From the NCBI RefSeq assembly GCF_030732065.1, contig NZ_JAVBHX010000001.1, positions 248,001 to 312,000 on the forward strand: a stretch of 64,000 nt of DNA, written 5' to 3'. This DNA is from Oceanimonas aquatica (GTDB lineage Bacteria; Pseudomonadota; Gammaproteobacteria; Enterobacterales; Aeromonadaceae). Each line of letters starts with the position of its first letter. Position 1 is the stretch's first letter. The notes under the pieces were generated by a model that was not told the origin of the DNA, made no database searches, and saw nothing but the letters and a program-made list of their open reading frames with translations. The translations under genes and the position numbers were made by a program. Below, in pieces: positions 1 to 64,000 of this stretch.

Positions 1-2
1 TT

Positions 3-107
3 GCCACCCCCGGCACCTTTACCCTGAAAGGCATAGAGCAGATCAGAGCGACCAACGGCCTGCAGGCCTGGTGCGACGCCATGGATACGGTCAGCAAACC
101 AGAATAA
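3..107 (+). CDS. C-terminal end of an unidentified protein (5' truncated)
   Basis: The third frame is open from the window edge and stops with TAA at 105-107. It encodes 34 residues ending WCDAMDTVSKPE. Codon use is GC-rich like the rest of the chromosome. The piece is too short to assign to a family and no domain is visible. Confidence 0.5.
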   Translation, partial: ATPGTFTLKGIEQIRATNGLQAWCDAMDTVSKPE

Positions 108-170
108 CTCCGGAAGAAACATACTTCTGACATTCCCGAATTTCACTCTGTCATTCCCACTTCATCCGTT

Positions 171-190
171 ATTCCCACGAAGGTGGGAAT
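171..190. repeat. Short inverted repeat of the dispersed intergenic family
   Basis: ATTCCCAC and GTGGGAAT pair across a GAAG loop and are followed by CCAG. A related ATTCCC half lies just upstream near 152. The same motif class recurs near 4316, 12118, 21051, 35883, 36945 and 56981. The rest of the 201-base gap before the next gene is C/A-rich and shows nothing else. Confidence 0.6.
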
Positions 191-308
191 CCAGAACAGG
201 CGCCTCCGGTTCTGCCTAAGGCGCCCCTCATTCAGCCCCCCACAAAACTACAAATCCACCCCAAACAAGGTCAAACTACCTGCATCACACCCATAAAACC
301 AAAACCCC

Positions 309-656
309 ATGCCCCAAACTAACCACCAAAAGCAAACCCGAGCCAAACTCGACCGCCTCGCCTGGCTGCTGGACAGCGCCATTCGCCTGCCTGGCGGCTT
401 TCGCATTGGCCTGGACGGCATCATGGGTTTGGTGCCCGGGGTAGGGGATCTGGCCGGCGCCGCACTCTCAAGCTACATACTGCTTCAGGCCGCCCGCATG
501 AAACTGCCCGCCGGCGTACTGGCGCGCATGGGCTTTAACGTGCTGCTGGAAGTGCTGATCGGCAGCATTCCAATACTGGGTGATCTGTTCGACTTTGGCT
601 TCAAGGCCAACCGTAGGAATGTGAGGTTGATGGGGGAGTATTTTGAGCGGAGGTAA
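309..656 (+). CDS. DUF4112 family small membrane-associated protein
   Basis: 115 residues. A basic N-terminus is followed by a hydrophobic glycine-rich core with the pattern GLDGIMGLVPGVGD (about residues 35-48) and a related later segment IGSIPILGDLFDFGFKANRRN (about 86-106). These two PG/IPxxGD motifs separated by a hydrophobic helix are, from memory, the hallmark of DUF4112. The family has no established function; the sequence suggests two membrane-embedded segments. It is the last gene of normal base composition before the AT-rich island that starts right after its stop codon. No clear Shine-Dalgarno is seen before the ATG. Confidence 0.75.
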   Translation: MPQTNHQKQTRAKLDRLAWLLDSAIRLPGGFRIGLDGIMGLVPGVGDLAGAALSSYILLQAARMKLPAGVLARMGFNVLLEVLIGSIPILGDLFDFGFKANRRNVRLMGEYFERR

Positions 657-727
657 TAGGGGAACAACGCTTCCATCAAGTTCCGGTGAAAGGTTTGTTA
701 GTTGCGGTCATAATAAAATAAATCTTA

Positions 728-2179
728 TTACCCAACTAACATCGCGATATACTCATTTTCGTGAAACTGCAATGGAATATAATATCTTCCTTCAAGTAAC
801 CATGTATCGATATCGTCACTCACTTGTTCAGCATGTTCTATTACTTGATAAAAAGATAGATTTCTATACCAATATGAATTTGCGGAAGATGGTGAAATGT
901 GCCACTTGCTTTCAAGTGATTGCATATTTCTCACTAACTCTTGTTTTATTGATAACCTCTCTTCATGTGAAACGCATTCTTTGTAATAACCTACGATAGC
1001 AAAATCTAGTTCAGAAAAAACAGTCTGAAAAATATAATTTTCCTTATTGTTTCCACCAAAGTCCCACTCAAACCAATGTTTATATGCGATGTTCCATAGT
1101 TCGTATCTTCTGGCAGTGTCGGAATGTTTAACAAACTCCTTCAAGCATTCACTTAAAATTTTGCGGCTTTCATTGTCAGCGTGCTTACTAATAGATATTG
1201 ACTTTATATAAGCTTCGAGGTTTTCACTATTTGTTGTAGTTGCTAGCATTTTCCCGAGTGCGGTTTGTATATTAGGGAAGCGTAAAGGATATTTATTGAA
1301 GACAACCATCCACTTAATGAACTTATCATTATCAAACCCAACCTTCCTGAATATGGTAGACAGCAGATCATTGTTGATATCACTAAGGTGGTTGCGAGCT
1401 TTGTGATGACTAAGTGTTGAATATACACTAGTAAACTGCAAAATATCATTTTGGGTTTCAGAGCCTATAAAGAAAGCTGTTTCTGTTCTGAGGTGGTTCA
1501 TTATATGCATGAGTATCGGTATGTCATTGCAGTTTTCAAATGTAGATATTAATGTGCACCTGTCATAATAATCTAGAATGTGAAGTAGCTGTATGCTTTC
1601 ACAACTTAGTAAAGGGCTGTTATTGAACAATTTCCATAGTTCTGCAATCCCTACCCAATCTTTACTTGATATGGCCAATAAAAAACTTTCAAGGCTCTCC
1701 TTTTCATATATGGGAACTTCCAAGTCATTACAAACCTTAAATTCACTTTTCAGTCGTGATAATTGATTGCTAGAGTATTCTATTACTTCATGGCTTAGAG
1801 GGATTTCATGTCTTGATAAAGCTCTCCAAAAACAGCCGTTCACATCAAGAAAACCTGCAATATTCAAATTTACTATTAGCTCATTTATGCTTTTAACTCC
1901 GATATTTGACCAGTTTTTCAATCGGTTAATACAGAAAGCAATTAGACTGACAGCATCTTCCAAATTTTCATGGCTAATTTTAAGTTCGTTTGGCTTGCAA
2001 TATTTCATGTGACTTATATATTCATATTTATTGTCTAGTTCCATATGGAAGTTTCTAAGGAACTCTTCACTGACAGTTTCATCAGGAGTATATTCATAAG
2101 TGGTGAAATTAGATTCATTTTGATCTTTACTAATTGCTTTCTCAACAAGTTGACCAAGGGTGACTTCGTAGCTATTCAT
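728..2179 (-). CDS. Hypothetical alpha-helical protein, second gene of AT-rich island
   Basis: 483 residues if translation starts at the ATG at 2179, which overlaps the TGA of the upstream gene as ATGA and has GGAAG five bases upstream. An in-frame ATG four codons earlier (2191) is less well placed. The protein is leucine- and asparagine-rich, apparently all-helical, with many aromatic residues (for example WFEWDFGG near the C-terminal third), no signal peptide and no membrane segment. I recognise no catalytic motif; a helical-repeat or scaffold role is only a guess. Base composition is far more AT-rich than the flanking genes, so it was probably acquired by transfer together with its upstream partner, to which it is translationally coupled. 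Confidence 0.7.
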   Translation of the reverse strand: MNSYEVTLGQLVEKAISKDQNESNFTTYEYTPDETVSEEFLRNFHMELDNKYEYISHMKYCKPNELKISHENLEDAVSLIAFCINRLKNWSNIGVKSINELIVNLNIAGFLDVNGCFWRALSRHEIPLSHEVIEYSSNQLSRLKSEFKVCNDLEVPIYEKESLESFLLAISSKDWVGIAELWKLFNNSPLLSCESIQLLHILDYYDRCTLISTFENCNDIPILMHIMNHLRTETAFFIGSETQNDILQFTSVYSTLSHHKARNHLSDINNDLLSTIFRKVGFDNDKFIKWMVVFNKYPLRFPNIQTALGKMLATTTNSENLEAYIKSISISKHADNESRKILSECLKEFVKHSDTARRYELWNIAYKHWFEWDFGGNNKENYIFQTVFSELDFAIVGYYKECVSHEERLSIKQELVRNMQSLESKWHISPSSANSYWYRNLSFYQVIEHAEQVSDDIDTWLLEGRYYIPLQFHENEYIAMLVG

Positions 2180-3822
2180 TGATGCTTCCATATTAAGTTA
2201 TTTTGCTCTTTTAGTTGATCCCACAGCTCTATAAATGAATCAGCGATAAGTTGACCATCGTCAATTTGTTGTAATATATGATGCTGCTTACCAAGACTGT
2301 TGACGGATGTTCCTAATGACCATGCAAGTACTCCTTGAACTGTATAAGGGAAAATAAGAAAACGGTCGTGAAAGTTCCACCCTGAGTTACCAATGCGAGC
2401 CCTAAATTCAAGGTTGATTCCATATAGATTTGAATCCAAACTCTCTAATATACTCTTTTGCTTAGACAATTGTTCACTTTTACCTACTGCCCCATCACCT
2501 GAATCACACTTATCGTTAAATGTACTCAAGTTTGTTAGTGCCCTCAATTCAGAACCATAATGAGGACAATGAAATAGGGTTTTTAAAACATCATTTGCGT
2601 CTAAGTATGGATCCCAAAGCCAAACCCCCCTTTCCCCATATTGGCTAATTAATGACCTAATATCAGATATCGCCTTTTGGTGTTCTTTCTCTACTTCTCC
2701 TACTTTAGGTTTGTATTGGATAAACTTTTTTTGTTTAGCAAGTTTAATTTTTTCGTCTCGATATAGCCTTTTCTTAGTCCAGTCATCATGACTCGGTTTC
2801 TTCTCACCGACACTGTTAGTTTGGTTGTGGTTAACTGTAATTCTTACATCTTTTTCTACACCCTTAATATTAATCTTAAAGACACGAGGCTAATTTTCAA
2901 TAATTCTCATGTTATATGATACTGTTGATATAAAGGAGCTTGGTCGAGTGGCAGCCAAAATTAAGTTATTTTCATCATCCCATAGAACTCCTTTGTGTGG
3001 ACCTTGATCACTGCTCATGGGGATGATCAATTCAGTTCCATTGACTTCGTATGACCCATATCCATTAATTACTTTATCGTATTCCATATCACAGTTAACC
3101 CTTAGTTTTCTATGCTTTGCTAAAGGGTTAAAAACAATGCGAAGTTTTAAATTATTCTCGATCTTAGAATGCTGGAAGCGGGCTTGAAGTATGGTGACGG
3201 GAATTTGCACTAGGAAATTACCAAGTCGGTCAGTAACACTAGCTAATGAAATGGGGGTGTACTGCTGAATTTGCTCAGACAAGTCTTGAAGTAATGCGGG
3301 AGACTCTAACAAAGGTATAATTTTATTCTTAGTAGAGTTTTGAAACTCCACAATGTGTGATCCATTCCAAAAATTATTTTTTAGTACTTTACTTAGTGGT
3401 ACCTCATCGAATGAGTCCGGTGGCGCAAACTTTGGTGGTTGTAATATAAGAGTGTCTGTTATAGATTGTGATTTTCCTGATGCTGACCAAATGCTATCGT
3501 CCTTTAACTTATTTAGATCGCGCAATATATCATTGATACTTTTCGTGTATCGCAAAACGCCAAAACTCCAGCCTTTTAGCTTCTTTAAAAATATTCGATT
3601 TTCATTAAGAATCTTTGGTTTTTCTAAATCTTCATCAATCCTGTTTTCAGCAACAATGATCGTAAATATGTTTTGAACAGATTTATCTGGCAAACAGCCA
3701 AACACTTCAGTTACTTCAACTCTGTCATATATTCCTAAAACACCATTATCTAACAACCTTTCTAATTCTTTCATTAGTGTCACATAATTCCATTCTTGGT
3801 TTAAGTAGGGCGAGATTTTCAC
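2176..3822 (-). pseudogene. PLD-like (VPA1262-type?) protein interrupted by an in-frame TAG
   Basis: The reading frame starts at a GTG (3822), runs 310 codons to a TAG at 2892-2890, then continues in the same frame for 237 sense codons to the TGA at 2178-2176. I translated the junction by hand: ...MRIIEN, stop, PRVFKINIKG.... There is no in-frame ATG or GTG start after the TAG until a TTG at 2547, so independent expression of the second half is unlikely and a single 548-codon gene with an amber codon is the simplest reading. The C-terminal half carries WLWDPYL and GWNFHDRFLIFP, a pattern resembling the variant HDR form of phospholipase-D-like domains, then AWSLGTSVNSLGK. I recall similar tails in proteins labelled VPA1262 family, but cannot check. 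It could be a nonsense mutant (for example a former CAG) or a read-through gene. Confidence 0.6.
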
Positions 3823-3834
3823 AAGAGACTAATT

Positions 3835-3864
3835 TTTATACCGCGCGTGTACATATTTGTTCAG
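3835..3864 (-). promoter_or_regulatory. Possible sigma70 promoter of the AT-rich island operon
   Basis: On the minus strand CTGAAC (3864-3859) lies 18 bases from TATAAA (3840-3835), about 13 bases ahead of the GTG start at 3822. If used, the transcript would be leaderless or nearly so, which fits the absence of a Shine-Dalgarno before that GTG. AT-rich DNA gives such matches by chance, so support is weak. Confidence 0.25.
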
Positions 3865-4315
3865 CTGAAACTGTATGATTACTTTCCTTAATTTTATGAT
3901 TTACGGTATTGAAAATAAACTTTAATGCTTTTTGAAGTGTGGAAAACGAGCATGCTCATTTTTGCTTAGGTTTTGTTCACTATCTGATTAAGGAAAAAGA
4001 CTAACTTTATGATCTTCCGTTCAATTTTTTAGTTAATCTGTACTTTTTGAGCATGCCTGCATAGCGCTATATGCATGGTTATCTTATGTATAAAAAAATA
4101 GGCTACCGCCCCTCACTGTGCTGAGGCGTAAGCGCATGCCTGAAGTACTCTTTTGAGGCCGTATTTTTGTCGTATGAGGCTGAAAAGGCAATGGGGGAAG
4201 GGCATTTTGCGAGGCGGGTGTTTGAGTTTGGTGGGTTTGTGGGTGGTTTTTGGTGATGTGCGGCGGTTAGGACTGGGTGTTTGGGGTGAGTTTGGTGGTG
4301 GCTGTTCTGGGTTCC
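3865..4315. other. Island-edge intergenic region without a supported gene
   Basis: 3865-4100 is AT-rich like the island. It holds a perfect 10-base palindrome GAGCATGCTC at 3948-3957 and a second GAGCATGC at 4049-4056. From about 4100 base composition switches to GC-rich, and 4190-4300 is strongly G/T-rich on the plus strand. No integrase, direct-repeat target or tRNA is visible at this edge. A 61-codon open frame at 4153-4338 has no family features and runs into the repeat array, so it is not called. Confidence 0.45.
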
Positions 4316-4477
4316 CGTCCCCGCCTTCGCGAGGATGACGTTCCTTCGCGGGAACGACGGGGGAGGTGCGGGAATGACGGGGATGGAGTAACAGTGTACG
4401 GGATCGAGTTAGGCGCCGCCTGCTCTGGGTTCCCGTCCCCGTCTACACGGGGATGACGTTCCTTCGCGGGAATGACC
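4316..4477. repeat. Two tandem copies of the dispersed CTTCGCGGG repeat
   Basis: Two similar units begin TTCCCGTCCCCG (near 4310 and 4430) and each continues through a hairpin to GATGACGTTCCTTCGCGGGAA (near 4335 and 4455). Related units occur at 12118, 21051, 35883 and 36945. They sit between the island edge and the terminator of the helicase gene. Confidence 0.6.
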
Positions 4478-4486
4478 ACCAATAAA

Positions 4487-4511
4487 AAAGCCGGCCATGG
4501 TGGCCGGCTTT
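4487..4511 (-). terminator. Intrinsic terminator of the DEAD-box helicase gene
   Basis: An 11-bp stem AAAGCCGGCCA / TGGCCGGCTTT with a 3-base loop lies 9 bases beyond the helicase stop codon. On the minus strand it ends in a run of T residues. It could also work in the other direction, but no plus-strand gene ends here. Confidence 0.8.
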
Positions 4512-4519
4512 GATGTTGC

Positions 4520-5899
4520 TTAGCGGGAATACCGCTCGGCGCGTTTGCCGCGCAGTTTCTTTTTCTTGGGGCCGGCTTTTTCGGTGCCGGTTTTTTTCAG
4601 GCGCACCGGGCTCGGGCTGCGCTTCTTGTCACCGTCAATGCGGTTTTTTTTGCCCTTGGCGCGGCCGTCACCGCTGCCTTCCAGCTCAATGATGGTGGCG
4701 GTGGCCTTGTTGGAGCGGCCGGAGAGTACCTTGCGCGAGATCTTTTTCAGCAGCTCATCCCGGTTGGAGACTTCATAGCCCGGCTTGTTAATGCGCTTGA
4801 TGGGGGCGCCAATCAGCTTCTCAATGCGTGCCAGGGTTTGCTCTTCTTCCCGGCTTACCAGGGAGATGGCCTTGCCCGGGGCGCCGGCGCGGCCGGTGCG
4901 GCCAATGCGGTGCACATAGTCTTCCGGCAGGTAGGGCAGGTTGAAGTTCACCACCTGCTCCAGGCCCTGAATGTCCAGGCCGCGTGCGGCCACTTCGGTG
5001 GCAATCAGCACCTGCAGCTTGGCGGATTTAAAGTCGGCAATGGCCCGGCGGCGGCTGCCCTGGCTCTTGTCGCCGTGGCACACGGCGGCTTCAATTTTGT
5101 TTTTCTTCAGACCGGCCTGCAGGCGGTCGGCCTGCTCCTTGGTGCTGGTGAACACCAATACCTGAAACCAGTTTTGCTCGGCCAGCAGCTGCTCAAACAG
5201 CTCAATCTTGCGGCTTTCTTCCACCGGATACACCGCATGGCGCACGGTGTCGGCGGTGCTGTTTACCCGGGTTACGCGAAGTTGCTGATGGTTATGCAGC
5301 ACCTTGTGGGCCAGCTCGTTCACTGCCGGCGAGGTGGTGGCGGAAAACAGCAGGGTCTGGCGCTTGGGCGCGGTCAGCTGCATCAGCTTGAGCACGTCGT
5401 TGATAAAGCCCATGTCGAGCATGCGGTCGGCTTCATCCAGTACCACAAATTCCACGTCGGTCAGGGCCACGTTGCCCAGCGTAATGTGTTCCATCAGCCG
5501 GCCGGGGGTGGAGATCACCAGGTCGGTGCCGGCGCGCAGCTTGTTGGCCTGGCCGCCCATTTTCACGCCGCCATACAGCGCGGTCACGCTCAGGGCCAGG
5601 TACTTGGCATAGGCGGTAATGTTGTCTGCCAGCTGCTCGGCCAGCTCCCGGGTGGGAGTGAGGATCAGCGCGCGCGGGCGGCGCTCCACCGTGGCCCTGG
5701 GGTTGTCGAGCATGCGCTGCAGCACGGGAATGGCAAAGGCGGCGGTTTTGCCGGTGCCGGTCTGCGCGGTGACCTGCAGATCGCGGCCGCGGCGGGCGGG
5801 CACAATGGCCTGGGTTTGTACCGGGGTCATTTCACTGTAGCCACAGTCTACGAGCGCCTGTTGCAGCTCGGGGGCCAGATCCAGAGATGAAAATTGCAT
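4520..5899 (-). CDS. DEAD-box ATP-dependent RNA helicase (RhlE/SrmB-like)
   Basis: 459 residues. It unwinds RNA duplexes using ATP and probably acts in ribosome assembly or RNA turnover in the cytoplasm. All family motifs are present in order: a Q-motif region (GYSEMTPVQTQAI), motif I AQTGTGKT, Ia PTRELAEQ, TPGR, motif II DEAD, motif III SATTS, then in the second RecA-like domain ATEVAARGLDIQGL and HRIGRTGRAG. The C-terminal 90 residues are a lysine/arginine-rich tail (KKNRIDGDKKRSPSP, KKKKLRGKRAER), typical of RNA-tethering extensions. AGGAA lies before the ATG. The gene is monocistronic with its own terminator. Overall similarity suggests the RhlE branch, but the exact paralogue is not certain. 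Confidence 0.95.
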   Translation of the reverse strand: MQFSSLDLAPELQQALVDCGYSEMTPVQTQAIVPARRGRDLQVTAQTGTGKTAAFAIPVLQRMLDNPRATVERRPRALILTPTRELAEQLADNITAYAKYLALSVTALYGGVKMGGQANKLRAGTDLVISTPGRLMEHITLGNVALTDVEFVVLDEADRMLDMGFINDVLKLMQLTAPKRQTLLFSATTSPAVNELAHKVLHNHQQLRVTRVNSTADTVRHAVYPVEESRKIELFEQLLAEQNWFQVLVFTSTKEQADRLQAGLKKNKIEAAVCHGDKSQGSRRRAIADFKSAKLQVLIATEVAARGLDIQGLEQVVNFNLPYLPEDYVHRIGRTGRAGAPGKAISLVSREEEQTLARIEKLIGAPIKRINKPGYEVSNRDELLKKISRKVLSGRSNKATATIIELEGSGDGRAKGKKNRIDGDKKRSPSPVRLKKTGTEKAGPKKKKLRGKRAERYSR

Positions 5900-5926
5900 A
5901 AGAGTTCCTCTGTAGAGTCGCTACAG

Positions 5927-6244
5927 TCAAAAAATCGAGGGTGGAATATACGTTATTTTGCCGTCGGGGGAGAGGGTTAATTGTGGTTTTTGCTTATTTT
6001 TTGCGCTTTTTAACTGTTCGTGAATGGCGAACCGCGTTTGGAGTGAAACAGGAACGGTAACCAGTTCAATGATGGGTGCTTTTTGCATGAAAGGCGCCCA
6101 GGTTTGTCGGGCCTTCTCGCCTGCACTCCGGCCACCGGCTTCACCCTTGTTTTTCAGGCATTGACGCCAGTTTTTGATGCTTATCAATGGCGCGTACCAT
6201 TGACAGCGGATAAGCTTACCCGGTTTCGGCACATTTGAATCCAC
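5927..6244 (-). CDS. Possible small basic hypothetical protein
   Basis: A 105-codon frame starting at GTG (6244) and ending TYIPPSIF 27 bases upstream of the helicase start, on the same strand. It is lysine-rich with no signal peptide, membrane segment or known motif. There is no convincing Shine-Dalgarno, and the same interval must hold the helicase promoter, so it may be chance. If it is not a gene, 5900-6297 is a roughly 400-base divergent intergenic region with no other feature I can support. Confidence 0.3.
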   Translation of the reverse strand: MDSNVPKPGKLIRCQWYAPLISIKNWRQCLKNKGEAGGRSAGEKARQTWAPFMQKAPIIELVTVPVSLQTRFAIHEQLKSAKNKQKPQLTLSPDGKITYIPPSIF

Positions 6245-6297
6245 AGATGCCGTAGCTGAAAAACGACCGAACAGGGATGAGGGTTAGGGTGTCGGGC

Positions 6298-7329
6298 ATG
6301 ATAGCAAGCACGGAAGCGGGTTACCTGGTCAGTTCGTATCTGGCCTGGAGTGCAGTGGTCGCGCTGTTGGTGCTGGCCGGGGGCTGGGCGTGGTCTCATT
6401 GGCGTCATCGGCGGGCGGCAATCCGCCATCATGGCGTGGAGCAGAGTGTACGGGAGCGGGCAGACTCTTTTCGTTATCTGGTAGAAACCGCCCACGAGGG
6501 CATAGTGGTGGTGCAGAACAAGCGGCTGGTGTACCTGAACCCGCGCATGTGTGAAATGACCGGTTACAGCGAGGCCGAGTTGAAAGCGCTGCCCACCTTT
6601 ATGCCGCTGATCGACCCTTCTGCCCGTGAAGTGATGCTGGCCAACCACCTGCGCCGGCTGTCGGGTGAGCCGTCCCCCCAGCGCTACGAAAGCCTGTTTC
6701 TGAAAAAAGACGGCACCAGCTATCCCATTGAGTTGAGCGGGGTCTCCATTGTCTGGAAGGGGGAGCCGGCCACGCTGAACATGGTGACCGACATTTCGGC
6801 CCGCAAGGAGGCCGAGCAGAAAATGCAGTATTTGGCCCATCACGACAGCCTCACCGGCCTGCCCAACCGTTATATGCTGCACGAACGCCTGCAGCAGGCC
6901 ATTGCCCTGGCGCAACGCACCGGGGTGCCGCTCGCCGTGCTGTTTATCGATCTCAATGGTTTCAAGCAGGTCAACGATACCCATGGGCACGATGCAGGAG
7001 ACAGCCTGCTGCAGCAGGTGGCCGGGCGCATCAGGCCCCTGTTGCGGGATTCAGACACCCTGGCGCGCATGGGCGGAGACGAGTTTGTGATTTTGCTGAC
7101 CCAGATAAAGCAGCCCGAGGATGTGGCGCTAACCACTGCGCGCATTGAGGCGGCCATGGCGCCTGCGTTTGAAATCAACGACCAGGCGCTGCGCTGCGGT
7201 TTCAGCATGGGGGCGGCGCTCTATCCAAAAGACGGCACCACGGCGCAGGCCCTGCTGAACCGGGCCGATCACCAGATGTACGCCCACAAGCACCGTTATT
7301 ATCAGCGCGAGGCGCTACTCCAAAGCTGA
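6298..7329 (+). CDS. Membrane-anchored PAS-GGDEF diguanylate cyclase
   Basis: 343 residues from the ATG at 6298, which has AGGG nine bases upstream; an ATG seven codons earlier (6277) is also possible. One N-terminal membrane helix (YLAWSAVVALLVLAGGWAW) is followed by a PAS domain (YLVETAHEGIVVVQNKRLVYLNPRMCEMTGYSEAEL, then FLKKDGTSYPIELSG) and a complete GGDEF domain beginning HDSLTGLPNR. The active-site motif is RMGGDEF, so it should make cyclic di-GMP from two GTP. I see no RxxD inhibitory site in the expected place. No EAL domain. The gene is divergent from the helicase region and looks monocistronic. The signal sensed by the PAS domain is unknown. Confidence 0.9.
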   Translation: MIASTEAGYLVSSYLAWSAVVALLVLAGGWAWSHWRHRRAAIRHHGVEQSVRERADSFRYLVETAHEGIVVVQNKRLVYLNPRMCEMTGYSEAELKALPTFMPLIDPSAREVMLANHLRRLSGEPSPQRYESLFLKKDGTSYPIELSGVSIVWKGEPATLNMVTDISARKEAEQKMQYLAHHDSLTGLPNRYMLHERLQQAIALAQRTGVPLAVLFIDLNGFKQVNDTHGHDAGDSLLQQVAGRIRPLLRDSDTLARMGGDEFVILLTQIKQPEDVALTTARIEAAMAPAFEINDQALRCGFSMGAALYPKDGTTAQALLNRADHQMYAHKHRYYQREALLQS

Positions 7330-7503
7330 AACCCAAAGCACCTTTGCGGGCGGGGTGGCTGCCGCGTTATTCGCAATTCCAATAGACTCCATTCAAATAT
7401 TTAATTTTTCAATAAGCTGGCGGGCTTCTACCATGCCGGAATGGGGTTTTATCCCTTTCACCTGGTTGACGCGGTTACCTTACTCGCCGCTTAGGAGATA
7501 TCC

Positions 7504-8178
7504 ATGTCGCTTGCGCGTTTTTCCATTCATGGTTTTTGGTTGGGAGCCTTGCTGATGTCACTGATGACCCATGCCGCCGGCGGCGAGCCGGAGCAACAAC
7601 TGAGGGCGGCCGCCATCAATGGCAATGCCGCTGCCATTAGCACCCTGCTGGACGCCGGCGCCAAGCTGGAAAGCCGGGACGACAACGGCCGCACCGCGCT
7701 GATGCTGGCCACCCGCCGTAACCAGGTTGAGGCAGCCCGGCTGTTGATTGCTGCTGGCGCCGATGTAAACGCCAAGGATGATATCAACGACAGCCCCTAC
7801 CTTTATGCCGGCGCCAGTGGCTATAACGAGATTCTTGAACTCACCCTGGCCCATGGCGCCGATCTCGCCAGCACCAACCGTTATGGCGGTACCGCGCTGA
7901 TCCCCGCCGCCGAGCGCGGCCATATCGACACGGTAAAAATGCTGATCGCCGCCGGGGTGGACGTAAACCACATCAACCGGCTGCACTGGACCGCCCTGAT
8001 GGAAGCCATTGTGCTGGGGCAGGGCGGGCCGGCCCATACCAGGATTGTGGCGCTGCTGCTGGAGGCCGGTGCCGATCCGAATATTGCCGACGCCGACGGC
8101 ATTACTCCGCTGCAACATGCCCGCCAACGCGGCTACACCGGAATGGTGCAGTTGCTGGAGCAGGCTGGCGGCCGCTGA
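7504..8178 (+). CDS. Exported ankyrin-repeat protein
   Basis: 224 residues. The hydrophobic N-terminus ending in THAAGG looks like a Sec signal peptide, so the protein is probably periplasmic. From about residue 30 it consists of five ankyrin repeats with the usual signatures (NGRTALMLATRRNQVEAARLLIAAGADVNAKD, GTALIPAAERGHIDTVKMLIAAGVDVNHIN, GITPLQHARQRGYTGMVQLLEQAG, given here as separate pieces). Such proteins mediate protein-protein contacts; in related bacteria they often accompany catalases or toxins, but no such partner is adjacent. TAGGAGATATCC supplies a good ribosome binding site. Confidence 0.88.
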   Translation: MSLARFSIHGFWLGALLMSLMTHAAGGEPEQQLRAAAINGNAAAISTLLDAGAKLESRDDNGRTALMLATRRNQVEAARLLIAAGADVNAKDDINDSPYLYAGASGYNEILELTLAHGADLASTNRYGGTALIPAAERGHIDTVKMLIAAGVDVNHINRLHWTALMEAIVLGQGGPAHTRIVALLLEAGADPNIADADGITPLQHARQRGYTGMVQLLEQAGGR

Positions 8179-8211
8179 TGCGCTTTTTTATTGCTTAACC
8201 GGAACATATTG

Positions 8212-9402
8212 ATGACCTCACAATCCCGCTCTTTTGTTGTTGGGCAGGGCGCCATGCTGCTGCTGGTGGTGCTCGTTGGCCTGAATCTGCGCCCCTTTAT
8301 TACCGGCCCCGGCCCGGTGATGGAGATGATCCGCACCGGCACCGGCCTCAGCTATGTGGGCATATCGCTGATCACCCTGCTGCCCTTTTTGCTGATGGGC
8401 GTGGGGGCGTTTGTATCGCCTCACTTGCAGGCCAAATGGGGCACACGCCGGGGCCTGCTAACGGCGCTGGCGTTGCTGATGCTGGGCTCGGCCTTGCGGG
8501 GCATTGCCGATAACGGCGTTACCCTGCTGTTTACCGCTTTGCTCTGCGGCATGGGCGTGGCCTTTGTGCAGTCGGTGTTTCCCGGCATCATCAAGCAGCA
8601 GTTTGCCGGGCGCATGGCCATGGTCACCGGCCTGTATTCGGCAATGATCATGGGCGGTGGTGCCATTGGTGCCCAGCTTACGCCCTGGCTGGCGGGGGCC
8701 GAGCATAACTGGCAGCAGGCGCTGGCCTGGCTGGCGGTGCCGGTGGCGCTGGCCTGGCTGTGCGCCCGCCGAGTGCTGGCGGAGCAGGGCGGCAACCGTC
8801 CCGAGCCGGGGCTGGCAGGGCGGCTGCTGGCCCGGCCCCGAACCTGGCAACTGATGCTGTGTTTTGGTTTTGTGAACGCCGGTTACTCCACCATGGTCAC
8901 CTGGCTGGCCCCTTACTATCAGCAACTGGGCTGGAGTGCCGCCAGCAGCGCCGGCCTGGTGTCGGTCATGGCGGTGGCCCAGGCGGTGTCGGCGGTGGGC
9001 ATTACCCTGCTGGCCCGGGGCCAGGACCGTCGCCCCTGGCTGTGGCTGACCCTGCTGTTGCAGTTGGTGGGCTTTGCCGGTTTGTTGCTGCAACCAGAGC
9101 TGGCCCCCTGGCTGTGGGTAGCGGTGTGCGGCATGGGCCTGGGCGGCAATTTCTCCATGTCGCTGGTCACGGCACTGGATCACCTTCCGGTGCCCCAGCA
9201 GGCGGGGGTGCTCACCGCGCTGATGCAGGGCGGCGGCTTTTTGCTGGCGGCCTTGGGGCCCTTGGCGGTGTCGCTGCTGCTGGAAAGCACCGGCACCTTT
9301 GCCGCCGGCTGGACCCTGCACCTGGGGCTGGTAAGCGTGGTGCTGCTGACCACTTTGCGCTTTAACCCGCGCCGCTACGCCCAGGCCATGGCCAGCGCCT
9401 GA
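8212..9402 (+). CDS. CynX/NimT-type major facilitator superfamily transporter
   Basis: 396 residues from the ATG at 8212, preceded by GGAA at seven bases. A TTG seven codons upstream (8191) would extend the frame. About twelve hydrophobic helices are visible. The first helix has VGLNLRPFITGPGPVM and the loop after helix 2 has QAKWGTRRGLL, both typical of the CynX (cyanate) / NimT (2-nitroimidazole) branch of MFS exporters. The inner-membrane substrate is unknown; no cyanase is adjacent. It follows the ankyrin gene by 33 bases and may be cotranscribed with it. Confidence 0.85.
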   Translation: MTSQSRSFVVGQGAMLLLVVLVGLNLRPFITGPGPVMEMIRTGTGLSYVGISLITLLPFLLMGVGAFVSPHLQAKWGTRRGLLTALALLMLGSALRGIADNGVTLLFTALLCGMGVAFVQSVFPGIIKQQFAGRMAMVTGLYSAMIMGGGAIGAQLTPWLAGAEHNWQQALAWLAVPVALAWLCARRVLAEQGGNRPEPGLAGRLLARPRTWQLMLCFGFVNAGYSTMVTWLAPYYQQLGWSAASSAGLVSVMAVAQAVSAVGITLLARGQDRRPWLWLTLLLQLVGFAGLLLQPELAPWLWVAVCGMGLGGNFSMSLVTALDHLPVPQQAGVLTALMQGGGFLLAALGPLAVSLLLESTGTFAAGWTLHLGLVSVVLLTTLRFNPRRYAQAMASA

Positions 9403-9609
9403 GGCCGGCTACAGGCACGTCGCCCGGCCGTTATCGTGGAGCCGGGTGGCGCCTTTCTTCCATGCGCAGAGCTCATGCGAGCCTGAGTTTTCGTCGCTTT
9501 TTCTCCTGTAATACATGTGACATTTTATTAACATTCCTGCTCCTGCGGGAAGGAATGGCTGCGCACAAGGGCGCACATGGACAAGTGTCACTATTACCAG
9601 GGGTAAATC

Positions 9610-10956
9610 ATGAACAGTGCTGGCATGTTTTCGTCGGTATCTTCCAACAGAAAGATTGATCCTTCCCGTCGCCGGGGCCAGTTCAAGCCCGATGGCTCTC
9701 TCAACGACAACGACCGGGTCGAGATAGGCCCCACCGAGCTGGCTTTTGCCGAGTGGGAAGCGCTGGGCATTACACCGCCCACCCTGAAGCGCATGCGCGA
9801 ATACCGGCTGCAGCGGATTGTGGCCGAGCTGCAAAAGCGCGATCTGGCCGGGGTGCTGCTGTTTGACCCGCTGAATATTCGCTACGCCACCGACACCACC
9901 AACATGCAGTTGTGGATCACCCACAACCATGCCCGCGCCTGTTTTGTGTCGGCGGCCGGTTATGTGATTTTGTGGGACTTTCACAACTGCGAGCATCTGT
10001 CGGCCCACTTGCCGCTGGTAAAAGAAGTGCGCGGCGGGACTGCCTTTTTCTATTTTGAAACCGGCAACAAAACCGAGCAGCACGCGGCCCAGTTTGCCGC
10101 CGAGGTGCAGTCGGTGCTGCGGGAGCACGGCGGCAGCAACAATCGCCTGGCGGTCGACAAGATTGAAATGGCCGGCTTTACCCAGTTACAGCGCCTCGGC
10201 ATTGAACTGTTCGACGGCCAGGAGGTAATGGAGCTGGCCCGCGCCGTTAAGAACGAAGACGAAATCAACGCCATGCGTTGCTCCATTGCCTCCACCGAAA
10301 TTGCCATGAAGCTGATGCAGCAGGCCTCGGTGCCCGGCGTCACCGAAAACGACATCTGGTCCATTTTGCATGCGGAAAACATTCGCCGCGGCGGCGAGTG
10401 GATTGAATGCCGCATTCTGTCTTCCGGCCCCCGTACCAACCCCTGGTTTCAGGAGTGCGGCCCCCGGGTGGTGCAGCAGGGTGAACTACTGGCCTTCGAC
10501 AGCGACCTGATAGGCCCCTACGGCATGTGCGCCGATATTTCCCGTACCTGGCTGATTGGCGACGGCGTGCCCACGGCGGAGCAGAAACACCTGTACCGGG
10601 TTGCCCATGAGCATATTCAGTACAACATGAGCATATTAAAGCCGGGCATGAGCTTTCGGGAAGTGACCGAAGCCGGCCTGCTGTTGCCCGAGGCCTACCG
10701 GCCCCAGCGCTACGGCGTGATGATGCACGGGGTGGGGCTATGCGATGAATATCCCTGTATTCGTTACCCCGAAGATCTGGAATGCCATGGCTACGATGGG
10801 GTGCTGGAGCCGGGCATGACCCTGTGCGTGGAGGCCTATGTGGGCGCCGTGGGTGGCAAGGAAGGCGTGAAGCTGGAAGATCAGGTGCTGATCACCGAAA
10901 CCGGTGTTGAAAACCTGACCTCCTATCCCTTTGAGGCGGCATTGCTGGCCGACTAA
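9610..10956 (+). CDS. dddP: DMSP lyase DddP (M24 peptidase fold)
   Basis: 448 residues. DddP cleaves dimethylsulfoniopropionate to dimethyl sulfide and acrylate in the cytoplasm. The sequence matches what I remember of marine DddP along its whole length: KIDPSR near the N-terminus, IEIGPTELAF-like stretch, FDPLNIRYATDTTNMQLW, and HAENIRRGGEWIE. The metal ligands of the family are all present, at D297, D299, D309, H373, E408 and E423, offset by two from the numbering I recall for the crystallised Ruegeria enzyme. Ordinary M24 aminopeptidases lack this set of flanking motifs, so a creatinase or prolidase is less likely. AGGGG precedes the ATG. It is followed by a LysR gene on the same strand and lies in an osmolyte-catabolism region; Oceanimonas is a genus known to carry dddP. 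Confidence 0.88.
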   Translation: MNSAGMFSSVSSNRKIDPSRRRGQFKPDGSLNDNDRVEIGPTELAFAEWEALGITPPTLKRMREYRLQRIVAELQKRDLAGVLLFDPLNIRYATDTTNMQLWITHNHARACFVSAAGYVILWDFHNCEHLSAHLPLVKEVRGGTAFFYFETGNKTEQHAAQFAAEVQSVLREHGGSNNRLAVDKIEMAGFTQLQRLGIELFDGQEVMELARAVKNEDEINAMRCSIASTEIAMKLMQQASVPGVTENDIWSILHAENIRRGGEWIECRILSSGPRTNPWFQECGPRVVQQGELLAFDSDLIGPYGMCADISRTWLIGDGVPTAEQKHLYRVAHEHIQYNMSILKPGMSFREVTEAGLLLPEAYRPQRYGVMMHGVGLCDEYPCIRYPEDLECHGYDGVLEPGMTLCVEAYVGAVGGKEGVKLEDQVLITETGVENLTSYPFEAALLAD

Positions 10957-10996
10957 TGGCCGTTTGTACATCCTTTCACCGCTTTACATTCATTTC

Positions 10997-11017
10997 GCTC
11001 CCGCGTTCTGCGGGAGC
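10997..11017 (+). terminator. Probable terminator after dddP
   Basis: An 8-bp perfect stem GCTCCCGC / GCGGGAGC with loop GTTCT lies 40 bases past the dddP stop and is followed by a weakly T-rich stretch. The U-tract is broken, so efficiency may be low. Confidence 0.45.
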
Positions 11018-11162
11018 CTGTTAGTTATATTTTCGACGAAGATGCCTGCGATCACGTTACTGCTTTCCGGCCATTTGATAAATCTGGCCGTCCAGCAAAA
11101 TAATGGTAGAGTGCGCGCAAAAAGGACAGGAGCAGTCCGTCCGACATACGTCAGGAGTGACC

Positions 11163-12098
11163 ATGAAAATCAAGCCACTGCCGCCCATGAACAGCCTTAT
11201 TGTGTTCGAGGCGGCGGCCCGCCATCTCAGCTTTACGCTGGCCGCCAATGAACTGAGCGTGACTCAGGGCGCCATCAGCCGGCAGATCCGCCAGCTGGAG
11301 GAATATCTGGGCAAGGATCTGTTTGTGCGGGCCAACCGCAACATATCCCTCACTCCTACCGGCATGCAGTATTACCAGACCATTTACCGCGCCCTGCTGG
11401 ATGTGGCCAGCGCCACCGGTGAAATCAAGAAGTGGCAGGGCGAGCAGCAAATTACCGTGGCCACCACCAATGCCATGGCGGCGCTGTGGCTGCTGCCCAA
11501 GGTGGCGGTGTTTCAGCAGCAGCATGAAGAGGTGGATCTGCGCATACTGGCGTCGGATCAGGTCACCGACTTTCGCCGGCTCGACTGCGATCTGGCGCTG
11601 TTCTACTGCCGGCTGCCGCCGGCGGACATGAAGGTAACCCGGCTGTTTCCCGAAGAGGTGTTTCCGGTGTGCAGCCCCGCTTACCTGGAGCGCGCCAAGG
11701 AATGGGGCTCACCGGAAGAGCTGTTCGGCAGAACCCTGCTCTATCTGGATGAATCCCAGCGCGACTGGGTGAGCTGGCAGGAGTGGTTTGAGCAGGTTGG
11801 CTGGTCCAATATCACCCCCCGCAACCGGGTTAACATCAACAATTACCCCATGCTGATACAGGCTGCCATTAACGGTCAGGGCATTGCCCTTGCCTGGGGC
11901 TCGCTGGTGGATGAATACCTGGAAAGCGGCGCCCTGGTGCGGCCGGTGGATACGGTGCTGCGCACCCCGGCCAGCTTCTGCATGCTGGAGCCCCTGAACC
12001 GGGGCGTGGTGCCCAACAGCGTGAAAACGTTCCGCAGCTGGCTGCTGGAACAATTACCGGGCCAGGTGGGCGAAAAAGGCCTGCACGAAAATAGTTGA
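11163..12098 (+). CDS. LysR-family transcriptional regulator (GcvA-like)
   Basis: 311 residues from ATG 11163, which has AGGAG six bases upstream; frames reading further upstream lack a binding site. An N-terminal winged helix-turn-helix (SLIVFEAAARHLSFTLAANELSVTQGAISRQIRQLEEYLG, about residues 8-48) is followed by the periplasmic-binding-type effector domain. The phrase LSFTLAANELSVTQGAISRQI is typical of the GcvA/AmpR branch. It stands between dddP and the BCCT/Rieske gene pair, so it is a natural candidate regulator of either; the dyads at 14036-14143 could be its sites. No target can be proved from sequence. Confidence 0.9.
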   Translation: MKIKPLPPMNSLIVFEAAARHLSFTLAANELSVTQGAISRQIRQLEEYLGKDLFVRANRNISLTPTGMQYYQTIYRALLDVASATGEIKKWQGEQQITVATTNAMAALWLLPKVAVFQQQHEEVDLRILASDQVTDFRRLDCDLALFYCRLPPADMKVTRLFPEEVFPVCSPAYLERAKEWGSPEELFGRTLLYLDESQRDWVSWQEWFEQVGWSNITPRNRVNINNYPMLIQAAINGQGIALAWGSLVDEYLESGALVRPVDTVLRTPASFCMLEPLNRGVVPNSVKTFRSWLLEQLPGQVGEKGLHENS

Positions 12099-12170
12099 GT
12101 AACCAAGAGCAGTCATTCCCGCCTGCGCTGTGAATGACGTTCCTTCGCGGGAGTGACGGGCCCTAACGAA

Positions 12171-12200
12171 AAAAACCGGCATGTCACCATGCCGGTTTTT
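12171..12200. terminator. Bidirectional terminator between LysR and BCCT genes
   Basis: A perfect 13-bp stem AAAAACCGGCATG / CATGCCGGTTTTT with a 4-base loop has A and T tracts on both sides. It lies between the convergent LysR gene and BCCT gene and can serve both. A copy of the dispersed CTTCGCGGG repeat (about 12118-12160) sits beside it. Confidence 0.85.
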
Positions 12201-12219
12201 ATTAGCTCACCTCTACCGA

Positions 12220-13926
12220 TTATTTTCCGGCGACGGGGTTGTTCCAGTTCACTGTGGGGGCCGCCTCAACGGTGTCGTCCAGCAGTGGCTGAATGGAGCC
12301 ATCCAGCTTGGTCGGGGCCGGGCGCACGTTATCCGGTACCATGGCCCAGGGCTTGGGCTCGCGCCGAATACTGTGCACCAGGGTCAGGCTCATTACCGCA
12401 ATAAAGATGGAGATGGGGAAACCGGCAATGATGGAGGCGGTCTGCATGGCCTTCAGCCCGCCGGCATAGAGCAGCACCCCGGCAATGGCCGCAATCATGA
12501 TGCCCCACAATATCCGTATGGGCGTGGGCGGCTCAGGGTTACCCAGTGAATCCAGGGTACAGAGGATCAGGGTGCCGGAGTCGGCCGAGGTAATAAAGTA
12601 GGTGCCCAGCAGCAAGCAGGCCAGTACGCTCAGCAGCTTGCCCATGGCGCCCGCATCCAGCTCGTCGAACAGGGTAAACAGTGCCAGGGTGGTGTCCTTT
12701 TTGGTGGCTTCCAGAATGGGGCCGCCGGTAAAGGGCGCCTGCGCCGGCTCACCGGCCTCGGCCAGTGCCACTGCTTGCTGCTCGTAGGCTACCCGAGCGT
12801 CCTGCTCTACCTTCAGCGCCGAACCACCAAACGCAGCCATCCACAAAAAGGTCATCAGGGTGGGCACGATCAGGGCGCCGCCAATCAGTTCGCGAATGGT
12901 GCGCCCCTTGGAAATGCGCGCCACGAACATGCCCACAAAGGGAGCCCAGGTCATCCACCAGGGCCAATAGTAGGCGGTCCACCAGTTCTGCCAGCCGGAG
13001 TCACTCTGGGCATCACTCCAGAAACTCATGCCCACCACCTGGCTGCTGTAGTCGCCAATGCCTTCCAGGAAGGAGTGCAGAATATAGCGGGTGGGGCCAA
13101 TGTAGAGCACCACCAGTACCATGAGTACCGACAGCACCATGTTCCATTCCGACAGCCGGCGTATGCCCCGGCCCACGCCCGACAGCACAGAGGCCACGGC
13201 GCAGGTACAGAGCACCACAATGATCAGCAACTGCACACCAAAGCTGATGCTGGTGCCAAAGACCTGGTTCAGGCCGGAGTTAATCTGAATTACCCCCATC
13301 CCCAGGGTCTGGGATATGCCAAAGGCGGTAATGGCCACGGTGAGAATGTCCACTGCATGGCCGATGGGGCCATAGATACGCTCACCGATCAGCGGATACA
13401 GAATGGAGCGCAGGGTCAGCGGTAGTCCCTTGCGGTAGGAAAAATAGGTCAGGGCCAGGGCCACGATAAGAAAGATGGACCAGGGGTGCAGACCCCAGTG
13501 GAAAAAGGTCAGCCACATCGACACCCGGCCGGATTCGTTGCTGAGCCCTTCTGCAAACGGGTTGCTGGCATAGTGCCACATGGGCTCGGCCACCGACCAG
13601 AATACCAGGCCAATACCCATGCTGCCCGAGAACAGCATGGCAATCCACGACAGATAGCTGAACTCGGGTTTTTCATCATCCTTGCCCAGGCGAATGTGAC
13701 CAAAGCGGCTGATCATCAGATACAGCAGAAGGCCGGTGACCAGGCTGACCACCAGCAGGTAAAACCATTTCATGTTGTGCAGCAAGGCACCGGACACGGT
13801 TTCAAAATACTGACCGGCCTGGTTGGCCATGATGGCGCAAAACAATACAAAACAGATAACCAGCACCTTGGAGGCAATGGTCACCGTTGGATTTAGTCCT
13901 TTCAGGATCCCGGATGTAGCACGCAT
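12220..13926 (-). CDS. BCCT-family betaine/carnitine/choline transporter
   Basis: 568 residues with about twelve membrane helices. It would import a quaternary ammonium compound or DMSP across the inner membrane. The BCCT signature is present: SGSMGIGLVFWSVAEP (about residues 100-115) and the tryptophan-rich segment YYWPWWMTWAPFVGMFVARISKG. The glycine-rich stretch has the MGIGL form seen in sodium-coupled betaine carriers rather than the GxGxGD form of proton-coupled choline carriers, which suggests Na+ symport of a betaine. A short polar C-terminal tail follows the last helix, without the long osmosensory extension of BetP. It faces away from the Rieske operon across a 340-base shared control region, which implies that the imported compound feeds that operon. 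Confidence 0.93.
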   Translation of the reverse strand: MRATSGILKGLNPTVTIASKVLVICFVLFCAIMANQAGQYFETVSGALLHNMKWFYLLVVSLVTGLLLYLMISRFGHIRLGKDDEKPEFSYLSWIAMLFSGSMGIGLVFWSVAEPMWHYASNPFAEGLSNESGRVSMWLTFFHWGLHPWSIFLIVALALTYFSYRKGLPLTLRSILYPLIGERIYGPIGHAVDILTVAITAFGISQTLGMGVIQINSGLNQVFGTSISFGVQLLIIVVLCTCAVASVLSGVGRGIRRLSEWNMVLSVLMVLVVLYIGPTRYILHSFLEGIGDYSSQVVGMSFWSDAQSDSGWQNWWTAYYWPWWMTWAPFVGMFVARISKGRTIRELIGGALIVPTLMTFLWMAAFGGSALKVEQDARVAYEQQAVALAEAGEPAQAPFTGGPILEATKKDTTLALFTLFDELDAGAMGKLLSVLACLLLGTYFITSADSGTLILCTLDSLGNPEPPTPIRILWGIMIAAIAGVLLYAGGLKAMQTASIIAGFPISIFIAVMSLTLVHSIRREPKPWAMVPDNVRPAPTKLDGSIQPLLDDTVEAAPTVNWNNPVAGK

Positions 13927-14266
13927 AACTCCTCCCTCTTCCCTCTGCGTATTACGTTTTTACGTGAAAATGGTTAACGGTCTGTTAACGGCGTGAGATT
14001 AGGGATAGCGAAAGACGCACTCAAGTTATTTTTTCTCATCCATGAGTGATAACAGCTCATGCGGTGGCTGTTTAACCGTCTAAAGCAGCACGGGTTGGTT
14101 ACATTTGAACCACATTACAAATGGATGACAAAAGCTCATCCATACCCGGCCAAAAAGTCGTTTGTTTGTTGCCACCTTGTTAACCAGAATCCACCCCATC
14201 GGCACCCGAGTGTGCCAACGACAAGGAACCACGCAGCCAACACTGCGTCACTGTGGAGAAAGCAAG
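13927..14266. promoter_or_regulatory. Divergent control region with three TCATCCAT sites
   Basis: This gap separates the BCCT and Rieske starts. It contains an inverted repeat ATGGATGA (14121-14128), 7-base spacer, TCATCCAT (14136-14143), and a third TCATCCAT at 14036-14043, exactly 100 bases from the second. Eight-base half-sites in a dyad plus a distant accessory site are typical of LysR or AraC-type regulators. A TTTTTTCTCATC tract and the pair GGTTAACGG / TCTGTTAACGG near 13971-13990 are also present, the latter close to the BCCT promoter. No clear -35/-10 pair could be chosen. Confidence 0.5.
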
Positions 14267-15454
14267 ATGAGCAACGTCAGCGAAACCATCATTCCGGTAC
14301 AGCAGGTAGATAGCGTACTGAATCCGATTGTGGAAGCCAGCGGCATGCCGAACGTCGCCTACACCAGCGAAGAATATTTCGCGTTTGAGCGCGACAAGGT
14401 AATTGGCAAAACCTGGGCCTGTGTCGGCTTTGCGTCCGATCTGATCAAGAACGGTTACGTCATGCCGGTCAGCTTTATGAAAATGCCGCTGCTGATGATG
14501 CGCAACAAGGATGGCGAGGTGCAGGTGTTCCACAACGTCTGCAGCCACCGAGGCATGCAGCTGGTGCACGAAGCCGGTGAAGTGCAGGGCATGATCCGCT
14601 GCCCCTATCACTCCTGGACCTATGATCTGAACGGCAACCTCAAGGGCACCCCGCACATCGGTGGCATTGCCAAGCACAAGGACGAGCGCTTCAAGTGTGA
14701 AAAGCACGGCCTCAAGCCGCTGCGCTCCGCAGTATGGATGGACATGGTGTTCGTTAACCTGTCCGGCGACGCCCCTTCCTTTGAAGAGCACATTGCACCG
14801 CTTGAAGCCCGCTGGAACGAATTCCTGGGGAACGATGGCCTGAGCCTGCTGCGCCGGGTCAACATGGGCGGCCACCTGGAAATTGAGGTGGAGAGCAACT
14901 GGAAGCTGACCGTGGAAAACTACTGCGAAGCCTACCATCTGCCCTGGGTGCACCCGGCCCTGAACACCTATTCCAAGCTGGAAGATCACTACAACATCAT
15001 GTTTGAAGACCGCTTTGCGGGGCAGGGCAGCTACAAATATGACCTGTCCGGCACCGCCGGCACGCATCTGCCCATGTTCCCGAGCTGGCCCCAGGACAAG
15101 CTGCGCCACGCCGAATATGTGGCGCTGTTCCCCAACGTGCTGCTGGGCATTCAGGCGGACCATGCCTTTGCCATGATGATTGACCCCATTCGTGCAGAAC
15201 AAACCGTTGAGCGGCTGCGCCTGTACTACGTGGGCGACGAAGCCACCCGCGACGAATACGCCGCCTGCCGTACCGCCACCCTGGAGTCCTGGCGCGTGGT
15301 GTTCGGCGAAGACATCGGTGCCGTGGAAGGCATGCAGCGAGGCCGTCATTCCCCCGGTTTCGGTGGTGGCGTCTTCTCACCCGAGATGGACCTGCCCACT
15401 CACTTCTTCCAGAAGTGGCTGGCAACCCAGACCAAGGCCGCCCTGGAGGACTGA
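14267..15454 (+). CDS. Rieske non-heme iron oxygenase, quaternary-amine clade
   Basis: 395 residues from ATG 14267, preceded by GGAG; a TTG 35 codons upstream is unlikely. The Rieske 2Fe-2S ligands are C92, H94, C112 and H115 (CSH...CPYH). The mononuclear iron ligands are H224, H229 and probably D349. The residue bridging the two metal sites is Glu221 (NYCEAYH) where ring-hydroxylating dioxygenases have Asp; Glu is the mark of the branch acting on carnitine, glycine betaine, choline or stachydrine. Overall identity to GbcA or CntA/YeaW as I remember them is low, although the C-terminal GEDIGAVEGMQRG parallels the CntA ending. It would hydroxylate or demethylate an N-methylated substrate using O2. 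The gene begins an operon; the next gene starts two bases past its stop. Substrate unknown. Confidence 0.88.
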   Translation: MSNVSETIIPVQQVDSVLNPIVEASGMPNVAYTSEEYFAFERDKVIGKTWACVGFASDLIKNGYVMPVSFMKMPLLMMRNKDGEVQVFHNVCSHRGMQLVHEAGEVQGMIRCPYHSWTYDLNGNLKGTPHIGGIAKHKDERFKCEKHGLKPLRSAVWMDMVFVNLSGDAPSFEEHIAPLEARWNEFLGNDGLSLLRRVNMGGHLEIEVESNWKLTVENYCEAYHLPWVHPALNTYSKLEDHYNIMFEDRFAGQGSYKYDLSGTAGTHLPMFPSWPQDKLRHAEYVALFPNVLLGIQADHAFAMMIDPIRAEQTVERLRLYYVGDEATRDEYAACRTATLESWRVVFGEDIGAVEGMQRGRHSPGFGGGVFSPEMDLPTHFFQKWLATQTKAALED

Positions 15455-15456
15455 AC

Positions 15457-16884
15457 GTGCAACATTATCTGAACTACATCGATGGCCAGTGGCTGAATGC
15501 CGACCGCCAGATCACCGTGATGAACCCGGGCACCGGTGAGCCCTATGCGACCATTGCCCAGGCCGGCATTGAAGATGCCGACCAGGCCATGGCCGCCGCC
15601 CGCCGCTGTGTGAACAGCGGCGCCCTGAGCGACGTGCGCCCGGCCCAGCGTACCACCTGGATGCTGAAGGCGGCCGAGGCCATTCGCGCCATCGCCGACG
15701 AAGGCGGCCTGGTGGCCTGCCGTGAAAACGGCAAAAGCCTGAACGACGCCCGCGACGAGTTTATTGAAGCGGCCCGTTACTTCGAATATTACGCCGGCAT
15801 GGCCGACAAGATTGAGGGCATCTCGGTGCCCCTGGGCAAGGACTACGTGGACTTTACCCAGTACGTGCCCTTTGGTGTCTCGGTACAGATTGTGCCCTGG
15901 AACTTTCCGGTGTCCATCTGCGCCCGCTCCCTGGCCCCGGCGCTGGCCGCCGGTAACGCCGTGGTGATCAAGTCGCCGGAAATCTCGCCGCTGGCCATGA
16001 CCCTGCTGGTCAAGGCCGTGGAAGAAGCCGGTTTCCCCAAGGGCGCGGTCAACCTGCTGTGTGGCAAGGGCTCGGAAGTGGGCAGCCATCTGGTGCAGCA
16101 TGCCGACACCAACCAGATTGTGTTTACCGGATCTGTGCCCACCGGCCAGCGCATCCTGAAGGATGCCGCCGAGCGCGCCACGCCGTCGGTGATGGAGCTG
16201 GGTGGCAAGTCGGCGGCCATCGCCCTGGCGGACGTGGATCTCGACACCCTGCTGGCCAGTGTGAAAGTCGGCATCTTCTTTAATGCCGGCCAGGTGTGCT
16301 CGGCCATGTCCCGCCTGCTGGTGCAGCGCAGCCGCTACGACGAGGTCAAGGCTGCCGTGGTGGCGCTGGCCGAGAGCCTGACCATTGGCCAGGGCGAGGG
16401 CAACCCGGATCTGACGCCTGTGGTGTCCGAAGGGCAGCAGCAGCAGGTGCTGGCGATGATCGAGCAGGCCCGTGCCGAGGGCGCCACCGTGCTTACCGGC
16501 GGCGTGGCACCGGACTTGTCCGGTTACTTCGTGGCCCCCACCGTGATTGAAGCGACTGCCGATATGAGCATTGCGCAGCAGGAAGTGTTTGGTCCTGTGC
16601 TGGTGATCATGCCCTTTGACGACGAAGACGACGCCGTGGCGCTGGCCAACGGTACCGACTTTGGCCTGGTGGCCGGCGTGTTCGGCGAAGGCCTGAACCA
16701 GACCCTGCGGGTGGCCAACCGGCTGCGGGGCGGCCAGGTGTTCATCAACGAATGGTTTGCCGGCGGCATTGAAACGCCCTTTGGCGGTGTGGGGCTGTCG
16801 GGTTTTGGCCGCGAGAAAGGACAGGAAGCCATTTACAGCTATGTCCAGACCCGCAATATCGGCATTCGCCTGCGTCAGGGCTGA
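15457..16884 (+). CDS. NAD(P)-dependent aldehyde dehydrogenase (betaine-aldehyde-like)
   Basis: 475 residues from the GTG at 15457, which has GGAGGA nine bases upstream. It oxidises an aldehyde to the acid in the cytoplasm. Family motifs: VPWNFP (147-151), Lys172 (VVIKSPE), the nucleotide-binding FTGSVPTG, catalytic base Glu247 in MELGGKS, and catalytic Cys281 in FNAGQVCSAMSR. The C-terminal GGVGLSGFGREKG is also typical. Closest in feel to betaine-aldehyde and semialdehyde dehydrogenases; the substrate is presumably the product released by the Rieske enzyme (malic semialdehyde from carnitine, or another semialdehyde, are options). Two bases separate it from the Rieske gene, so translation is coupled. 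Confidence 0.9.
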   Translation: MQHYLNYIDGQWLNADRQITVMNPGTGEPYATIAQAGIEDADQAMAAARRCVNSGALSDVRPAQRTTWMLKAAEAIRAIADEGGLVACRENGKSLNDARDEFIEAARYFEYYAGMADKIEGISVPLGKDYVDFTQYVPFGVSVQIVPWNFPVSICARSLAPALAAGNAVVIKSPEISPLAMTLLVKAVEEAGFPKGAVNLLCGKGSEVGSHLVQHADTNQIVFTGSVPTGQRILKDAAERATPSVMELGGKSAAIALADVDLDTLLASVKVGIFFNAGQVCSAMSRLLVQRSRYDEVKAAVVALAESLTIGQGEGNPDLTPVVSEGQQQQVLAMIEQARAEGATVLTGGVAPDLSGYFVAPTVIEATADMSIAQQEVFGPVLVIMPFDDEDDAVALANGTDFGLVAGVFGEGLNQTLRVANRLRGGQVFINEWFAGGIETPFGGVGLSGFGREKGQEAIYSYVQTRNIGIRLRQG

Positions 16885-16899
16885 CGGCCATCAGTAAAA

Positions 16900-16920
16900 G
16901 GGCCGGTGACATACCGGCCC
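16900..16920 (+). other. Intercistronic hairpin within the Rieske operon
   Basis: GGGCCGGT and ACCGGCCC form an 8-bp stem around GACAT, 15 bases after the aldehyde dehydrogenase stop. It lacks a T-run, so it is more likely to protect the upstream message or tune expression than to terminate. Confidence 0.5.
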
Positions 16921-16957
16921 GAAGCAAAGCAGTAACAGGGTAGTGGGGGAGAGAACG

Positions 16958-18346
16958 ATGAAAAAGTGGTTATGCATCATCTGCGGACTGATTTATGACG
17001 AAGCCAAGGGTTGGCCGGCCGACGGTATCGCGCCGGGCACCCGCTGGGAAGACGTGCCGGACGACTGGCTGTGTCCCGATTGCCTGGTGGGCAAGGCGGA
17101 CTTCGAAATGATCGAGATCACCGACGACGAGCCGGCAGAAGTGGTGGCCATGGCCGAGACGCTGGCGCCGGCGGCCGAGCTCACTCTGGAGCCGGTGGTG
17201 ATCATCGGCACCGGCCACGGTGGCTATCAGCTGGCGGCGGCGCTGCGGGCCCGCGCTCCCGAACTGCCCATTACCCTGTTTACCGCCGATGACGGCGCCC
17301 TTTACAGCAAGCCGGCGCTGTCCAATGCCCTGGCTCTGGGCAAGGACGGCGACGGCCTGGTGAGCGAAACCGCCCTGGCCTGGGAGCAGCGCCTGGGCGT
17401 GCGGGTTTATCCCCATACCCGGGTGGAGAAAATCGACCGGGAAAACAAGCGGCTGCACACCAGCATTGGTGAATATCCCTATGGCCGCCTGGTGCTGGCC
17501 ACGGGTGCTTCACCCATTCAGATTCCGGTGGCCGGCATTCCGGTGGCCGGCGAGCAAAGCGCCATGGTAAGCGTGAATGACCTGCTGGATTACCGCCGTT
17601 TCCGTGACCAGCTGGCCGGTAAAAAGCACGTCACCATTCTGGGTGACGGCCTTATCGGCTGTGAGTTTGCCAACGACCTGGCGGCCCAGGGCATTGGCGT
17701 GACCGTGGTGGGGCTGGGCCAGTGGCCCATGGAACGACTGATCCCGCAACCCTTGGGTGAAGCGCTGCAACGGGCCCTGAGCGGCCTGGGAGTGGAGTGG
17801 GCGCTGCAGGACAGCATCTCCCACATTGAGGCCGACGGCGACAGCTATCGCCTGCAGCTGCAAAGCGGCGCTGAACTGGCCACGGATCTGGTGCTGAGCG
17901 CTGTGGGCCTGCGGCCCAACATTGGCCTTGCCCAGGCGGCAGGACTGGCCACCGGCCGCGGCATCAGCGTGGATTTGACCCACGCCACCAGTGACCCCGC
18001 CATTTTTGCCCTGGGCGATTGTGCCGAGGTAGCGGGCCAGTGGGCACCCTATATCGCGCCCATCAATCAGGCCATTCCCGCCCTGGTGGAGACCCTGCTG
18101 GGCCGCACTACCGAGGCCAGCCTCAAGGCCTCGCCGGTGCTGGTGAAAACCCCGGTGCTGCCGCTGTCGGTACAACCGGCGGTGGGCCCCGGCGAGTGGC
18201 GGGTAGAGGCTCATGGTGAAGAGTTGGCCGCCGGCTTTTACGGCGCCGACGGCAGCCTGAGCGGCTTTGCGCTGCTGGGCCGCGAGCTGCAGAGCCAGCG
18301 CAGCCAGTGGCTGGAACACCTTAACCCTGCCCGCAACGTGGCCTGA
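16958..18346 (+). CDS. Rubredoxin fused to rubredoxin/NAD(P) reductase
   Basis: 462 residues from ATG 16958 (GGGAGAG upstream). Residues 1-50 are a complete rubredoxin: iron ligands C6, C9, C39 and C42 (CIICG...CPDC) with the conserved [15 protein letters not shown]. After an acidic linker, residues 75-400 are a FAD-dependent pyridine-nucleotide oxidoreductase with [17 protein letters not shown] (FAD), [19 protein letters not shown] (NAD(P)H) and [10 protein letters not shown]. Free-standing homologues pass electrons from NADH to rubredoxin and on to alkane hydroxylase or oxygen detoxification. Here it sits in an operon whose Rieske oxygenase has no ferredoxin-reductase partner of the usual FNR type, so it is a reasonable candidate for the electron donor. 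Inference, not shown. Confidence 0.9.
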
Positions 18347-18356
18347 GGAACACATC

Positions 18357-19673
18357 ATGATCGCCTTACCCAACGACGACAACAGCTGCGGCTGGTATCA
18401 GGCGCTGCCCCCGGCGGCGCCCGCCACCCGGCTCAAAGGTACCCAGAAAGCCGATTATGCGGTGCTGGGCGCGGGCTTTGCCGGCCTGGCCGCCGCCCGC
18501 CGGCTTGCCGAGCTCGAGCCCGAGGCCCGCATTGTGCTGGTGGATGCCCAGCGGGTGGCGGAAGGCGCTTCCGGGCGCAACTCCGGCTTTGTGATTGACC
18601 TGCCGCACAAGTTTGCCCTGGAGCACCCGGATCCGGTGCACAAGCAGAAACTGCTGGGCCTCAACCGGGCCGCCATTGCCCAGTTGCAGGGGCTGGTCGA
18701 GCGCCACAACATCGATTGCCAGTGGTCCGCTGTGGGCAAATATCAGGGCGCGGTGGGGGAGCGGGGTATCGCCTTTCTCGAGCACTTCGAGCACCTGATG
18801 AAGGGGCTGGGCGAGCCCTATCAGTGGGTGGACAAAACCGAACTGAGTCGGGTGCTGGGCACTGGCTTCTACAGTCAGGCCATTTTCACCCCCGGTTGCT
18901 ACCTGATGCAGCCGGCGGCCCTGGTGCGCGGCATGGCCGAGCATCTGCCTGATAACGTGGAGCTGCTGGAGCAGTCACCCATTCGTTCACTGCGCCGCGA
19001 AGGCGGCCAGTGGCGGCTGCAGGGAGACGAGGGTGAGATTCAAGTCCCGACCCTGTTGCTGGGGGCCAGCATTTTTACCCGCGAGTTCGGTTATCTCAAA
19101 AACCGGCTGCTGCCGGTAATGACCTTCGCCAGCTGGACCCGGCCGCTGACCGACGACGAGCTGTCCCGCTACGGCGGCGAGCTGAACTGGGGTCTGACCC
19201 CGGCGGATCACGCCGGCACCACCCTGCGCATGACCGCCGACCGGCGCATTATTATTCGCAACAGCTACAAACACGTGCCCAAATACGGTGCCAGTGTCAG
19301 CGAGGCGATGCGCCGGAAAATTCAGGCCGATCACCGCAAGGCGTTTCTGGACCGTTATCCGGCGTTGGCCGAGGTGCCCTTTACCCATACCTGGGGCGGC
19401 GTTTACGCCATCTCCCGCAACTTCACCAACTTCTTTGGTGAGCTTGAAAGCGGCGTGTATGCCAGCGCCTGTGACAACGGCGTGGGCGCGGCCTGGGGCA
19501 CCATCTCCGGCACCCTGATGGCGGACATGGCGGTGGGCGCCGACTCCCAGTTGCTGCGGGACATTTGCCGAGTGACCGGCATGCCCAGCCTGAACCCGCC
19601 CGAGCCCTTCCTGGGGCTGGGGGTGAAAAGCCGTATTCGCCTCGCCAAGTGGCAGAGCAGGAGTGAACTGTGA
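18357..19673 (+). CDS. FAD-dependent amine/amino-acid oxidoreductase (DAO family)
   Basis: 438 residues from ATG 18357 after GAGGAACACATC. The dinucleotide-binding motif ADYAVLGAGFAGLAAARRLAE (about 32-52) is followed by VDAQRVAEGASGRNSGFV, the flavin-contact signature of the DadA/PuuB/glycine-oxidase group. The C-terminal region has TWGGVYAISRNFTNFFGEL and DNGVGAAWGTISG. It should oxidise a C-N bond of a secondary amine or amino acid, giving an imine that hydrolyses to aldehyde plus amine; an N-methylated amino acid would be consistent with the operon. The next gene overlaps its stop as GTGA. Substrate not predictable from sequence. Confidence 0.87.
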   Translation: MIALPNDDNSCGWYQALPPAAPATRLKGTQKADYAVLGAGFAGLAAARRLAELEPEARIVLVDAQRVAEGASGRNSGFVIDLPHKFALEHPDPVHKQKLLGLNRAAIAQLQGLVERHNIDCQWSAVGKYQGAVGERGIAFLEHFEHLMKGLGEPYQWVDKTELSRVLGTGFYSQAIFTPGCYLMQPAALVRGMAEHLPDNVELLEQSPIRSLRREGGQWRLQGDEGEIQVPTLLLGASIFTREFGYLKNRLLPVMTFASWTRPLTDDELSRYGGELNWGLTPADHAGTTLRMTADRRIIIRNSYKHVPKYGASVSEAMRRKIQADHRKAFLDRYPALAEVPFTHTWGGVYAISRNFTNFFGELESGVYASACDNGVGAAWGTISGTLMADMAVGADSQLLRDICRVTGMPSLNPPEPFLGLGVKSRIRLAKWQSRSEL

Positions 19674-20023
19674 CCAAAGAAGTAAAACTGATCGACAGCA
19701 AAGAGCTGGATTTTACCGTGCGGGGCGACACGCCCGGCATGGCCTATGTGGCCCGGGCCCTGAGCCCGGAAGTGTCGCCGAACATCGGCGTGGGTTTTGC
19801 CCGCTGGGAAGGGGCCGAAGTGGCCTGGACCCTGCTTTACGACGAAGTGGTGTTCGTGATTGAAGGCTGCTTTGAGCTCACCGCCAACGGTAAAAAGCAC
19901 GAAGTGCGCCCCGGCCAGATGCTGTGGATCCCCGAAGGCACCGAGCTGGTTTACGGTGGCCATGCCCTCTTTGGCTATGTGGTTCATCCGGGCAACTGGA
20001 AGGAGCTGCACGGCCTGGCCTGA
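19670..20023 (+). CDS. Cupin protein (EutQ-like), last gene of the Rieske operon
   Basis: 117 residues starting at a GTG that overlaps the preceding TGA. A single cupin barrel: LLYDEVVFVIEGCFELTANGKKHEVRPGQMLWIPEGTELVYGG. The usual metal-binding first motif is altered (no HxH), so a metal-dependent activity is uncertain. It resembles EutQ-type cupins of ethanolamine use, here unlinked to eut genes. A role as small-molecule binding or isomerising accessory to the oxidative pathway is inferred from the operon only. Confidence 0.8.
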   Translation: MTKEVKLIDSKELDFTVRGDTPGMAYVARALSPEVSPNIGVGFARWEGAEVAWTLLYDEVVFVIEGCFELTANGKKHEVRPGQMLWIPEGTELVYGGHALFGYVVHPGNWKELHGLA

Positions 20024-20056
20024 ACGCAACCGTTATACGACTCCAAGCACTATCTT

Positions 20057-20080
20057 GCCGGCCCGTTGGCCGGCTTTTTT
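20057..20080 (+). terminator. Intrinsic terminator ending the Rieske operon
   Basis: A 7-bp stem GCCGGCC / GGCCGGC with loop CGTT followed by six T residues, 33 bases past the cupin stop. Confidence 0.85.
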
Positions 20081-20092
20081 GTGTGTTGTGAT

Positions 20093-20941
20093 TCAGCTGC
20101 CGGCCGGCACGGCCTGCCGCCAGCGACGGGGCATGGGCAGGCGCGGCAGCAGCAGGGCGGTGAGTACCACCAGGCCGCCCAGTATGGCTTCCTGGCCCGG
20201 CGGCTCGTTCAGTATCAGCCATACCCACAAGGGCCCAAGGAGCATTTCCAGCAACAGCAGCAGGCCCACTTCCGCCGCCGGCAGATAGCGCGGCCCCTGG
20301 CTTATCAGCACATAGGCGAGCGGCACCACACCGAGGCCGAGCAGACCCAGCCAGAGCGCATCGGCGGCCGGCACCGTTAATACCGGCGCTTGGGTAAATC
20401 CCACCAGAGCGATGATAAGCCCCGCAGGCACCAGCGCCGGCGCCATATTGGCGGGGCGGGCGGCCCGATCGCACACCAGCTTGCCGCCCAGGCTGGCAGC
20501 ACACAACAGGGCCGCCGAATCCCCGGCCAGATTGCTGTCACCACTGCCCGACATCACCATCATCAGCCCTGCCATGCACAGCGCCATGGCCAGCCAGGTG
20601 CGCAGGGTGATCTGCTCTTTCAGCAAAATGCGGCTGAGCAGGGCGCCCACCAGGGGCGCGGCGGCAAGAATGATCAGGGTATTGGCCACGCTGGTGAGGC
20701 GCACCGCCAGCACAAAGGTAATGGTGGTGGCGGCATAACACAGCGCCGAGCCCAGCATCAGCCGGCGCGGCAGCCGTGTTTTGGGACGGCACAATACGCC
20801 CACACTCAGGCTCAGCAGCAGCCCGCGCCAGAACAACAGGCTCCAGTGATCGGCGCCGATCAGGCGAATCAGCAGGGCATCCAGACTGAGCACGGTGACC
20901 CCGGCCAGAGTGAGTAAAACGCCTTTGTGGTAAGGGGACAT
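20093..20941 (-). CDS. EamA-family drug/metabolite exporter
   Basis: 282 residues from ATG 20941 (GGAAG about ten bases upstream); a longer frame from 21073 would add a non-hydrophobic extension. Ten hydrophobic helices form two EamA halves, the first starting GVLLTLAGVTVLSLDALLIRLIG, the second from about residue 140. Such inner-membrane permeases export amino acids or other small metabolites. It is convergent with the Rieske operon and lies downstream of nhaC on the same strand, separated from it by the nhaC terminator. Confidence 0.85.
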   Translation of the reverse strand: MSPYHKGVLLTLAGVTVLSLDALLIRLIGADHWSLLFWRGLLLSLSVGVLCRPKTRLPRRLMLGSALCYAATTITFVLAVRLTSVANTLIILAAAPLVGALLSRILLKEQITLRTWLAMALCMAGLMMVMSGSGDSNLAGDSAALLCAASLGGKLVCDRAARPANMAPALVPAGLIIALVGFTQAPVLTVPAADALWLGLLGLGVVPLAYVLISQGPRYLPAAEVGLLLLLEMLLGPLWVWLILNEPPGQEAILGGLVVLTALLLPRLPMPRRWRQAVPAGS

Positions 20942-21130
20942 AATGGGGCTTCCGCAACAGTAAAAACTGAGGGCGAGCATGGCGTTTATACGGATGCCGG
21001 ACTGTGCTGAAAACGGCCTGACTGATGGTGTAAACGACGCGGTTTTTCCGTCACTCCCGTGAAGAAACGTCATCCCCGTGCAGACGGGGACGAGAGTCCA
21101 GGGCCGGCGGCTCCGGCTTCAGCCATCGTG

Positions 21131-21158
21131 CACAAAAAACGGGCCTTTCGGCCCGTTT
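21131..21158 (-). terminator. Intrinsic terminator of nhaC
   Basis: AAACGGGCC / GGCCCGTTT stem with loop TTTC, followed on the minus strand by a T-run. It lies 22 bases beyond the nhaC stop. A copy of the dispersed repeat (21051-21105) is further downstream. Confidence 0.8.
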
Positions 21159-21180
21159 CGTCTTCAAAACAGCAATGTGA

Positions 21181-22656
21181 TTATTTCACCGCTACCGGCT
21201 CGGCGGCCAGCTCGGCGGCTTCCCGCTGCCATTGTTCCTTTTCCTTGGCCGAGGCCTTGGGGGAGAACCAGCCCAGGTGGGCGTAGGCCATGCCGATCAG
21301 CGGCGACAGCCAGCAGGCGAAGGCCAGCGGAATGTACAGCAGGTTTTCGGTGTTGCCCTCCGAAATGCCCAGACCCAGGGCGGTGATCACCACGGCGCCG
21401 CCGGCATTCCAGGGGATCAGCGGCGAGATCAGGGTGCCGCCTTCCTCACAGGCGCGGGACAGGTTCAGCGGCGAGTAGCCCTTGGCCTTGTAGGCGGGGG
21501 CGTACATGCGGCCGGGCAGGGCGATGGACAGGTAGGGGTCGCCGCCCACCACGTTGGTCATGGCCGAGGTGGCAATGGCGGACGACTGCATGGCGCCAAA
21601 GCTGTTGGTGCGGCCCAGAATCTTCTCCACAATGGTTTCCAGGCAGCCGGTGCGTTCCAGCACGCCACCAAAGGCCAGGGCCACCAGCATCAGGGTGATC
21701 ACCCAGGTCATGCTCTGAATGCCGCCACGGTTGAGCAGGGCGTCAATTTCGCGCACACCGGTATCAATCTGGTAGCCGCTGAACATGAACTCGAACGCCT
21801 GTTGCAGGCCCACGCCCTGAGTCAGCATGGCAGTGGCCAGGCCCAGCAGGGCGCCGGCAAACAGGGTGGGCAGGGCCGGCATTTTCTTCAGTGCCAGGCC
21901 AATGGTGACCACCAGCGGCAGCAGCAGGGTCCAGGACAGCTCAAAGTTCTGATCCAGGCCGTTGATGATGCTCTCGATGCGGGTGAAGTTCACCGCCTGA
22001 TCGCCAATCAGACCAAAGCCGGCCACCAGATAAATGACCAGTGCAATCAGCATGGCGGGAATGGTGGTGGGCAGCATGTTGCGAATGTGGTCGAACAGGT
22101 TCACGCCGGTCACGGCGGGGGCCAGGTTGGTGGTGTCCGACAGCGGCGACATCTTGTCACCGAAGAAGGCGCCAGACACCACGGCACCGGCGGTCCAGTA
22201 CATGGGAATGTCAAAGCCGTTGCCAATGCCCATCAGCGCCAGGCCCACGGTGCCGGTGGTGCCCCAGGACGTGCCGAGCGACACCGACACCACGGCGCAG
22301 ATCAGCACGGAGGCGGCCAGGAACAGCTCCGGCGAGATCAGGCTGAGGCCCAGCTTGATGAGGTAGGGCACGGTGCCGCTGGCAATCCAGATGCCGACGA
22401 TCATGCCGACGATGATCAGAATGCCCACCGACTGCAGGCCAAGACGCACCACATGCATGATGCCGTCTTCCATGTCGTTCCAGCGGTAGCCGCGCAGCCA
22501 GCCGATCAGGGCGGTAATGGCCACGCCGATGGCGAGCGGAACATGGGGGGTGAAGTTGCCGAAGTAAAACAGCTGCACACCCAGCACCACAAAGGTGAGG
22601 GCGATGGGCAGACAGGCCAGCCAGAAGCCGGGTTTTTGGGGGGCTTTTGTTGTCAT
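21181..22656 (-). CDS. nhaC: NhaC-type Na+/H+ antiporter
   Basis: 491 residues with 11-12 membrane helices. NhaC proteins exchange cytoplasmic Na+ for protons; some relatives exchange organic acids or amino acids. Recognisable stretches are SLGTSWGTTGTVGLALMGIG, GAFFGDKMSPLSDTTNLAP (the conserved core with acidic residues) and TNVVGGDPYLSIALPGRM. The ribosome site GGAGAGAACC precedes the ATG. It is the gene after the hybrid kinase on the same strand, with a 124-base gap holding its own promoter space. In a marine bacterium with Na+-coupled BCCT uptake, a sodium-cycling role is sensible. Confidence 0.92.
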   Translation of the reverse strand: MTTKAPQKPGFWLACLPIALTFVVLGVQLFYFGNFTPHVPLAIGVAITALIGWLRGYRWNDMEDGIMHVVRLGLQSVGILIIVGMIVGIWIASGTVPYLIKLGLSLISPELFLAASVLICAVVSVSLGTSWGTTGTVGLALMGIGNGFDIPMYWTAGAVVSGAFFGDKMSPLSDTTNLAPAVTGVNLFDHIRNMLPTTIPAMLIALVIYLVAGFGLIGDQAVNFTRIESIINGLDQNFELSWTLLLPLVVTIGLALKKMPALPTLFAGALLGLATAMLTQGVGLQQAFEFMFSGYQIDTGVREIDALLNRGGIQSMTWVITLMLVALAFGGVLERTGCLETIVEKILGRTNSFGAMQSSAIATSAMTNVVGGDPYLSIALPGRMYAPAYKAKGYSPLNLSRACEEGGTLISPLIPWNAGGAVVITALGLGISEGNTENLLYIPLAFACWLSPLIGMAYAHLGWFSPKASAKEKEQWQREAAELAAEPVAVK

Positions 22657-22780
22657 GGTTCTCTCCTTGAGCCAAAGCCGGCCCGGCGAGTGCCGGGCGG
22701 CATACCGGTAACAGGCTCAGGCTAAGGGGAGAATGTATGGCGGGGTTGTGCCAATTGTAAAAAGTTGTAAACGGTTTGTG

Positions 22781-25045
22781 TCAGTTCTTGCGTTCCAGCT
22801 GCCGGCACAGGGCGGCCAGGTCGTCCCGGGCCTGCTGTGCTGCCCGCTCCATGTCGGTGAGCAGGGTCGGCAGCAAAAAGCTGGCGCTCTCGGCGGCCCG
22901 CTCCAGCTCGCCCAGTACCTCGGCCAGCCGGGACTGATCCAGCATGCCGGCGGTGCCCCCCAGACGATGGGCCAGCCGGGCCAGCTCGTGATGATCCTCG
23001 TTGTCCGCCGCCCGTTGCAGCTCCGCCACCTTGCCGGGCAGCTCGTCGGCAAAGCTTCTGGCCATGGCCAGCAGCCGGCCACGGCCCAGCACCCGCAGGT
23101 GCTCCTGCAGCAACGGCTGGGTCAGGGCCAGCTCGGGCTGCAGCTTGATGCCCATGGCCTGGGCCAGGGCCTGGGTGAGCCTTGGCCACTGCACCGGCTT
23201 GGCCACCACCGCCTTCAGGCCGGCGTCCAGATAACGGCGAATGTCTTCGGGCGTGACGCTGGCGGTAATCGCAATAATGGGGGTGTCCTGGTTCAGACCG
23301 GTGAGCTGCTCGCGGATCAGCCGGCTGGTTTCCAGGCCGTCCATGCCCGGCAGGTGCATGTCCATCAATATCACGTCAAAGGCCTGCTGACGCGCCAGTT
23401 CCAGTGCCTGCTCGCCGCTTTCAGCCTGACTGACCAGGTGATAATGCTGCTCCAGCAGAGCGGTGAGAATGCCCCGGTTGATGGCCACGTCTTCCACCAG
23501 CAGCAGGCTGAGGCTGGGCAGGGCGGCCAGCTCGGTCTGCCGGGCCCGGGCCGGGGCCTCGACCGGCGTGAGTGGCAGGGTAAAGCCAAAGCGGCTGCCC
23601 CGGCCGGGTGCGCTTTCCAGAGACAGGGTGCCGCCCATGGCTTCAATCAGCCGGCGGGAAATGGCCAGCCCCAGGCCGGTGCCGCCGTAGCGACGGCTGA
23701 TGCTCTCGTCGGCCTGGGTAAAGCGGTCAAAAATGCGATCCTGTTGCTCGCTGGCAATGCCGATGCCGTTGTCTTCCACCACAAACTGCCAGCCCTTGCC
23801 CACCGGACGCACCGCCAGCCGCACCTGGCCGCCTTCGTCGGTGAACTTGATGGCGTTCGACAACAGATTAATCAGTACCTGGCGCACCCGGTCGGCGTGG
23901 CCCGAGAGCCAGGGCAGGGTGTCGGGGGCGTTCAGACGCAGCCGGATCTGCTTGGCGCCGGCATAGCCCTGCATCATGGCAATGGTGCTTTCCAGCAGTT
24001 CGCTCAGGGCAAAGGGAGCCGGGTCTTCCGGCAACGGGCCCTGCTCCAGAGCGGCGTAGTCGAGCACGTCGTTGAGCAGCATCAGCAGGTGATCCGCCGA
24101 GTGTTGCAGGGTGTCGAGCAGGCCCTTTTCGGCGCGGTTTTCCAGCGCCGGCTTGAGCAGGGTCAGGGTACCCAGAATGCCGTTCATGGGGGTGCGCAGT
24201 TCGTGGGTCATGTTGGCAATAAAGCGCGACTTGGCACTGTCGGCGGCTTCCGCTTCTTCCTTGGCCTGACGCAGATTCCGGGTGCGCTTGTCGACCAGCG
24301 CCTCGAGCTTTTCCTTGTCGTGCTGCAGCTCGCTCTGGCGGCGTTCCACCGACTGGCGCATGGTGTTGATGGCACCCACCAGGGTGTCGAGTTCGTCGGG
24401 CAGGGCGCCCGGGCTGCGGGCCAGGCCGAGGGGCGTGGAGTCCGGGCGGCCTTCACCAATTTGCTCCACATAACGGGCCATGCGTTCCAGATGGCGGGTC
24501 ACCCGGCGCTGAAACACCAGCATCAGGCTCAGGGCAATCAGCAGCACGGTGAGCGACTGGCCCAGCAAAATGCTGCGGGCCCGGCCGATCAGCTGATGAC
24601 GAATGCTTTGCCGGCTGAAGGCCACCTCCAGCCGGCCCACGGTTTGCGGCCCCAGCGCCGGGCTGGGGTACACCAGCTCAAAGCCGTGGCGGTTCACGCC
24701 GTCGTTGCCCGGCCCCCTGGTCAGAACCAGCGGCTGGTCCAGACCATCGCCGGTGACCGTGAGGCTGGCCATGTGGGGCATGTCGAGCATGCTTTCCAGC
24801 TGCAGCCGGGCCTGGGGCAGGTTCAGATCCCACAGGCTCTGTGACAGACCGTTAAGGTAGCTTTGCTCAATCAGTACCAGCCGTTCGTCCATTTCCCGGT
24901 TGATCTTGCGGTGATCCAGCCACAGCTGCACGCCGGTAGACAGCAGGGTAAAGCACAGGCTGACGCCGATGATAAGCCAGAACAGGCGAAAACTCAGAGG
25001 GTGCCGCCGCCGGTAGCGGGGCAGCAGGGTCAACAGGGCATTCAT
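22781..25045 (-). CDS. Hybrid histidine kinase (TorS-like: HisKA-HATPase-REC-Hpt)
   Basis: 754 residues. Helix 1 at about 20-42, a periplasmic sensor of about 110 residues containing [17 protein letters not shown], helix 2 at about 158-178, HAMP and coiled coil (190-265), HisKA with phospho-acceptor His281 ([11 protein letters not shown]), HATPase with NLLSNAIKF and DNGIGI, receiver with phospho-acceptor Asp562 ([10 protein letters not shown]), and Hpt with His693 ([10 protein letters not shown]). This gives a full His-Asp-His relay to the response regulator encoded two genes upstream. Its ATG follows the stop of the binding-protein gene directly, so the three form one operon. Organisation resembles TorS with a periplasmic partner, but the ligand is unknown. 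Confidence 0.92.
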
Positions 25046-25789
25046 TCAGGGGGCGTCCAGGTAATGGCGTTCAAAATGGGGCGTGATCTGTTCAATGTAA
25101 CGGTTTTCGGCCAGTTCCCGCAGCCGCGCCGACAGCGCCGGCAGCAGGGGGGACAGCCGCGAGCCCCTGGGCACGGCCAGGTGATAGTGCTCCAGGGTCA
25201 GCAGCTCGGGCAGGGGCTGCACCTGCCCGGTCAGGCCGAGCTTTTGTGTTTGCAGCTTGCCGGTGGCCAGGCCGATGGGCATGTAATCGATGCGGCCCAG
25301 GGCCAGTTTGTGAAAGTTCTGCTCGCCGGTGGAGACCCGCTCCACATGGGGGTGGTGAGCGGTGAGGTGGTCGAATTCGTCGCCGAAACTATCGCCAAAC
25401 AGCAGCCCCAGGGTTTGGGTGGTCAGGTTCCAGGGCACCCGGCTGCCGTTGCCGAAGTGGGTGAACAGCACCACCGGGTCTGCCACTATGGGTGTCGCGC
25501 TGAACAAAAAGTCCTTTTCCCGGGCCCGGGTCTTGTAGGCAGCCACAATCAGGTCCACCTTGCCCTGGCGCGCCGCCAGCTGGCAGCGCTCCCAGTTGCC
25601 GAATACCCGCATGTCCACCTGATAACCCTGCTCGGCCAGCAGCTTGCGCGCCAGGTGCGGGGCTATGCCGGTGAGCTCACCGTTTTGCTCCCACGACAGC
25701 GGCGGATACACGGGGTGGCCACAGGCGGTAATGGTGGGGGGCTTTGCCCAGGCCAGGGCGGGCAGCAGCAACAACAGCAGGCGTAGCAT
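25046..25789 (-). CDS. Periplasmic solute-binding protein (SBP_bac_3) of a sensor operon
   Basis: 247 residues from the ATG at 25789, which overlaps the response-regulator stop as TGATG; a GTG three codons earlier is possible. A very hydrophobic signal peptide ends LAWAKP. The mature protein has the family 3 pattern (YPPLSWEQNGELTGIAPHLARKLL, then GKVDLIVAAYKTRAREKDFLFSATPIV). There is no ABC permease or ATPase nearby. Its place between response regulator and hybrid kinase suggests it binds a ligand in the periplasm and presents it to the kinase sensor domain. Confidence 0.88.
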   Translation of the reverse strand: MLRLLLLLLPALAWAKPPTITACGHPVYPPLSWEQNGELTGIAPHLARKLLAEQGYQVDMRVFGNWERCQLAARQGKVDLIVAAYKTRAREKDFLFSATPIVADPVVLFTHFGNGSRVPWNLTTQTLGLLFGDSFGDEFDHLTAHHPHVERVSTGEQNFHKLALGRIDYMPIGLATGKLQTQKLGLTGQVQPLPELLTLEHYHLAVPRGSRLSPLLPALSARLRELAENRYIEQITPHFERHYLDAP

Positions 25790-26505
25790 CAGCAACACGG
25801 CACCGCCCTGGGAGTAAACACATAGCCGGCACCGTGCACGGTCAGGATGATGCGCGGGCTGGCGGGGTCATCCCCCAGCTTGCGCCGCAGACGGCCCACC
25901 AGCACGTCTATGGTGCGGTCGTTGGGGGCCCATTCCCGGTTTTTGATGCGATCCATCAGCTGATCCCGGGACAGGGTCTGGCCGGCATGGTTCATAAAGG
26001 CGCACAGCAACTGATATTCACCGTGGGTGAGGGGCGTGGACTCGTCGTCGTCGCTCAGCAGCAGGCGGCGGTCGAGATCGATGCGCCAGTCGTCAAAGCG
26101 GCGCAGCTGGGTGCTGGCGGTCTGTTCACGGGGGGAGGCCGCCCGCACCCGGCGGGCCAGGTTCTTGGCCCGGGCCAGCAGCTCCCTGGGGTTAAAGGGC
26201 TTGGACACGTATTCGTCGGCGCCGCATTCGAGACCGATAATGCGCTCGATGTCGTCCTGACGGCTGGTGACCAGAATGATGCCGGTGTCGCTGTTGGCGC
26301 GAATTTCCCGGGTCAGAGTGAGGCCGTCCTTGCCCGGCAGGCGTATGTCGAGCAGCACCAGATCCACCTTGTGCGCCTGCATCAGTTGCTCGGCCTCCTC
26401 GGCACTGGCGGCGCCGTGCACCTCATATTGTTCCTGGCGAAAGTAGTCGGCCAGGCAGTCTCTGGTGATGTCGTCGTCTTCCACTATCAGAATGCTGATA
26501 TCCAT
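25789..26505 (-). CDS. OmpR/TorR-family response regulator
   Basis: 238 residues from ATG 26505; a TTG 13 codons earlier would add a histidine/glutamine-rich stretch without family similarity. Receiver domain with phospho-acceptor Asp53 (LLDIRLPGKDG) and conserved Lys in YVSKPFNPREL, then a winged-helix DNA-binding domain (LTHGEYQLLCAFMNHAGQTLSRDQLMD, RTIDVLVGRLRRKLGDD). First gene of the operon with the binding protein and the hybrid kinase. Resembles TorR, but no torCAD genes are in the window; nhaC directly downstream is a possible target. Confidence 0.92.
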   Translation of the reverse strand: MDISILIVEDDDITRDCLADYFRQEQYEVHGAASAEEAEQLMQAHKVDLVLLDIRLPGKDGLTLTREIRANSDTGIILVTSRQDDIERIIGLECGADEYVSKPFNPRELLARAKNLARRVRAASPREQTASTQLRRFDDWRIDLDRRLLLSDDDESTPLTHGEYQLLCAFMNHAGQTLSRDQLMDRIKNREWAPNDRTIDVLVGRLRRKLGDDPASPRIILTVHGAGYVFTPRAVPCC

Positions 26506-26582
26506 ATCATGCCCGTGTTGTTGATGATGCCCTGCCTGGCCCAAATCTATCTATCACCGCCGTCGCGGCCTTGTCAACGCGT

Positions 26583-27638
26583 TCAGCCGGCGGCGTCCCG
26601 CCGCAACTGCCGGGCCTGACTGGGAGATACGCCGAAGAAGTCCTTGAAGCAGTGGCTGAAGTGGGTGGAGCTGGCAAAGCCGCAGGCCACCGCAATGTTG
26701 GCAATGCTGTCGTCGCTCTGCAGCAGCAGGCGGCGTGCCTGGGTAATGCGCAGCTCCAGATAGTAGCGCGAGGGCGTGGCCTGCAGATGAGTCTGAAACA
26801 GCCGCTCCACCCGCCGGCGCGACAGCCCCACATAACCGGCCAGCTCTTCAATGCCGAGCGGCTCTTCGATATTGCTGTTCATCAGCCGCAGCAGATCCCG
26901 AAGCGGCCCGGGCAGGGCCGGGTCGTTTTCCGCCAGGGTCAGCCGGGTTTCGCTGCTGTCGGCGAGGCGGTCGCTGCTCAGAATTTCACGAATGGCACGC
27001 ACCGTGTCGGGGCCGTGCAGCCGTTCAATCATCATCAGCATCATTTCCAGGGCGCTGCTGGGGCCGGCGCTGGTGAGAATGCGGGCGTCCACCACCATGG
27101 CCTGGTTGGACACCTCCACCGCCGGAAAGCGCTCTCGGGTATAGCTGTGGTTGTCGGGATGAATGGCGCAGCACAGGCCGTCGAGCACGCCGGCATGGGC
27201 CAGGGCCACGGCGCCATTCCACAGACCGCCCAGCACTTTTTGCCGCTTGGTGGCGAGTTTGAGCTTGCGGGACAGTTCGCCGTGCTCGGCCAGGCTGCAG
27301 CGAAAGCCGCCGCACACCACCACCACATCGAGGGCGTCATCACCGTCCAGGGGCAGCTCGGCCAGGATGTGGTTGGCGGAAATGTCGATGGCCAGATCAC
27401 TGTGCACCTTGGGGCTGTCGAGACCGTAGCTGGTAATGGTGAACAGGGGGGTGGACTGCACCAGGTTGGCGGTGACCAGGGCATCGACGGCGGCGGTAAA
27501 AGCCATCATGGAAAAGTGGGGCAGCAGCACAAAGCCGACGCGCACCGGCGCATTGCCGGCGGTGCGGGCAGGCAGAAAGGCGCTGTTGGTGTCACGCAGC
27601 CGGTGGCTGAAGTGACGTTTTTCACTGACTTGAGACAT
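26583..27638 (-). CDS. gbdR: GbdR, AraC-type regulator of betaine/sarcosine catabolism
   Basis: 351 residues from ATG 27638. An N-terminal DJ-1/PfpI-like (GATase1) ligand domain (about 35-205: RVGFVLLPHFSMMAFTAAVDAL, DVVVVCGGF) is joined to a C-terminal AraC helix-turn-helix domain (LGIEELAGYVGLSRRRVERLFQTHLQATPSRYYLELR). This GlxA-type architecture and the divergent position next to glyA-soxBDAG fit GbdR, which in Pseudomonas activates glycine-betaine, dimethylglycine and sarcosine genes when dimethylglycine or betaine is present. The cysteine usual in PfpI enzymes is replaced in context CGGF, so it is a sensor rather than an enzyme. It may also control the Rieske operon. Confidence 0.88.
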   Translation of the reverse strand: MSQVSEKRHFSHRLRDTNSAFLPARTAGNAPVRVGFVLLPHFSMMAFTAAVDALVTANLVQSTPLFTITSYGLDSPKVHSDLAIDISANHILAELPLDGDDALDVVVVCGGFRCSLAEHGELSRKLKLATKRQKVLGGLWNGAVALAHAGVLDGLCCAIHPDNHSYTRERFPAVEVSNQAMVVDARILTSAGPSSALEMMLMMIERLHGPDTVRAIREILSSDRLADSSETRLTLAENDPALPGPLRDLLRLMNSNIEEPLGIEELAGYVGLSRRRVERLFQTHLQATPSRYYLELRITQARRLLLQSDDSIANIAVACGFASSTHFSHCFKDFFGVSPSQARQLRRDAAG

Positions 27639-27960
27639 GGTTTCGATGGTGCGGGCGCCGCAGAGAGAGCCGGCCTTATTGATGTTACTGCGTGTTAACC
27701 GGAGTTTACCCCGCCGGCGCCCCCTTTGCACTCTTTGCTCTGTGTACAACCCTGGCGACAATGTCGGATCCCGATCACGAATGTTGCCGGAATGTGATTT
27801 TTTTGTCGCAAATACGCAGCATTGGGCCGCAACCAGTCATCTGCACATCCTTCCCCGGCAGTAGTATGCCGTCAAAGCACAATCGGCAGACCGTCATCAC
27901 GGTGCCGGCTGAATGAACACAGACCCGGGCGGAGCCCGGCGCGAACAAGGAGGTTACGAC
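27639..27960. promoter_or_regulatory. Divergent gbdR / glyA control region
   Basis: 322 bases between the two starts. A strong ribosome site AAGGAGG sits just before glyA. No riboswitch fold, including the tandem glycine aptamer, could be recognised, and no convincing dyad for GbdR could be fixed by eye. Two nearby TGCCG-type half motifs (around 27785 and 27858) may be worth testing. Confidence 0.4.
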
Positions 27961-29214
27961 ATGTTCAGCAAGCACACCCGCATTCAGGATATCGACCCGG
28001 CCCTGTGGTCGGCCATGGAAGAAGAGGCCAGCCGTCAGGAGCAGCATATCGAGCTGATTGCTTCGGAAAACTACACCAGCCCGGCCGTGATGGAAGCCCA
28101 GGGCTCGGTGCTTACCAACAAGTATGCGGAAGGCTATCCGGGCAAGCGCTATTATGGCGGTTGCGAAGCGGTAGACAAGGTGGAACAGCTGGCCATTGAT
28201 CGTGCCAAGGAACTGTTCGGCGCCGACTACGCCAACGTTCAGCCTCATTCCGGCTCCCAGGCCAACGCCGCCGTTTACATGGCCCTGTGCGCCCCCGGCG
28301 ACACCGTGCTGGGCATGAGCCTGGCCCACGGCGGTCACCTGACCCACGGTGCCAAGGTGAGCTTCTCCGGCAAAATCTACAACGCCGTGCAGTATGGCCT
28401 GAACGAAACCACCGGTGAGGTGGACTACGACCAGGTTGAGCAGCTGGCGCTGGAGCACAAGCCCAAAATGATTGTGGCCGGTTTTTCCGCCTACTCCCAG
28501 ATCATGGACTGGGCCCGGTTCCGCGCCATCGCCGACAAGGTGGGTGCCTATCTGTTTGTCGACATGGCCCACGTCGCCGGTCTGGTGGCCGCCGGTGTGT
28601 ACCCCAACCCGGTGCCCTTTGCCGACGTGGTCACCACCACCACCCACAAGACCCTGCGCGGCCCCCGTGGCGGCCTGATCCTGGCCAAGGCCAACCCGGA
28701 GCTGGAAAAGAAATTCAACGGCGCCGTGTTCCCCGGTGGCCAGGGTGGCCCGCTGATGCATGCCATCGCCGCCAAGGCCGTGGCCTTTGCCGAGGCACTC
28801 AAGCCCGAGTTTCGCGATTACCAGCAGGCGGTGGTGGAAAACGCCCAGGCCATGGTGGAAGTGTTCCAGAAGCGCGGCTTTGACGTGGTCTCAAACGGTA
28901 CCGAGAACCACCTGTTCCTGCTTGACCTGTCAGCCCGGGGCATTACCGGCAAGGACGCAGACAGAGTGCTGGGTGAGGCCAACATTACCGTCAACAAAAA
29001 CGCCGTGCCCAATGACCCGCAGCCGCCCTTTGTGACCTCGGGCCTGCGCATCGGTACGCCGGCGGTCACCAGCCGCGGTTTCAAGGCCGAGCACTGCCGC
29101 CAGCTGGCAGGCTGGATCTGCGACATTCTGGAGCACATGGACGACCCGGACGTGATCATCTCGGTCAAGGACCAGGTGGCCAGCCTTTGCAGCTATTTCC
29201 CGGTGTATCGCTAA
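27961..29214 (+). CDS. glyA: Serine hydroxymethyltransferase
   Basis: 417 residues, full family length. The PLP enzyme interconverts glycine plus methylene-tetrahydrofolate and serine. Motifs: [19 protein letters not shown] near the N-terminus, the PLP lysine in [14 protein letters not shown], and the C-terminal [22 protein letters not shown] ribosome site. As first gene of glyA-soxBDAG-purU it is the catabolic copy: it takes glycine and the one-carbon unit released from sarcosine to serine. A second housekeeping glyA is expected elsewhere in the genome. Confidence 0.97.
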
Positions 29215-29262
29215 GCGGTTTCACCCAAACAGGACACGGAATTCAAACAACAGGTGACCCTC

Positions 29263-30516
29263 ATGCAGAAATATTCAGGATTCGGGCTGCTCAAGCATGC
29301 CCTGACTCACCACGAGAACTGGCAGAAAGTGTGGCGCAACCCCACTCCCAAGCACGAAGGCTACGATGTGATCATCGTGGGCGGCGGCGGCCACGGTCTG
29401 GCCACGGCCTACTATCTGGCCAAGGAGCACGGCATCACCAATGTAGCGGTGATCGAAAAGGGCTACCTGGGTGGCGGCAACACCGCCCGTAACACCACTA
29501 TCGTGCGCTCCAACTACCTGTGGGACGAAGCGGCCTGGCTCTATGAGCATTCCATGAAACTGTGGGAAGGCCTGGCCCAGGATCTGAACTACAACCTGAT
29601 GTTCAGCCAGCGCGGTGTACTCAACCTGGGTCACACCCTGCAGGACATGCGCGACATCGAGCGCCGGGTCAATGCCAACCGTCTGAACGGCATCGACAGT
29701 GAAGTGCTGTACACCAAGGACGTGCAGGATCTGGTACCGATTCTGGATTGCTCCAAGAACGCCCGCTACCCGGTGCTGGGTGCGTCCTGGCAGCCTCGCG
29801 GCGGCACCGCCCGTCACGACGCCGTGGCCTGGGGCTTTGCCCGCGCCGCCGACGCCATGGGCGTGCACCTGATCCAGCAGACCGAAGTGACCGGCATTCG
29901 CCGCGAAAACGGCGCCGTGACCGGGGTGGACACCACCCGCGGCTTTATCAAGGCGCCCAAGGTAGCCTGTGTGACCGCCGGCAACTCCGGCGTGATGGCC
30001 GACATGGTGGGCATGAAGCTGCCGCTGGAATCCCACCCGCTGCAGGCCATGGTATCCGAGCCGGTGAAGCCGATCCTCGACACAGTGGTGATGTCCAACC
30101 ACGTACACGGCTATGTGTCCCAGTCCGACAAGGGCGACCTGGTGATCGGCGCCGGTATCGACAGCTACCTGGGCTACGGCCAGCGCGGCTCCTTCCCGGT
30201 GGTGGAGCACACCATGGCGGCCATCGTCGAGATGTTCCCCATTTTCAGCCGGGTTCGTCTGAACCGCACCTGGGGCGGTATTGTGGATACCTGTCCGGAT
30301 GCCTGTCCGATTATTTCCAAGACCCATATCAAGGGCCTGTATTTCAACTGCGGTTGGGGCACCGGCGGCTTCAAGGCCACGCCGGGCTCGGGCAACGTGT
30401 TCGCCCACACCATTGCCAAGGACGATCCGCACCCCCTGGCCAAACCGTTTAACGTAGACCGCTTTACCACTGGTCACCTGATCGACGAACACGGCGCAGC
30501 CGGCGTTGCCCACTAA
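29263..30516 (+). CDS. soxB: Sarcosine oxidase subunit beta
   Basis: 417 residues from ATG 29263 (AACAGG eight bases upstream; a GTG at 29254 is the alternative). It starts [10 protein letters not shown] as in other SoxB proteins. FAD-binding motif [24 protein letters not shown] (about 34-57). His185 in GGTARHDAV corresponds to the residue that carries covalent FMN in corynebacterial enzymes. The beta subunit holds the sarcosine site; the heterotetramer oxidises sarcosine to glycine, passing formaldehyde to tetrahydrofolate. Gap to glyA is 48 bases. Confidence 0.96.
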
Positions 30517-30528
30517 AGGAGAGAGACA

Positions 30529-30816
30529 ATGTTTAACATTTATTGTCCGCACTGCGGCGAACACCGGGAAGAAGAAGAGTTCCACTACGGCGGCGAAGCG
30601 CACATTGCCCGCCCGGCGGATCCCAATGCGCTGAGCGACAAGGAGTGGGCCGAGTACCTGTTCCTGCGCAAGAACCCCCGTGGCCTGCATCACGAGATGT
30701 GGTACCACGCCGCCGGTTGCCGCAAGTTCTTCAATGCCACCCGGCACACAGTGACTTATGAAATCAAGGAAACCTACAAGGTGGGCGAACAGCCGCAGCA
30801 AGGAGGCCAGTCATGA
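30529..30816 (+). CDS. soxD: Sarcosine oxidase subunit delta
   Basis: 95 residues. Small zinc-binding subunit of heterotetrameric sarcosine oxidase. The N-terminal YCPHCGEHREEEEF and the later HAAGCRKFF supply the Cys/His ligands. GGAGAGA precedes the ATG, 12 bases after soxB. The stop overlaps the soxA start as ATGA. Confidence 0.95.
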   Translation: MFNIYCPHCGEHREEEEFHYGGEAHIARPADPNALSDKEWAEYLFLRKNPRGLHHEMWYHAAGCRKFFNATRHTVTYEIKETYKVGEQPQQGGQS

Positions 30817-33800
30817 GCCAGCAGAACCGCATTCAGGGCAAGGGCCGGGTAGACGCCGGCAAGCCGCTCAACTTTATTTTCAACGGCAAGCGCTATGAAG
30901 GCCTGGCCGGTGACACCATTGCTTCGGCCCTGCTGGCCAACGGCGTGGACGTGGTCGGTCGCTCGTTCAAGTACTCCCGTCCGCGCGGCATCATGGCCGC
31001 CGGTGCCGACGAGCCGAACTGCATTCTGCAGGTGGGCTCTAGTGAAGCCACCATGATCCCCAACATTCGTGGCACCCAGGCCGAGCTGTACGATGGTCTG
31101 ACCGCCGCCAGCACCAACGGCTGGCCGAATGTCGACAAGGACATCATGGGCGTGATGGGCAAGCTCGGCGGCAGCATGATGCCCCCCGGCTTCTACTACA
31201 AAACCTTTATGTATCCGCAGTCCATGTGGCCCAAGTACGAGCACCTGATCCGCAAGGCCGCCGGCCTTGGCCGGGTGCCCAACGAGCGGGATCCGGACAC
31301 CTATGACAAGCTCAACCATCACTGCGACGTGCTGGTGGTGGGTGGTGGTGCCGCCGGTCTGACCGCGGCCCTGGCCGCCGGTCGCCGTGGCGCCCGCGTC
31401 ATTCTGGTGGACGAGCAGAATGAGTTCGGTGGCCACCTGCTGCACAGCACTCAGGAAATCAACGGCCAGGCACCGGCTGCCTGGGTGGCCGCGGCAGTGA
31501 AAGAGCTGGAAGCCCTGCCCGACGTGACCCTGCTGCCACGCAGCACCGCGTCCGGTTACTACGATCAGAACTTCGTGTCCGTGATGGAGCGCCGTACCGA
31601 TCATCTGGGCGAGCGTATTTCCGGCAAGACCCGTCAGCGTCTGCACCGCATTCGTGCCGGCCGCGTGGTACTGGCCACCGGCGCTCAGGAGCGTCCGCTG
31701 GTATTCGCCAACAACGATCTGCCCGGCTGCTACGTGGCCAGCGCCCTGTCCACCTACGTCAACCGCTATGGCGTGGCCCCGGGCAAGCAGCTGGTGCTGA
31801 TGACCTGTAACGATTACGGCTATCAGGCCGCCATCGACTGGCTGGACGCCGGCCGTGAAATCGTGGCCGTGATTGACAGCCGTTCCAAGCCCGACGGCGA
31901 TCGCTACCACCAGCTCAAGGCCCGTGGCGTAAAGATCTACACCGGCCACGGCCTGATTGAAGCCACCGGCAAGAAGCGGGTGAACGGTGCCAAGGTTGCG
32001 CCCATCACCAGCGACGGCAGCCGTGTGACCGGCGACGCCGTGCAGCTTAACTGTGACATCATCGCCACGTCCGGCGGCTGGAGCCCGGTGGTGCACCTGA
32101 CCGCCCACACCGGTTCCCGTCCGGTCTGGAATGCCGACGTCATCGGCTTTGTGCCCGGCGAAACCGTGCAGAAGCAACTGCTGGCCGGCGGCATGCAGGG
32201 TACCTATGGTCTGTCTGCGGTACTGAACGAGGGCCTCAAGGCCGGTCGTGAGGCCGCCGAAGCCACCGGTTACGGTGAGCTGTCTGCCAATGTGGTAGAT
32301 GCCGACGTCAACACCACGGATCCGCGGGAAGATCAGGCTCAGGCCCTGTTCCTGGTGCCCCACAGCCGCGCCACCAGCCGTGCGCCCAAGCAGTTCGTCG
32401 ACTATCAGAACGACGTGACCGCCGCCGGCATCGAGCTGGCCGTACGCGAAGGCTTTGAGTCCATCGAGCACATCAAGCGTTATACCGCCATGGGCTTTGG
32501 TACCGACCAGGGTAAGCTCGGCAACATCAACGGCATGGCCATTGCTGCCAATGCCATGGGCAAGAGCATTCCGGAAACCGGTACCACCATTTTCCGTCCG
32601 AACTACACCCCGATCACCATGGGCGCCTTTGCCGGCCGTGACGCGGGTCACCTGTTCGACCCGGCCCGCTTCAGCGCCATGCATGCCTGGCACGTGAAGA
32701 ACGGCGCCGAGTTCGAAGACGTGGGTCAGTGGAAGCGTCCCTGGTACTTCCCCAAGGCGGGCGAAGACATGCACCAGGCGGTTAACCGCGAGTGTGTGGC
32801 AGCGCGGACCAGCGTGGGCATTCTCGATGCTTCCACCCTGGGCAAGATCGACATTCAGGGCAAGGATGCGCGGGAATTCCTGCAGCGTATCTACACCAAC
32901 GCCTGGGCCAAGCTGAACCCCGGTTTCTGCCGCTACGGCCTGATGTGTAAAGAAGACGGCATGGTGTTTGACGATGGTGTGACCTCCTGCATCACCGACG
33001 AGCACTTTGTGATGACCACCACCACCGGCGGCGCCGCGGGCGTACTGCAGTGGCTGGAACTGTGGCACCAGACCGAATGGCCGGAGCTGGAAGTGTATTT
33101 CACCTCCGTGACCGATCACTGGGCCACCATGACCGTATCCGGTCCTAACAGCCGCAAGGTGCTGGAAAAGGTCTGTGAAGACGTGGATCTGGCCGGTGAC
33201 GCCTTCCCCTTTATGACCTGGAAGGACGCCACCATTGCCGGTGTGAAAGGCCGCATCTTCCGCATCTCCTTCACCGGTGAGCTGAGCTTTGAGGTGAACG
33301 TGCAGGCCAACTACGGCATGCATGTGTGGGAAGCGCTGATGGAAGCGGGTGCCGAATTTGACATCACCCCGTACGGCACCGAAACCATGCACGTGCTGCG
33401 TGCCGAAAAGGGCTTCATCATTGTGGGTCAGGACACTGACGGCTCCGTAACGCCGCAGGATCTGAACATGAACTGGTGTGTGGGCAAGAACAAGCCGTTC
33501 CCCTTCATCGGTCAGCGTTCCTGGAGCCGGGAAGACACCGCGCGCACCGACCGCAAGCAGCTGGTGGGCCTGAAGTGCAAGGAAGCCAAGACCGTGATTC
33601 CGGAAGGCGCCCAGATTGTACTGGACCCCAACCATCCGGTGCCGGTACCCATGGTTGGCCATGTGTCATCCAGTTACTACAGCGCCAACTTGGGCCACAA
33701 CATCGCCATGGGCGTGGTCAAGGATGGTCTGAACCGAATGGGCGAAACCGTGTACTGTCCGCTGGCGGACGGCCGGGTGCTGGAAGCCGAAATCACCAGC

Positions 33801-33842
33801 CCGATTTTCTATGATCCCAAAGGAGAGCGTCAGCATGTCTAA
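30813..33842 (+). CDS. soxA: Sarcosine oxidase subunit alpha
   Basis: 1009 residues, the normal size. An N-terminal ferredoxin-like (Fer2_4) domain contains FNGKRYEGLAGDTIASALLANG and VGRSFKYSRPRGI; a central FAD/NAD(P) domain begins CDVLVVGGGAAGLTAALAAGRRG at about residue 170 and includes VVLATGAQERPLVF; the C-terminal third is a glycine-cleavage T-like folate domain (GILDASTLGKIDIQGKDAREFLQRIYTN ... GLMCKEDGMVFDDGV). The folate domain captures the methyl carbon as methylene-THF. Overlaps soxD by 4 and soxG by 8 bases, so the operon is translationally coupled. Confidence 0.96.
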   Translation: MSQQNRIQGKGRVDAGKPLNFIFNGKRYEGLAGDTIASALLANGVDVVGRSFKYSRPRGIMAAGADEPNCILQVGSSEATMIPNIRGTQAELYDGLTAASTNGWPNVDKDIMGVMGKLGGSMMPPGFYYKTFMYPQSMWPKYEHLIRKAAGLGRVPNERDPDTYDKLNHHCDVLVVGGGAAGLTAALAAGRRGARVILVDEQNEFGGHLLHSTQEINGQAPAAWVAAAVKELEALPDVTLLPRSTASGYYDQNFVSVMERRTDHLGERISGKTRQRLHRIRAGRVVLATGAQERPLVFANNDLPGCYVASALSTYVNRYGVAPGKQLVLMTCNDYGYQAAIDWLDAGREIVAVIDSRSKPDGDRYHQLKARGVKIYTGHGLIEATGKKRVNGAKVAPITSDGSRVTGDAVQLNCDIIATSGGWSPVVHLTAHTGSRPVWNADVIGFVPGETVQKQLLAGGMQGTYGLSAVLNEGLKAGREAAEATGYGELSANVVDADVNTTDPREDQAQALFLVPHSRATSRAPKQFVDYQNDVTAAGIELAVREGFESIEHIKRYTAMGFGTDQGKLGNINGMAIAANAMGKSIPETGTTIFRPNYTPITMGAFAGRDAGHLFDPARFSAMHAWHVKNGAEFEDVGQWKRPWYFPKAGEDMHQAVNRECVAARTSVGILDASTLGKIDIQGKDAREFLQRIYTNAWAKLNPGFCRYGLMCKEDGMVFDDGVTSCITDEHFVMTTTTGGAAGVLQWLELWHQTEWPELEVYFTSVTDHWATMTVSGPNSRKVLEKVCEDVDLAGDAFPFMTWKDATIAGVKGRIFRISFTGELSFEVNVQANYGMHVWEALMEAGAEFDITPYGTETMHVLRAEKGFIIVGQDTDGSVTPQDLNMNWCVGKNKPFPFIGQRSWSREDTARTDRKQLVGLKCKEAKTVIPEGAQIVLDPNHPVPVPMVGHVSSSYYSANLGHNIAMGVVKDGLNRMGETVYCPLADGRVLEAEITSPIFYDPKGERQHV

Positions 33843-34464
33843 CAACACCGCCAAACAGACTGAAGTACAACGCCAGGTGCGGGTGGAATCCCCGCTGTAC
33901 CACGCCAACCTGGAGACGCTGGCCAAACAGGATCAGCAGGGTGAAGTGGTGCTGCGCGAAAAGGCCTTTATGGGTCATCTGGTACTGCGCGGCAACGCCA
34001 GTAACGAGCTGTTCGCCAAAACCGTGGAAAAGGTACTGGGCGTGGCACTGCCCACCCGGGCCTGCAGCTCTGCCGAAAGCAGCAAGGCGCTGGTGCAGTG
34101 GCTGTCTCCCGACGAGTGGCTGATCATCACCGAAGGGGGTCAGGAAGGCCCGCTGCAGCAGGCGCTGCGCGAGCAGCTGTCCGGCCACTATGCCATCACC
34201 GATGTAAGCGGCGGCCAGACCGTGATTGAGCTGTCCGGTCCCAAGGCGGAAATGGTCATTCGCAAGTCGTGCCCCTACGATGTGCACCCGTCCAATTTCC
34301 CCACCGGCAAGTGTGTGGGTACCGTGTTCGCCAAGAGCTCGGCGCTGCTGCGCCGCACCGGTGCCGAGAGCTTTGAGCTGGTGATCCGCCGCAGCTTCTC
34401 CGACTACCTGTGGCTGTGGCTGCAGGATGCCAGCCGGGAATACGGCCTGGTGATCGGCAAGTAA
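33835..34464 (+). CDS. soxG: Sarcosine oxidase subunit gamma
   Basis: 209 residues from ATG 33835, with AAAGGAGAG upstream inside soxA. The sequence has the SoxG features LSPDEWLIITEGG, ITDVSGGQTVIELSGPKAEMVIRKSCPYDVHP and SFSDYLWLWLQDA, related to the GcvT fold but without catalytic residues; the subunit is structural. It is followed by a 34474-34493 hairpin (AGGCCCGG / CCGGGCCT) without a T-run. Confidence 0.95.
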   Translation: MSNNTAKQTEVQRQVRVESPLYHANLETLAKQDQQGEVVLREKAFMGHLVLRGNASNELFAKTVEKVLGVALPTRACSSAESSKALVQWLSPDEWLIITEGGQEGPLQQALREQLSGHYAITDVSGGQTVIELSGPKAEMVIRKSCPYDVHPSNFPTGKCVGTVFAKSSALLRRTGAESFELVIRRSFSDYLWLWLQDASREYGLVIGK

Positions 34465-34531
34465 CATAAATTGAGGCCCGGTCCGCCGGGCCTTACTGCA
34501 AGGGAACACGCATCGCCATGGGAGGCACAGC

Positions 34532-35398
34532 ATGAACCAGCACGATACCCTTATCCTCACCGCCAGTTGTGAAAGCCGGCTGGGCACCGTGGATGCGGTG
34601 ACCGGCTACCTGTTTCAGCAGGGCTGTTACGTGGCGGACATGCAGACCTTTGACGATGCCCGTGCCGGCCACTTTTTTATTCGAGTGGAGTTTCGCAAGC
34701 CCGAGCAGGGCGAGTTCGACGAAGCGGCGTTTCGTGACGGCTTTGCCCCCCGGGCCGAAAAATTCGGCATGGAGTGGGAGCTGACCGATCGCAGCCGCCG
34801 GCCCAATGTGGTGATACTGGTGTCGAAGTTCGACCATTGCCTGAACGATCTGCTGTATCGCTACCGCACCGGTCAGCTGGGCATCGAAATTCCGGCCATC
34901 ATCTCCAATCACCCGGATCTGCAGCGGCTGGCCGACTGGCACCATATTCCCTATTACCACCTGCCGATTACGCCGGAGACCAAGGCCGAGCAGGAGGCGC
35001 AGTTGTGGAGAATCGTGCAGGAGTCGGACGCCGATCTGGTGGTGCTGGCCCGCTACATGCAGGTGCTGAGCCCGGATCTGTGCGACAAGATGGCCGGCCG
35101 CGCCATCAACATTCACCACTCCCTGTTGCCCGGTTTCAAGGGTGCCCAGCCTTACCATCAGGCTTACGAAAAGGGGGTGAAGCTGGTGGGAGCCACGGCT
35201 CATTACATCAATAACGAGCTGGATGAAGGGCCCATCATTACTCAAGGGGTACAGGCGGTGGATCACAGCCATTACCCGGAAGATCTGGTGGCCAAGGGCC
35301 GCGACATTGAATGCGTGACTCTGGCCAAAGCCATTCAGTATCACATTGAAAAGCGGGTGTTTATGTACCAGGGCAAGACGGTGGTACTGGGCAGCTGA
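34532..35398 (+). CDS. purU: Formyltetrahydrofolate deformylase
   Basis: 288 residues. Hydrolyses 10-formyl-THF to formate and THF. An N-terminal ACT domain (LILTASCESRLGTVDAVTGYLFQQGCYV) is followed by the formyltransferase-type catalytic domain with VVLARYMQVLSP and NIHHSLLPGFKGAQPYHQA, which holds the catalytic Asn and His; a conserved Asp lies in the DEGPII segment. Upstream GGGAGGCACAGC is a good ribosome site. As in other sox operons, it recycles THF when sarcosine methyl groups flood the folate pool. Confidence 0.95.
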   Translation: MNQHDTLILTASCESRLGTVDAVTGYLFQQGCYVADMQTFDDARAGHFFIRVEFRKPEQGEFDEAAFRDGFAPRAEKFGMEWELTDRSRRPNVVILVSKFDHCLNDLLYRYRTGQLGIEIPAIISNHPDLQRLADWHHIPYYHLPITPETKAEQEAQLWRIVQESDADLVVLARYMQVLSPDLCDKMAGRAINIHHSLLPGFKGAQPYHQAYEKGVKLVGATAHYINNELDEGPIITQGVQAVDHSHYPEDLVAKGRDIECVTLAKAIQYHIEKRVFMYQGKTVVLGS

Positions 35399-35451
35399 AC
35401 ACTCATTTACCTCTCGAATGCCAACGCATTCGGCATGAACAAGGAGCCATC

Positions 35452-35796
35452 ATGTCTCAGAAAATTACGGTACTGCGCGATACCCAGCCCCAGGTGCTGC
35501 TGGATGCCACCAAGTGGGAAAAGCTGTCGGGTGACCCCCATACCGTTAACCTCAATGCCTACACCTCGGAAGACGGCAGCAAGATCATGGGTACCTGGAT
35601 CTGCACCCCGGGCAAATGGGCGGTGAACTACACCAAGTGGGAATATTGTGATTTCCGCGAAGGTTACTGCATTCTCACCCCCGAAGGCGGCGAGCCCATT
35701 CACCTGAAGGCGGGCGACATCTTTGTGGTGGAGCCGGGCTTTCAGGGCACCTGGGAAGTAGTGGAAACCGTACGCAAGTATTTCGTGTTTGCCTGA
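35452..35796 (+). CDS. Cupin_3 (DUF861) protein after purU
   Basis: 114 residues, AAGGAGCC before the ATG. Single cupin domain of the DUF861 type: IMGTWICTPGKWAVNYTKWEYCDFREGYCILTPEGGEPIHLKAGDIFVVEPGFQGTWEVVE. The EyC-type motif lacks the histidines of metal cupins. Not closely alike to the cupin at 19670, so they are not simple duplicates. Likely cotranscribed with glyA-soxBDAG-purU and followed by a strong terminator. Function unknown. Confidence 0.85.
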   Translation: MSQKITVLRDTQPQVLLDATKWEKLSGDPHTVNLNAYTSEDGSKIMGTWICTPGKWAVNYTKWEYCDFREGYCILTPEGGEPIHLKAGDIFVVEPGFQGTWEVVETVRKYFVFA

Positions 35797-35826
35797 TCGG
35801 GCAAAACCCCAGTCTCTGTTTTCTTT

Positions 35827-35855
35827 CGGCCTGCCACGCGCAGGCCGTTTTTTTT
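35827..35855 (+). terminator. Terminator of the glyA-sox-purU-cupin operon
   Basis: 8-bp stem CGGCCTGC / GCAGGCCG with 5-base loop followed by eight T residues. Confidence 0.88.
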
Positions 35856-35882
35856 CTGAAGGACTACGGGGAATGTTCTGAA

Positions 35883-36031
35883 GCCGTCATGCCCGTGAAG
35901 TGAGCATCCAGAACATACAGCAGGGCCTTGCCCACAACGCCCATTGGCAGACCCGCACAAAACCAACCTTCACGGTCGTCTGCCTTGGACCCCCGCCTTC
36001 GCGGGGGCGACAAGATAAGTGCGCGGGTGAC
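35883..36031. repeat. Long intergenic repeat, copy 1
   Basis: About 149 bases starting GCCGTCAT and ending in GGGTGAC. It shares its whole length, with scattered mismatches, with 36945-37092 in the same orientation; shared blocks include CCGCACAAAACCAA-type (CCGCACAAAACCAAC here) and CCCCCGCCTTCGCGGGGG. A member of the dispersed family. Confidence 0.75.
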
Positions 36032-36046
36032 GGGAAGTTGGGAGCG

Positions 36047-36832
36047 TTACTTCACTCTCTCGCACCGCATTTCCGGGGAATCATGTCCCCAGCGAACGGT
36101 GGCTTTCCCCTGGTGCTCCCAGAAACTTTCGTTGCGGCCTTCATAGCGGCTGCCGCTGGCGCTGGGCTGAATATACATCAGCGACACACTGTCGCCGTAT
36201 TCGGCGTTCAGGGTAGAAGGCTGAGTGTCGAAAAAAGTCACCACCACCTCGTTGGTGGGGTTGCCGTCACAGGCAAAGCGGAACGGGCCGCGTGCGGGCA
36301 CCAGCCGGTAGCGGGCTTGCAGCTCGGCGGTGTGCAGCTCATATTGCAGTCGCACGCAGGCGCGCTGGTCCTCGCTTTTCCAGCAGTCGTTACGACCCTT
36401 GATCCAGCCCCGTTGCTCGGCCCTGAGCATGGGCGGCTGCTCATTGCCGGCTTTGGCCAGCGCTCGCTGGTAGACGCCGGCCAGTTGCCGGTCCCGGGCC
36501 GCCAGGCCGGCGTCGTTGCAGATCATGGCCTCCATACTGCCGGGCTGAACGCCCTTACAGGAAAACGACGGTCCCTGTTTTACCAGCGCATCAATATGCT
36601 CACACCAGGCCTGAGTCTCACGGGCCGGAACAGCAGCGTCACCGCGAATGCCTAACCGAAATTCCACCACCGACTTCCATTCGTCCGTGCCTGTATCCGG
36701 GCCATGGCCTCGGCCGTCGCCCGTCTGCACCTTTTGCTCTACCCATTGTGCCCACTCGGGGGAGCACAGCGGCACGTTTTGTGCCCAGGCCGGCAGGGCG
36801 GCGAATATCAGCAGTAATAACCCGCGTTTCAT
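36047..36832 (-). CDS. Exported LprI-MliC two-domain lysozyme-inhibitor-like protein
   Basis: 261 residues with a clear Sec signal peptide (MKRGLLLLIFAALPAWA). After a 60-residue variable part comes an LprI-like domain (SMEAMICNDAGLAARDRQLAGVYQRALAK ... ERGWIKGRNDCW-type, about residues 95-165) with its conserved cysteines, then an MliC-type domain (FRFACDG, ASGSRYEGRNESFWEHQGKATVRWG, MRCE; about 185-258). MliC inhibits c-type lysozyme in the periplasm; the loop SGSRYEG resembles the inhibitory motif. The two domains usually occur apart or in this fused form in Proteobacteria. Flanked on both sides by direct repeats. Confidence 0.83.
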   Translation of the reverse strand: MKRGLLLLIFAALPAWAQNVPLCSPEWAQWVEQKVQTGDGRGHGPDTGTDEWKSVVEFRLGIRGDAAVPARETQAWCEHIDALVKQGPSFSCKGVQPGSMEAMICNDAGLAARDRQLAGVYQRALAKAGNEQPPMLRAEQRGWIKGRNDCWKSEDQRACVRLQYELHTAELQARYRLVPARGPFRFACDGNPTNEVVVTFFDTQPSTLNAEYGDSVSLMYIQPSASGSRYEGRNESFWEHQGKATVRWGHDSPEMRCERVK

Positions 36833-36944
36833 GATGAATACCTCCTGTCGTGGTATTCCCGGAATGAGCGGAGTCCATCAATACAGCTTAGTTCAGTGGC
36901 ATTGTGGCAGATCATGCATGGACCCCCTTCGTTGGGGGTTTAAA

Positions 36945-37092
36945 GCCGTCATTCCCGTGGAAACGGGAATCCAGAGCATGATGCACGGTCCTGCTCATAA
37001 CGTTCACCTGCAGAACCGCACAAAACCAAACTTCACGGTTGTCTGCCCTGGCCCCCGCCTTCGCGGGGGTGACAAGGTGAGTGCGGAGTCAC
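36945..37092. repeat. Long intergenic repeat, copy 2
   Basis: About 148 bases, same orientation as 35883-36031. It opens with ATTCCCGT ggaa ACGGGAAT, a perfect hairpin that is degraded in copy 1, and ends with the CCCCCGCCTTCGCGGGGG hairpin. It lies between the lysozyme-inhibitor-like gene and the end of tyrR. Confidence 0.75.
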
Positions 37093-37107
37093 CTGCGCGT
37101 TCCAGCC

Positions 37108-38658
37108 TTATTTCTTGTGCCTGCCGATGCCGTAATCCCGTAGCTTGTTGGCCACGGCCGTGTGGGAGATGCCTAGGCGTTTGGCCAGCAGCCGGCTGGA
37201 CGGATATTCCGGGTAGAGTCGTTCCAGCAGCAGGCGCTCAAAGCCCTTGACCGCGTCTTCCAGTGAGCCTTCACAGAGGGCGTCCAGCCCCGGCAGGCCG
37301 CTTTGCTCGGGCAGTGACAGCGAGTCCACATCCAGCTCGTCGCCGTCCAGCAGGCTGATGGCCCGGTACAGGCTGTTGCCGAGCTGACGCACGTTGCCGG
37401 GCCAGGGGTAGTGCTGCAGATAGTCGGCCAGCCTTGCAGACAGCCGGGGCTGGGGCCGCTCCAGCTCGGCGGCGTAGCGGGTGCACAGGTGCCGGGCCAG
37501 GGGCAGTATGTCCTTTTGCCGCTCGCGCAAAGAGGGCACCCGCAGGTTGAGCACGTTAAGCCGGTAGAACAGATCCTGGCGAAACTGGCCGTTTTGCACC
37601 AGCGCCGCCAGATCCTGCTGGCTGGTGCAGATCACACGAATGTCTACCTTCACTTCCTGCTCGTCACCCAGCCGGCGAAACACGCCGTCCTGCAGCACGC
37701 GTAGCAGTTTGCGCTGCAGCAGCGGCGACATTTCACCGATTTCGTCCAGCACCAGGGTGCCACCATTGGCCTGCTCCAGCACGCCGCGCTTGCCTTTTTG
37801 ATTGTTGCCAAAGGCACCGGGGGCATAGCCGAACAGCTCGTTTTCGGCGGCATCGTCGGGAATGGCGGCGCAGTTGAGCAGCATAAAGGGGCCTTCACCA
37901 CGCAGGCTGGCGCGGTGACAGGCCCGGGCCAGCTGCTCCTTGCCGGTGCCGGTTTCTCCCTGAATAAGCAGGGGCGCATCCAGTACCGCCAGCCGGCGGG
38001 CCTCACTCAGCAGCTCGGCCATGGCGGGGCTGTGGGCAATGAAGTCGTCGAAGTGCTTGGACTCCCGGTGGCGCATGGCCTTGAAGTGCTGGCCAATGCG
38101 CCAGGCAGACTTGAACACCACTACAGCGCCGGCCAGGCTTTGCTCGCCGGATTCCTCGGTGACCCAGATGGGCAGAAAGTCGGCCAGCCAGGGCTCGCCG
38201 TCAATCATTACCCGTTCGCTCAGGGGGTGAGGCTCGTCCTGCTCCAGCCAGCGGCTGACAAACACCCCTTTCAGCCGGGGGCCCAGGGGCTGTTGCAGCA
38301 GTTGATGCTGAGGTTCGTCGAGCAGGGCGCAGGCGGCGTCGTTGGCCAGGGTAATGCGGCCCTTTATATCCAGCGCCACCACGGCATCGGGCAGCACTTT
38401 CAGCAGGGCGACAATGGCATTGTGCTCCTGTTCCGAGGGCATGCAGGCAATGGTCTGCACGTCGTGCACGCCGGACAGGCGGCGAATGGCCGGCATCAGG
38501 TGCTGCAACTCGGCAAAGTCGAGGGCGGGAAAGTTGAGGTAGATAATGCCGCTGGTATCGATCTCGATGCCGCGCAGGTCGATGCGGTGCTCCACCAGAA
38601 TATTGAGCAGCTCCCGGGTCAGGCCCAGACGGTCTTCACAGTTTACTTTCAGGCGCAT
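37108..38658 (-). CDS. tyrR: TyrR, regulator of aromatic amino acid genes
   Basis: 516 residues, close to the E. coli length. N-terminal ACT domain (MRLKVNCEDRLGLTRELLNILVEHRIDLRGIEID), PAS domain (about 85-190), AAA+ domain with Walker A GETGTGKE and the altered loop ELFGYAPGAFGNN in place of GAFTGA, so it should not activate sigma54, as known for TyrR, then a Fis-type helix-turn-helix (SSRLLAKRLGISHTAVANKLRDYGI). Binds Tyr, Phe and Trp and represses or activates aroF/tyr genes. The family fits better than PhhR-like sigma54 activators because of this loop. A weak TGTAAA-N6-CTGACA match to the TyrR box lies upstream at 38684-38701. Confidence 0.93.
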   Translation of the reverse strand: MRLKVNCEDRLGLTRELLNILVEHRIDLRGIEIDTSGIIYLNFPALDFAELQHLMPAIRRLSGVHDVQTIACMPSEQEHNAIVALLKVLPDAVVALDIKGRITLANDAACALLDEPQHQLLQQPLGPRLKGVFVSRWLEQDEPHPLSERVMIDGEPWLADFLPIWVTEESGEQSLAGAVVVFKSAWRIGQHFKAMRHRESKHFDDFIAHSPAMAELLSEARRLAVLDAPLLIQGETGTGKEQLARACHRASLRGEGPFMLLNCAAIPDDAAENELFGYAPGAFGNNQKGKRGVLEQANGGTLVLDEIGEMSPLLQRKLLRVLQDGVFRRLGDEQEVKVDIRVICTSQQDLAALVQNGQFRQDLFYRLNVLNLRVPSLRERQKDILPLARHLCTRYAAELERPQPRLSARLADYLQHYPWPGNVRQLGNSLYRAISLLDGDELDVDSLSLPEQSGLPGLDALCEGSLEDAVKGFERLLLERLYPEYPSSRLLAKRLGISHTAVANKLRDYGIGRHKK

Positions 38659-38873
38659 GATTTGGCTTGGTCGAACGTTTGAGTGTAAATAATACCTGAC
38701 AGTTGCCGTGGCGGGCGACCGGAGCTGAAATAAAAACGTGATAAATACCGGTTTTTACACGCCTTGGCGGTTTACCTGACGGCCCGGCTCGTCCATGCTT
38801 GCCACCCTGTGCGGTGGGGGTGCTGCCGCACGCTAACATTTAACAAGACAGCAAGTATTTTTCAGGTGAAGCA

Positions 38874-39431
38874 ATGAGCGAAGCGGTTTTCAGTACGGTC
38901 AAGTCGTCCCAGGTGATCCTCAAGGAGCTGATGGTGCCTTCCTATGCCAATTTTGGTGGCAAGGTGCATGGCGGCATTATTCTGTCGCTGATGGACAAGA
39001 TCGCCTACACCTGCGCCGCCAGCCACGCCAAGGGCTATTGTGTGACCGCCTCGGTCGACTCGGTGGACTTTCTCAACCCGGTGGAAGTGGGCGAACTGCT
39101 GACCCTGTACGCCTCGGTCAACTACGTGGGCAAGAGCTCGATGGAAGTGGGCATCAAGGTGGTGTCGGAAGACTTCAAGCAGGGCATCGTCAAGCACACC
39201 AATACCTCCTATTTCACCATGGTGGCGCTGGACGAAAAGACCCGCAAGCCCACCGCCGTGCCCGGCCTGGTGCTGGAAGACGAAGAAGAAATTCGTCGTT
39301 TCGTGATGGGCAAGCTGCGCAAGAAGCTGCGCCGGGCCCACCAGCAGGAAGTGGCCGATCTGCGCCAGTCTCTCAGCCTGGATCAGGAAATGGCCGAGCT
39401 GGAAGGGGAAAACTGCCAGCTGGCACTCTGA
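38874..39431 (+). CDS. Acyl-CoA thioesterase (hotdog fold)
   Basis: 185 residues. Single hotdog domain: LMVPSYANFGGKVHGGIILSLMDKIAYTCAASHA carries the N..GxxHGG..ls.MD pattern of YciA/BFIT acyl-CoA hydrolases, which split acyl-CoA to free acid and CoA; SVDSVDFLNPVEVGELLTLYASVNYVGKSSMEV continues the fold. A charged C-terminal helix (GKLRKKLRRAHQQEVADLRQ) follows. AGGTGAAG before the ATG. The MocR gene begins one base after its stop, so they are coupled. Confidence 0.88.
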   Translation: MSEAVFSTVKSSQVILKELMVPSYANFGGKVHGGIILSLMDKIAYTCAASHAKGYCVTASVDSVDFLNPVEVGELLTLYASVNYVGKSSMEVGIKVVSEDFKQGIVKHTNTSYFTMVALDEKTRKPTAVPGLVLEDEEEIRRFVMGKLRKKLRRAHQQEVADLRQSLSLDQEMAELEGENCQLAL

Positions 39432-39432
39432 T

Positions 39433-40842
39433 GTGAGCAGCAAATACCGCCGCCTGGCGGGCCAGCTGCAAGAGCAGATTGAAACCGGTGTCTGGCAGCC
39501 CGGCGACCGGCTGCCGTCCTTGCGGGAGAGCGCCAGGCGATCCGGTTTCAGTCTGATGACGGTGCTCAGCGCCTACCAGTTGCTGGAAAGCCAGGGCTGG
39601 ATACTGGCGCAGCCCCAGTCCGGCTACCGGGTGGCGCCCCGTCAGCACAGTCCCGCCAATGCCGCCCGCCCGGCCTTCCATGCCGCCGAGGCGGTGGATA
39701 TCAACGCCTTTATCTTCAATGTGCTGCAGGCGGGCCAGCGGCCCGACTGCGTGGCCTTTGGCTCGGCCTTTCCCCATCCGTCGCTGTTTCCCAAAGAGCA
39801 ACTGGCGCGTTCCCTGAGCCGGGTGGCCCGGCACCTGGATCCGGCCCACCAGCAGGTGTTGCCCCCGGGTTGTGCCGAGTTGCGCCGGGCCATTGCCCGC
39901 CGCTATGCGGCGCGGGGAATGGCAGTGTCACCGGAGGAAGTGGTGATCACTTCGGGGGCGCTGGAAGCGCTCAACCTCAGCCTGCAGGCGCTGACCCGAC
40001 CGGGAGACTGGGTGCTGGTGGAAGCGCCGGCCTTTTATGGTGCCCTGCAGGCGATTGAACGGTTGCAGCTCAAGGCGCTGGCGGTGCCGGTGGATCCGGT
40101 GCATGGCCTGGATCTTGATGCCCTGGCCGATGCGCTGGCACGTTATCCGGTAAAGGCCTGCTGGCTGATGAGTCATTGCCAGAACCCGCTCGGGGTCAGT
40201 CTGGCGGCATCGGCCCGCACCCGCCTGCTGGCGCTGCTGAATGAATACAAGGTGCCGTTGGTGGAAGACGACGTCTACGCCGAGCTCTATGACGGCGAGC
40301 AGGCGCCATTACCGCTGCGGGCATCGGGTGAGGGCGTATTGCACTGCTCTTCCTTTTCCAAGACCCTGGCCACCGGCCTGCGTATTGGCTGGGTGGCGGC
40401 GGGGCCCCGGGCGCCGGAGATTCAGCGGCTGCAATTGATGAGTACCCTGTCCACCAGTGCGCCCATGCAGCTGGCACTGGCCGATTACCTGGCGTCACAC
40501 CATTACGATCGGCACCTGCATACCCTGCGGCGGCTGCTGGCCCAGCGCAAGCACTGGTTTTATCAGGCCCTGTGCCGGCAGTTGCCGACCGGGGTGACAG
40601 TGCACCCCAGCCGGGGCGGTTACTTTTTGTGGCTGAGTCTGCCCGCCGGGCTGGATGCCACCGAGCTTTATCGTCGCGCTCTGGCCGAGGGCATCACCAT
40701 TGCACCCGGGCGCATGTTCGCCGCCGGTGAGCAGTTCCGGCACTGTTTCCGGCTTAACGTGTCGCTGCCCTGGAATTCCCGCAGCGAGGAGGCGGTGGCC
40801 CGGCTGTCGGTTCTTATCGGTGAGCTGATGGCCGAGGTCTGA
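39433..40842 (+). CDS. MocR-type GntR/aminotransferase transcriptional regulator
   Basis: 469 residues from a GTG one base after the thioesterase stop. N-terminal GntR winged helix (LAGQLQEQIETGVWQPGDRLPSLRESARRSGFSLMTVLSAYQLLESQGW, about 8-58), linker, then a fold-type I aminotransferase domain with the PLP lysine in SSFSKTLATGLRIGW and the conserved SHCQNPLG and FYGAL motifs. MocR proteins sense amino compounds or PLP. The 14-base direct repeat just downstream (40849-40894) looks like an operator for such a protein. Target not identified; usually a divergent transporter, absent here. Confidence 0.9.
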   Translation: MSSKYRRLAGQLQEQIETGVWQPGDRLPSLRESARRSGFSLMTVLSAYQLLESQGWILAQPQSGYRVAPRQHSPANAARPAFHAAEAVDINAFIFNVLQAGQRPDCVAFGSAFPHPSLFPKEQLARSLSRVARHLDPAHQQVLPPGCAELRRAIARRYAARGMAVSPEEVVITSGALEALNLSLQALTRPGDWVLVEAPAFYGALQAIERLQLKALAVPVDPVHGLDLDALADALARYPVKACWLMSHCQNPLGVSLAASARTRLLALLNEYKVPLVEDDVYAELYDGEQAPLPLRASGEGVLHCSSFSKTLATGLRIGWVAAGPRAPEIQRLQLMSTLSTSAPMQLALADYLASHHYDRHLHTLRRLLAQRKHWFYQALCRQLPTGVTVHPSRGGYFLWLSLPAGLDATELYRRALAEGITIAPGRMFAAGEQFRHCFRLNVSLPWNSRSEEAVARLSVLIGELMAEV

Positions 40843-40848
40843 ACGGTC

Positions 40849-40894
40849 ACTGTTATGGTTTTGGCTTGACCGGAGCCTGAACTGTTATGGTTTT
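40849..40894. promoter_or_regulatory. Direct repeat ACTGTTATGGTTTT, probable operator
   Basis: ACTGTTATGGTTTT occurs at 40849-40862 and again at 40881-40894, a centre-to-centre spacing of 32 bases, about three helical turns. Direct repeats on one face of the helix are typical MocR binding sites. It lies between the MocR gene and ccoG. Confidence 0.55.
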
Positions 40895-40993
40895 TGCGGC
40901 CCCGACTGTTTCTGTCGAGGGCGGGGCCGCCATGCTCTACTGCGTACTCCGCCGGCCTGTTGCCGGTGGTGAACCACAACGCAAGTGAGCCTT

Positions 40994-42382
40994 ATGAACG
41001 ACACTTCATCCCGAATCGACGTCAAGGTGTGTACCGACGCCTCCCGGCCCCGCGATCAGGGGCATATTTACGTCAGGGCCCAGCAGGGGCGCTGGCAGCG
41101 GCTGCGCCGCCGGCTGGGCTGGAGCCTGATGCTGCTGTTTTTGCTCGGGCCCTGGCTGAGCTGGAACGGTCGCCAGGCGATATTGCTGGACTGGGCCCAG
41201 CAGCGTTTTCACCTGTTCGGCATGACCATCTGGCCCCAGGACCTGACCCTGCTGGCGCTGTTGCTGACGGTGGCCGCCTTTGGCCTGTTTTTTATCACCA
41301 CCTGGCTGGGCCGGGTGTGGTGCGGCTTTTTGTGTCCGCAAACGGTATGGACCTTCTGGTTTATCTGGGTGGAGCAAAAGCTGGAAGGTAGCGCCAACCG
41401 CCGCCGCCAGCGGGATCGGGGGGGCCGCAATGCCGATTGGCTGCTGCGCAAGGGCGCCAAGCATCTGCTCTGGTTGCTGATCGCCCTGCTGAGCGGTTTT
41501 ACCTTCGTGGCCTATTTCACCCCCGCCGATGAGCTGGCGTACGGGTTGCTGACACTGTCGGCAACGCCCTGGCCGGCGTTCTGGGTAGTGCTGTTTACCC
41601 TGTGTACCTACCTCAATGCAGGCTGGATGCGCACCATAATGTGCACTCACATGTGTCCTTACTCCCGGTTTCAGTCGGCCATGTTTGACGCCAATACCCT
41701 GAGTGCGGCTTATGATGCGAGCCGGGGCGAGCAGCGTGGCCCCCGTTCGCGTAATAGCGATCACCGGGCCCAGGGGCTGGGCGATTGCATTGATTGCGAG
41801 CTGTGTGTGCAGGTGTGTCCCGCCGGCATCGATATTCGTGACGGCCTGCAGTATGAATGCATCAACTGTGGCGCCTGTATAGATGCCTGCGATCAGACCA
41901 TGAAGCGCATGGGCTATCGCACCGGGCTGGTGCGCTATGCCAGTGAAAATGCCCTGGCCGGACGCAACTCGGGGCGTGCTCACATGCGTGTCTGGTGTTA
42001 TGGCGTCATGACGGTGGCGGTACTGGCCCTGCTGGTGCTGGCCGTGGCCGGCCGGTCGACGCTGGCGCTGGAAGTGGTGCGTGATCGTCATCAGCTGTAC
42101 CGGGAGACCCTGGAGGGTGGCGTGGAAAACACCTTTACCCTCAAGCTTGCCAACAAGAGCCAGCAGCCGCAACGGGTGGTCTTGAGTGTGGAAGGGCTGG
42201 AGCAGCCCGGCTGGCATGGCCCGCAGCAGCTGACCCTGGTGCCGGGCGAAGTGACGGAAGTGCCGATCAGCCTGTCGCTGAGAGCCGAGGTGGCCTCGGC
42301 ACAGAGGGCCCGCCCCATTCTGTTTGTGGCCGGTACAGAGCAGGATCAGGTGCGCACCGAAAGCCGCTTCCTGATGCCCTGA
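40994..42382 (+). CDS. ccoG: CcoG (FixG/RdxA), cbb3 oxidase assembly iron-sulfur protein
   Basis: 462 residues from ATG 40994; a GTG three codons upstream is the alternative. Five or so membrane helices, then two ferredoxin-type 4Fe-4S clusters (DCIDCELCVQVCPAGID and ECINCGACIDACDQ, about 260-300), and a C-terminal immunoglobulin-like domain. Further conserved cysteines in RVWCGFLCPQTVW. CcoG reduces copper for assembly of cbb3 oxidase at the inner membrane. The cco structural genes are not adjacent. No clear Fnr box was found in the upstream gap. Confidence 0.94.
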   Translation: MNDTSSRIDVKVCTDASRPRDQGHIYVRAQQGRWQRLRRRLGWSLMLLFLLGPWLSWNGRQAILLDWAQQRFHLFGMTIWPQDLTLLALLLTVAAFGLFFITTWLGRVWCGFLCPQTVWTFWFIWVEQKLEGSANRRRQRDRGGRNADWLLRKGAKHLLWLLIALLSGFTFVAYFTPADELAYGLLTLSATPWPAFWVVLFTLCTYLNAGWMRTIMCTHMCPYSRFQSAMFDANTLSAAYDASRGEQRGPRSRNSDHRAQGLGDCIDCELCVQVCPAGIDIRDGLQYECINCGACIDACDQTMKRMGYRTGLVRYASENALAGRNSGRAHMRVWCYGVMTVAVLALLVLAVAGRSTLALEVVRDRHQLYRETLEGGVENTFTLKLANKSQQPQRVVLSVEGLEQPGWHGPQQLTLVPGEVTEVPISLSLRAEVASAQRARPILFVAGTEQDQVRTESRFLMP

Positions 42383-42388
42383 GGGGAC

Positions 42389-45300
42389 TCAGACGCTCTT
42401 TAACCTGGGGCGTATTTCGGTGAGGTTGCGGGGGGGCGGTGTCAGCCTGTGCTCCAGTTCATCGGCCAGTTGCCGGTGCAGGGCCCGCAGTTCGTCGAAG
42501 CCTGCAAGCGCCTGTTGGCCCTGGCCGTCCTGCTGCCACTGGTGCAGCCGGCTGGCCTGCTGGTGCAGTTGCCGGTGCAGATCTGCCAGGGTGGCCAGAC
42601 GCTGCTGCTCCTCGGCAGAGCTGTGGTGGTACCAGTCGCCAAAGCGGCACTGGTCGGCGTCCAGGCTGGGCCAGGGCGTACCCGGTTGTTTCAGGGCCTG
42701 GCCCACGGCCTCCACCCAGGCCACGTGCTCAATAACCGCATACAGCAGCGGCAACATGGCCCGGTCGGCCCGGGGCAGGGTGGCCCAGCGGGGGGCCGGC
42801 CGCCACTGCTTCACCCAGCCGGGCAGTTCGGCGGCGGGCATGGGGCGGGCAATGCCGTAGCCTTGCGCCTGCTCACAGCCGATGCGCAACAGCATGTTGC
42901 CATGCTCCACGGTTTCCACCCCTTCGGCAATCACGTCCCGGCCAAAGGCCCGGGCCAGGCTGAGCACACCGTCGAGAATGGTGAGGTCTTCCGGGTCTTC
43001 CAGAATGTCACGCACAAAGCTTTGATCCACCTTGACGGTGCCGGCGGGCAACTGCTTTAGGTAGGTCAGCGATGAATAACCGGTGCCGAAGTCGTCCAGC
43101 GACACAGCCAGCCCCAGTTCCCGGCACCGTTGCAGACGCTCGGAAATTTTTGCCAGATCCCCCAGGGTGCTGGTTTCCAGTATTTCCAGCTCCAGCCAGG
43201 CCGGATCGATGTCGGGATAATGGCCCAGCAGTTGCTGCAGTTGCTCCACAAAATCGTCCTGGCGCAACTGGCGGGCGCTCAGGTTGACGCTGACCACCAG
43301 TGCCAGGCCCTGAGCCTGCCATTCCCGAATTTGTTGCAGGGCGGCGTCGATCACCCAGTTGCCGAGTTCCACCCCGAGGGCATGCTCTTCCACCGCCGGC
43401 AGAAAGTGGGCCGGCGATAGCAGGCCTTTTTGCGGGTGTTGCCAGCGGATCAGCGCCTCGGCGCCGATGACCCGGCCGGTGCGCATGTTGACCTTGGGCT
43501 GGTAGTAAAGCACGAACTCGCCGTTGCGCAGGGCGTGGCGTATGTGTTCCAGGCTTTCGTGATGGGTGCGCACCGAGCGATCCCGTTCGGTATCGAACAG
43601 GTGATAGCGGTTCTTGCCCGCCAGCTTGGCCTGATACATGGCCTGGTCGGCCTGGCGCAGCAGTTGATCCGGATCCAGCTCCTCGGCCTGAGGGTAAAAG
43701 GTAACCCCCATGCTGGCGGTGACCCGCAGCCTGAGGCCGTCCAAGTTCACCGGGCGGGCGGCGGCCTGCAACAGCCGCTCCAGCAGGGGCGTGCAATGAT
43801 GGGGATCGGCCAGATCCAGCAGAATGGCCACGAACTCGTCGCCTCCCACCCGGGCCAGGGTATCGCCTTCGCGGATCACGTCCTTCATGCGGCCGGCCAC
43901 CGCCACCAGCAGTTTGTCGCCGGCGGCGTGGCCATGGGTGTCGTTGATGGCCTTGAAACCGTCGAGATCCAGATAGACCACCGCCACCGACTGCTCATGG
44001 CGGCGGGCCTGGGTCATGGCCTGGCGTAACCGATCCGATAACAACACCCGGTTGTGCAGCCGGGTGAGTGGATCGAAATGGGCCAGTTGCCGCAGCTGCT
44101 GCTCGTTGTCTTTCAGCAGGGTGATGTCGGTGCGAATACCCAGCAGGCCGACGATTTCCCGATGCTCGGGATCGTCAAAAATGGGGGTTTTCACGTCCAT
44201 AAACACGGTGCGGCGGCCGTCCTTGCCGATGATCTCCACCTCTTCCGAACGGGGCTCGCCGGTGAGCACCCGGCGGTCGGAGTCGCGCAGTTCCTGAGCC
44301 GTTTCCGGCGCATAAAACTGTTCGTCCATGCAGCCCTTGAGGGTGGTGCCGTTGCAGCCAAATTGTTCCAGCGCTGCCCGGTTGGCATAGATATAACGAA
44401 AGCGGGTGTCCTTCATGTAGATAAAGGAAGACACCTGATCAAGGGCCGCGCGAAAGTGGCGGGACTGGCTGTGGGCCGCCTTCAGCGCCTGCTCGGCTTG
44501 TTTGCGTGCGGTGATGTCGGTGATGGCGCCAAACCAGGTGGTGGTGCCATCCGCTTCCCGCCGGGGCTGGGCGTCTCCCAGCAGCCAGCGGGGCTGGCCA
44601 TCGGCACCGTTGACGCGAAACTCGTGATGCCAGGGGGTCAGGTCGCGGGCCGAGCCGAGCATGGCATCGGCCACGCCGTCCACGTCGTCGGGGTGAATGG
44701 CATCGAACATGGCGGCGGCGTTGTTCCGGGCCTGCTCCGGGTCCAGCCCGAACAACTGGCGAATGCCGTCGCTGGCGTAGGGAAAGGTGCTGCGGCCACT
44801 GGCTTCGAGCCGGTATTCAAACAGCATGCCGGAAACCCGGCCGGTGATATGACTGAAGCGGGACTGCAACTGGCTGTAACGGCGTTCACGCTGGCTCATT
44901 TCTTCGCTCAGCTGCTCCGCCAGTGCCTCGGCCCGGCTGCGTGACCCCAGGGCCGAGCGCAACAGGGCAAACAGCAACATGGTCAGGGTCAGGCCGGCGC
45001 CCAGCACCAGCATGCTGGACTGATGACTGACGACGGCGGCGGGGTTGAGGTGATCAAACACCAGCAGCCACTGACGGCCATTGAAGTCGAGAAAGCGTTG
45101 TTGCAGAAAGGCGGTGGGCGTTGCCGGCGCCTTGCCATATTGATAGAGCAGGCCGTTGGCTGAAGGGGTGTTGCCGTCGTAGATGCGCAGAGTGGTCCAG
45201 GGCGCCTGTCGGTGCAGGGCGTCTTCCATCATGTCCTTGACCAGCGCATGGGTGCTGACCGCGCCAAAAATCCAGCCCAGCAGTTCGTTCTGCTGGTACA

Positions 45301-45907
45301 CGGGCTGAAATATCATGGTGCTGGTATCGGGCCCGGTTTGCCGGGAGGCGTTTATCTTGCCCGACAGGCTGGTTTTGCCGGTGCGCTCGGCCCGTTCCAT
45401 GGCAGCGCCGTGTGCGGGAATGGTCAGCAGATCCAGGCCGGGGGGGACCTGGTCGGCGCCGTTGATGTTTTCACTGTAAAGCACATAGCCGTAGGCGTCG
45501 CGTTTGCCGGACGGAACTATGGGATGAACCCGAATATTGTTTCGTTTCAGCCAGGTCGAGTGGGCATGGCGTTCCTGCTCGTGAATAAAGCGGGCCAGGC
45601 CCAGGGCTTCCAGTCCGCTCAGTGCCGGGTCCTGTTGCAGCCGTTCAACGAACCGGCGCCAGTCCTGCTCGGTGACCAGATCGGAGGCGTCGAACAGGGC
45701 GGCGCCACTGCGCAGCACCACACCGTAGCTGGCCAGACGTTCCTTGACACTCAGGCTGATCCGGTCGGCTTCGGCCGCAAACTCGGTCACGGCGCGCTCT
45801 TCTTCCTCCTGAGTAAGGGTAAGGGCCACCAGCGGCGTGAGTACCAGACCGCCGGCAAGTACCAGCCAGGAAAGGAAAGTAAGCCTGGAAGAGCTGATGT
45901 ATGACAT
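42389..45907 (-). CDS. CHASE-PAS-PAS-GGDEF-EAL-CZB cyclic di-GMP enzyme
   Basis: 1172 residues. Membrane helix at about 8-30, periplasmic CHASE-type sensor (about 70-240), second helix near 295-318, two PAS domains (about 350-475 and 490-615), GGDEF domain with intact RVGGDEF, EAL domain with intact EALIRW, SVNLSARQL, LEILET, DDFGTGYSS and EGVE. The last 100 residues contain H..W (IEHVAWVE), CRFGDW and H...H (DLHRQLHQQA), the pattern of the chemoreceptor zinc-binding (CZB) domain. Both active sites look functional, so output direction cannot be read from sequence. Zinc or redox sensing by CZB is inferred. Convergent with ccoG, 6-base gap. Confidence 0.9.
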   Translation of the reverse strand: MSYISSSRLTFLSWLVLAGGLVLTPLVALTLTQEEEERAVTEFAAEADRISLSVKERLASYGVVLRSGAALFDASDLVTEQDWRRFVERLQQDPALSGLEALGLARFIHEQERHAHSTWLKRNNIRVHPIVPSGKRDAYGYVLYSENINGADQVPPGLDLLTIPAHGAAMERAERTGKTSLSGKINASRQTGPDTSTMIFQPVYQQNELLGWIFGAVSTHALVKDMMEDALHRQAPWTTLRIYDGNTPSANGLLYQYGKAPATPTAFLQQRFLDFNGRQWLLVFDHLNPAAVVSHQSSMLVLGAGLTLTMLLFALLRSALGSRSRAEALAEQLSEEMSQRERRYSQLQSRFSHITGRVSGMLFEYRLEASGRSTFPYASDGIRQLFGLDPEQARNNAAAMFDAIHPDDVDGVADAMLGSARDLTPWHHEFRVNGADGQPRWLLGDAQPRREADGTTTWFGAITDITARKQAEQALKAAHSQSRHFRAALDQVSSFIYMKDTRFRYIYANRAALEQFGCNGTTLKGCMDEQFYAPETAQELRDSDRRVLTGEPRSEEVEIIGKDGRRTVFMDVKTPIFDDPEHREIVGLLGIRTDITLLKDNEQQLRQLAHFDPLTRLHNRVLLSDRLRQAMTQARRHEQSVAVVYLDLDGFKAINDTHGHAAGDKLLVAVAGRMKDVIREGDTLARVGGDEFVAILLDLADPHHCTPLLERLLQAAARPVNLDGLRLRVTASMGVTFYPQAEELDPDQLLRQADQAMYQAKLAGKNRYHLFDTERDRSVRTHHESLEHIRHALRNGEFVLYYQPKVNMRTGRVIGAEALIRWQHPQKGLLSPAHFLPAVEEHALGVELGNWVIDAALQQIREWQAQGLALVVSVNLSARQLRQDDFVEQLQQLLGHYPDIDPAWLELEILETSTLGDLAKISERLQRCRELGLAVSLDDFGTGYSSLTYLKQLPAGTVKVDQSFVRDILEDPEDLTILDGVLSLARAFGRDVIAEGVETVEHGNMLLRIGCEQAQGYGIARPMPAAELPGWVKQWRPAPRWATLPRADRAMLPLLYAVIEHVAWVEAVGQALKQPGTPWPSLDADQCRFGDWYHHSSAEEQQRLATLADLHRQLHQQASRLHQWQQDGQGQQALAGFDELRALHRQLADELEHRLTPPPRNLTEIRPRLKSV

Positions 45908-46001
45908 GGCCCCTGCTCGTCGTTTTTATGATGATTTTCAACAAGGTTAGCAACTGGGGGGGAAATCGGGGAGGACTCAACAGAATATAATTTTCGAACA
46001 A

Positions 46002-46028
46002 AAAAGGCCGTTGATACCACGGCCTTTT
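46002..46028 (-). terminator. Intrinsic terminator of tas
   Basis: 10-bp stem AAAAGGCCGT / ACGGCCTTTT, 7-base loop, T-run on the minus strand, 23 bases beyond the aldo-keto reductase stop. It is also upstream of the c-di-GMP gene on the same strand and insulates it. Confidence 0.8.
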
Positions 46029-46050
46029 GGGTGACAGACGGGGGTGCTGG

Positions 46051-47106
46051 TCAGGGCGCCGGGTTGGGATAACGACGATGAATGTCGGAAATGCCCTGTT
46101 TCAGCTCTTCGGTCAGCACCACCTCGACGCTGTCGATATTTTCCTTGAGTTGTTCAAGGCTGGTGGCGCCAATCAGGTTGCTGGTAACAAAGGGCCGGGT
46201 GTTGACGAAGGCCTGGGCCAGCTGGACAGGGGTAAGGCCATGCTCTTGAGCCAATGCCACGTAGGCACTGGTGGCGGCCCGGGAATCGGCGCCGTTGTAG
46301 CGCTGAAAGCGGCTGTAGAGGGTGAGTCGGGCCCCCTCGGGCCGGGCGCCGTTTTCGTATTTGCCGGCGAGCATGCCAAAGGCCAGGGGCGAATAGGCCA
46401 GCAGCCCTACCTGCTCGCGCAGAGAGAACTCGGACAGGCCGATTTCATGGGTGCGGTTCAGCAGGTTGTAGGGGTTCTGAATGCCCTGAATGCGCGGATA
46501 CCCGTGGCGCTCGGCTTCCAGCAAAAACCGGTGCACGCCCCAGGGCGTTTCGTTGGACAGGCCAATGTGGCGAATTTTACCGGCCTTGACCAGCTCGTCG
46601 AGCACCGACAGAGTTTCGGCGATGGGCACGGTCTGGGCATCGGCCTCATCCAGCTGTTCAAAGCCGAGCTGGCCAAACATGTTGGTTTTGCGGTCGGGCC
46701 AGTGCAGCTGGTAGAAGTCGACATAGTCGGTTTGCAGCCGGCGCAGGCTGTCGTCCAGGGCCTTGACGATATTGGCCCGGTCGAGCATGGGCTTGCCGTC
46801 GCGAAAGTAGGACGGACGCTTGGGATCGTGGGCCCGGCCCACCACCTTGGTGGCCAGCACCACTTTGTCGCGGTTGCCACGGGCGGTCAGCCAGTTGCCA
46901 ATCATGGTTTCGGTGGCGCCCTGAGTATGTTCCCGGGGCGGAATGGGATAGAGCTCGGCGGTATCGATCAGGTTGATGCCATGATCCATGGCCATGTCGA
47001 GCTGGGCGTGGGCCTCGGCCTCCGTGTTCTGCTCGCCCCAGGTCATGGTGCCCAGGCCGATGAGGCTGACGTCGATATCGGTGTTGCCCAGTTTTCGGTA
47101 TTGCAT
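46051..47106 (-). CDS. tas: Tas-family aldo-keto reductase
   Basis: 351 residues from ATG 47106 (GGGGAG five bases upstream). NADP(H)-dependent aldo-keto reductase barrel: MQYRKLGNTDIDVSLIGLGTMTWGEQN, NLIDTAELYPIPPREHTQG (catalytic Asp and Tyr), KVVGRAHDPKRPS, QLHWPDRKTN (His) and NPYNLLNRTHEIGL. The sequence follows E. coli Tas, which rescues tyrosine-auxotrophic mutants under starvation, almost throughout. Natural substrate unknown. Monocistronic. Confidence 0.93.
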   Translation of the reverse strand: MQYRKLGNTDIDVSLIGLGTMTWGEQNTEAEAHAQLDMAMDHGINLIDTAELYPIPPREHTQGATETMIGNWLTARGNRDKVVLATKVVGRAHDPKRPSYFRDGKPMLDRANIVKALDDSLRRLQTDYVDFYQLHWPDRKTNMFGQLGFEQLDEADAQTVPIAETLSVLDELVKAGKIRHIGLSNETPWGVHRFLLEAERHGYPRIQGIQNPYNLLNRTHEIGLSEFSLREQVGLLAYSPLAFGMLAGKYENGARPEGARLTLYSRFQRYNGADSRAATSAYVALAQEHGLTPVQLAQAFVNTRPFVTSNLIGATSLEQLKENIDSVEVVLTEELKQGISDIHRRYPNPAP

Positions 47107-47227
47107 TGCGCTCCCCACAGGTTGGTGCTGTTTTTTAACAACAGCATACCAGCAAAGTGTGCGGAAGATCACGGTGTGGGGGAGGTGAAGGGCTGTGAGC
47201 AGGGAAGGCGCCAGACCAAGGGAGCTG

Positions 47228-47315
47228 CTTCTCCGACTCGCCGTAAACACTTCCATTTGGGCTCCGCTGCGCCATCCTTGGCGCAGAGGGTGCGGCGAAG
47301 CAGACCCCCTTTGTC
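47228..47315. repeat. Dispersed repeat (CTTCTCCGACTCGCC unit)
   Basis: CTTCTCCGACTCGCCGTAAA and GGCGCAGAGGGTGCGGCGAAG, ending CCCCCTTTG, match the reverse complement of 59823-59892 with a short insertion. It occupies most of the 258-base gap between tas and phoX. Confidence 0.55.
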
Positions 47316-47364
47316 TTCCGCTTGCGTTACTCAGTTGTTGCCTTTAACACCTTCAAAGATGTTA

Positions 47365-49272
47365 TCAGGCGCCGATAATGCCGCCGTCTTCCCGGGTGAT
47401 CATCATCACGCTGGAGCGAGGGGTGCTGTTGCCACCGAGCGGGAAGTGGGAGCCGGCCAGATCTTCGCCCGGGTGCTGAATGCCCACAAACAGGGTTTTC
47501 TGATCCGGGGTAAAGGTCAGGCCGGTGACCTCACAGGCGATGGGGCCGGTAAGGAAGCGCCGGATTTCACCGGTGTTGGGGTCGGCACACAGCATCTGGT
47601 TGTTGCCCTGGCCGGCAAAGTCGCCGCTGTTGGAGTAGTTGCCGTCGGTCTGGATCCACAGCCGGCCGCCTCGGTCAAAGCCGATGCCGTCGGGGCTGTT
47701 GAACATGTTGTCGGCGGTGATGTTGGCAGAGCCGGCGTAAAGGCTGTCTGCATGTACTTCCGGGTTGCCGGCCAGCACAAACAGATCCCAGTCAAACTCA
47801 CTGGCGGTATGCTTGCCCCCGGCCGGGCGCCAGCGCAGGATCTGGCCGTAGTGGTTTTCGGCGCGGGGGTTGGGGCCGCCCACCGGCTGGCCGTCTTTTA
47901 CGCCTCTGTGCTTGTTGTTGGTGAGGGTGCAGAACACCACCGGCTCACTGGGATGGGCGGCAACCCATTCGGGCCGGTCCATGGTGGTGGCGCCCACCTG
48001 AGTGGCGGCCAGACGGGCATGAATAAGAATATCGGCCTGGCTGGCAAAGCCGTTTTCTGAGGTCAGGCCGTTCTTGCCGTGGGTCAGCTCCAGCCATTCG
48101 CCCTTGCCTTTGAGCTCGCCGTCCTGGCCCGCGTGAAAGCGGGCCACGTACAGGGTGCCTTCATCCAGCAGTTCCCGGTTGGCAGCCATGTCGTCGGGGT
48201 TGTATTTGCCTTGGCTTACAAAGCGGTACAGGTGCTCGCCGCGCTCGTCGTCGCCCAGATACACCACCACGTGGCCGCTGTCGTCCACCACCAGCTCGGC
48301 ATTTTCATGCTTGAAGCGGCCCAGGGCGGTGCGTTTCACCGGCATGGCATCGGGGTTTTTGGGGTCGATTTCCACCACCCAGCCAAAGCGGTTGGGCTCG
48401 TTGGGGTGCTCGGCCAGATCAAAGCGCGAGTCGTGCTGGTGCCACTGCCAGCCGGCGCCTTCAGGGCCAATGCCGTAGCGGGCCATGGCAGGGGTGATCT
48501 CGGCCTTGCCACGGCTGCCGAAATAGCCGTTGAAGTTTTCCTCACAGGTGAGGTAGGTGCCCCAGGGCGTCATGCCGTTGGCGCAGTTGTTAAAGGTACC
48601 CAGGGCCCGCTCGCCTTGCGGGTCGGCGCTGGTTTTCAGCAAATCGTGGCCCTTGGCCGGGCCACTGATGGCTATGGGAGTATTGGCGTGAATGCGGCGG
48701 TTGTATTTACCGTCTTTTACCAGCTGCCAGCGGCCGTCTTGCTTTTCAAGTGTCAGCACAGACACGCCGTGGGCGGCCTGGGCGCATTTCACGTCGTCGG
48801 CACTCATGGTCTTGCCCTGATGGGGGAACATCAGCTCGTAGTTACAGTATTCGTTGTTCACCGCCAGAATGGCGGTGTTATCGTCGAGGGCAAAGAAGCT
48901 CATGCCGTCGTTATTGTCGCCAAACTGGCCGGCCTGGGCCTCGGCGCTGTTGCCGGACTCATTAAACTCGGGCACCTTGCCAAACAGGGCGTCCCCCCAG
49001 GACACCAGCCGCTCGACCTTGTAGCCTTTGGGCACTGTGATGGTATCTTTGGTGCTGGCGGGCACGGCGTCAAAACCCAGCAGCGGGCTGCTTCCGGTGG
49101 CGGCGGCCACGGCCCGGGAAAGGGGGGAAGCGGCAAAAAAAGCGGCGGCGCCGAGGGCGGCGGCACCACCGAGAAAACGACGACGGCTCAGGCTTTTTTC
49201 CACCAGTTGAGTAAATTCGGGCGTGTCGATGCGGGGGTGGTTCAGCTCGTCCTGACGTTCAAAGCGGCTCAT
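47365..49272 (-). CDS. phoX: PhoX-family alkaline phosphatase
   Basis: 635 residues. The Tat signal SLSRRRFLGGAAALGAAAFFAASPLSRAVAAA (from about residue 27) sends it folded to the periplasm. PhoX is a Ca/Fe-dependent phosphomonoesterase made of a beta-propeller; recognisable stretches are GVPTEF-like region replaced by AVNNEYCNYELMFPHQGK, NCANGMTPWGTYLTCEENFNGYFG (conserved iron-ligand Cys region), WVVEIDP, YLGDDERGEHLYRF and FNSPDGIGFDRGGRLWIQTDG. Important for phosphate scavenging in marine bacteria. A pho box was not recognised in the upstream gap. Confidence 0.92.
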   Translation of the reverse strand: MSRFERQDELNHPRIDTPEFTQLVEKSLSRRRFLGGAAALGAAAFFAASPLSRAVAAATGSSPLLGFDAVPASTKDTITVPKGYKVERLVSWGDALFGKVPEFNESGNSAEAQAGQFGDNNDGMSFFALDDNTAILAVNNEYCNYELMFPHQGKTMSADDVKCAQAAHGVSVLTLEKQDGRWQLVKDGKYNRRIHANTPIAISGPAKGHDLLKTSADPQGERALGTFNNCANGMTPWGTYLTCEENFNGYFGSRGKAEITPAMARYGIGPEGAGWQWHQHDSRFDLAEHPNEPNRFGWVVEIDPKNPDAMPVKRTALGRFKHENAELVVDDSGHVVVYLGDDERGEHLYRFVSQGKYNPDDMAANRELLDEGTLYVARFHAGQDGELKGKGEWLELTHGKNGLTSENGFASQADILIHARLAATQVGATTMDRPEWVAAHPSEPVVFCTLTNNKHRGVKDGQPVGGPNPRAENHYGQILRWRPAGGKHTASEFDWDLFVLAGNPEVHADSLYAGSANITADNMFNSPDGIGFDRGGRLWIQTDGNYSNSGDFAGQGNNQMLCADPNTGEIRRFLTGPIACEVTGLTFTPDQKTLFVGIQHPGEDLAGSHFPLGGNSTPRSSVMMITREDGGIIGA

Positions 49273-49372
49273 TGTTAATTATCCTTTGCTCACAGCATGT
49301 TGGAGATGTTGCAATCCCATGCTGATGGCTCAGGATGACGGTTTGATAACAACAAGATGACAGGAACAAGAC

Positions 49373-49717
49373 ATGAATATGCGAAGCGCTGATTTGCTGG
49401 CAAAAGTGATTATTTCCATTCAGGCGCTGCTGATCCCGGTGCTGTTGCTGGCCGGCGCCTGGCTGACTCAGCAGGGGGCGGCGGAGCAGGGAGAAGCCCT
49501 GGGCGGGCCCTGGCTGTGGCCGGTGTTGCTGCTGATGTGTGCCGCCTGGTTCTGGCTGTGTCGCCGGGCCTGGCTGGGATATTTGTCGAGTGAGGGCATG
49601 GGCCGGCAGTGGCCCTTCTGGGTGCTGGTGGCGGTGCAGTTACCATCCTTTCCACTGGGCACCCTGATGGGGGCCGGCCTGATTTACCTGAAACTGCGGC
49701 ATCACCCGCGGCAGTAA
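49373..49717 (+). CDS. Small inner-membrane protein, function unknown
   Basis: 114 residues, start MNMRSADLLAK with AGGAAC upstream. Three hydrophobic helices (about 10-30, 47-64, 80-105) and a short basic C-terminus. No family recognised. Divergent from phoX and ending at a shared terminator. Confidence 0.7.
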   Translation: MNMRSADLLAKVIISIQALLIPVLLLAGAWLTQQGAAEQGEALGGPWLWPVLLLMCAAWFWLCRRAWLGYLSSEGMGRQWPFWVLVAVQLPSFPLGTLMGAGLIYLKLRHHPRQ

Positions 49718-49720
49718 ATA

Positions 49721-49746
49721 AAAAGGCAGCCACCTGGCTGCCTTTT
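49721..49746. terminator. Bidirectional terminator
   Basis: 11-bp stem AAAAGGCAGCC / GGCTGCCTTTT with loop ACCT, between convergent genes. Confidence 0.82.
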
Positions 49747-49760
49747 TAAATGGGTAAAAC

Positions 49761-50222
49761 TCAATCATCCCAATCGTCATCGTCCCAGTCGTGACGGTGG
49801 CGATGTTTGTAGTGCTTTCTCTTGCCGTGATGATGGTAATGATGCACTTCCTTGCGATGGCCATCACCGGAGCCGGCGCCCAGGGCCGAGCCGGCGGCAC
49901 CGCCCACACCGGCGCCGATCAGCTGGCCTGAGTCGCCCCCCACGTTTTTGCCAAGTGCAGCGCCACCCAGGGCACCCACGGCGCCACCCAGGGCGGCCTC
50001 GTTCTTGTTGCCGCGGTTGGCGGTGGCCGCACCACCGGCGGCGCCGCCCAGGGCAGCTCCTACCATGGCGCCGGTGTCGCCGCCCACCTGTTTGCCCAGC
50101 AGGGCCCCGGCCACGCCACCGGCGCCGCCACCGATAATGGTATTGAGCGACTCGCCGGCCGTGGCCGTATTGATGCCGAACAGTATCGGCAGCATCAGGA
50201 TTGCAAAGGTCTTTTTAAACAT
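49761..50222 (-). CDS. Exported glycine-zipper protein
   Basis: 153 residues from ATG 50222. A signal peptide (FKKTFAILMLPILFGINTATAG) is followed by a run of GxxxG glycine-zipper segments (GGGAGGVAGALLGKQVGGDTGAMVGAALGGAAGG and similar) to about residue 125, then a histidine/lysine-rich tail and a terminal DDDDWDD. Such proteins insert in or attach to the outer membrane (Rick_17kDa/OmpA-associated types). Function unknown; the His-rich tail may bind metal. Confidence 0.82.
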   Translation of the reverse strand: MFKKTFAILMLPILFGINTATAGESLNTIIGGGAGGVAGALLGKQVGGDTGAMVGAALGGAAGGAATANRGNKNEAALGGAVGALGGAALGKNVGGDSGQLIGAGVGGAAGSALGAGSGDGHRKEVHHYHHHGKRKHYKHRHRHDWDDDDWDD

Positions 50223-50414
50223 GGCTGTTTCACTCAGCTGTTGAACTTGCTCGAAACCATACCGCCTTTTTTTCGTGGGGGAAGAGGGAGGTGGGCCGAG
50301 TGAAACGGCACCATTTGGATTGGTTTTTATTTTAAGTGACTGTTTTATAAAGGCTAAGTGGTGTTTGTTTGGTGGGGTGGCGACCAAAGCTGACCGACAG
50401 CTCCTGACCCATGC

Positions 50415-51521
50415 TCAGGGGTTGGCCACCCACACCAGGGTGCGGAGGGCGTGCTGGCCATAGCGGGCCAGCCTGTCAAAGCGCTCCCGGGCAATGGGCA
50501 GGTACTGTTTGTCCACCGGGCTTTCTCCCGCCGCCTCGTCGATATCCGGGTCGTGAATATAAACAAACTCCCTGTCCATGGCGCACACCAGCACCCAGTG
50601 GGGCGCCTTGCGCCCGTCCAGATGGTAGGTGCTGATCAGCACTAACGGCAGCCGGCCCTCACTCAGGCCCTGCTCCAGTTGCTCCAGGGTAAAATGCGCG
50701 TAGCGGGGGGCAATACCGGCCAGATCCAGATTGGCGATAAACTGCCGGTGTACCCTCTCCAGCACCTGCTTTTTCTCGGGGCTGCGCACACTGCTCACAA
50801 ACAGCGGACCGTCCTGGTTGAGCACCAGCTCTACGGCAAAACCACGGCGGTGTGCCGCCAGCGCCAGGCCATGGGGGCCGCAGCCACCGTGCCCCTGGGT
50901 CATGAAAATGGTGGTGGCTTCGCGCCACAGCTGCAGTTCCAGATCCGGCTCGGGGGTATGCTGCGGGTCCAGGCCGCTCAGGGCCATCATTAATGACGCC
51001 GGGCCACAGGTGAAGTCGGTGGTCTGGCGGTAATAGGGCACGGTCCGGGCGCCGGCCAGGGGATGGTAGTGATAAATGCGCTTCTGGTAACGCAGGGCGC
51101 TTTCGTGATCTTCGTAATAGTCGTGGTAAATACCGAACTGGCGATAGCCCAGCCGCTGGTAGAGGTGTTGCGCGGCAATGTTGTCGGTGCGTACTTCCAG
51201 GCGCATAAACACGGCGTACCGGGTCCGAGCGCCGGCCTCGGCGGCCTCAAGCAGGGTGCGGCCCAGCCCCAGGCCACGAGCCTCGGGGGAGACCGCAATG
51301 GAATAGATGCGCGCCAGCCGCGTGTTGCGCCGAAACAGCACCAGCACATAGCCCAGCAGGGTGTCGTTCAGTTCGGCCACCAGCAGCGAATCCTGAGGGT
51401 GTTCAATAAAGCGCAGAAAGCTGCGCCGGCTGATGCGGTCCTGGGCAAAGCAGCGGGCTTCGAGTTGCAACAGAGCATCAAGATCAGAGCGCAGGGCAGG
51501 GCGAACAACAGGCGCGGTCAT
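50415..51521 (-). CDS. GNAT acetyltransferase fused to C39-like peptidase
   Basis: 368 residues from ATG 51521; a much longer open frame extends upstream across the opposite gene and is not coding. Residues 1-155 form a GNAT domain (SIAVSPEARGLGLGRTLLEAAE binds acetyl-CoA; VRTDNIAAQHLYQRLGYRQFG). Residues 160-368 form a C39-like peptidase (DUF3335 type): Cys172 in TTDFTCGPASLMMAL, His308 in APHWVLV, Asp324 in YIHDPDID. Divergent from the RimK-like ATP-grasp gene. This pair is conserved in many Proteobacteria and was predicted by others to make or trim a peptide modification; the target is not established. Confidence 0.87.
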   Translation of the reverse strand: MTAPVVRPALRSDLDALLQLEARCFAQDRISRRSFLRFIEHPQDSLLVAELNDTLLGYVLVLFRRNTRLARIYSIAVSPEARGLGLGRTLLEAAEAGARTRYAVFMRLEVRTDNIAAQHLYQRLGYRQFGIYHDYYEDHESALRYQKRIYHYHPLAGARTVPYYRQTTDFTCGPASLMMALSGLDPQHTPEPDLELQLWREATTIFMTQGHGGCGPHGLALAAHRRGFAVELVLNQDGPLFVSSVRSPEKKQVLERVHRQFIANLDLAGIAPRYAHFTLEQLEQGLSEGRLPLVLISTYHLDGRKAPHWVLVCAMDREFVYIHDPDIDEAAGESPVDKQYLPIARERFDRLARYGQHALRTLVWVANP

Positions 51522-51662
51522 GGGGCACCCGAAAGCAAAATGAGGGGGCTTCAACATACGATAATTTTGGGTGCTCGGCGAGAAAATTTCACTGTGCCAA
51601 ATGCCGGTTGGGCATAGAGTAGGGGCCACTAACAACAGCCTATCAAGCAGCGGATAAATGCC

Positions 51663-53168
51663 ATGACACAACTGGTTCTGGTGGTGGACGAGCTCAGCGC
51701 CTGGGCGCCTTATTTTCCCAGCGACAACCTGGTGGACTTTCAGACATACCTGGCCCAGCCACCGGTGAAAAACGCGCCCCGTACCCGGGTGATCAACCTG
51801 TGCCGTACCGAGAAATACCTGTCCAACGGCTATTACTGCTCGCTGCTGGCGGAAGCCCGGGGTCAGCATGTTATTCCGTCCGTCTCCACCCTCAACAATT
51901 TGCGCAACAAGGGGTTGTTTGCCTTTGGCTTTGATGGTGTGTCCGAGGCCTTGGACGCGCACTGTGGCACCAGCGAGGCGGGGGCCAAACTGAAAATCAA
52001 AAGCTGTTTCGGCCGCTGTGCCGTGCCCGGGCTTGAGGCCCTGTGCCGGGAGCTGTTTGAACGGTTGCCGTGCCCCATTCTGGAGCTGACCTTCAAGCGC
52101 CGCAGCCGCTGGGAGCTGACCGGCCTGGCCACCCTGTCGCCGAGAGAGCTGACGGGGGAGGAAGAGGATCTCTTTGCCGACGCCCTCGACCGGTTTTCCC
52201 GCATCATCTGGCGCCAGCCCCGCTCGGCTAGACGCTACCGCTACGACCTGGCCATGCTGGTGAACCCGGACGAAGAACTGCCACCCTCGGACGCCGGCGC
52301 GCTCAAGCGCTTTGTGCGTGCCGGTGAGCGAGCCGGGGTGAACGTGGAGATGATCACCCGCAAGGACTATCAGCGCCTGGCGGAATACGACGGCCTGTTT
52401 ATTCGCGAGACCACCGCCATCGATCACCACACCTTTCGTTTTGCCCAGAAAGCGGAGCACGAAGGCCTGGTGGTGATCGACTCGCCCACGTCCATTTTGC
52501 GCTGCGCCAACAAGGTGTTTCTGGCCGAAAGCTTTGCCCGCAACGGCGTGCCGGCGCCGAAAACCCTGATGGTGAACCCGAAGCAGAAAAACGCCGCCGA
52601 CTGGCTTGAAAGCGAGCTGGGTTACCCATTGGTGCTGAAAATTCCGGACGGGGCTTTTTCACGGGGCGTATACCGGGTCGCCGACCGGGCGCAACTGGCC
52701 GACACCCTGGGCAAGCTGCGCAATGCCTCGGCCCTGGTGCTGGCCCAGGAGTATTTTTTCACCGAGTTCGACTGGCGTATCGGCGTGCTCAACCATCAGC
52801 CAATTTTTGCCTGCAAATACTTCATGGTGAAAGGGCACTGGCAGATCTACCGTCATAACGACGGCAAGGAAGCGGACTCCGGCGGCTTTGTGACCCTGCC
52901 CACCCATGAGGCGCCGCCGGGGGTGATCAACGCCGCGCTCAAGGCGGTGAAAGCCATCGGCGACGGTCTTTACGGGGTGGACATCAAGGAAGGCAAGGGC
53001 CGGGTGGCGGTGATCGAGGTGAACGACAATCCCAATATCGATCACGGGGTGGAAGATGTGTTCCTGAAAGACCGGCTTTACGACATGGTGATCGAGGACT
53101 TTGTGCGCCGGTTTGAGCAGGAGCGGCAGGCCGTCGTCGCCAGAAAAGGCCGGCGAGACGGCCGCTGA
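51663..53168 (+). CDS. RimK-like ATP-grasp ligase with RLAN domain
   Basis: 501 residues. The N-terminal 160 residues form the RLAN domain (LVLVVDELSAWAPYFPSDNLVDFQTYL, RVINLCRTEKYLSNGYYCSLLAEARG). The rest is ATP-grasp: DGLFIRETTAIDHHTFRFAQKAE, SPTSILRCANKVFLAESF, YPLVLKIPDGAFSRGVYR (ATP-binding lysine), and the metal-binding VIEVNDNPNIDHGVED. RimK relatives add amino acids, often glutamate, to a carboxyl terminus or make small peptides. With the divergent GNAT/C39 protein it makes a probable peptide-synthesis or protein-tagging unit. The start has only a weak ribosome site. Confidence 0.88.
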   Translation: MTQLVLVVDELSAWAPYFPSDNLVDFQTYLAQPPVKNAPRTRVINLCRTEKYLSNGYYCSLLAEARGQHVIPSVSTLNNLRNKGLFAFGFDGVSEALDAHCGTSEAGAKLKIKSCFGRCAVPGLEALCRELFERLPCPILELTFKRRSRWELTGLATLSPRELTGEEEDLFADALDRFSRIIWRQPRSARRYRYDLAMLVNPDEELPPSDAGALKRFVRAGERAGVNVEMITRKDYQRLAEYDGLFIRETTAIDHHTFRFAQKAEHEGLVVIDSPTSILRCANKVFLAESFARNGVPAPKTLMVNPKQKNAADWLESELGYPLVLKIPDGAFSRGVYRVADRAQLADTLGKLRNASALVLAQEYFFTEFDWRIGVLNHQPIFACKYFMVKGHWQIYRHNDGKEADSGGFVTLPTHEAPPGVINAALKAVKAIGDGLYGVDIKEGKGRVAVIEVNDNPNIDHGVEDVFLKDRLYDMVIEDFVRRFEQERQAVVARKGRRDGR

Positions 53169-53171
53169 GGG

Positions 53172-53642
53172 TTACAGGCAGCCGGTTTCGCCCCGCTTGA
53201 GCGGATCCGGTTTGGCGTGGCCATTGGCACAGAAGTCGAGCGAAGCCGAGTTCAGGCAATAGCGCAGGCCGGTGGGCGGCGGGCCATCGGGAAACACATG
53301 GCCCAGGTGGCCGTCGCAGCGGGCGCAGCGAATTTCCACCCGGCGCATGCCGTGGCTCATGTCTGCCAGCTCGCGAATGTGATCAGGGTGATAGGGGGCG
53401 TAAAAGCTCGGCCAGCCGGAGCCCGACTCGAATTTGCAGGCAGAAGAAAACAGCGGCAGGGCGCACAGCCGGCACACATAACTGCCTTCCTCATGGTTGT
53501 CGAGCAGGCCGCCGCAAAAGGGCGGCTCCGTGCCCTGGCTCAGGAGAATGCGGCGTTCTTCGTCGCTGAGATCCTTTGCCAGGGCCTGCAACTGGGCGTC
53601 ATCCGGCGGCGTGAGATCGTAGGGGCTGGGAGTCTGGGCCAT
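53172..53642 (-). CDS. msrB: Peptide-methionine (R)-S-oxide reductase
   Basis: 156 residues. Repairs methionine-R-sulfoxide. Zinc-binding CRLC and CARC pairs, [22 protein letters not shown] and the catalytic Cys in [11 protein letters not shown]. Starts two bases after msrA stop. Convergent with the ATP-grasp gene, 3-base gap. Confidence 0.96.
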
Positions 53643-53644
53643 GT

Positions 53645-54259
53645 TCAGATGTCCTTTTTCAACCGGTGTTTGTAGTAATGATGCACCTTGGCCACCTTGG
53701 GCTGGGCCACGGCGGCGATATAGGGCTGGTTGGGATTACGGGCGGCGTAGTCCTGGTGGTAATCCTCGGCGGGATAAAAGGCCTCCAGCGGCTCCAGGGT
53801 GGTGACAATGGGCCGATGAAAGGCTCCCGCCTGCTCCAGCAGGGCAATGTAGTCCTGCACCAGGGTGCGTTCCTGCTCATCCTGCCAGAATACCGCCGAG
53901 CGGTACTGGGTGCCGGTGTCGTGGCCCTGGCGGTTGAGCTGGGTGGGATCGTGGGCGATGCCGAAAAACACCTTTAACAGAGTGGCCGGCCCGATGCGGG
54001 TGCTGTCGTAGGTGATTTGAATGGCTTCGGCGTGGCGGGTGGTGCCGGTGCACACCGCCTGGTAGTTGGCGCTGCCGGCATCGCCGCCGGCATAGCCGGA
54101 GATCACGTCAAGCACGCCATCGAGCTGGCGGTATACCGCCTCGGTGCACCAGAAACAGCCACCGGCCAGCACCAGTGTGCGTTCGCCGCGGTGGCGAAAG
54201 GCGCTGTCGTCGATATCGGGAAAATCACTGGGCAACAGGCCCAGAACCTCGTCGCTCAT
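53645..54259 (-). CDS. msrA: Peptide-methionine (S)-S-oxide reductase
   Basis: 204 residues from ATG 54259 with a strong AGGAGGAG site; a longer frame upstream reads through proline-rich non-family sequence. Catalytic Cys in [18 protein letters not shown], then [31 protein letters not shown], the usual MsrA pattern. The N-terminal extension of about 25 residues is as in E. coli MsrA. First gene of msrAB. Confidence 0.96.
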
Positions 54260-54383
54260 GGGGTTCTCCTCCTCAGGGTATCGGCCTACGTTACCATAGC
54301 CAAAGGTCGGGGCAAGGCTCACTGTTGCCTTGCGGCGCATCCTGTTAATCTTGGCACCTTTGTTGATTTGAATCCGGAAAACT

Positions 54384-55163
54384 ATGGAACTGGATCTGCT
54401 GACCCTGGGCTTGCTGGCGCTGGCGGCCCTGCTGGCCGGTTTTATTGATGCCATCGCCGGCGGCGGAGGCCTGATCACGGTGCCGGCGCTGCTGGCCACC
54501 GGCATGCCTCCCACCATGGCGCTGGCCACCAACAAGCTGCAAAGTTGCTTCGGCTCCTTTTCGGCCTCCTTTTACTATTTGCGCCGGGGGCTGATTGACT
54601 GGCGCATCATGAAATGGGCGGTGGCCTGCACCTTTGTCGGCAGCATGCTGGGCACCCTGCTGGTGCAGCGCATCGACGCTTCTGTGCTGGAAAAGGTGCT
54701 GCCCTTTCTGCTGGCGGCCTTTGCCCTGTATTTTTTGTTTTCGCCGCGAGTGGGCGATGAAGACCGGCAGCGCCGGCTGGGGATCATTCCCTTTGCGCTG
54801 GTGGTGGGCACCGGTGTGGGCTTTTATGACGGCTTTTTCGGCCCCGGCACCGGCTCCTTTTTTGCGCTTGGGTTTATCGCCCTGGCCGGCTACAGCATGG
54901 GCAGGGCCACGGCCCATACCAAGTTGCTGAACTTTACCTCCAACATTGCCTCGCTGCTGTTTTTTATACTGGGCGGCCAGGTGGTCTGGGTGGCCGGTCT
55001 GACCATGGCCGGCGGCCAGTTTCTGGGAGCGCGGCTCGGCTCCAACATGGTGGTGACCCGGGGCAGCCGTATTATTCGCCCCATGCTGGTGACGGTATCC
55101 CTGGTGATGTCGGCGCGGCTGTTATGGCAGCAATACCCGCAACTGTTCAGCTGGATAAGCTGA
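54384..55163 (+). CDS. yfcA: TauE/SafE family transporter (YfcA-like)
   Basis: 259 residues, about eight membrane helices. Begins LLALAALLAGFIDAIAGGGGLITVPALLATGMPP, the family signature, with a second copy GVGFYDGFFGPGTGSFFALGFIALAGYS in the other half. Members move sulfite, sulfonates or thiosulfate-like anions. Substrate unknown. btuC starts one base after the stop. Confidence 0.85.
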   Translation: MELDLLTLGLLALAALLAGFIDAIAGGGGLITVPALLATGMPPTMALATNKLQSCFGSFSASFYYLRRGLIDWRIMKWAVACTFVGSMLGTLLVQRIDASVLEKVLPFLLAAFALYFLFSPRVGDEDRQRRLGIIPFALVVGTGVGFYDGFFGPGTGSFFALGFIALAGYSMGRATAHTKLLNFTSNIASLLFFILGGQVVWVAGLTMAGGQFLGARLGSNMVVTRGSRIIRPMLVTVSLVMSARLLWQQYPQLFSWIS

Positions 55164-55164
55164 G

Positions 55165-56190
55165 ATGAGCGGTGACACAACCGGCCTGCATGGCCTGCTT
55201 GGTGCCCAGCAGCGGCGTTATCGCCGCTGGCTGCTGGGCTTGGGCCTGATGCTGGCGGCGGCCATGCTGCTCAGCCTGCAGTCCGGCGCCGTGGGCGTGG
55301 GACTGGAGGTGCTGTGGCAGCCGGTGTCGGCGCTGGAGCAACAGGTATTCTGGCAGCTGCGGCTGCCCCGCACCCTGCTGGCGGTGTTGGTGGGGGCCAG
55401 CCTGGCGCTGTGTGGTGCGGTATTGCAGGTGCTGCTGCACAACCCCCTGGCCGAGCCCGGGCTTATCGGTATTTCCAGCGGCGCCAGCCTGGCGGCGGTG
55501 CTGACCCTGTCGCTGGCGGGCTGGCTGGGCTGGACACTACCCCACTGGGGGGTGTCGCTGGCGGCCTTTGCCGGCGCCCTGATAGTGACCATGCTGCTGA
55601 TGCTGCTGGCCCGGCGCCGGCTGGGGCAGGGGGCCCTGCTGCTGTTTGGGGTGGCGGTGGGCATTTTTGCCAATGCCATTCTGACCTGGCTGCTGTACCT
55701 GGCCGACGATGCCTCGCTGCGCACCTTTCTGTTCTGGATGATGGGTAGTCTGGGTTATGGCCAGCGACTGTCCTGGGGCTGGTGGTTGCCGGCGGCCCTG
55801 GCGTTGCTGTGGCTGGTGCGCCAGGGCGGCCGGCTGGATTTGCTGGCGCTGGGGGAGCAACAGGCCCGGCTGCTGGGCCTGGACGCTCACGCATTGCGGC
55901 CCAAACTGGTACTGGCGGTGTGCCTGCTGACCGCCTTCAGCGTGGCCATGGCCGGGGTCATCGGGTTTGTCGGCCTGGTGGTGCCGCACCTGTTGCGGTT
56001 GCTCGCCGGCGGGCGTCAGCGCTTTCTGCTGCCGGCCTCGGCGCTGGCCGGTGCCGCCTTGCTGGCGCTTGCGGACGTGGTGGCCCGGCAAACCCTGGTC
56101 AGCGGCGAACTGCCCATTGGCGCCGTTACCTCCACCCTGGGAGCCCCGGTATTTGTCTGGTTACTGGTGAAACGCCATGCTGACGCTTGA
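55165..56190 (+). CDS. btuC: Vitamin B12 ABC transporter permease
   Basis: 341 residues with about ten helices. FecCD-type permease: RLPRTLLAVLVGASLALCGAVLQVLLHNPLAEPGLIGISSGAS, FWMMGSLG, ALGEQQARLLGLD and GFVGLVVPHLLR. The match to E. coli BtuC runs through the whole length, including the terminal VTSTLGAPVFVWLL. A siderophore permease cannot be fully excluded. Overlaps the ATPase gene by 14 bases. No btuF or btuB in the window. Confidence 0.88.
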   Translation: MSGDTTGLHGLLGAQQRRYRRWLLGLGLMLAAAMLLSLQSGAVGVGLEVLWQPVSALEQQVFWQLRLPRTLLAVLVGASLALCGAVLQVLLHNPLAEPGLIGISSGASLAAVLTLSLAGWLGWTLPHWGVSLAAFAGALIVTMLLMLLARRRLGQGALLLFGVAVGIFANAILTWLLYLADDASLRTFLFWMMGSLGYGQRLSWGWWLPAALALLWLVRQGGRLDLLALGEQQARLLGLDAHALRPKLVLAVCLLTAFSVAMAGVIGFVGLVVPHLLRLLAGGRQRFLLPASALAGAALLALADVVARQTLVSGELPIGAVTSTLGAPVFVWLLVKRHADA

Positions 56191-56956
56191 TGCGCTGAAG
56201 GTTGAACACAGGGTCGGGCCAGTGAGCGGGCGGCTTTCCGCCGGTCGCCTGACCCTGCTGGTGGGCCCCAATGGCAGCGGCAAGTCGAGCCTGCTGCTGG
56301 CCGCCGCCGGGCTGCTGCAGGCCGACGGCCATGTTCGGTTGAACGGTGACCTGCTGGACTCACTGGATCTGGCGGAGCTGGCGCACTTGCGGGCCATGCT
56401 GGTGCAACACTCGGTGCTGCCCGCCGGATTAAAAGGCTATGAGCTGCTGGCATTGGGTGAGCATGGTGACGTCAGCGAAGCCGGCTGTGAGGAAATGGCG
56501 CGGTTAAGCGGCTTTCTCAAGCTGGATAACCTGTATGCCCGCTCGTTGTCGGCGCTGTCCGGCGGCGAGCAGCAACGGTTACTGATTGCCAAAACCCTGC
56601 TGCAGGTGTCGCCCCGTCTGAACCCCGAGGCCCGGGTACTGCTGCTGGATGAGCCGCTGGCGGGGCTCGACTGGCAGCATCAGCTGGCCACGCTGCGGCT
56701 GCTGCGCCACTATGCCGAGCAGGGGCTGACGGTGGTGGCCTCCATTCACGACATTAACCTGGCGGCCCAGTTCGGCGATGACATCTGGTGCCTGCACCGG
56801 GGCCGGCTGGTGGCCAGTGGCGGGCCCGAGGTGCTGACCCCTGAGCTGGTGGCCGAGGTGTTTGAGGTTAAGGTCAGGCTGCTGGAGCAAGACGGCCAGC
56901 GGTTGCTGTTGCCGGAAATGACCGGGATTGGGGACTCGGGAATAGGGACTGGATAA
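56177..56956 (+). CDS. btuD: Vitamin B12 ABC transporter ATPase
   Basis: 259 residues. Walker A GPNGSGKSS, signature LSGGEQQRL, Walker B LLLDEPLAGLD and the switch His in ASIHDINLA. Drives BtuC. The last ten residues GIGDSGIGTG are encoded by a dispersed repeat (GGGAATAGGGACTGG) also found at 59606, so the native C-terminus probably ended near LLLPEM and was extended by repeat insertion. Confidence 0.9.
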   Translation: MLTLDALKVEHRVGPVSGRLSAGRLTLLVGPNGSGKSSLLLAAAGLLQADGHVRLNGDLLDSLDLAELAHLRAMLVQHSVLPAGLKGYELLALGEHGDVSEAGCEEMARLSGFLKLDNLYARSLSALSGGEQQRLLIAKTLLQVSPRLNPEARVLLLDEPLAGLDWQHQLATLRLLRHYAEQGLTVVASIHDINLAAQFGDDIWCLHRGRLVASGGPEVLTPELVAEVFEVKVRLLEQDGQRLLLPEMTGIGDSGIGTG

Positions 56957-57074
56957 CCCCAGGCTGACAAAACTCCGTCACTCCGGGCTTGACCCGGAGT
57001 CCATGACATAGAGCACGGTTCCCAGCGTAATACACAGCTGCCTGCAAAATGGATTCCGGCTCGGGGGCCGGAAT
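56931..57074. repeat. Repeat cluster after btuD
   Basis: Contains GGGACTCGGGAATAGGGACTGG (56931-56952, overlapping the btuD end), hairpin CTCCGGG / CCCGGAG (56981-56999) and hairpin ATTCCGGC / GCCGGAAT (57053-57074). The last two delimit a unit like the longer repeats at 35883 and 36945. The remaining bases to 57170 show nothing. Confidence 0.6.
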
Positions 57075-57170
57075 GACTCAGTCATCGTGCGCAGCGAATC
57101 CCAACACGAGGGCGGATGTGAAATGTTATGAATTCGCACGGCTCATCCCAACCTAAGGCACTTTTAGCTT

Positions 57171-58220
57171 TCAGCTCCCCGAAGGGACCGCCTGATAAAG
57201 CCGCTCCAGCACTTGCTCGCTGTCGTTCCAGCCCAGGCAGGCGTCGGTGATGCTTTGGCCAAACACCGGGGCCTTGCCGTTTTCCACGTCCTGGCGGCCG
57301 GGCTCGATAAAGCTCTCGATCATCACCCCGGCAATAAAGCGGCTGCCGTTTTTCAGCTGGCGGGCAATGTCGTCGGCCACCTCGAGCTGACGCTGATATT
57401 GTTTTTGGCTGTTGCCATGGCTTAAATCCACCACCAGGCGAGTGGGCAGGCCGGCAGCGCTCAGGCCCTCGGCGGCCTGAGCAATGCTGTGTTCATCGTA
57501 ATTGGGGCCCTTGCCACCGCGCAGGATCACATGGCCATAGGGATTGCCATCGGTCTGGTAGATGCTCATTTTCCCGTCTTTATCCGGCGAGCAGAAAATA
57601 TGGCCGTGAGCGGCGGCGCGTACCGCGTCCAGGGCAATCTGAATATTGCCGTCGGTGCCGTTTTTAAAGCCCACCGGGCACGACAGCGCCGAGGCCATTT
57701 CCCGGTGGATCTGGCTTTCTGTGGTGCGTGCACCAATGGCGCCCCAGCTGATGAGATCGGCAATATACTGGCCGGTCACCATATCCAGAAATTCGGTGGC
57801 GGTGGGCAGACCCAGCGCGTTGATGTCGCCCAGCAGCTGGCGGGCCAGCGCCAGACCGGTGTTCACATCAAAGCTGCCGTCTAGGTGCGGATCGTTAATC
57901 AGGCCTTTCCAGCCCACTATGGTGCGGGGCTTTTCAAAATAGGTGCGCATCACGATGCACAGCCGGTCGGCATAACGGCGCTTAAGCTCAGCCAGTCGCT
58001 CGGCGTAGGCCAGGGCGGCAGCCGGATCGTGAATGGAGCAGGGACCGATGATCACCAGCAGCTTGTGGCTGTGTCCGGCAAGAATGGCTTCAATCTCGGC
58101 GCGGGCTCGAGTGACCGTATTGATCATGGCATCGGTGAGCGGATAGCGCTCGGCCAGCTGGTGCGGGGTGATCAGGGCCGCCAGCGGGCGACTTCTCAGT
58201 TCGTCGGTAGAGGAGGGCAT
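57171..58220 (-). CDS. aroH: 3-deoxy-7-phosphoheptulonate synthase, AroH-like
   Basis: 349 residues from ATG 58220. First step of the shikimate pathway, PEP plus erythrose-4-phosphate. Class I motifs: LLVIIGPCSIHD, MRTYFEKPRTIVGWKGLINDP, GARTTESQIHREMASALSCPVGFKNGTDG. The segment SPDKDGKMSIYQTDGNPYGHVILRGG follows E. coli AroH rather than AroG or AroF, suggesting tryptophan feedback. No TrpR or TyrR operator could be recognised upstream. Isoenzyme assignment is by memory and moderate. Confidence 0.9.
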   Translation of the reverse strand: MPSSTDELRSRPLAALITPHQLAERYPLTDAMINTVTRARAEIEAILAGHSHKLLVIIGPCSIHDPAAALAYAERLAELKRRYADRLCIVMRTYFEKPRTIVGWKGLINDPHLDGSFDVNTGLALARQLLGDINALGLPTATEFLDMVTGQYIADLISWGAIGARTTESQIHREMASALSCPVGFKNGTDGNIQIALDAVRAAAHGHIFCSPDKDGKMSIYQTDGNPYGHVILRGGKGPNYDEHSIAQAAEGLSAAGLPTRLVVDLSHGNSQKQYQRQLEVADDIARQLKNGSRFIAGVMIESFIEPGRQDVENGKAPVFGQSITDACLGWNDSEQVLERLYQAVPSGS

Positions 58221-58274
58221 TGTATGGCCTGCTTGAAGAATGGCGTGCAGCAGCACAATGCCCTTAACATAACC

Positions 58275-58305
58275 AAAAGCCGTGGCAGGGAAAACCACGG
58301 CTTTT
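58275..58305 (-). terminator. Intrinsic terminator after the VOC gene
   Basis: 11-bp stem AAAAGCCGTGG / CCACGGCTTTT with 9-base loop, 31 bases beyond the VOC stop and 55 bases ahead of the aroH start, so it separates the two. Confidence 0.7.
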
Positions 58306-58335
58306 GAATTTTATGACTGAATTGAGTTTTTGCGC

Positions 58336-58737
58336 TTAGCTGAAACGCTGGCCGGAGATGGCCGGGTGGTAAATGGGCTGGATCACATTGCCGGCGGGGT
58401 CGGTAATGTGAAAGCTGCGGGCGCCGTCACGGTGATCGTGAGGCTGGTCCAGCAGGGTGACGCCCTTGGCCTTGAAGTACTGGAACCATTGTTCCAGCTC
58501 TTCCTTGGTATCGACGATAAAGCCGAAGTGATCCATGCTCTGCACGCCGCTGGCGGGTACATCGGAGCGGCCCAGCGACAGGTTGTCGTTGCCGCAGGTG
58601 AGGTACACCAGGTTGTCGCTGGCGCGATTGAGGATCTCCATGCCCATGATCTCGGTGTAGAACTGGACGCACTCCTCCAGGTTGGGCATGGTAAAGGCGA
58701 TGTGGCGCATGCCGTTAAAACGACCGGGTCTGTCCAT
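58336..58737 (-). CDS. VOC (glyoxalase/dioxygenase) superfamily protein
   Basis: 133 residues, AAGGAG before ATG 58737. Two beta-alpha-beta modules: MRHIAFTMPNLEECVQFYTEIMGMEIL and MDHFGFIVDTKEELEQWFQYFKAKGVTLL, ending FHITDPAGNVIQPI. Candidate metal ligands are His in HIAF, His in DHFG and a late acidic position, but the final Glu is not clear. Enzyme activity unknown. Divergent from an ABM-domain gene. Confidence 0.85.
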   Translation of the reverse strand: MDRPGRFNGMRHIAFTMPNLEECVQFYTEIMGMEILNRASDNLVYLTCGNDNLSLGRSDVPASGVQSMDHFGFIVDTKEELEQWFQYFKAKGVTLLDQPHDHRDGARSFHITDPAGNVIQPIYHPAISGQRFS

Positions 58738-58810
58738 TCTGGGCTCCTTGGAAGTTACCTGAATATTTGTGTACTATTTGTTGAAATTACATAAACAATT
58801 GGAGTTTACA

Positions 58811-59113
58811 ATGTATTCAATTATTGTCAAAACCAAGCTCAAGCCCGGCACTACCGACACCTTCCTCGACGCCATGCTGCCCAACGCCGAAGCCTCCGTG
58901 CGTGATGAGCCCGGCTGCCACACCTTTGACGTGCTGCAGGACCGTACCGATCCCGAGCTGTTCTGGCTCTATGAAATCTATCAGGACGAAGCCGCCCTGG
59001 CCGCTCACAAGGAAACCCCGCACTACAAGGCCAGTCGCGCCGTGGTCAACGAACTGATTGCCGAGCAGTCGGTGATCCGTGCCGACGTGCTGGCGGTCAA
59101 TCCGGCCCGTTAA
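58811..59113 (+). CDS. ABM-domain (antibiotic biosynthesis monooxygenase-like) protein
   Basis: 100 residues from ATG 58811 with GGAG ten bases upstream. Single ferredoxin-like ABM fold: YSIIVKTKLKPGTTDTFLDAMLPNAEASVRDEPGCHTFDVLQDRTDPELFWLYEIYQDEAALAAHKETPHY. Similar to YgiN/LsrG-type small oxygenases or isomerases. Divergent VOC gene suggests a shared stress or detoxification role, inferred only. Confidence 0.85.
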   Translation: MYSIIVKTKLKPGTTDTFLDAMLPNAEASVRDEPGCHTFDVLQDRTDPELFWLYEIYQDEAALAAHKETPHYKASRAVVNELIAEQSVIRADVLAVNPAR

Positions 59114-59119
59114 TCCATT

Positions 59120-59605
59120 ATGGACATCATGACCCGGCTGGCGGACTGGCACATTACCCCGCCGCTGATTGAGCACCCGCCGCTGCACACCTGCGACGAC
59201 GCCGACCGCCTGCTGGTGGACAGGCCCGGTACCCGGCTGAAAAATCTGTTTCTGCGGGATAACTATGGCCGCAGGCATGCGTTGTTGCTCACGCGGCACG
59301 ACAAGCAGGTGGATCTCAAGGCGCTGTCGCGTCAGCAGGGCTGGTCGCGGCTGGGCTTTGCCTCGCCTGAGCGGCTGGAGCGCTACCTTGGCGTGGCCCC
59401 GGGTCATGTATCGGTGCTGGCGCTCGTCAACGACGAGCAGGTGCAGGTGGAATTGTGGCTGGATGAAGAGCTGAAAGACTGCGACGATTTTCACTGCCAT
59501 CCGCTGCGCAACACCGCCACCGTGCTGCTGAGCCGGGCCGATCTGCTGCGTTTTACCGAGCAGACCGGGCACACTCCGCTCTGGCTGCCGGTGCCTTCTT
59601 TTTAA
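59120..59605 (+). CDS. YbaK/ProX-type aminoacyl-tRNA deacylase
   Basis: 161 residues, six bases after the ABM gene. YbaK fold: HTCDDADRLLVDRPGTRLKNLFLRDNYGRRHALLLTRHDKQVDLKALSRQQGWSRLGFASPERLERYLGVAPGHVSVLALVND and CHPLRNTATVLLSRADLLRF. The PGTRLKNLFLRD and GHVSVLAL motifs are those of the PrdX/ProXp-ala group that hydrolyses mischarged Ala-tRNA(Pro). Substrate specificity inferred. Confidence 0.88.
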   Translation: MDIMTRLADWHITPPLIEHPPLHTCDDADRLLVDRPGTRLKNLFLRDNYGRRHALLLTRHDKQVDLKALSRQQGWSRLGFASPERLERYLGVAPGHVSVLALVNDEQVQVELWLDEELKDCDDFHCHPLRNTATVLLSRADLLRFTEQTGHTPLWLPVPSF

Positions 59606-59935
59606 GGGACTGGGAATAGGGACTGGTCACGAGTCGCCAACGAGGACGGAATGCGAAGCATCAGTGCGGTTGCACTCCGCCGACACGCTTCAAGTACTTC
59701 CTTGTAACGCTCGAAAATGCCATCCATGGCATTTTATGGTCGGCTCCGGCAATCCACACTGCTGCTTCGGTCAACATTGGCGTTGCTTTCAGCGGATCAG
59801 TCCGCTCCGAGTGCTCCAAGGAGGGCAAAGGGTGTCTGTTTAGCCGACCCTCTGCGCCATGGAGGGGTTTAGGCGTGTCGGAGAAACAGTGCCCTTTGGC
59901 CGACGGTGTTACACGGCGTTACAAGCCCGCAGTGA
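59606..59935. repeat. Repeat-rich gap between the deacylase and ttrA
   Basis: 330 bases without a supported gene. It opens with GGGACTGGGAATAGGGACTGG (59606-59626), the unit also at the btuD end, and includes at 59823-59892 an inverted copy of the repeat found at 47228-47315. It also has a GCCATCC ATGGC-type small palindrome near 59730. No terminator T-run was recognised. Confidence 0.55.
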
Positions 59936-62900
59936 TCAAATCGCTTCTATTTTCGCCGGCAGCCCCTGTCGTACCGCGGCACCACTGGTCCAGTCCAGCC
60001 AGACGTTGGCCACGTCCTTGCGGGTGGGATCCATCAGTCCCAGCTCGTTCTGATTTACCCCGGCACCCAGGCGTGGATTGACCGGGGTAGGCTTGCCGTT
60101 GATCACATGGGCACGGGCCCCCAGCTCGGTGTGACCATAGCCGTGTTCAATGGCCACGGCCCCTTCCATAATGCCGTCCCGCACCAAGGCAATACCTTCC
60201 ACACTGCCGCCCGGCGTTGTTACCCGTACCGCCTGACCGTGCGCAATGCCGGCGCGCTCGGCATCCTTGCGGTGAATACTGATGGGGTTTTCCGGGTGGA
60301 TCATGCGCAGTCGCTCGGCCCCTATGCTGGATGAACTCATCAGATGCGACTTGTAGGAAGTCACCAGCAGCGGCCACTCGGCTTCGGAATAATGCTCGCG
60401 CATGGGACTGCCGTCGGCAAAGCGCGGCTCATACAGGGCGGCACAGCCCGACAGCCGTTCACCGGTCATGGAATGAATGCGGGTGCCTATGGTGGGGTTC
60501 CAGATGCACAAACTGTCTTTGGTGCGCTTGTTCATCAGCTCGTCCTGCCAGCCCGACTCAAAGGGGGCAAAACGGCCGCCCCGGCTGAACACAAAGCCCA
60601 CCTTGCGCCGCTCGTCCGGTGCCAGGGTGCTGTCTATCAGCGGCATTAACCGGGCGGCGTTGGTCAGCATAAGATCGTCGGCGCTGGCATCGGGCACCGG
60701 GGTGCCGGCAAAGGCCAGGTTGGCGGCAGCGCGCAGATAAAAATCGGCACTGGTGTGAAGGCCGTGCAGTTTACCCTGATGATCCCGAATGACATTGTCA
60801 CCATATCCCGGCAGCCCCATGGTTTTGCCGAGGTTGATGATAAAGGCTTCCAGCCCCAGATAATCGCCGTTGGCAAGTCTTGGTGTGGCCGGTGTGACAA
60901 CCGGCCAGCGGGCCGTGGTGGTGGCCTGGGGCACGCCGCTCCAGGGTTTGGTGAAGCCAAAGCTCTCATAGGTGAGGGTGTCGGGCACTATGTAGTCTGC
61001 CAGCGCCGTGGTTTCGTTGATAAAGCCGTCGACGGCGATAAACAGCGGCAGGTTTTTCGGATCTTTCAGTTTTTCACCCAAAAACGCCTGAGCCCCACTG
61101 ATGCCGTACAGCGGGTTGGTCATGTGGCTGATCCAGGCCTTGAGCTTGTAGGGGTAGCCCGCAAAGGCCGCCGCCAGGTGTTCGGTGAGCAGGGGGGATG
61201 AAAATGAAAACCAGGGCGCCTTGGACGGATAAGGCGCTTCACCGGCGGCGACCTTGCGCTGATATTCGCTGCTGTTTTCATAGGCAAAGCGGTTGCGGGA
61301 CAGGAGCAGCCCCTTGGGGGCCACCATGCCGTCAAATTCGGCAAGGTTGTAACGAGGGCCGTTTTCCACCGCTGCCACGCCGCCGGCACCCAGCGCCAGA
61401 CCACCTTTGGCATTTACATTACCCAGCAGGGTGTTCAGGGTCATCACCGCCATGGCGGTGTAAAAGGCATTGCCGCTCATCATGCCGCCGTGGGCATCAA
61501 TCACGGCTTTGGGGCCATGGCGTTTCAGCTCCCGGCCCAGCCCTTCAATAATGTTCACCGGCACGCCGCAGCGGGCACTGTAGTCTTCTATGGAATGGGC
61601 AAAGGCCGACTCCCGCAGGCACTGCAGCGCCGATTTTACCCGCACCGGCTCGTCGTTGATGTGAACTTCCCGCTCTGCCCAGAGGGCGGCAGGGCGGCCG
61701 CTGGAGTGGGCCATCAGCTCCCCGCTGCCGGCATCCACCACCAGCAGGGTCCCGGCATCGCCCATATCGAGATCGGCGGCGGTCAGAAAGCGGCCGGCCT
61801 GAGGATGCGGCGCCTGCAGCACCAGGTGGGTGGCGTTGCTGTGGCTGGGCTGACCGGCTTTGGCCTGCGCTTCGGGGCCGGGCTGGGCCAGATAAGTGGC
61901 GTTAATGCCGTCGTTTTCCATCAGCCAGCGTATCAGCGCCAGTGCCAGGGCATCGTCGGTGGCGGGTTTGATGGGCACCCAGCGGCCCCGGCCGTCGTTC
62001 AGCCGGCTGATGCTGTTGGGCAGGGTAGGAGCCACCACCACATAGTCCAGGCCGCCATCACTGCGGGCAGCGGCCAGCTGCCGGCCCTGGCGTTTAAAGG
62101 GGTTGCCGGCCTGAGCCGGTGAGGTGCCGATGCACAGCACAAAGTCGGTGTGATCCCAGTCGGGCTTGCCGTGGGCGAACTTTTTCAGATCGTTAAACAC
62201 GGCCCCGGCCCCGGCGCGAAAGCCAAAGCCGCAATAGCCACCGTGGTGGCCAAAGTTGCGGGTGCCAAAGCTGTTAAAGGCAAAGCGTTTGAGAAAGCTG
62301 TCCCGGCCTTCGTCGCCGGCGTTGGTCACCAGTAGCTGGTTGGCTCTGGGGCCAAACTCCGGATTGCTGGCGTCCACCGGGGTGTCGAGATCGCGAATGG
62401 CGTTCAGGCCATCTACCTGGCCTTCACCAAAGAGATCGCCGCCCTCGGTAATTTCCCGCAGTAACTGCTCAAGGGAAATGGTCTGCCATTGGCCTTCGCC
62501 CCGTTTGCCGGCGCGCTTGAGTATTTGGGTGACCCGGTAGGGGCTTTGCAGTTGCTCGGCCAGGGCCGCACCCCGGGCGCAGGCGGTGGAGCGCTGCTCC
62601 AGCCCGGCTTCACCGGCCAGATCGCTATACACTTCACGCACCGGGATTTCCTGAGCCGGCGGTCTGGGGTTGGACAGCGGATGATATGGGTTGCCGGCAA
62701 TGCGCAGTATCTTGTTATTGACGGTATCGACCCGGGCACGCAGGCCGCATTGGGTCCAGCAGCCAAAGCACTGCACCGGGCTGACCACCTGATTTTCTGC
62801 CATCACCAGCTCGCCGGCGGCGTCAATCATAAACTCCGGGGCCAGGGCGTTGCCGGCAATCCGGTCATTGGTGGGCACACCGCTGGTGCCGTTAACCAGG

Positions 62901-63004
62901 CCCTTAACGGCCTTGCTGACCGGGGTGGCATAGCCTAGGGCAAAGGCGCCGGTACCACCGGCAATCATGCCCGCCTGTAACAGGGCGCGTCGTTTTTTAT
63001 CCAT
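59936..63004 (-). CDS. ttrA: Tetrathionate reductase subunit A (molybdopterin catalytic subunit)
   Basis: 1022 residues from ATG 63004, which has AGGAG seven bases upstream. Periplasmic molybdoenzyme reducing tetrathionate to thiosulfate. The N-terminus KKRRALLQAG plus hydrophobic stretch looks like a Tat signal. 4Fe-4S ligands in QCFGCWTQCG with the fourth in STACARGA. Long matches to Salmonella TtrA as I remember it: GLVNGTSG, NPYHPLS, GKRGEGQWQ, NQLLVTNAGDEGRDSFLKRFAFNSFG, MSSSS, and the C-terminal WLDWTSGAAVRQGLPAKIE. Overlaps the membrane subunit gene by 8 bases. Confidence 0.93.
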   Translation of the reverse strand: MDKKRRALLQAGMIAGGTGAFALGYATPVSKAVKGLVNGTSGVPTNDRIAGNALAPEFMIDAAGELVMAENQVVSPVQCFGCWTQCGLRARVDTVNNKILRIAGNPYHPLSNPRPPAQEIPVREVYSDLAGEAGLEQRSTACARGAALAEQLQSPYRVTQILKRAGKRGEGQWQTISLEQLLREITEGGDLFGEGQVDGLNAIRDLDTPVDASNPEFGPRANQLLVTNAGDEGRDSFLKRFAFNSFGTRNFGHHGGYCGFGFRAGAGAVFNDLKKFAHGKPDWDHTDFVLCIGTSPAQAGNPFKRQGRQLAAARSDGGLDYVVVAPTLPNSISRLNDGRGRWVPIKPATDDALALALIRWLMENDGINATYLAQPGPEAQAKAGQPSHSNATHLVLQAPHPQAGRFLTAADLDMGDAGTLLVVDAGSGELMAHSSGRPAALWAEREVHINDEPVRVKSALQCLRESAFAHSIEDYSARCGVPVNIIEGLGRELKRHGPKAVIDAHGGMMSGNAFYTAMAVMTLNTLLGNVNAKGGLALGAGGVAAVENGPRYNLAEFDGMVAPKGLLLSRNRFAYENSSEYQRKVAAGEAPYPSKAPWFSFSSPLLTEHLAAAFAGYPYKLKAWISHMTNPLYGISGAQAFLGEKLKDPKNLPLFIAVDGFINETTALADYIVPDTLTYESFGFTKPWSGVPQATTTARWPVVTPATPRLANGDYLGLEAFIINLGKTMGLPGYGDNVIRDHQGKLHGLHTSADFYLRAAANLAFAGTPVPDASADDLMLTNAARLMPLIDSTLAPDERRKVGFVFSRGGRFAPFESGWQDELMNKRTKDSLCIWNPTIGTRIHSMTGERLSGCAALYEPRFADGSPMREHYSEAEWPLLVTSYKSHLMSSSSIGAERLRMIHPENPISIHRKDAERAGIAHGQAVRVTTPGGSVEGIALVRDGIMEGAVAIEHGYGHTELGARAHVINGKPTPVNPRLGAGVNQNELGLMDPTRKDVANVWLDWTSGAAVRQGLPAKIEAI

Positions 63005-64000
63005 GGCGGACTCCTGAATTATCCAGCAGGGCCCAGACCGCGCCGGCCAGCGCCAGCCACAGGCCCAGGGTGCCGGCCACAATGACGCCGGCGGAAGACA
63101 ACAGTTGAGGGTCGAGGTGATACAGGCCGGCGCCGTATTTGGGCACCGTCTGCACATTCATCAGCACCACCCAGCGAAAGCCCCAGGCGCACAGCATGGC
63201 CAGGCTCGCGGGCAGCAGGTCCAAGGTGGAAAGCGGGCGATTCAGGCGCAGGGCGGCAATCCACCAGAGCGCCATGCCGCTGGCCACCGACAGCAGCATC
63301 AGGTGCCGCCAGAACGGAAAGTTCGTAAACAGGCGCTGAGCTTCTCGCCAGGAATCGCCGTTTTGCCACTGACCGGTGATGGCCCACAGCAATACGGTTA
63401 CGGTCAGGGCTGCCAGCACAGCTATCATGGTACGGCGCAGCAAGGCAGCGTTTTGCTGTCGCGGGAACAGGCACTCCAGCAGCATCAGCAGGCCGGTCAG
63501 GGCCAGCAGGGCGGTCAGCAGCAGGTTGACCGGCAGCCAGGCGGTGTGCCACAGCGCCCGGGAGCGCACCACCATGATCTCCATGCCGGTATAAAGCAAA
63601 ATGCCCAGCGCCGACAGTGCGCACAGCCAGGCCAGCATGCTCAGCATTCGGCCTTGTGGCCAGAACGGCAGGTTCAGCCAGCGGTTTATCCAGGGCTGTT
63701 TAAACTCGAGATGCGTGCGCAGCAGGTTGATGGTGACCACCAGTGAAAGCGTCACAAATACCGGCAAAATCAGTGCGCCCAGCCACATCCAGGAGCTGGG
63801 CGTCAGCTGAGTGTAAAAGTGCCAGAAGCGGGCCGGCTGGTGTAAGTCTGCCAGCAGCGCCACCGGGCCCACCAGGGCGCTGATGCCCAGCACCAGCGCC
63901 AGCCGATCCCGCCAGGGATGCCAGGCACTGTTGGCGTTGAGGGACAGCGGCAGCAGCAGGGCGGCACAGGCGGCAATACCAATAAAAAAGAAATACTGCA
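62997..64000 (-). CDS. ttrC: Tetrathionate reductase membrane subunit C (5' truncated)
   Basis: The frame stays open to the window edge, so the N-terminus is missing; at least 333 residues are present. NrfD/PsrC-type integral protein with about eight helices, starting QYFFFIGIAACAALLLPLSLN at the edge, then LLADLHQPARFWHFYTQLTPSSWMW. It anchors the catalytic and iron-sulfur subunits and takes electrons from quinol. Identity follows from its overlap with ttrA. ttrB and the ttrRS sensor would lie beyond the edge. Confidence 0.88.
   Translation of the reverse strand, partial: QYFFFIGIAACAALLLPLSLNANSAWHPWRDRLALVLGISALVGPVALLADLHQPARFWHFYTQLTPSSWMWLGALILPVFVTLSLVVTINLLRTHLEFKQPWINRWLNLPFWPQGRMLSMLAWLCALSALGILLYTGMEIMVVRSRALWHTAWLPVNLLLTALLALTGLLMLLECLFPRQQNAALLRRTMIAVLAALTVTVLLWAITGQWQNGDSWREAQRLFTNFPFWRHLMLLSVASGMALWWIAALRLNRPLSTLDLLPASLAMLCAWGFRWVVLMNVQTVPKYGAGLYHLDPQLLSSAGVIVAGTLGLWLALAGAVWALLDNSGVRHG

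Follow-up and report, generated by a model that had tools for sequence, protein, structure and literature searches.

The window analysed here, a 64,000-nucleotide stretch of the Oceanimonas aquatica genome, carries on its + strand (14267-20023) a five-gene operon encoding a Rieske oxygenase (RO), an aldehyde dehydrogenase (ALDH), a fusion of rubredoxin and rubredoxin reductase (RdR), a DAO-type FAD oxidoreductase and a EutQ-like cupin. Judged from sequence and structural models, it would be a LysR-controlled module that takes up a quaternary N-methylated zwitterion and degrades it oxidatively. The substrate is probably a cyclic betaine of the proline-betaine or homarine type, and we give this reading a probability of about 40%. 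This explanation is preferred because 78 of the 84 related loci preserve the gene order, an operator core precedes the RO in 76 of the 84, the predicted RO fold lies near CntA and Stc2, and the bridging glutamate of the active site is invariant. Both in the sea and in plants, betaines constitute large pools of carbon and nitrogen. Many betaine degradation genes are without an assignment, and the candidate module is present in many cultured genera.

Layout, conservation and putative control of the operon

The five genes are closely spaced (intergenic gaps of 2, 73, 10 and -4 bases), and a purine-rich stretch was seen by eye 5' of the start codon of all five. The BCCT transporter gene is divergent from the operon, with a 340-bp region between them that is common to both. 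Coordinates and gene types were re-derived, and the five gene types, their spacing, the bounding terminator and the facing transporter of the first-pass annotation all agreed with the result. The terminator scan returned 15 terminator-like sites against 9.2 expected, and therefore only the strong site after the cupin gene was counted. The earlier description did not include the LysR gene and the operator-like repeat, nor the rubredoxin domain of the third gene and the DddP gene (Table 1).

Table 1. Features of the operon and its surroundings (positions in the window).
Feature	Position	Strand	Evidence or remark
dddP, DMSP-lyase family (M24), upstream neighbour	9610-10956	+	NCBIfam NF043017, 629.5 bits (cut-off 600)
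LysR-type regulator	11103-12098	+	Pfam
BCCT transporter	12220-13926	-	PF02028, 572 bits
Operator-like perfect inverted repeat, ATGGATGA-N7-TCATCCAT	14121-14143		motif scan
Rieske oxygenase, 395 aa, signature NYCEAYHLPWVHP	14267-15454	+	PF00355, PF00848
Aldehyde dehydrogenase, betaine-aldehyde-DH-like	15457-16884	+	PF00171
Inverted repeat with a stem of 8 bp, between ALDH and RdR	16900-16920		T run on - strand
Fusion of rubredoxin (aa 1-54) and rubredoxin reductase (aa about 78-455)	16958-18346	+	PF00301, PF07992, PF18113
DAO-family FAD oxidoreductase	18357-19673	+	profile match
EutQ-like cupin	19670-20023	+	PF06249; overlaps FAD gene by 4 bases
Rho-independent terminator	20057-20080	+	7-bp all-GC stem and T6 at 20057-20074

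A search for the five-gene order in other genomes, proposed with the first-pass annotation as a check, was carried out on 84 loci, comprising the best 80 of 142 relatives from a scan of genome contigs and four of 122 plasmid records. These loci were picked by similarity of their RO to that of the window (66-94% identity), and the tally therefore describes the companions of this RO type and not the frequency of the operon. Five further plasmid records (L044-L046, L182, L183) served as context outside the tally. The operon-bearing loci fall under 21 genus-or-higher labels (labels and genome lists were transcribed by hand), and the conserved order RO-ALDH-RdR-FAD-cupin is therefore not due to chance. 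Among the six exceptions, three (L066, L120, L128) are interrupted by contig ends, one in Marinobacter (L071) has RdR reduced to its rubredoxin part and no cupin match, one (L101) is missing RdR, and one (L114) gave no match for the cupin. In the full operons RdR is 51-90% identical to that of the window. Psychrobacter and Cupriavidus show the order RO-ALDH-RdR-FAD-cupin-LysR. Within the host's own order the operon is rare in the genomes sampled: an RO at E<=1e-60 was present in 2 of 148, the host's own included, and two sampled genomes of the host's genus contained none at that threshold.

A LysR homologue (at least 45% identity) lies within 9 kb of the RO in 78 of the 84 loci. The operator core, ATGA-N7-TCAT, lies upstream of the RO in 76 of the 84 operon loci, where 0.65 such loci would be expected, and in 1 of 36 distant RO loci, where the expected number is 0.15; the shuffles behind both expectations preserve single-base composition only. 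An operator reaching the distant loci was thus ruled out. In the host genome the full operator occurs without mismatch at a single site, the next-best being 13 sites with three mismatches (two with a control pattern). From these patterns we infer a putative LysR-controlled module with a single clear operator-like site.

The Rieske oxygenase and its probable electron supply

The RO residues C92, H94, C112, H115, E221, H224 and H229 are invariant across 24 sequences, and the motif N[YF]CE[AS]YHLP is present in 118 of 127 collected sequences (127 kept of 167; 76 in the tree, the deep forks of which are unsure because of long branches). E221 aligns with the bridging Glu of CntA (E205, with its role described in PMC10952381), a feature of the group V quaternary-ammonium Rieske oxygenases. 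Some group V members, according to the same paper, carry a Cys-x-x-Cys pair beside the mononuclear iron. The pair of CntA and Stc2 was not found in the window RO, in which A222 and L225 occupy those positions. Among solved structures CntA is the nearest fold to the RO model and Stc2 the second, although residues 224-237 of the model, iron ligands among them, have a pLDDT under 50. Identity to CntA in the fold comparison is 24-25%, and the score against the GbcA family (NCBIfam NF058607) is 125 bits, with a cut-off of 670; the RO is therefore close to neither enzyme, as had been claimed. A separate, true GbcA (745.3 bits) is encoded elsewhere in the host genome, and glycine betaine consequently has its own route and was ruled out as the main substrate.

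The presence of Stc2 among the nearest folds also favours plain N-demethylation, in which one methyl group would leave as formaldehyde through the RO and the next through the FAD enzyme, with the ALDH as a general aldehyde scavenger. Genes for glyA and sarcosine oxidase, 8 kb downstream in the window, are in keeping with such a route. Nevertheless, the best ALDH score is for a betaine-aldehyde-dehydrogenase-like family, albeit under the curated cut-off of every NCBIfam family listed (best 25 of 43), and this argues against a scavenger, as does the GbcA elsewhere against the route as a whole, which we regard as unlikely. An RO adjoining an ALDH points instead, by analogy with the cnt cluster (PMC6514802), to aldehyde-yielding cleavage. 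In distant RO loci (40-61% identity; RO readable in 29 of 38 loci with a simple ORF caller) an ALDH of the operon type directly follows the RO in 5 of 29, two of these five being near relatives of the operon. That so few distant loci have the ALDH counts against the cyclic-betaine explanation.

The third gene, previously read as a rubredoxin reductase, does contain the reductase domains but is fused to an N-terminal rubredoxin. As the sole carrier in the operon, this fusion most plausibly supplies the RO with electrons. The protein matches PDB 2v3a and 2v3b and has the CxxCG..CxxC motif, the FAD/NAD domain and the rubredoxin-binding C-terminal domain of a rubredoxin-reductase system; the motif is retained in 81 of 81 RdR matches of the 84 loci, and the full fusion including the reductase in 80. 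No FNR-type reductase (GbcB/CntB) was seen by Pfam among seven genes (the five of the operon, BCCT and LysR), in line with the absence of such a partner noted at first. The RO thus seems to be fed by rubredoxin, an unusual source for Rieske enzymes. Flavin reductase and ferredoxin are the typical supply according to a 2025 Rieske review, in which a word search gave no occurrence of rubredoxin (PMC12445004), and a literature search combining Rieske oxygenase, rubredoxin and electron donor returned nothing beyond a ferroptosis review. A rubredoxin-fed Rieske oxygenase, if true, would be an additional electron-supply type.

Rubredoxins are conserved in general, and the higher median identity to the window of the rubredoxin domain (85%) than of the reductase domain (59%; 80 loci) is therefore weak support for this role. 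Likewise, the Marinobacter locus has lost the reductase domain and retained the rubredoxin, but it shows several losses and the retained domain may reflect decay. The locus without RdR keeps the other four operon genes, which counts against a rubredoxin-fed scheme. Records in which the operon is not known also gave single-piece matches to the fusion. In favour of the cyclic-betaine explanation, a related RO has a gene for a PDR/VanB (FNR-type) reductase as its neighbour in L045, L046, L183, L145 and L153, three of which are from Rhodobacterales.

Candidate substrates and downstream steps

In the proposed pathway, the BCCT protein would import the substrate, as its family and Trp box suggest, and NADH would supply electrons that reach the Rieske cluster by way of the reductase domain and then the rubredoxin domain. 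The RO would then hydroxylate the ring carbon adjoining N+, and collapse of the hemiaminal would open the ring to give an aldehyde. Oxidation by the ALDH would yield a carboxylate, an N-methylated dicarboxylic amino acid, which the FAD enzyme, possibly assisted by the cupin, would demethylate or oxidise towards a normal amino acid. By eye, an HxH motif was not found in the cupin sequence. The best curated relative of the FAD enzyme is the L-pipecolate oxidase AmaA (116.7 bits, cut-off 600); because its model is poor (mean pLDDT 64.9), the list of fold matches (glycine oxidase, sarcosine oxidase, DMGDH and others) is of limited use.

Neighbours of related ROs give independent support for the last step. 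In Phaeobacter the gene after a related LysR-RO-ALDH group encodes a DAO+GcvT protein with the architecture of DMGDH, a DAO+GcvT gene lies downstream of the RO in 4 of 29 distant loci, and two Ruegeria plasmids carry soxBDA downstream of a related RO, with no ALDH adjoining. The Phaeobacter and Ruegeria arrangements support an N-methyl amino acid as the last substrate, and the original assignment of the ALDH to a semialdehyde and of the FAD enzyme to an N-methyl amino acid fits the families found. The PDR/VanB and DAO+GcvT genes indicate that the reductase and N-demethylase slots are refilled by other families.

The transporter has the W-W-x-x-W box, the quaternary-ammonium site of BetP, and together with the operon enzymes it would make up the complete uptake-and-oxidation module first described. 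BCCT genes, of one or the other of two types, are in the flanks of 77 of the 84 loci (62 in one scan and 15 more in a second). The nearest solved chain, 8zw8, in which the Trp box is aligned, is a trimethylamine transporter, and its carriage of trimethylamine, not betaine, counts against a betaine substrate. It would suit a carnitine-like cleavage of a linear betaine (such as trimethyllysine, gamma-butyrobetaine or D-carnitine), in which the RO would release trimethylamine and a semialdehyde, the ALDH would oxidise the latter, and the FAD enzyme would act on the amino acid product. CntA as the nearest solved structure and AmaA as the best relative of the FAD enzyme are consistent with this route, as is the content of the cnt cluster, which also holds BCCT, RO, ALDH and LysR (PMC6514802). 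However, the RO is missing the CXXC pair of CntA, gamma-butyrobetaine or carnitine would require no FAD amino-acid oxidase, and an Acinetobacter locus (L087) has, 9 kb from a full operon, an ALDH next to a second RO whose motif, NYLECYHCG, is of the CntA type. Linear betaines are accordingly rather improbable substrates, and L-carnitine, given that locus, is unlikely. Of the compounds in the first-pass annotation, carnitine thus recedes, while stachydrine, trigonelline and homarine are not narrowed to one. A racemase beside a Leisingera RO-ALDH pair is a far better match to 2ps2 and 2pce than to 2pmq/4h2h (HpbD), so that the hint of proline betaine is weak, and an assignment to proline or hydroxyproline betaine by linkage would be tentative.

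Ferrer-Gonzalez et al. 2026 reportedly describe the conversion of homarine to N-methylglutamate and then glutamate, with an operon homABCDER. That the present operon is the homarine operon of that study (Nat Microbiol), and hence the published case of the cyclic-betaine explanation, is possible though somewhat doubtful. Five genes plus R would fit the Psychrobacter and Cupriavidus order, and many host genera of the operon are marine. Mgd takes part in homarine catabolism according to PMC13390433, which cites the 2026 study. R. pomeroyi draws down homarine rapidly (PMC12817926). Against the homarine reading, Pseudomonas and Acinetobacter account for 38 of the 78 full operons, and the conversion of homarine to N-methylglutamate needs the loss of a ring carbon, of which the five-gene scheme and these enzyme types give no account. 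The description of the operon as unassigned therefore holds in that the literature searched contained no published match, but the 2026 study may describe it.

The neighbouring DddP gene raises the speculation that the substrate of the operon is a sulfonium compound, either DMSP or DMSOP. The window DddP exceeds the curated cut-off and matches PDB 4rzy at E 1.2e-157, and in a class sample of 369 genomes including the host a DddP-like gene (E<=1e-80) occurs in 12 of 14 with the RO (E<=1e-60) vs 8 of 355 others, a co-occurrence that may reflect a habitat in common. A DddP-like gene lies within 9 kb of the RO in 24 of the 84 loci (inside the operon in L129; 22 rows in the alignment, with L071, L105 and L111 left out) and in 21 of the 69 for which both flanks are long, whereas most loci, 60 of 84 (59 with a Pseudomonas query), have none at that distance. 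The one Pseudomonas neighbour scored (L127) reached 432.1 bits, below the cut-off of 600. The operator was found upstream of none of the 24 DddP-like genes, and DddP was ruled out as a regulon member. Its partnership with the operon is uncertain, and since acrylate or DMS metabolism offers no evident role for an RO, an ALDH or a FAD enzyme of the amine type, a sulfonium substrate is very improbable. A broader proposal, which we advance as unlikely in full, would combine a new electron-supply type based on the fused RdR, RO ring opening of a cyclic betaine and a widespread, dedicated LysR regulon salvaging N-methylated amino acids, with the DddP-like gene perhaps pointing to a native DddP substrate other than DMSP.

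Comparison with known systems

The cnt cluster (CntA, CntB, ALDH, BCCT, LysR and malate dehydrogenase) has in common with the operon an RO with a bridging Glu and CntA-like fold, an ALDH, a BCCT transporter and a LysR regulator. The operon differs in its low RO identity and the lack of the CXXC pair and, among the seven genes by Pfam, of an FNR reductase and malate dehydrogenase, and has in addition the RdR fusion, the DAO enzyme and the cupin. The CAR carnitine module of a Psychrobacter plasmid was considered and is a different cluster. The GbcAB/DgcAB/SoxBDAG route likewise begins with an RO and proceeds to flavin N-demethylation, but the window RO is far under the GbcA cut-off and the host has its separate GbcA. 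The stachydrine demethylase Stc2, the second nearest fold, resembles the window enzyme as an RO acting on a cyclic betaine, as proposed here, but carries the Cys pair (PMC10952381) where the window RO has A222 and L225. RubA/RubB and AlkT, the rubredoxin system that acts in alkane oxidation, resemble the third gene product in having rubredoxin and reductase domains, whereas in the window these are fused in one protein that is linked to a Rieske oxygenase.

Operon layout and conservation

The five genes proposed by the first-pass annotation as an oxidative operon are confirmed and extended here, with gene types, gaps and terminator as claimed. They encode a Rieske oxygenase (RO), an aldehyde dehydrogenase (ALDH), a rubredoxin and rubredoxin-reductase fusion (RdR), a DAO-family FAD oxidoreductase and an EutQ-like cupin, and a strong terminator lies 3' of the set. 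In the host genome (3.45 Mb) a BCCT transporter gene is divergent to the operon, with LysR and dddP (DMSP-lyase-family) genes farther out. Among the best 80 of 142 RO relatives, Oceanimonas baumannii is the closest named one at the locus, with identities of 94% for RO and 96% for DddP.

Features of the operon and its surroundings in the window
Feature	Position	Strand or direction	Remarks
dddP	9610-10956	+	adjoins LysR gene; over curated DddP cut-off
Second, weaker site	14046-14060		differs from a consensus at 2 positions
Perfect inverted repeat, ATGGATGA-N7-TCATCCAT	14121-14143		within 340-bp BCCT-RO intergenic region
RO, ALDH, RdR, FAD oxidoreductase, cupin		same direction	gaps 2, 73, 10, -4 bases
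ALDH-RdR gap	16900-16920		8-bp inverted repeat; T run on - strand
GbdR-like AraC gene, glyA, soxB-like, soxD, soxA-like, 217-aa ORF in soxG position, purU-like gene	26583-35398		
LysR gene		+	

The five-gene order was sought in other genomes, as that annotation had proposed. A profile search that ran the RO alignment against named genomes, taking the best 80 of 142 relatives and four plasmid records, gave 84 operon loci, and 78 of these have the full order (75 of the 78 whose downstream sequence reaches 5.2 kb or more and three of the six shorter ones). These 78 operons cover 21 genus-or-higher labels, most often Pseudomonas (22), Acinetobacter (16) and Halomonas (9), and have an RO-ALDH spacing of 0-72 bases (ends estimated from matches). 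Gene order has outlived much sequence change, since RdR identity to the window protein spans 51-90% across them. LysR (at least 45% identity) lies within 9 kb of RO at 78/84 loci and BCCT at 62/84; of the other 22 loci, 15 have a BCCT gene of another type in the flanking sequence retrieved, which brings the latter to 77/84. RO is rare in the sample of the host's order (2 of 148 genomes, host included) and plasmids also carry the operon, which suggests movement by transfer and loss. At 16 Acinetobacter loci (L041, 15907-17079, among them) the cupin gene is followed by one for a protein of 390 aa with no Pfam match; from its signal-like start, one might guess at an outer-membrane porin.

The putative operator and the DddP neighbour

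The 300 bp ahead of RO contain the core of the putative operator, ATGA-N7-TCAT, at 76 of the 84 operon loci, against 0.65 expected from single-base shuffles, and at 1/36 loci of more distant ROs (0.15 expected). In the host genome the perfect repeat is the only mismatch-free site; 13 other matches have three mismatches each, compared with two matches for a reversed control pattern. Upstream of LysR the core was found in 17/78 cases, and upstream of DddP-like genes in 0/24. The inverted repeat is read, from sequence, as a candidate LysR site of a small regulon.

At E<=0.001 the host genome has no DddP match other than the dddP gene of the window. Of the 84 loci, 24 have a DddP-like gene no more than 9 kb from RO, in varied positions; at L129 alone it lies within the operon, where it separates ALDH from RdR. 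In a 369-genome sample of the class, 12 of the 14 genomes that have an RO of the operon's family also have a DddP-like gene, versus 8 of 355 others (by genus 8/8 versus 7/264, host counted); at 38-61% identity, most of these ROs are only distantly related, and shared habitat may explain part of the co-occurrence. Sarcosine oxidation genes also share the operon's neighbourhood: glyA, sarcosine-oxidase genes and a formyltransferase gene (purU-like) are grouped 8-15 kb downstream, and the GbdR-like regulator gene ahead of glyA and the sarcosine-oxidase genes scores 258 bits, below the cut-off of 480.

The Rieske oxygenase and its proposed electron supply

RO is not a GbcA, the glycine betaine oxygenase, since it falls below the profile cut-off for that family, in agreement with the first-pass view that it is not close to GbcA. 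No Rieske or iron ligand varies across 24 sequences, and the motif N[YF]CE[AS]YHLP is present in 118 of 127 collected RO sequences. In a tree of 76 sequences, the window RO and its operon relatives (33 rows) form one supported group (98/94), the deep forks being unsure because of long branches. The predicted structure has a mean pLDDT of 82.7, but residues 224-237, which adjoin the iron site, fall below 50. Its nearest folds are CntA (carnitine), then Stc2 (stachydrine) and 3n0q, followed by terephthalate and other aromatic dioxygenases; with CntA and Stc2 nearest, the model favours a quaternary-ammonium substrate. PMC10952381 describes a Cys pair for some Group V enzymes, whereas the window RO has A222 and L225 there. 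A third Rieske oxygenase in the host genome (G000:C18:144458-145597), 29% identical to the operon RO and also below the GbcA cut-off, is perhaps a carnitine enzyme.

The only redox carrier of the operon is RdR. The CxxCG..CxxC motif is present in 81/81 RdR matches, the complete fusion in 80, and median identity to the window protein across 80 loci is 85% for the rubredoxin domain versus 59% for the reductase domain. Marinobacter sp. X15-166B (L071, 12671-14229) has lost the reductase domain and kept a short rubredoxin ORF; this locus may be decaying, because a cupin match is absent and the DddP-like match is split in two pieces. An FNR-type reductase gene adjoins a related RO in three named Rhodobacterales records and two further genomes. 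None of this proves a rubredoxin-fed RO: besides the possible decay of L071, the Psychrobacter locus L101 lacks RdR altogether, and similar fusions are also found elsewhere.

Later steps and comparison with known systems

In Phaeobacter, LysR, RO, ALDH and a 79-aa protein are followed by an 806-aa DAO+GcvT protein, an architecture shared with N-demethylating enzymes such as DMGDH. Genes of this DAO+GcvT cluster occur at 4 of 29 distant RO loci read, two of the four without ALDH, and two Ruegeria plasmids carry SoxBDA genes downstream of RO with no adjacent ALDH. Among six relatives of the FAD enzyme (40-54% identity), five have a RidA or EutQ/cupin gene nearby and four have TRAP or ABC transporter genes, neighbours that suggest oxidation of amino acids with the help of an accessory protein. 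Together, these neighbourhoods and the DAO+GcvT and SoxBDA genes near related ROs favour an N-methyl amino acid as pathway intermediate. A cyclic betaine would be the simplest class of substrate in which a single molecule could give an aldehyde and still keep its N-methyl amine. The earlier interpretation, oxidation of one N-methylated compound, is partly supported. At ten loci (L045, 12589-12828, and nine more) a distant RO or RO-ALDH is followed, at once or after a short distance, by a gene for an uncharacterised protein of about 80 aa, with no Pfam match in the one tested.

No description of the five-gene operon was found in the literature searched. The operon of a recent homarine study is reportedly named homABCDER, which would fit in gene number. 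That study is cited in PMC13390433, and the present operon could be the one it describes; if the two are the same, the operon has been described before, and perhaps just its operator and its link to DddP would be new.
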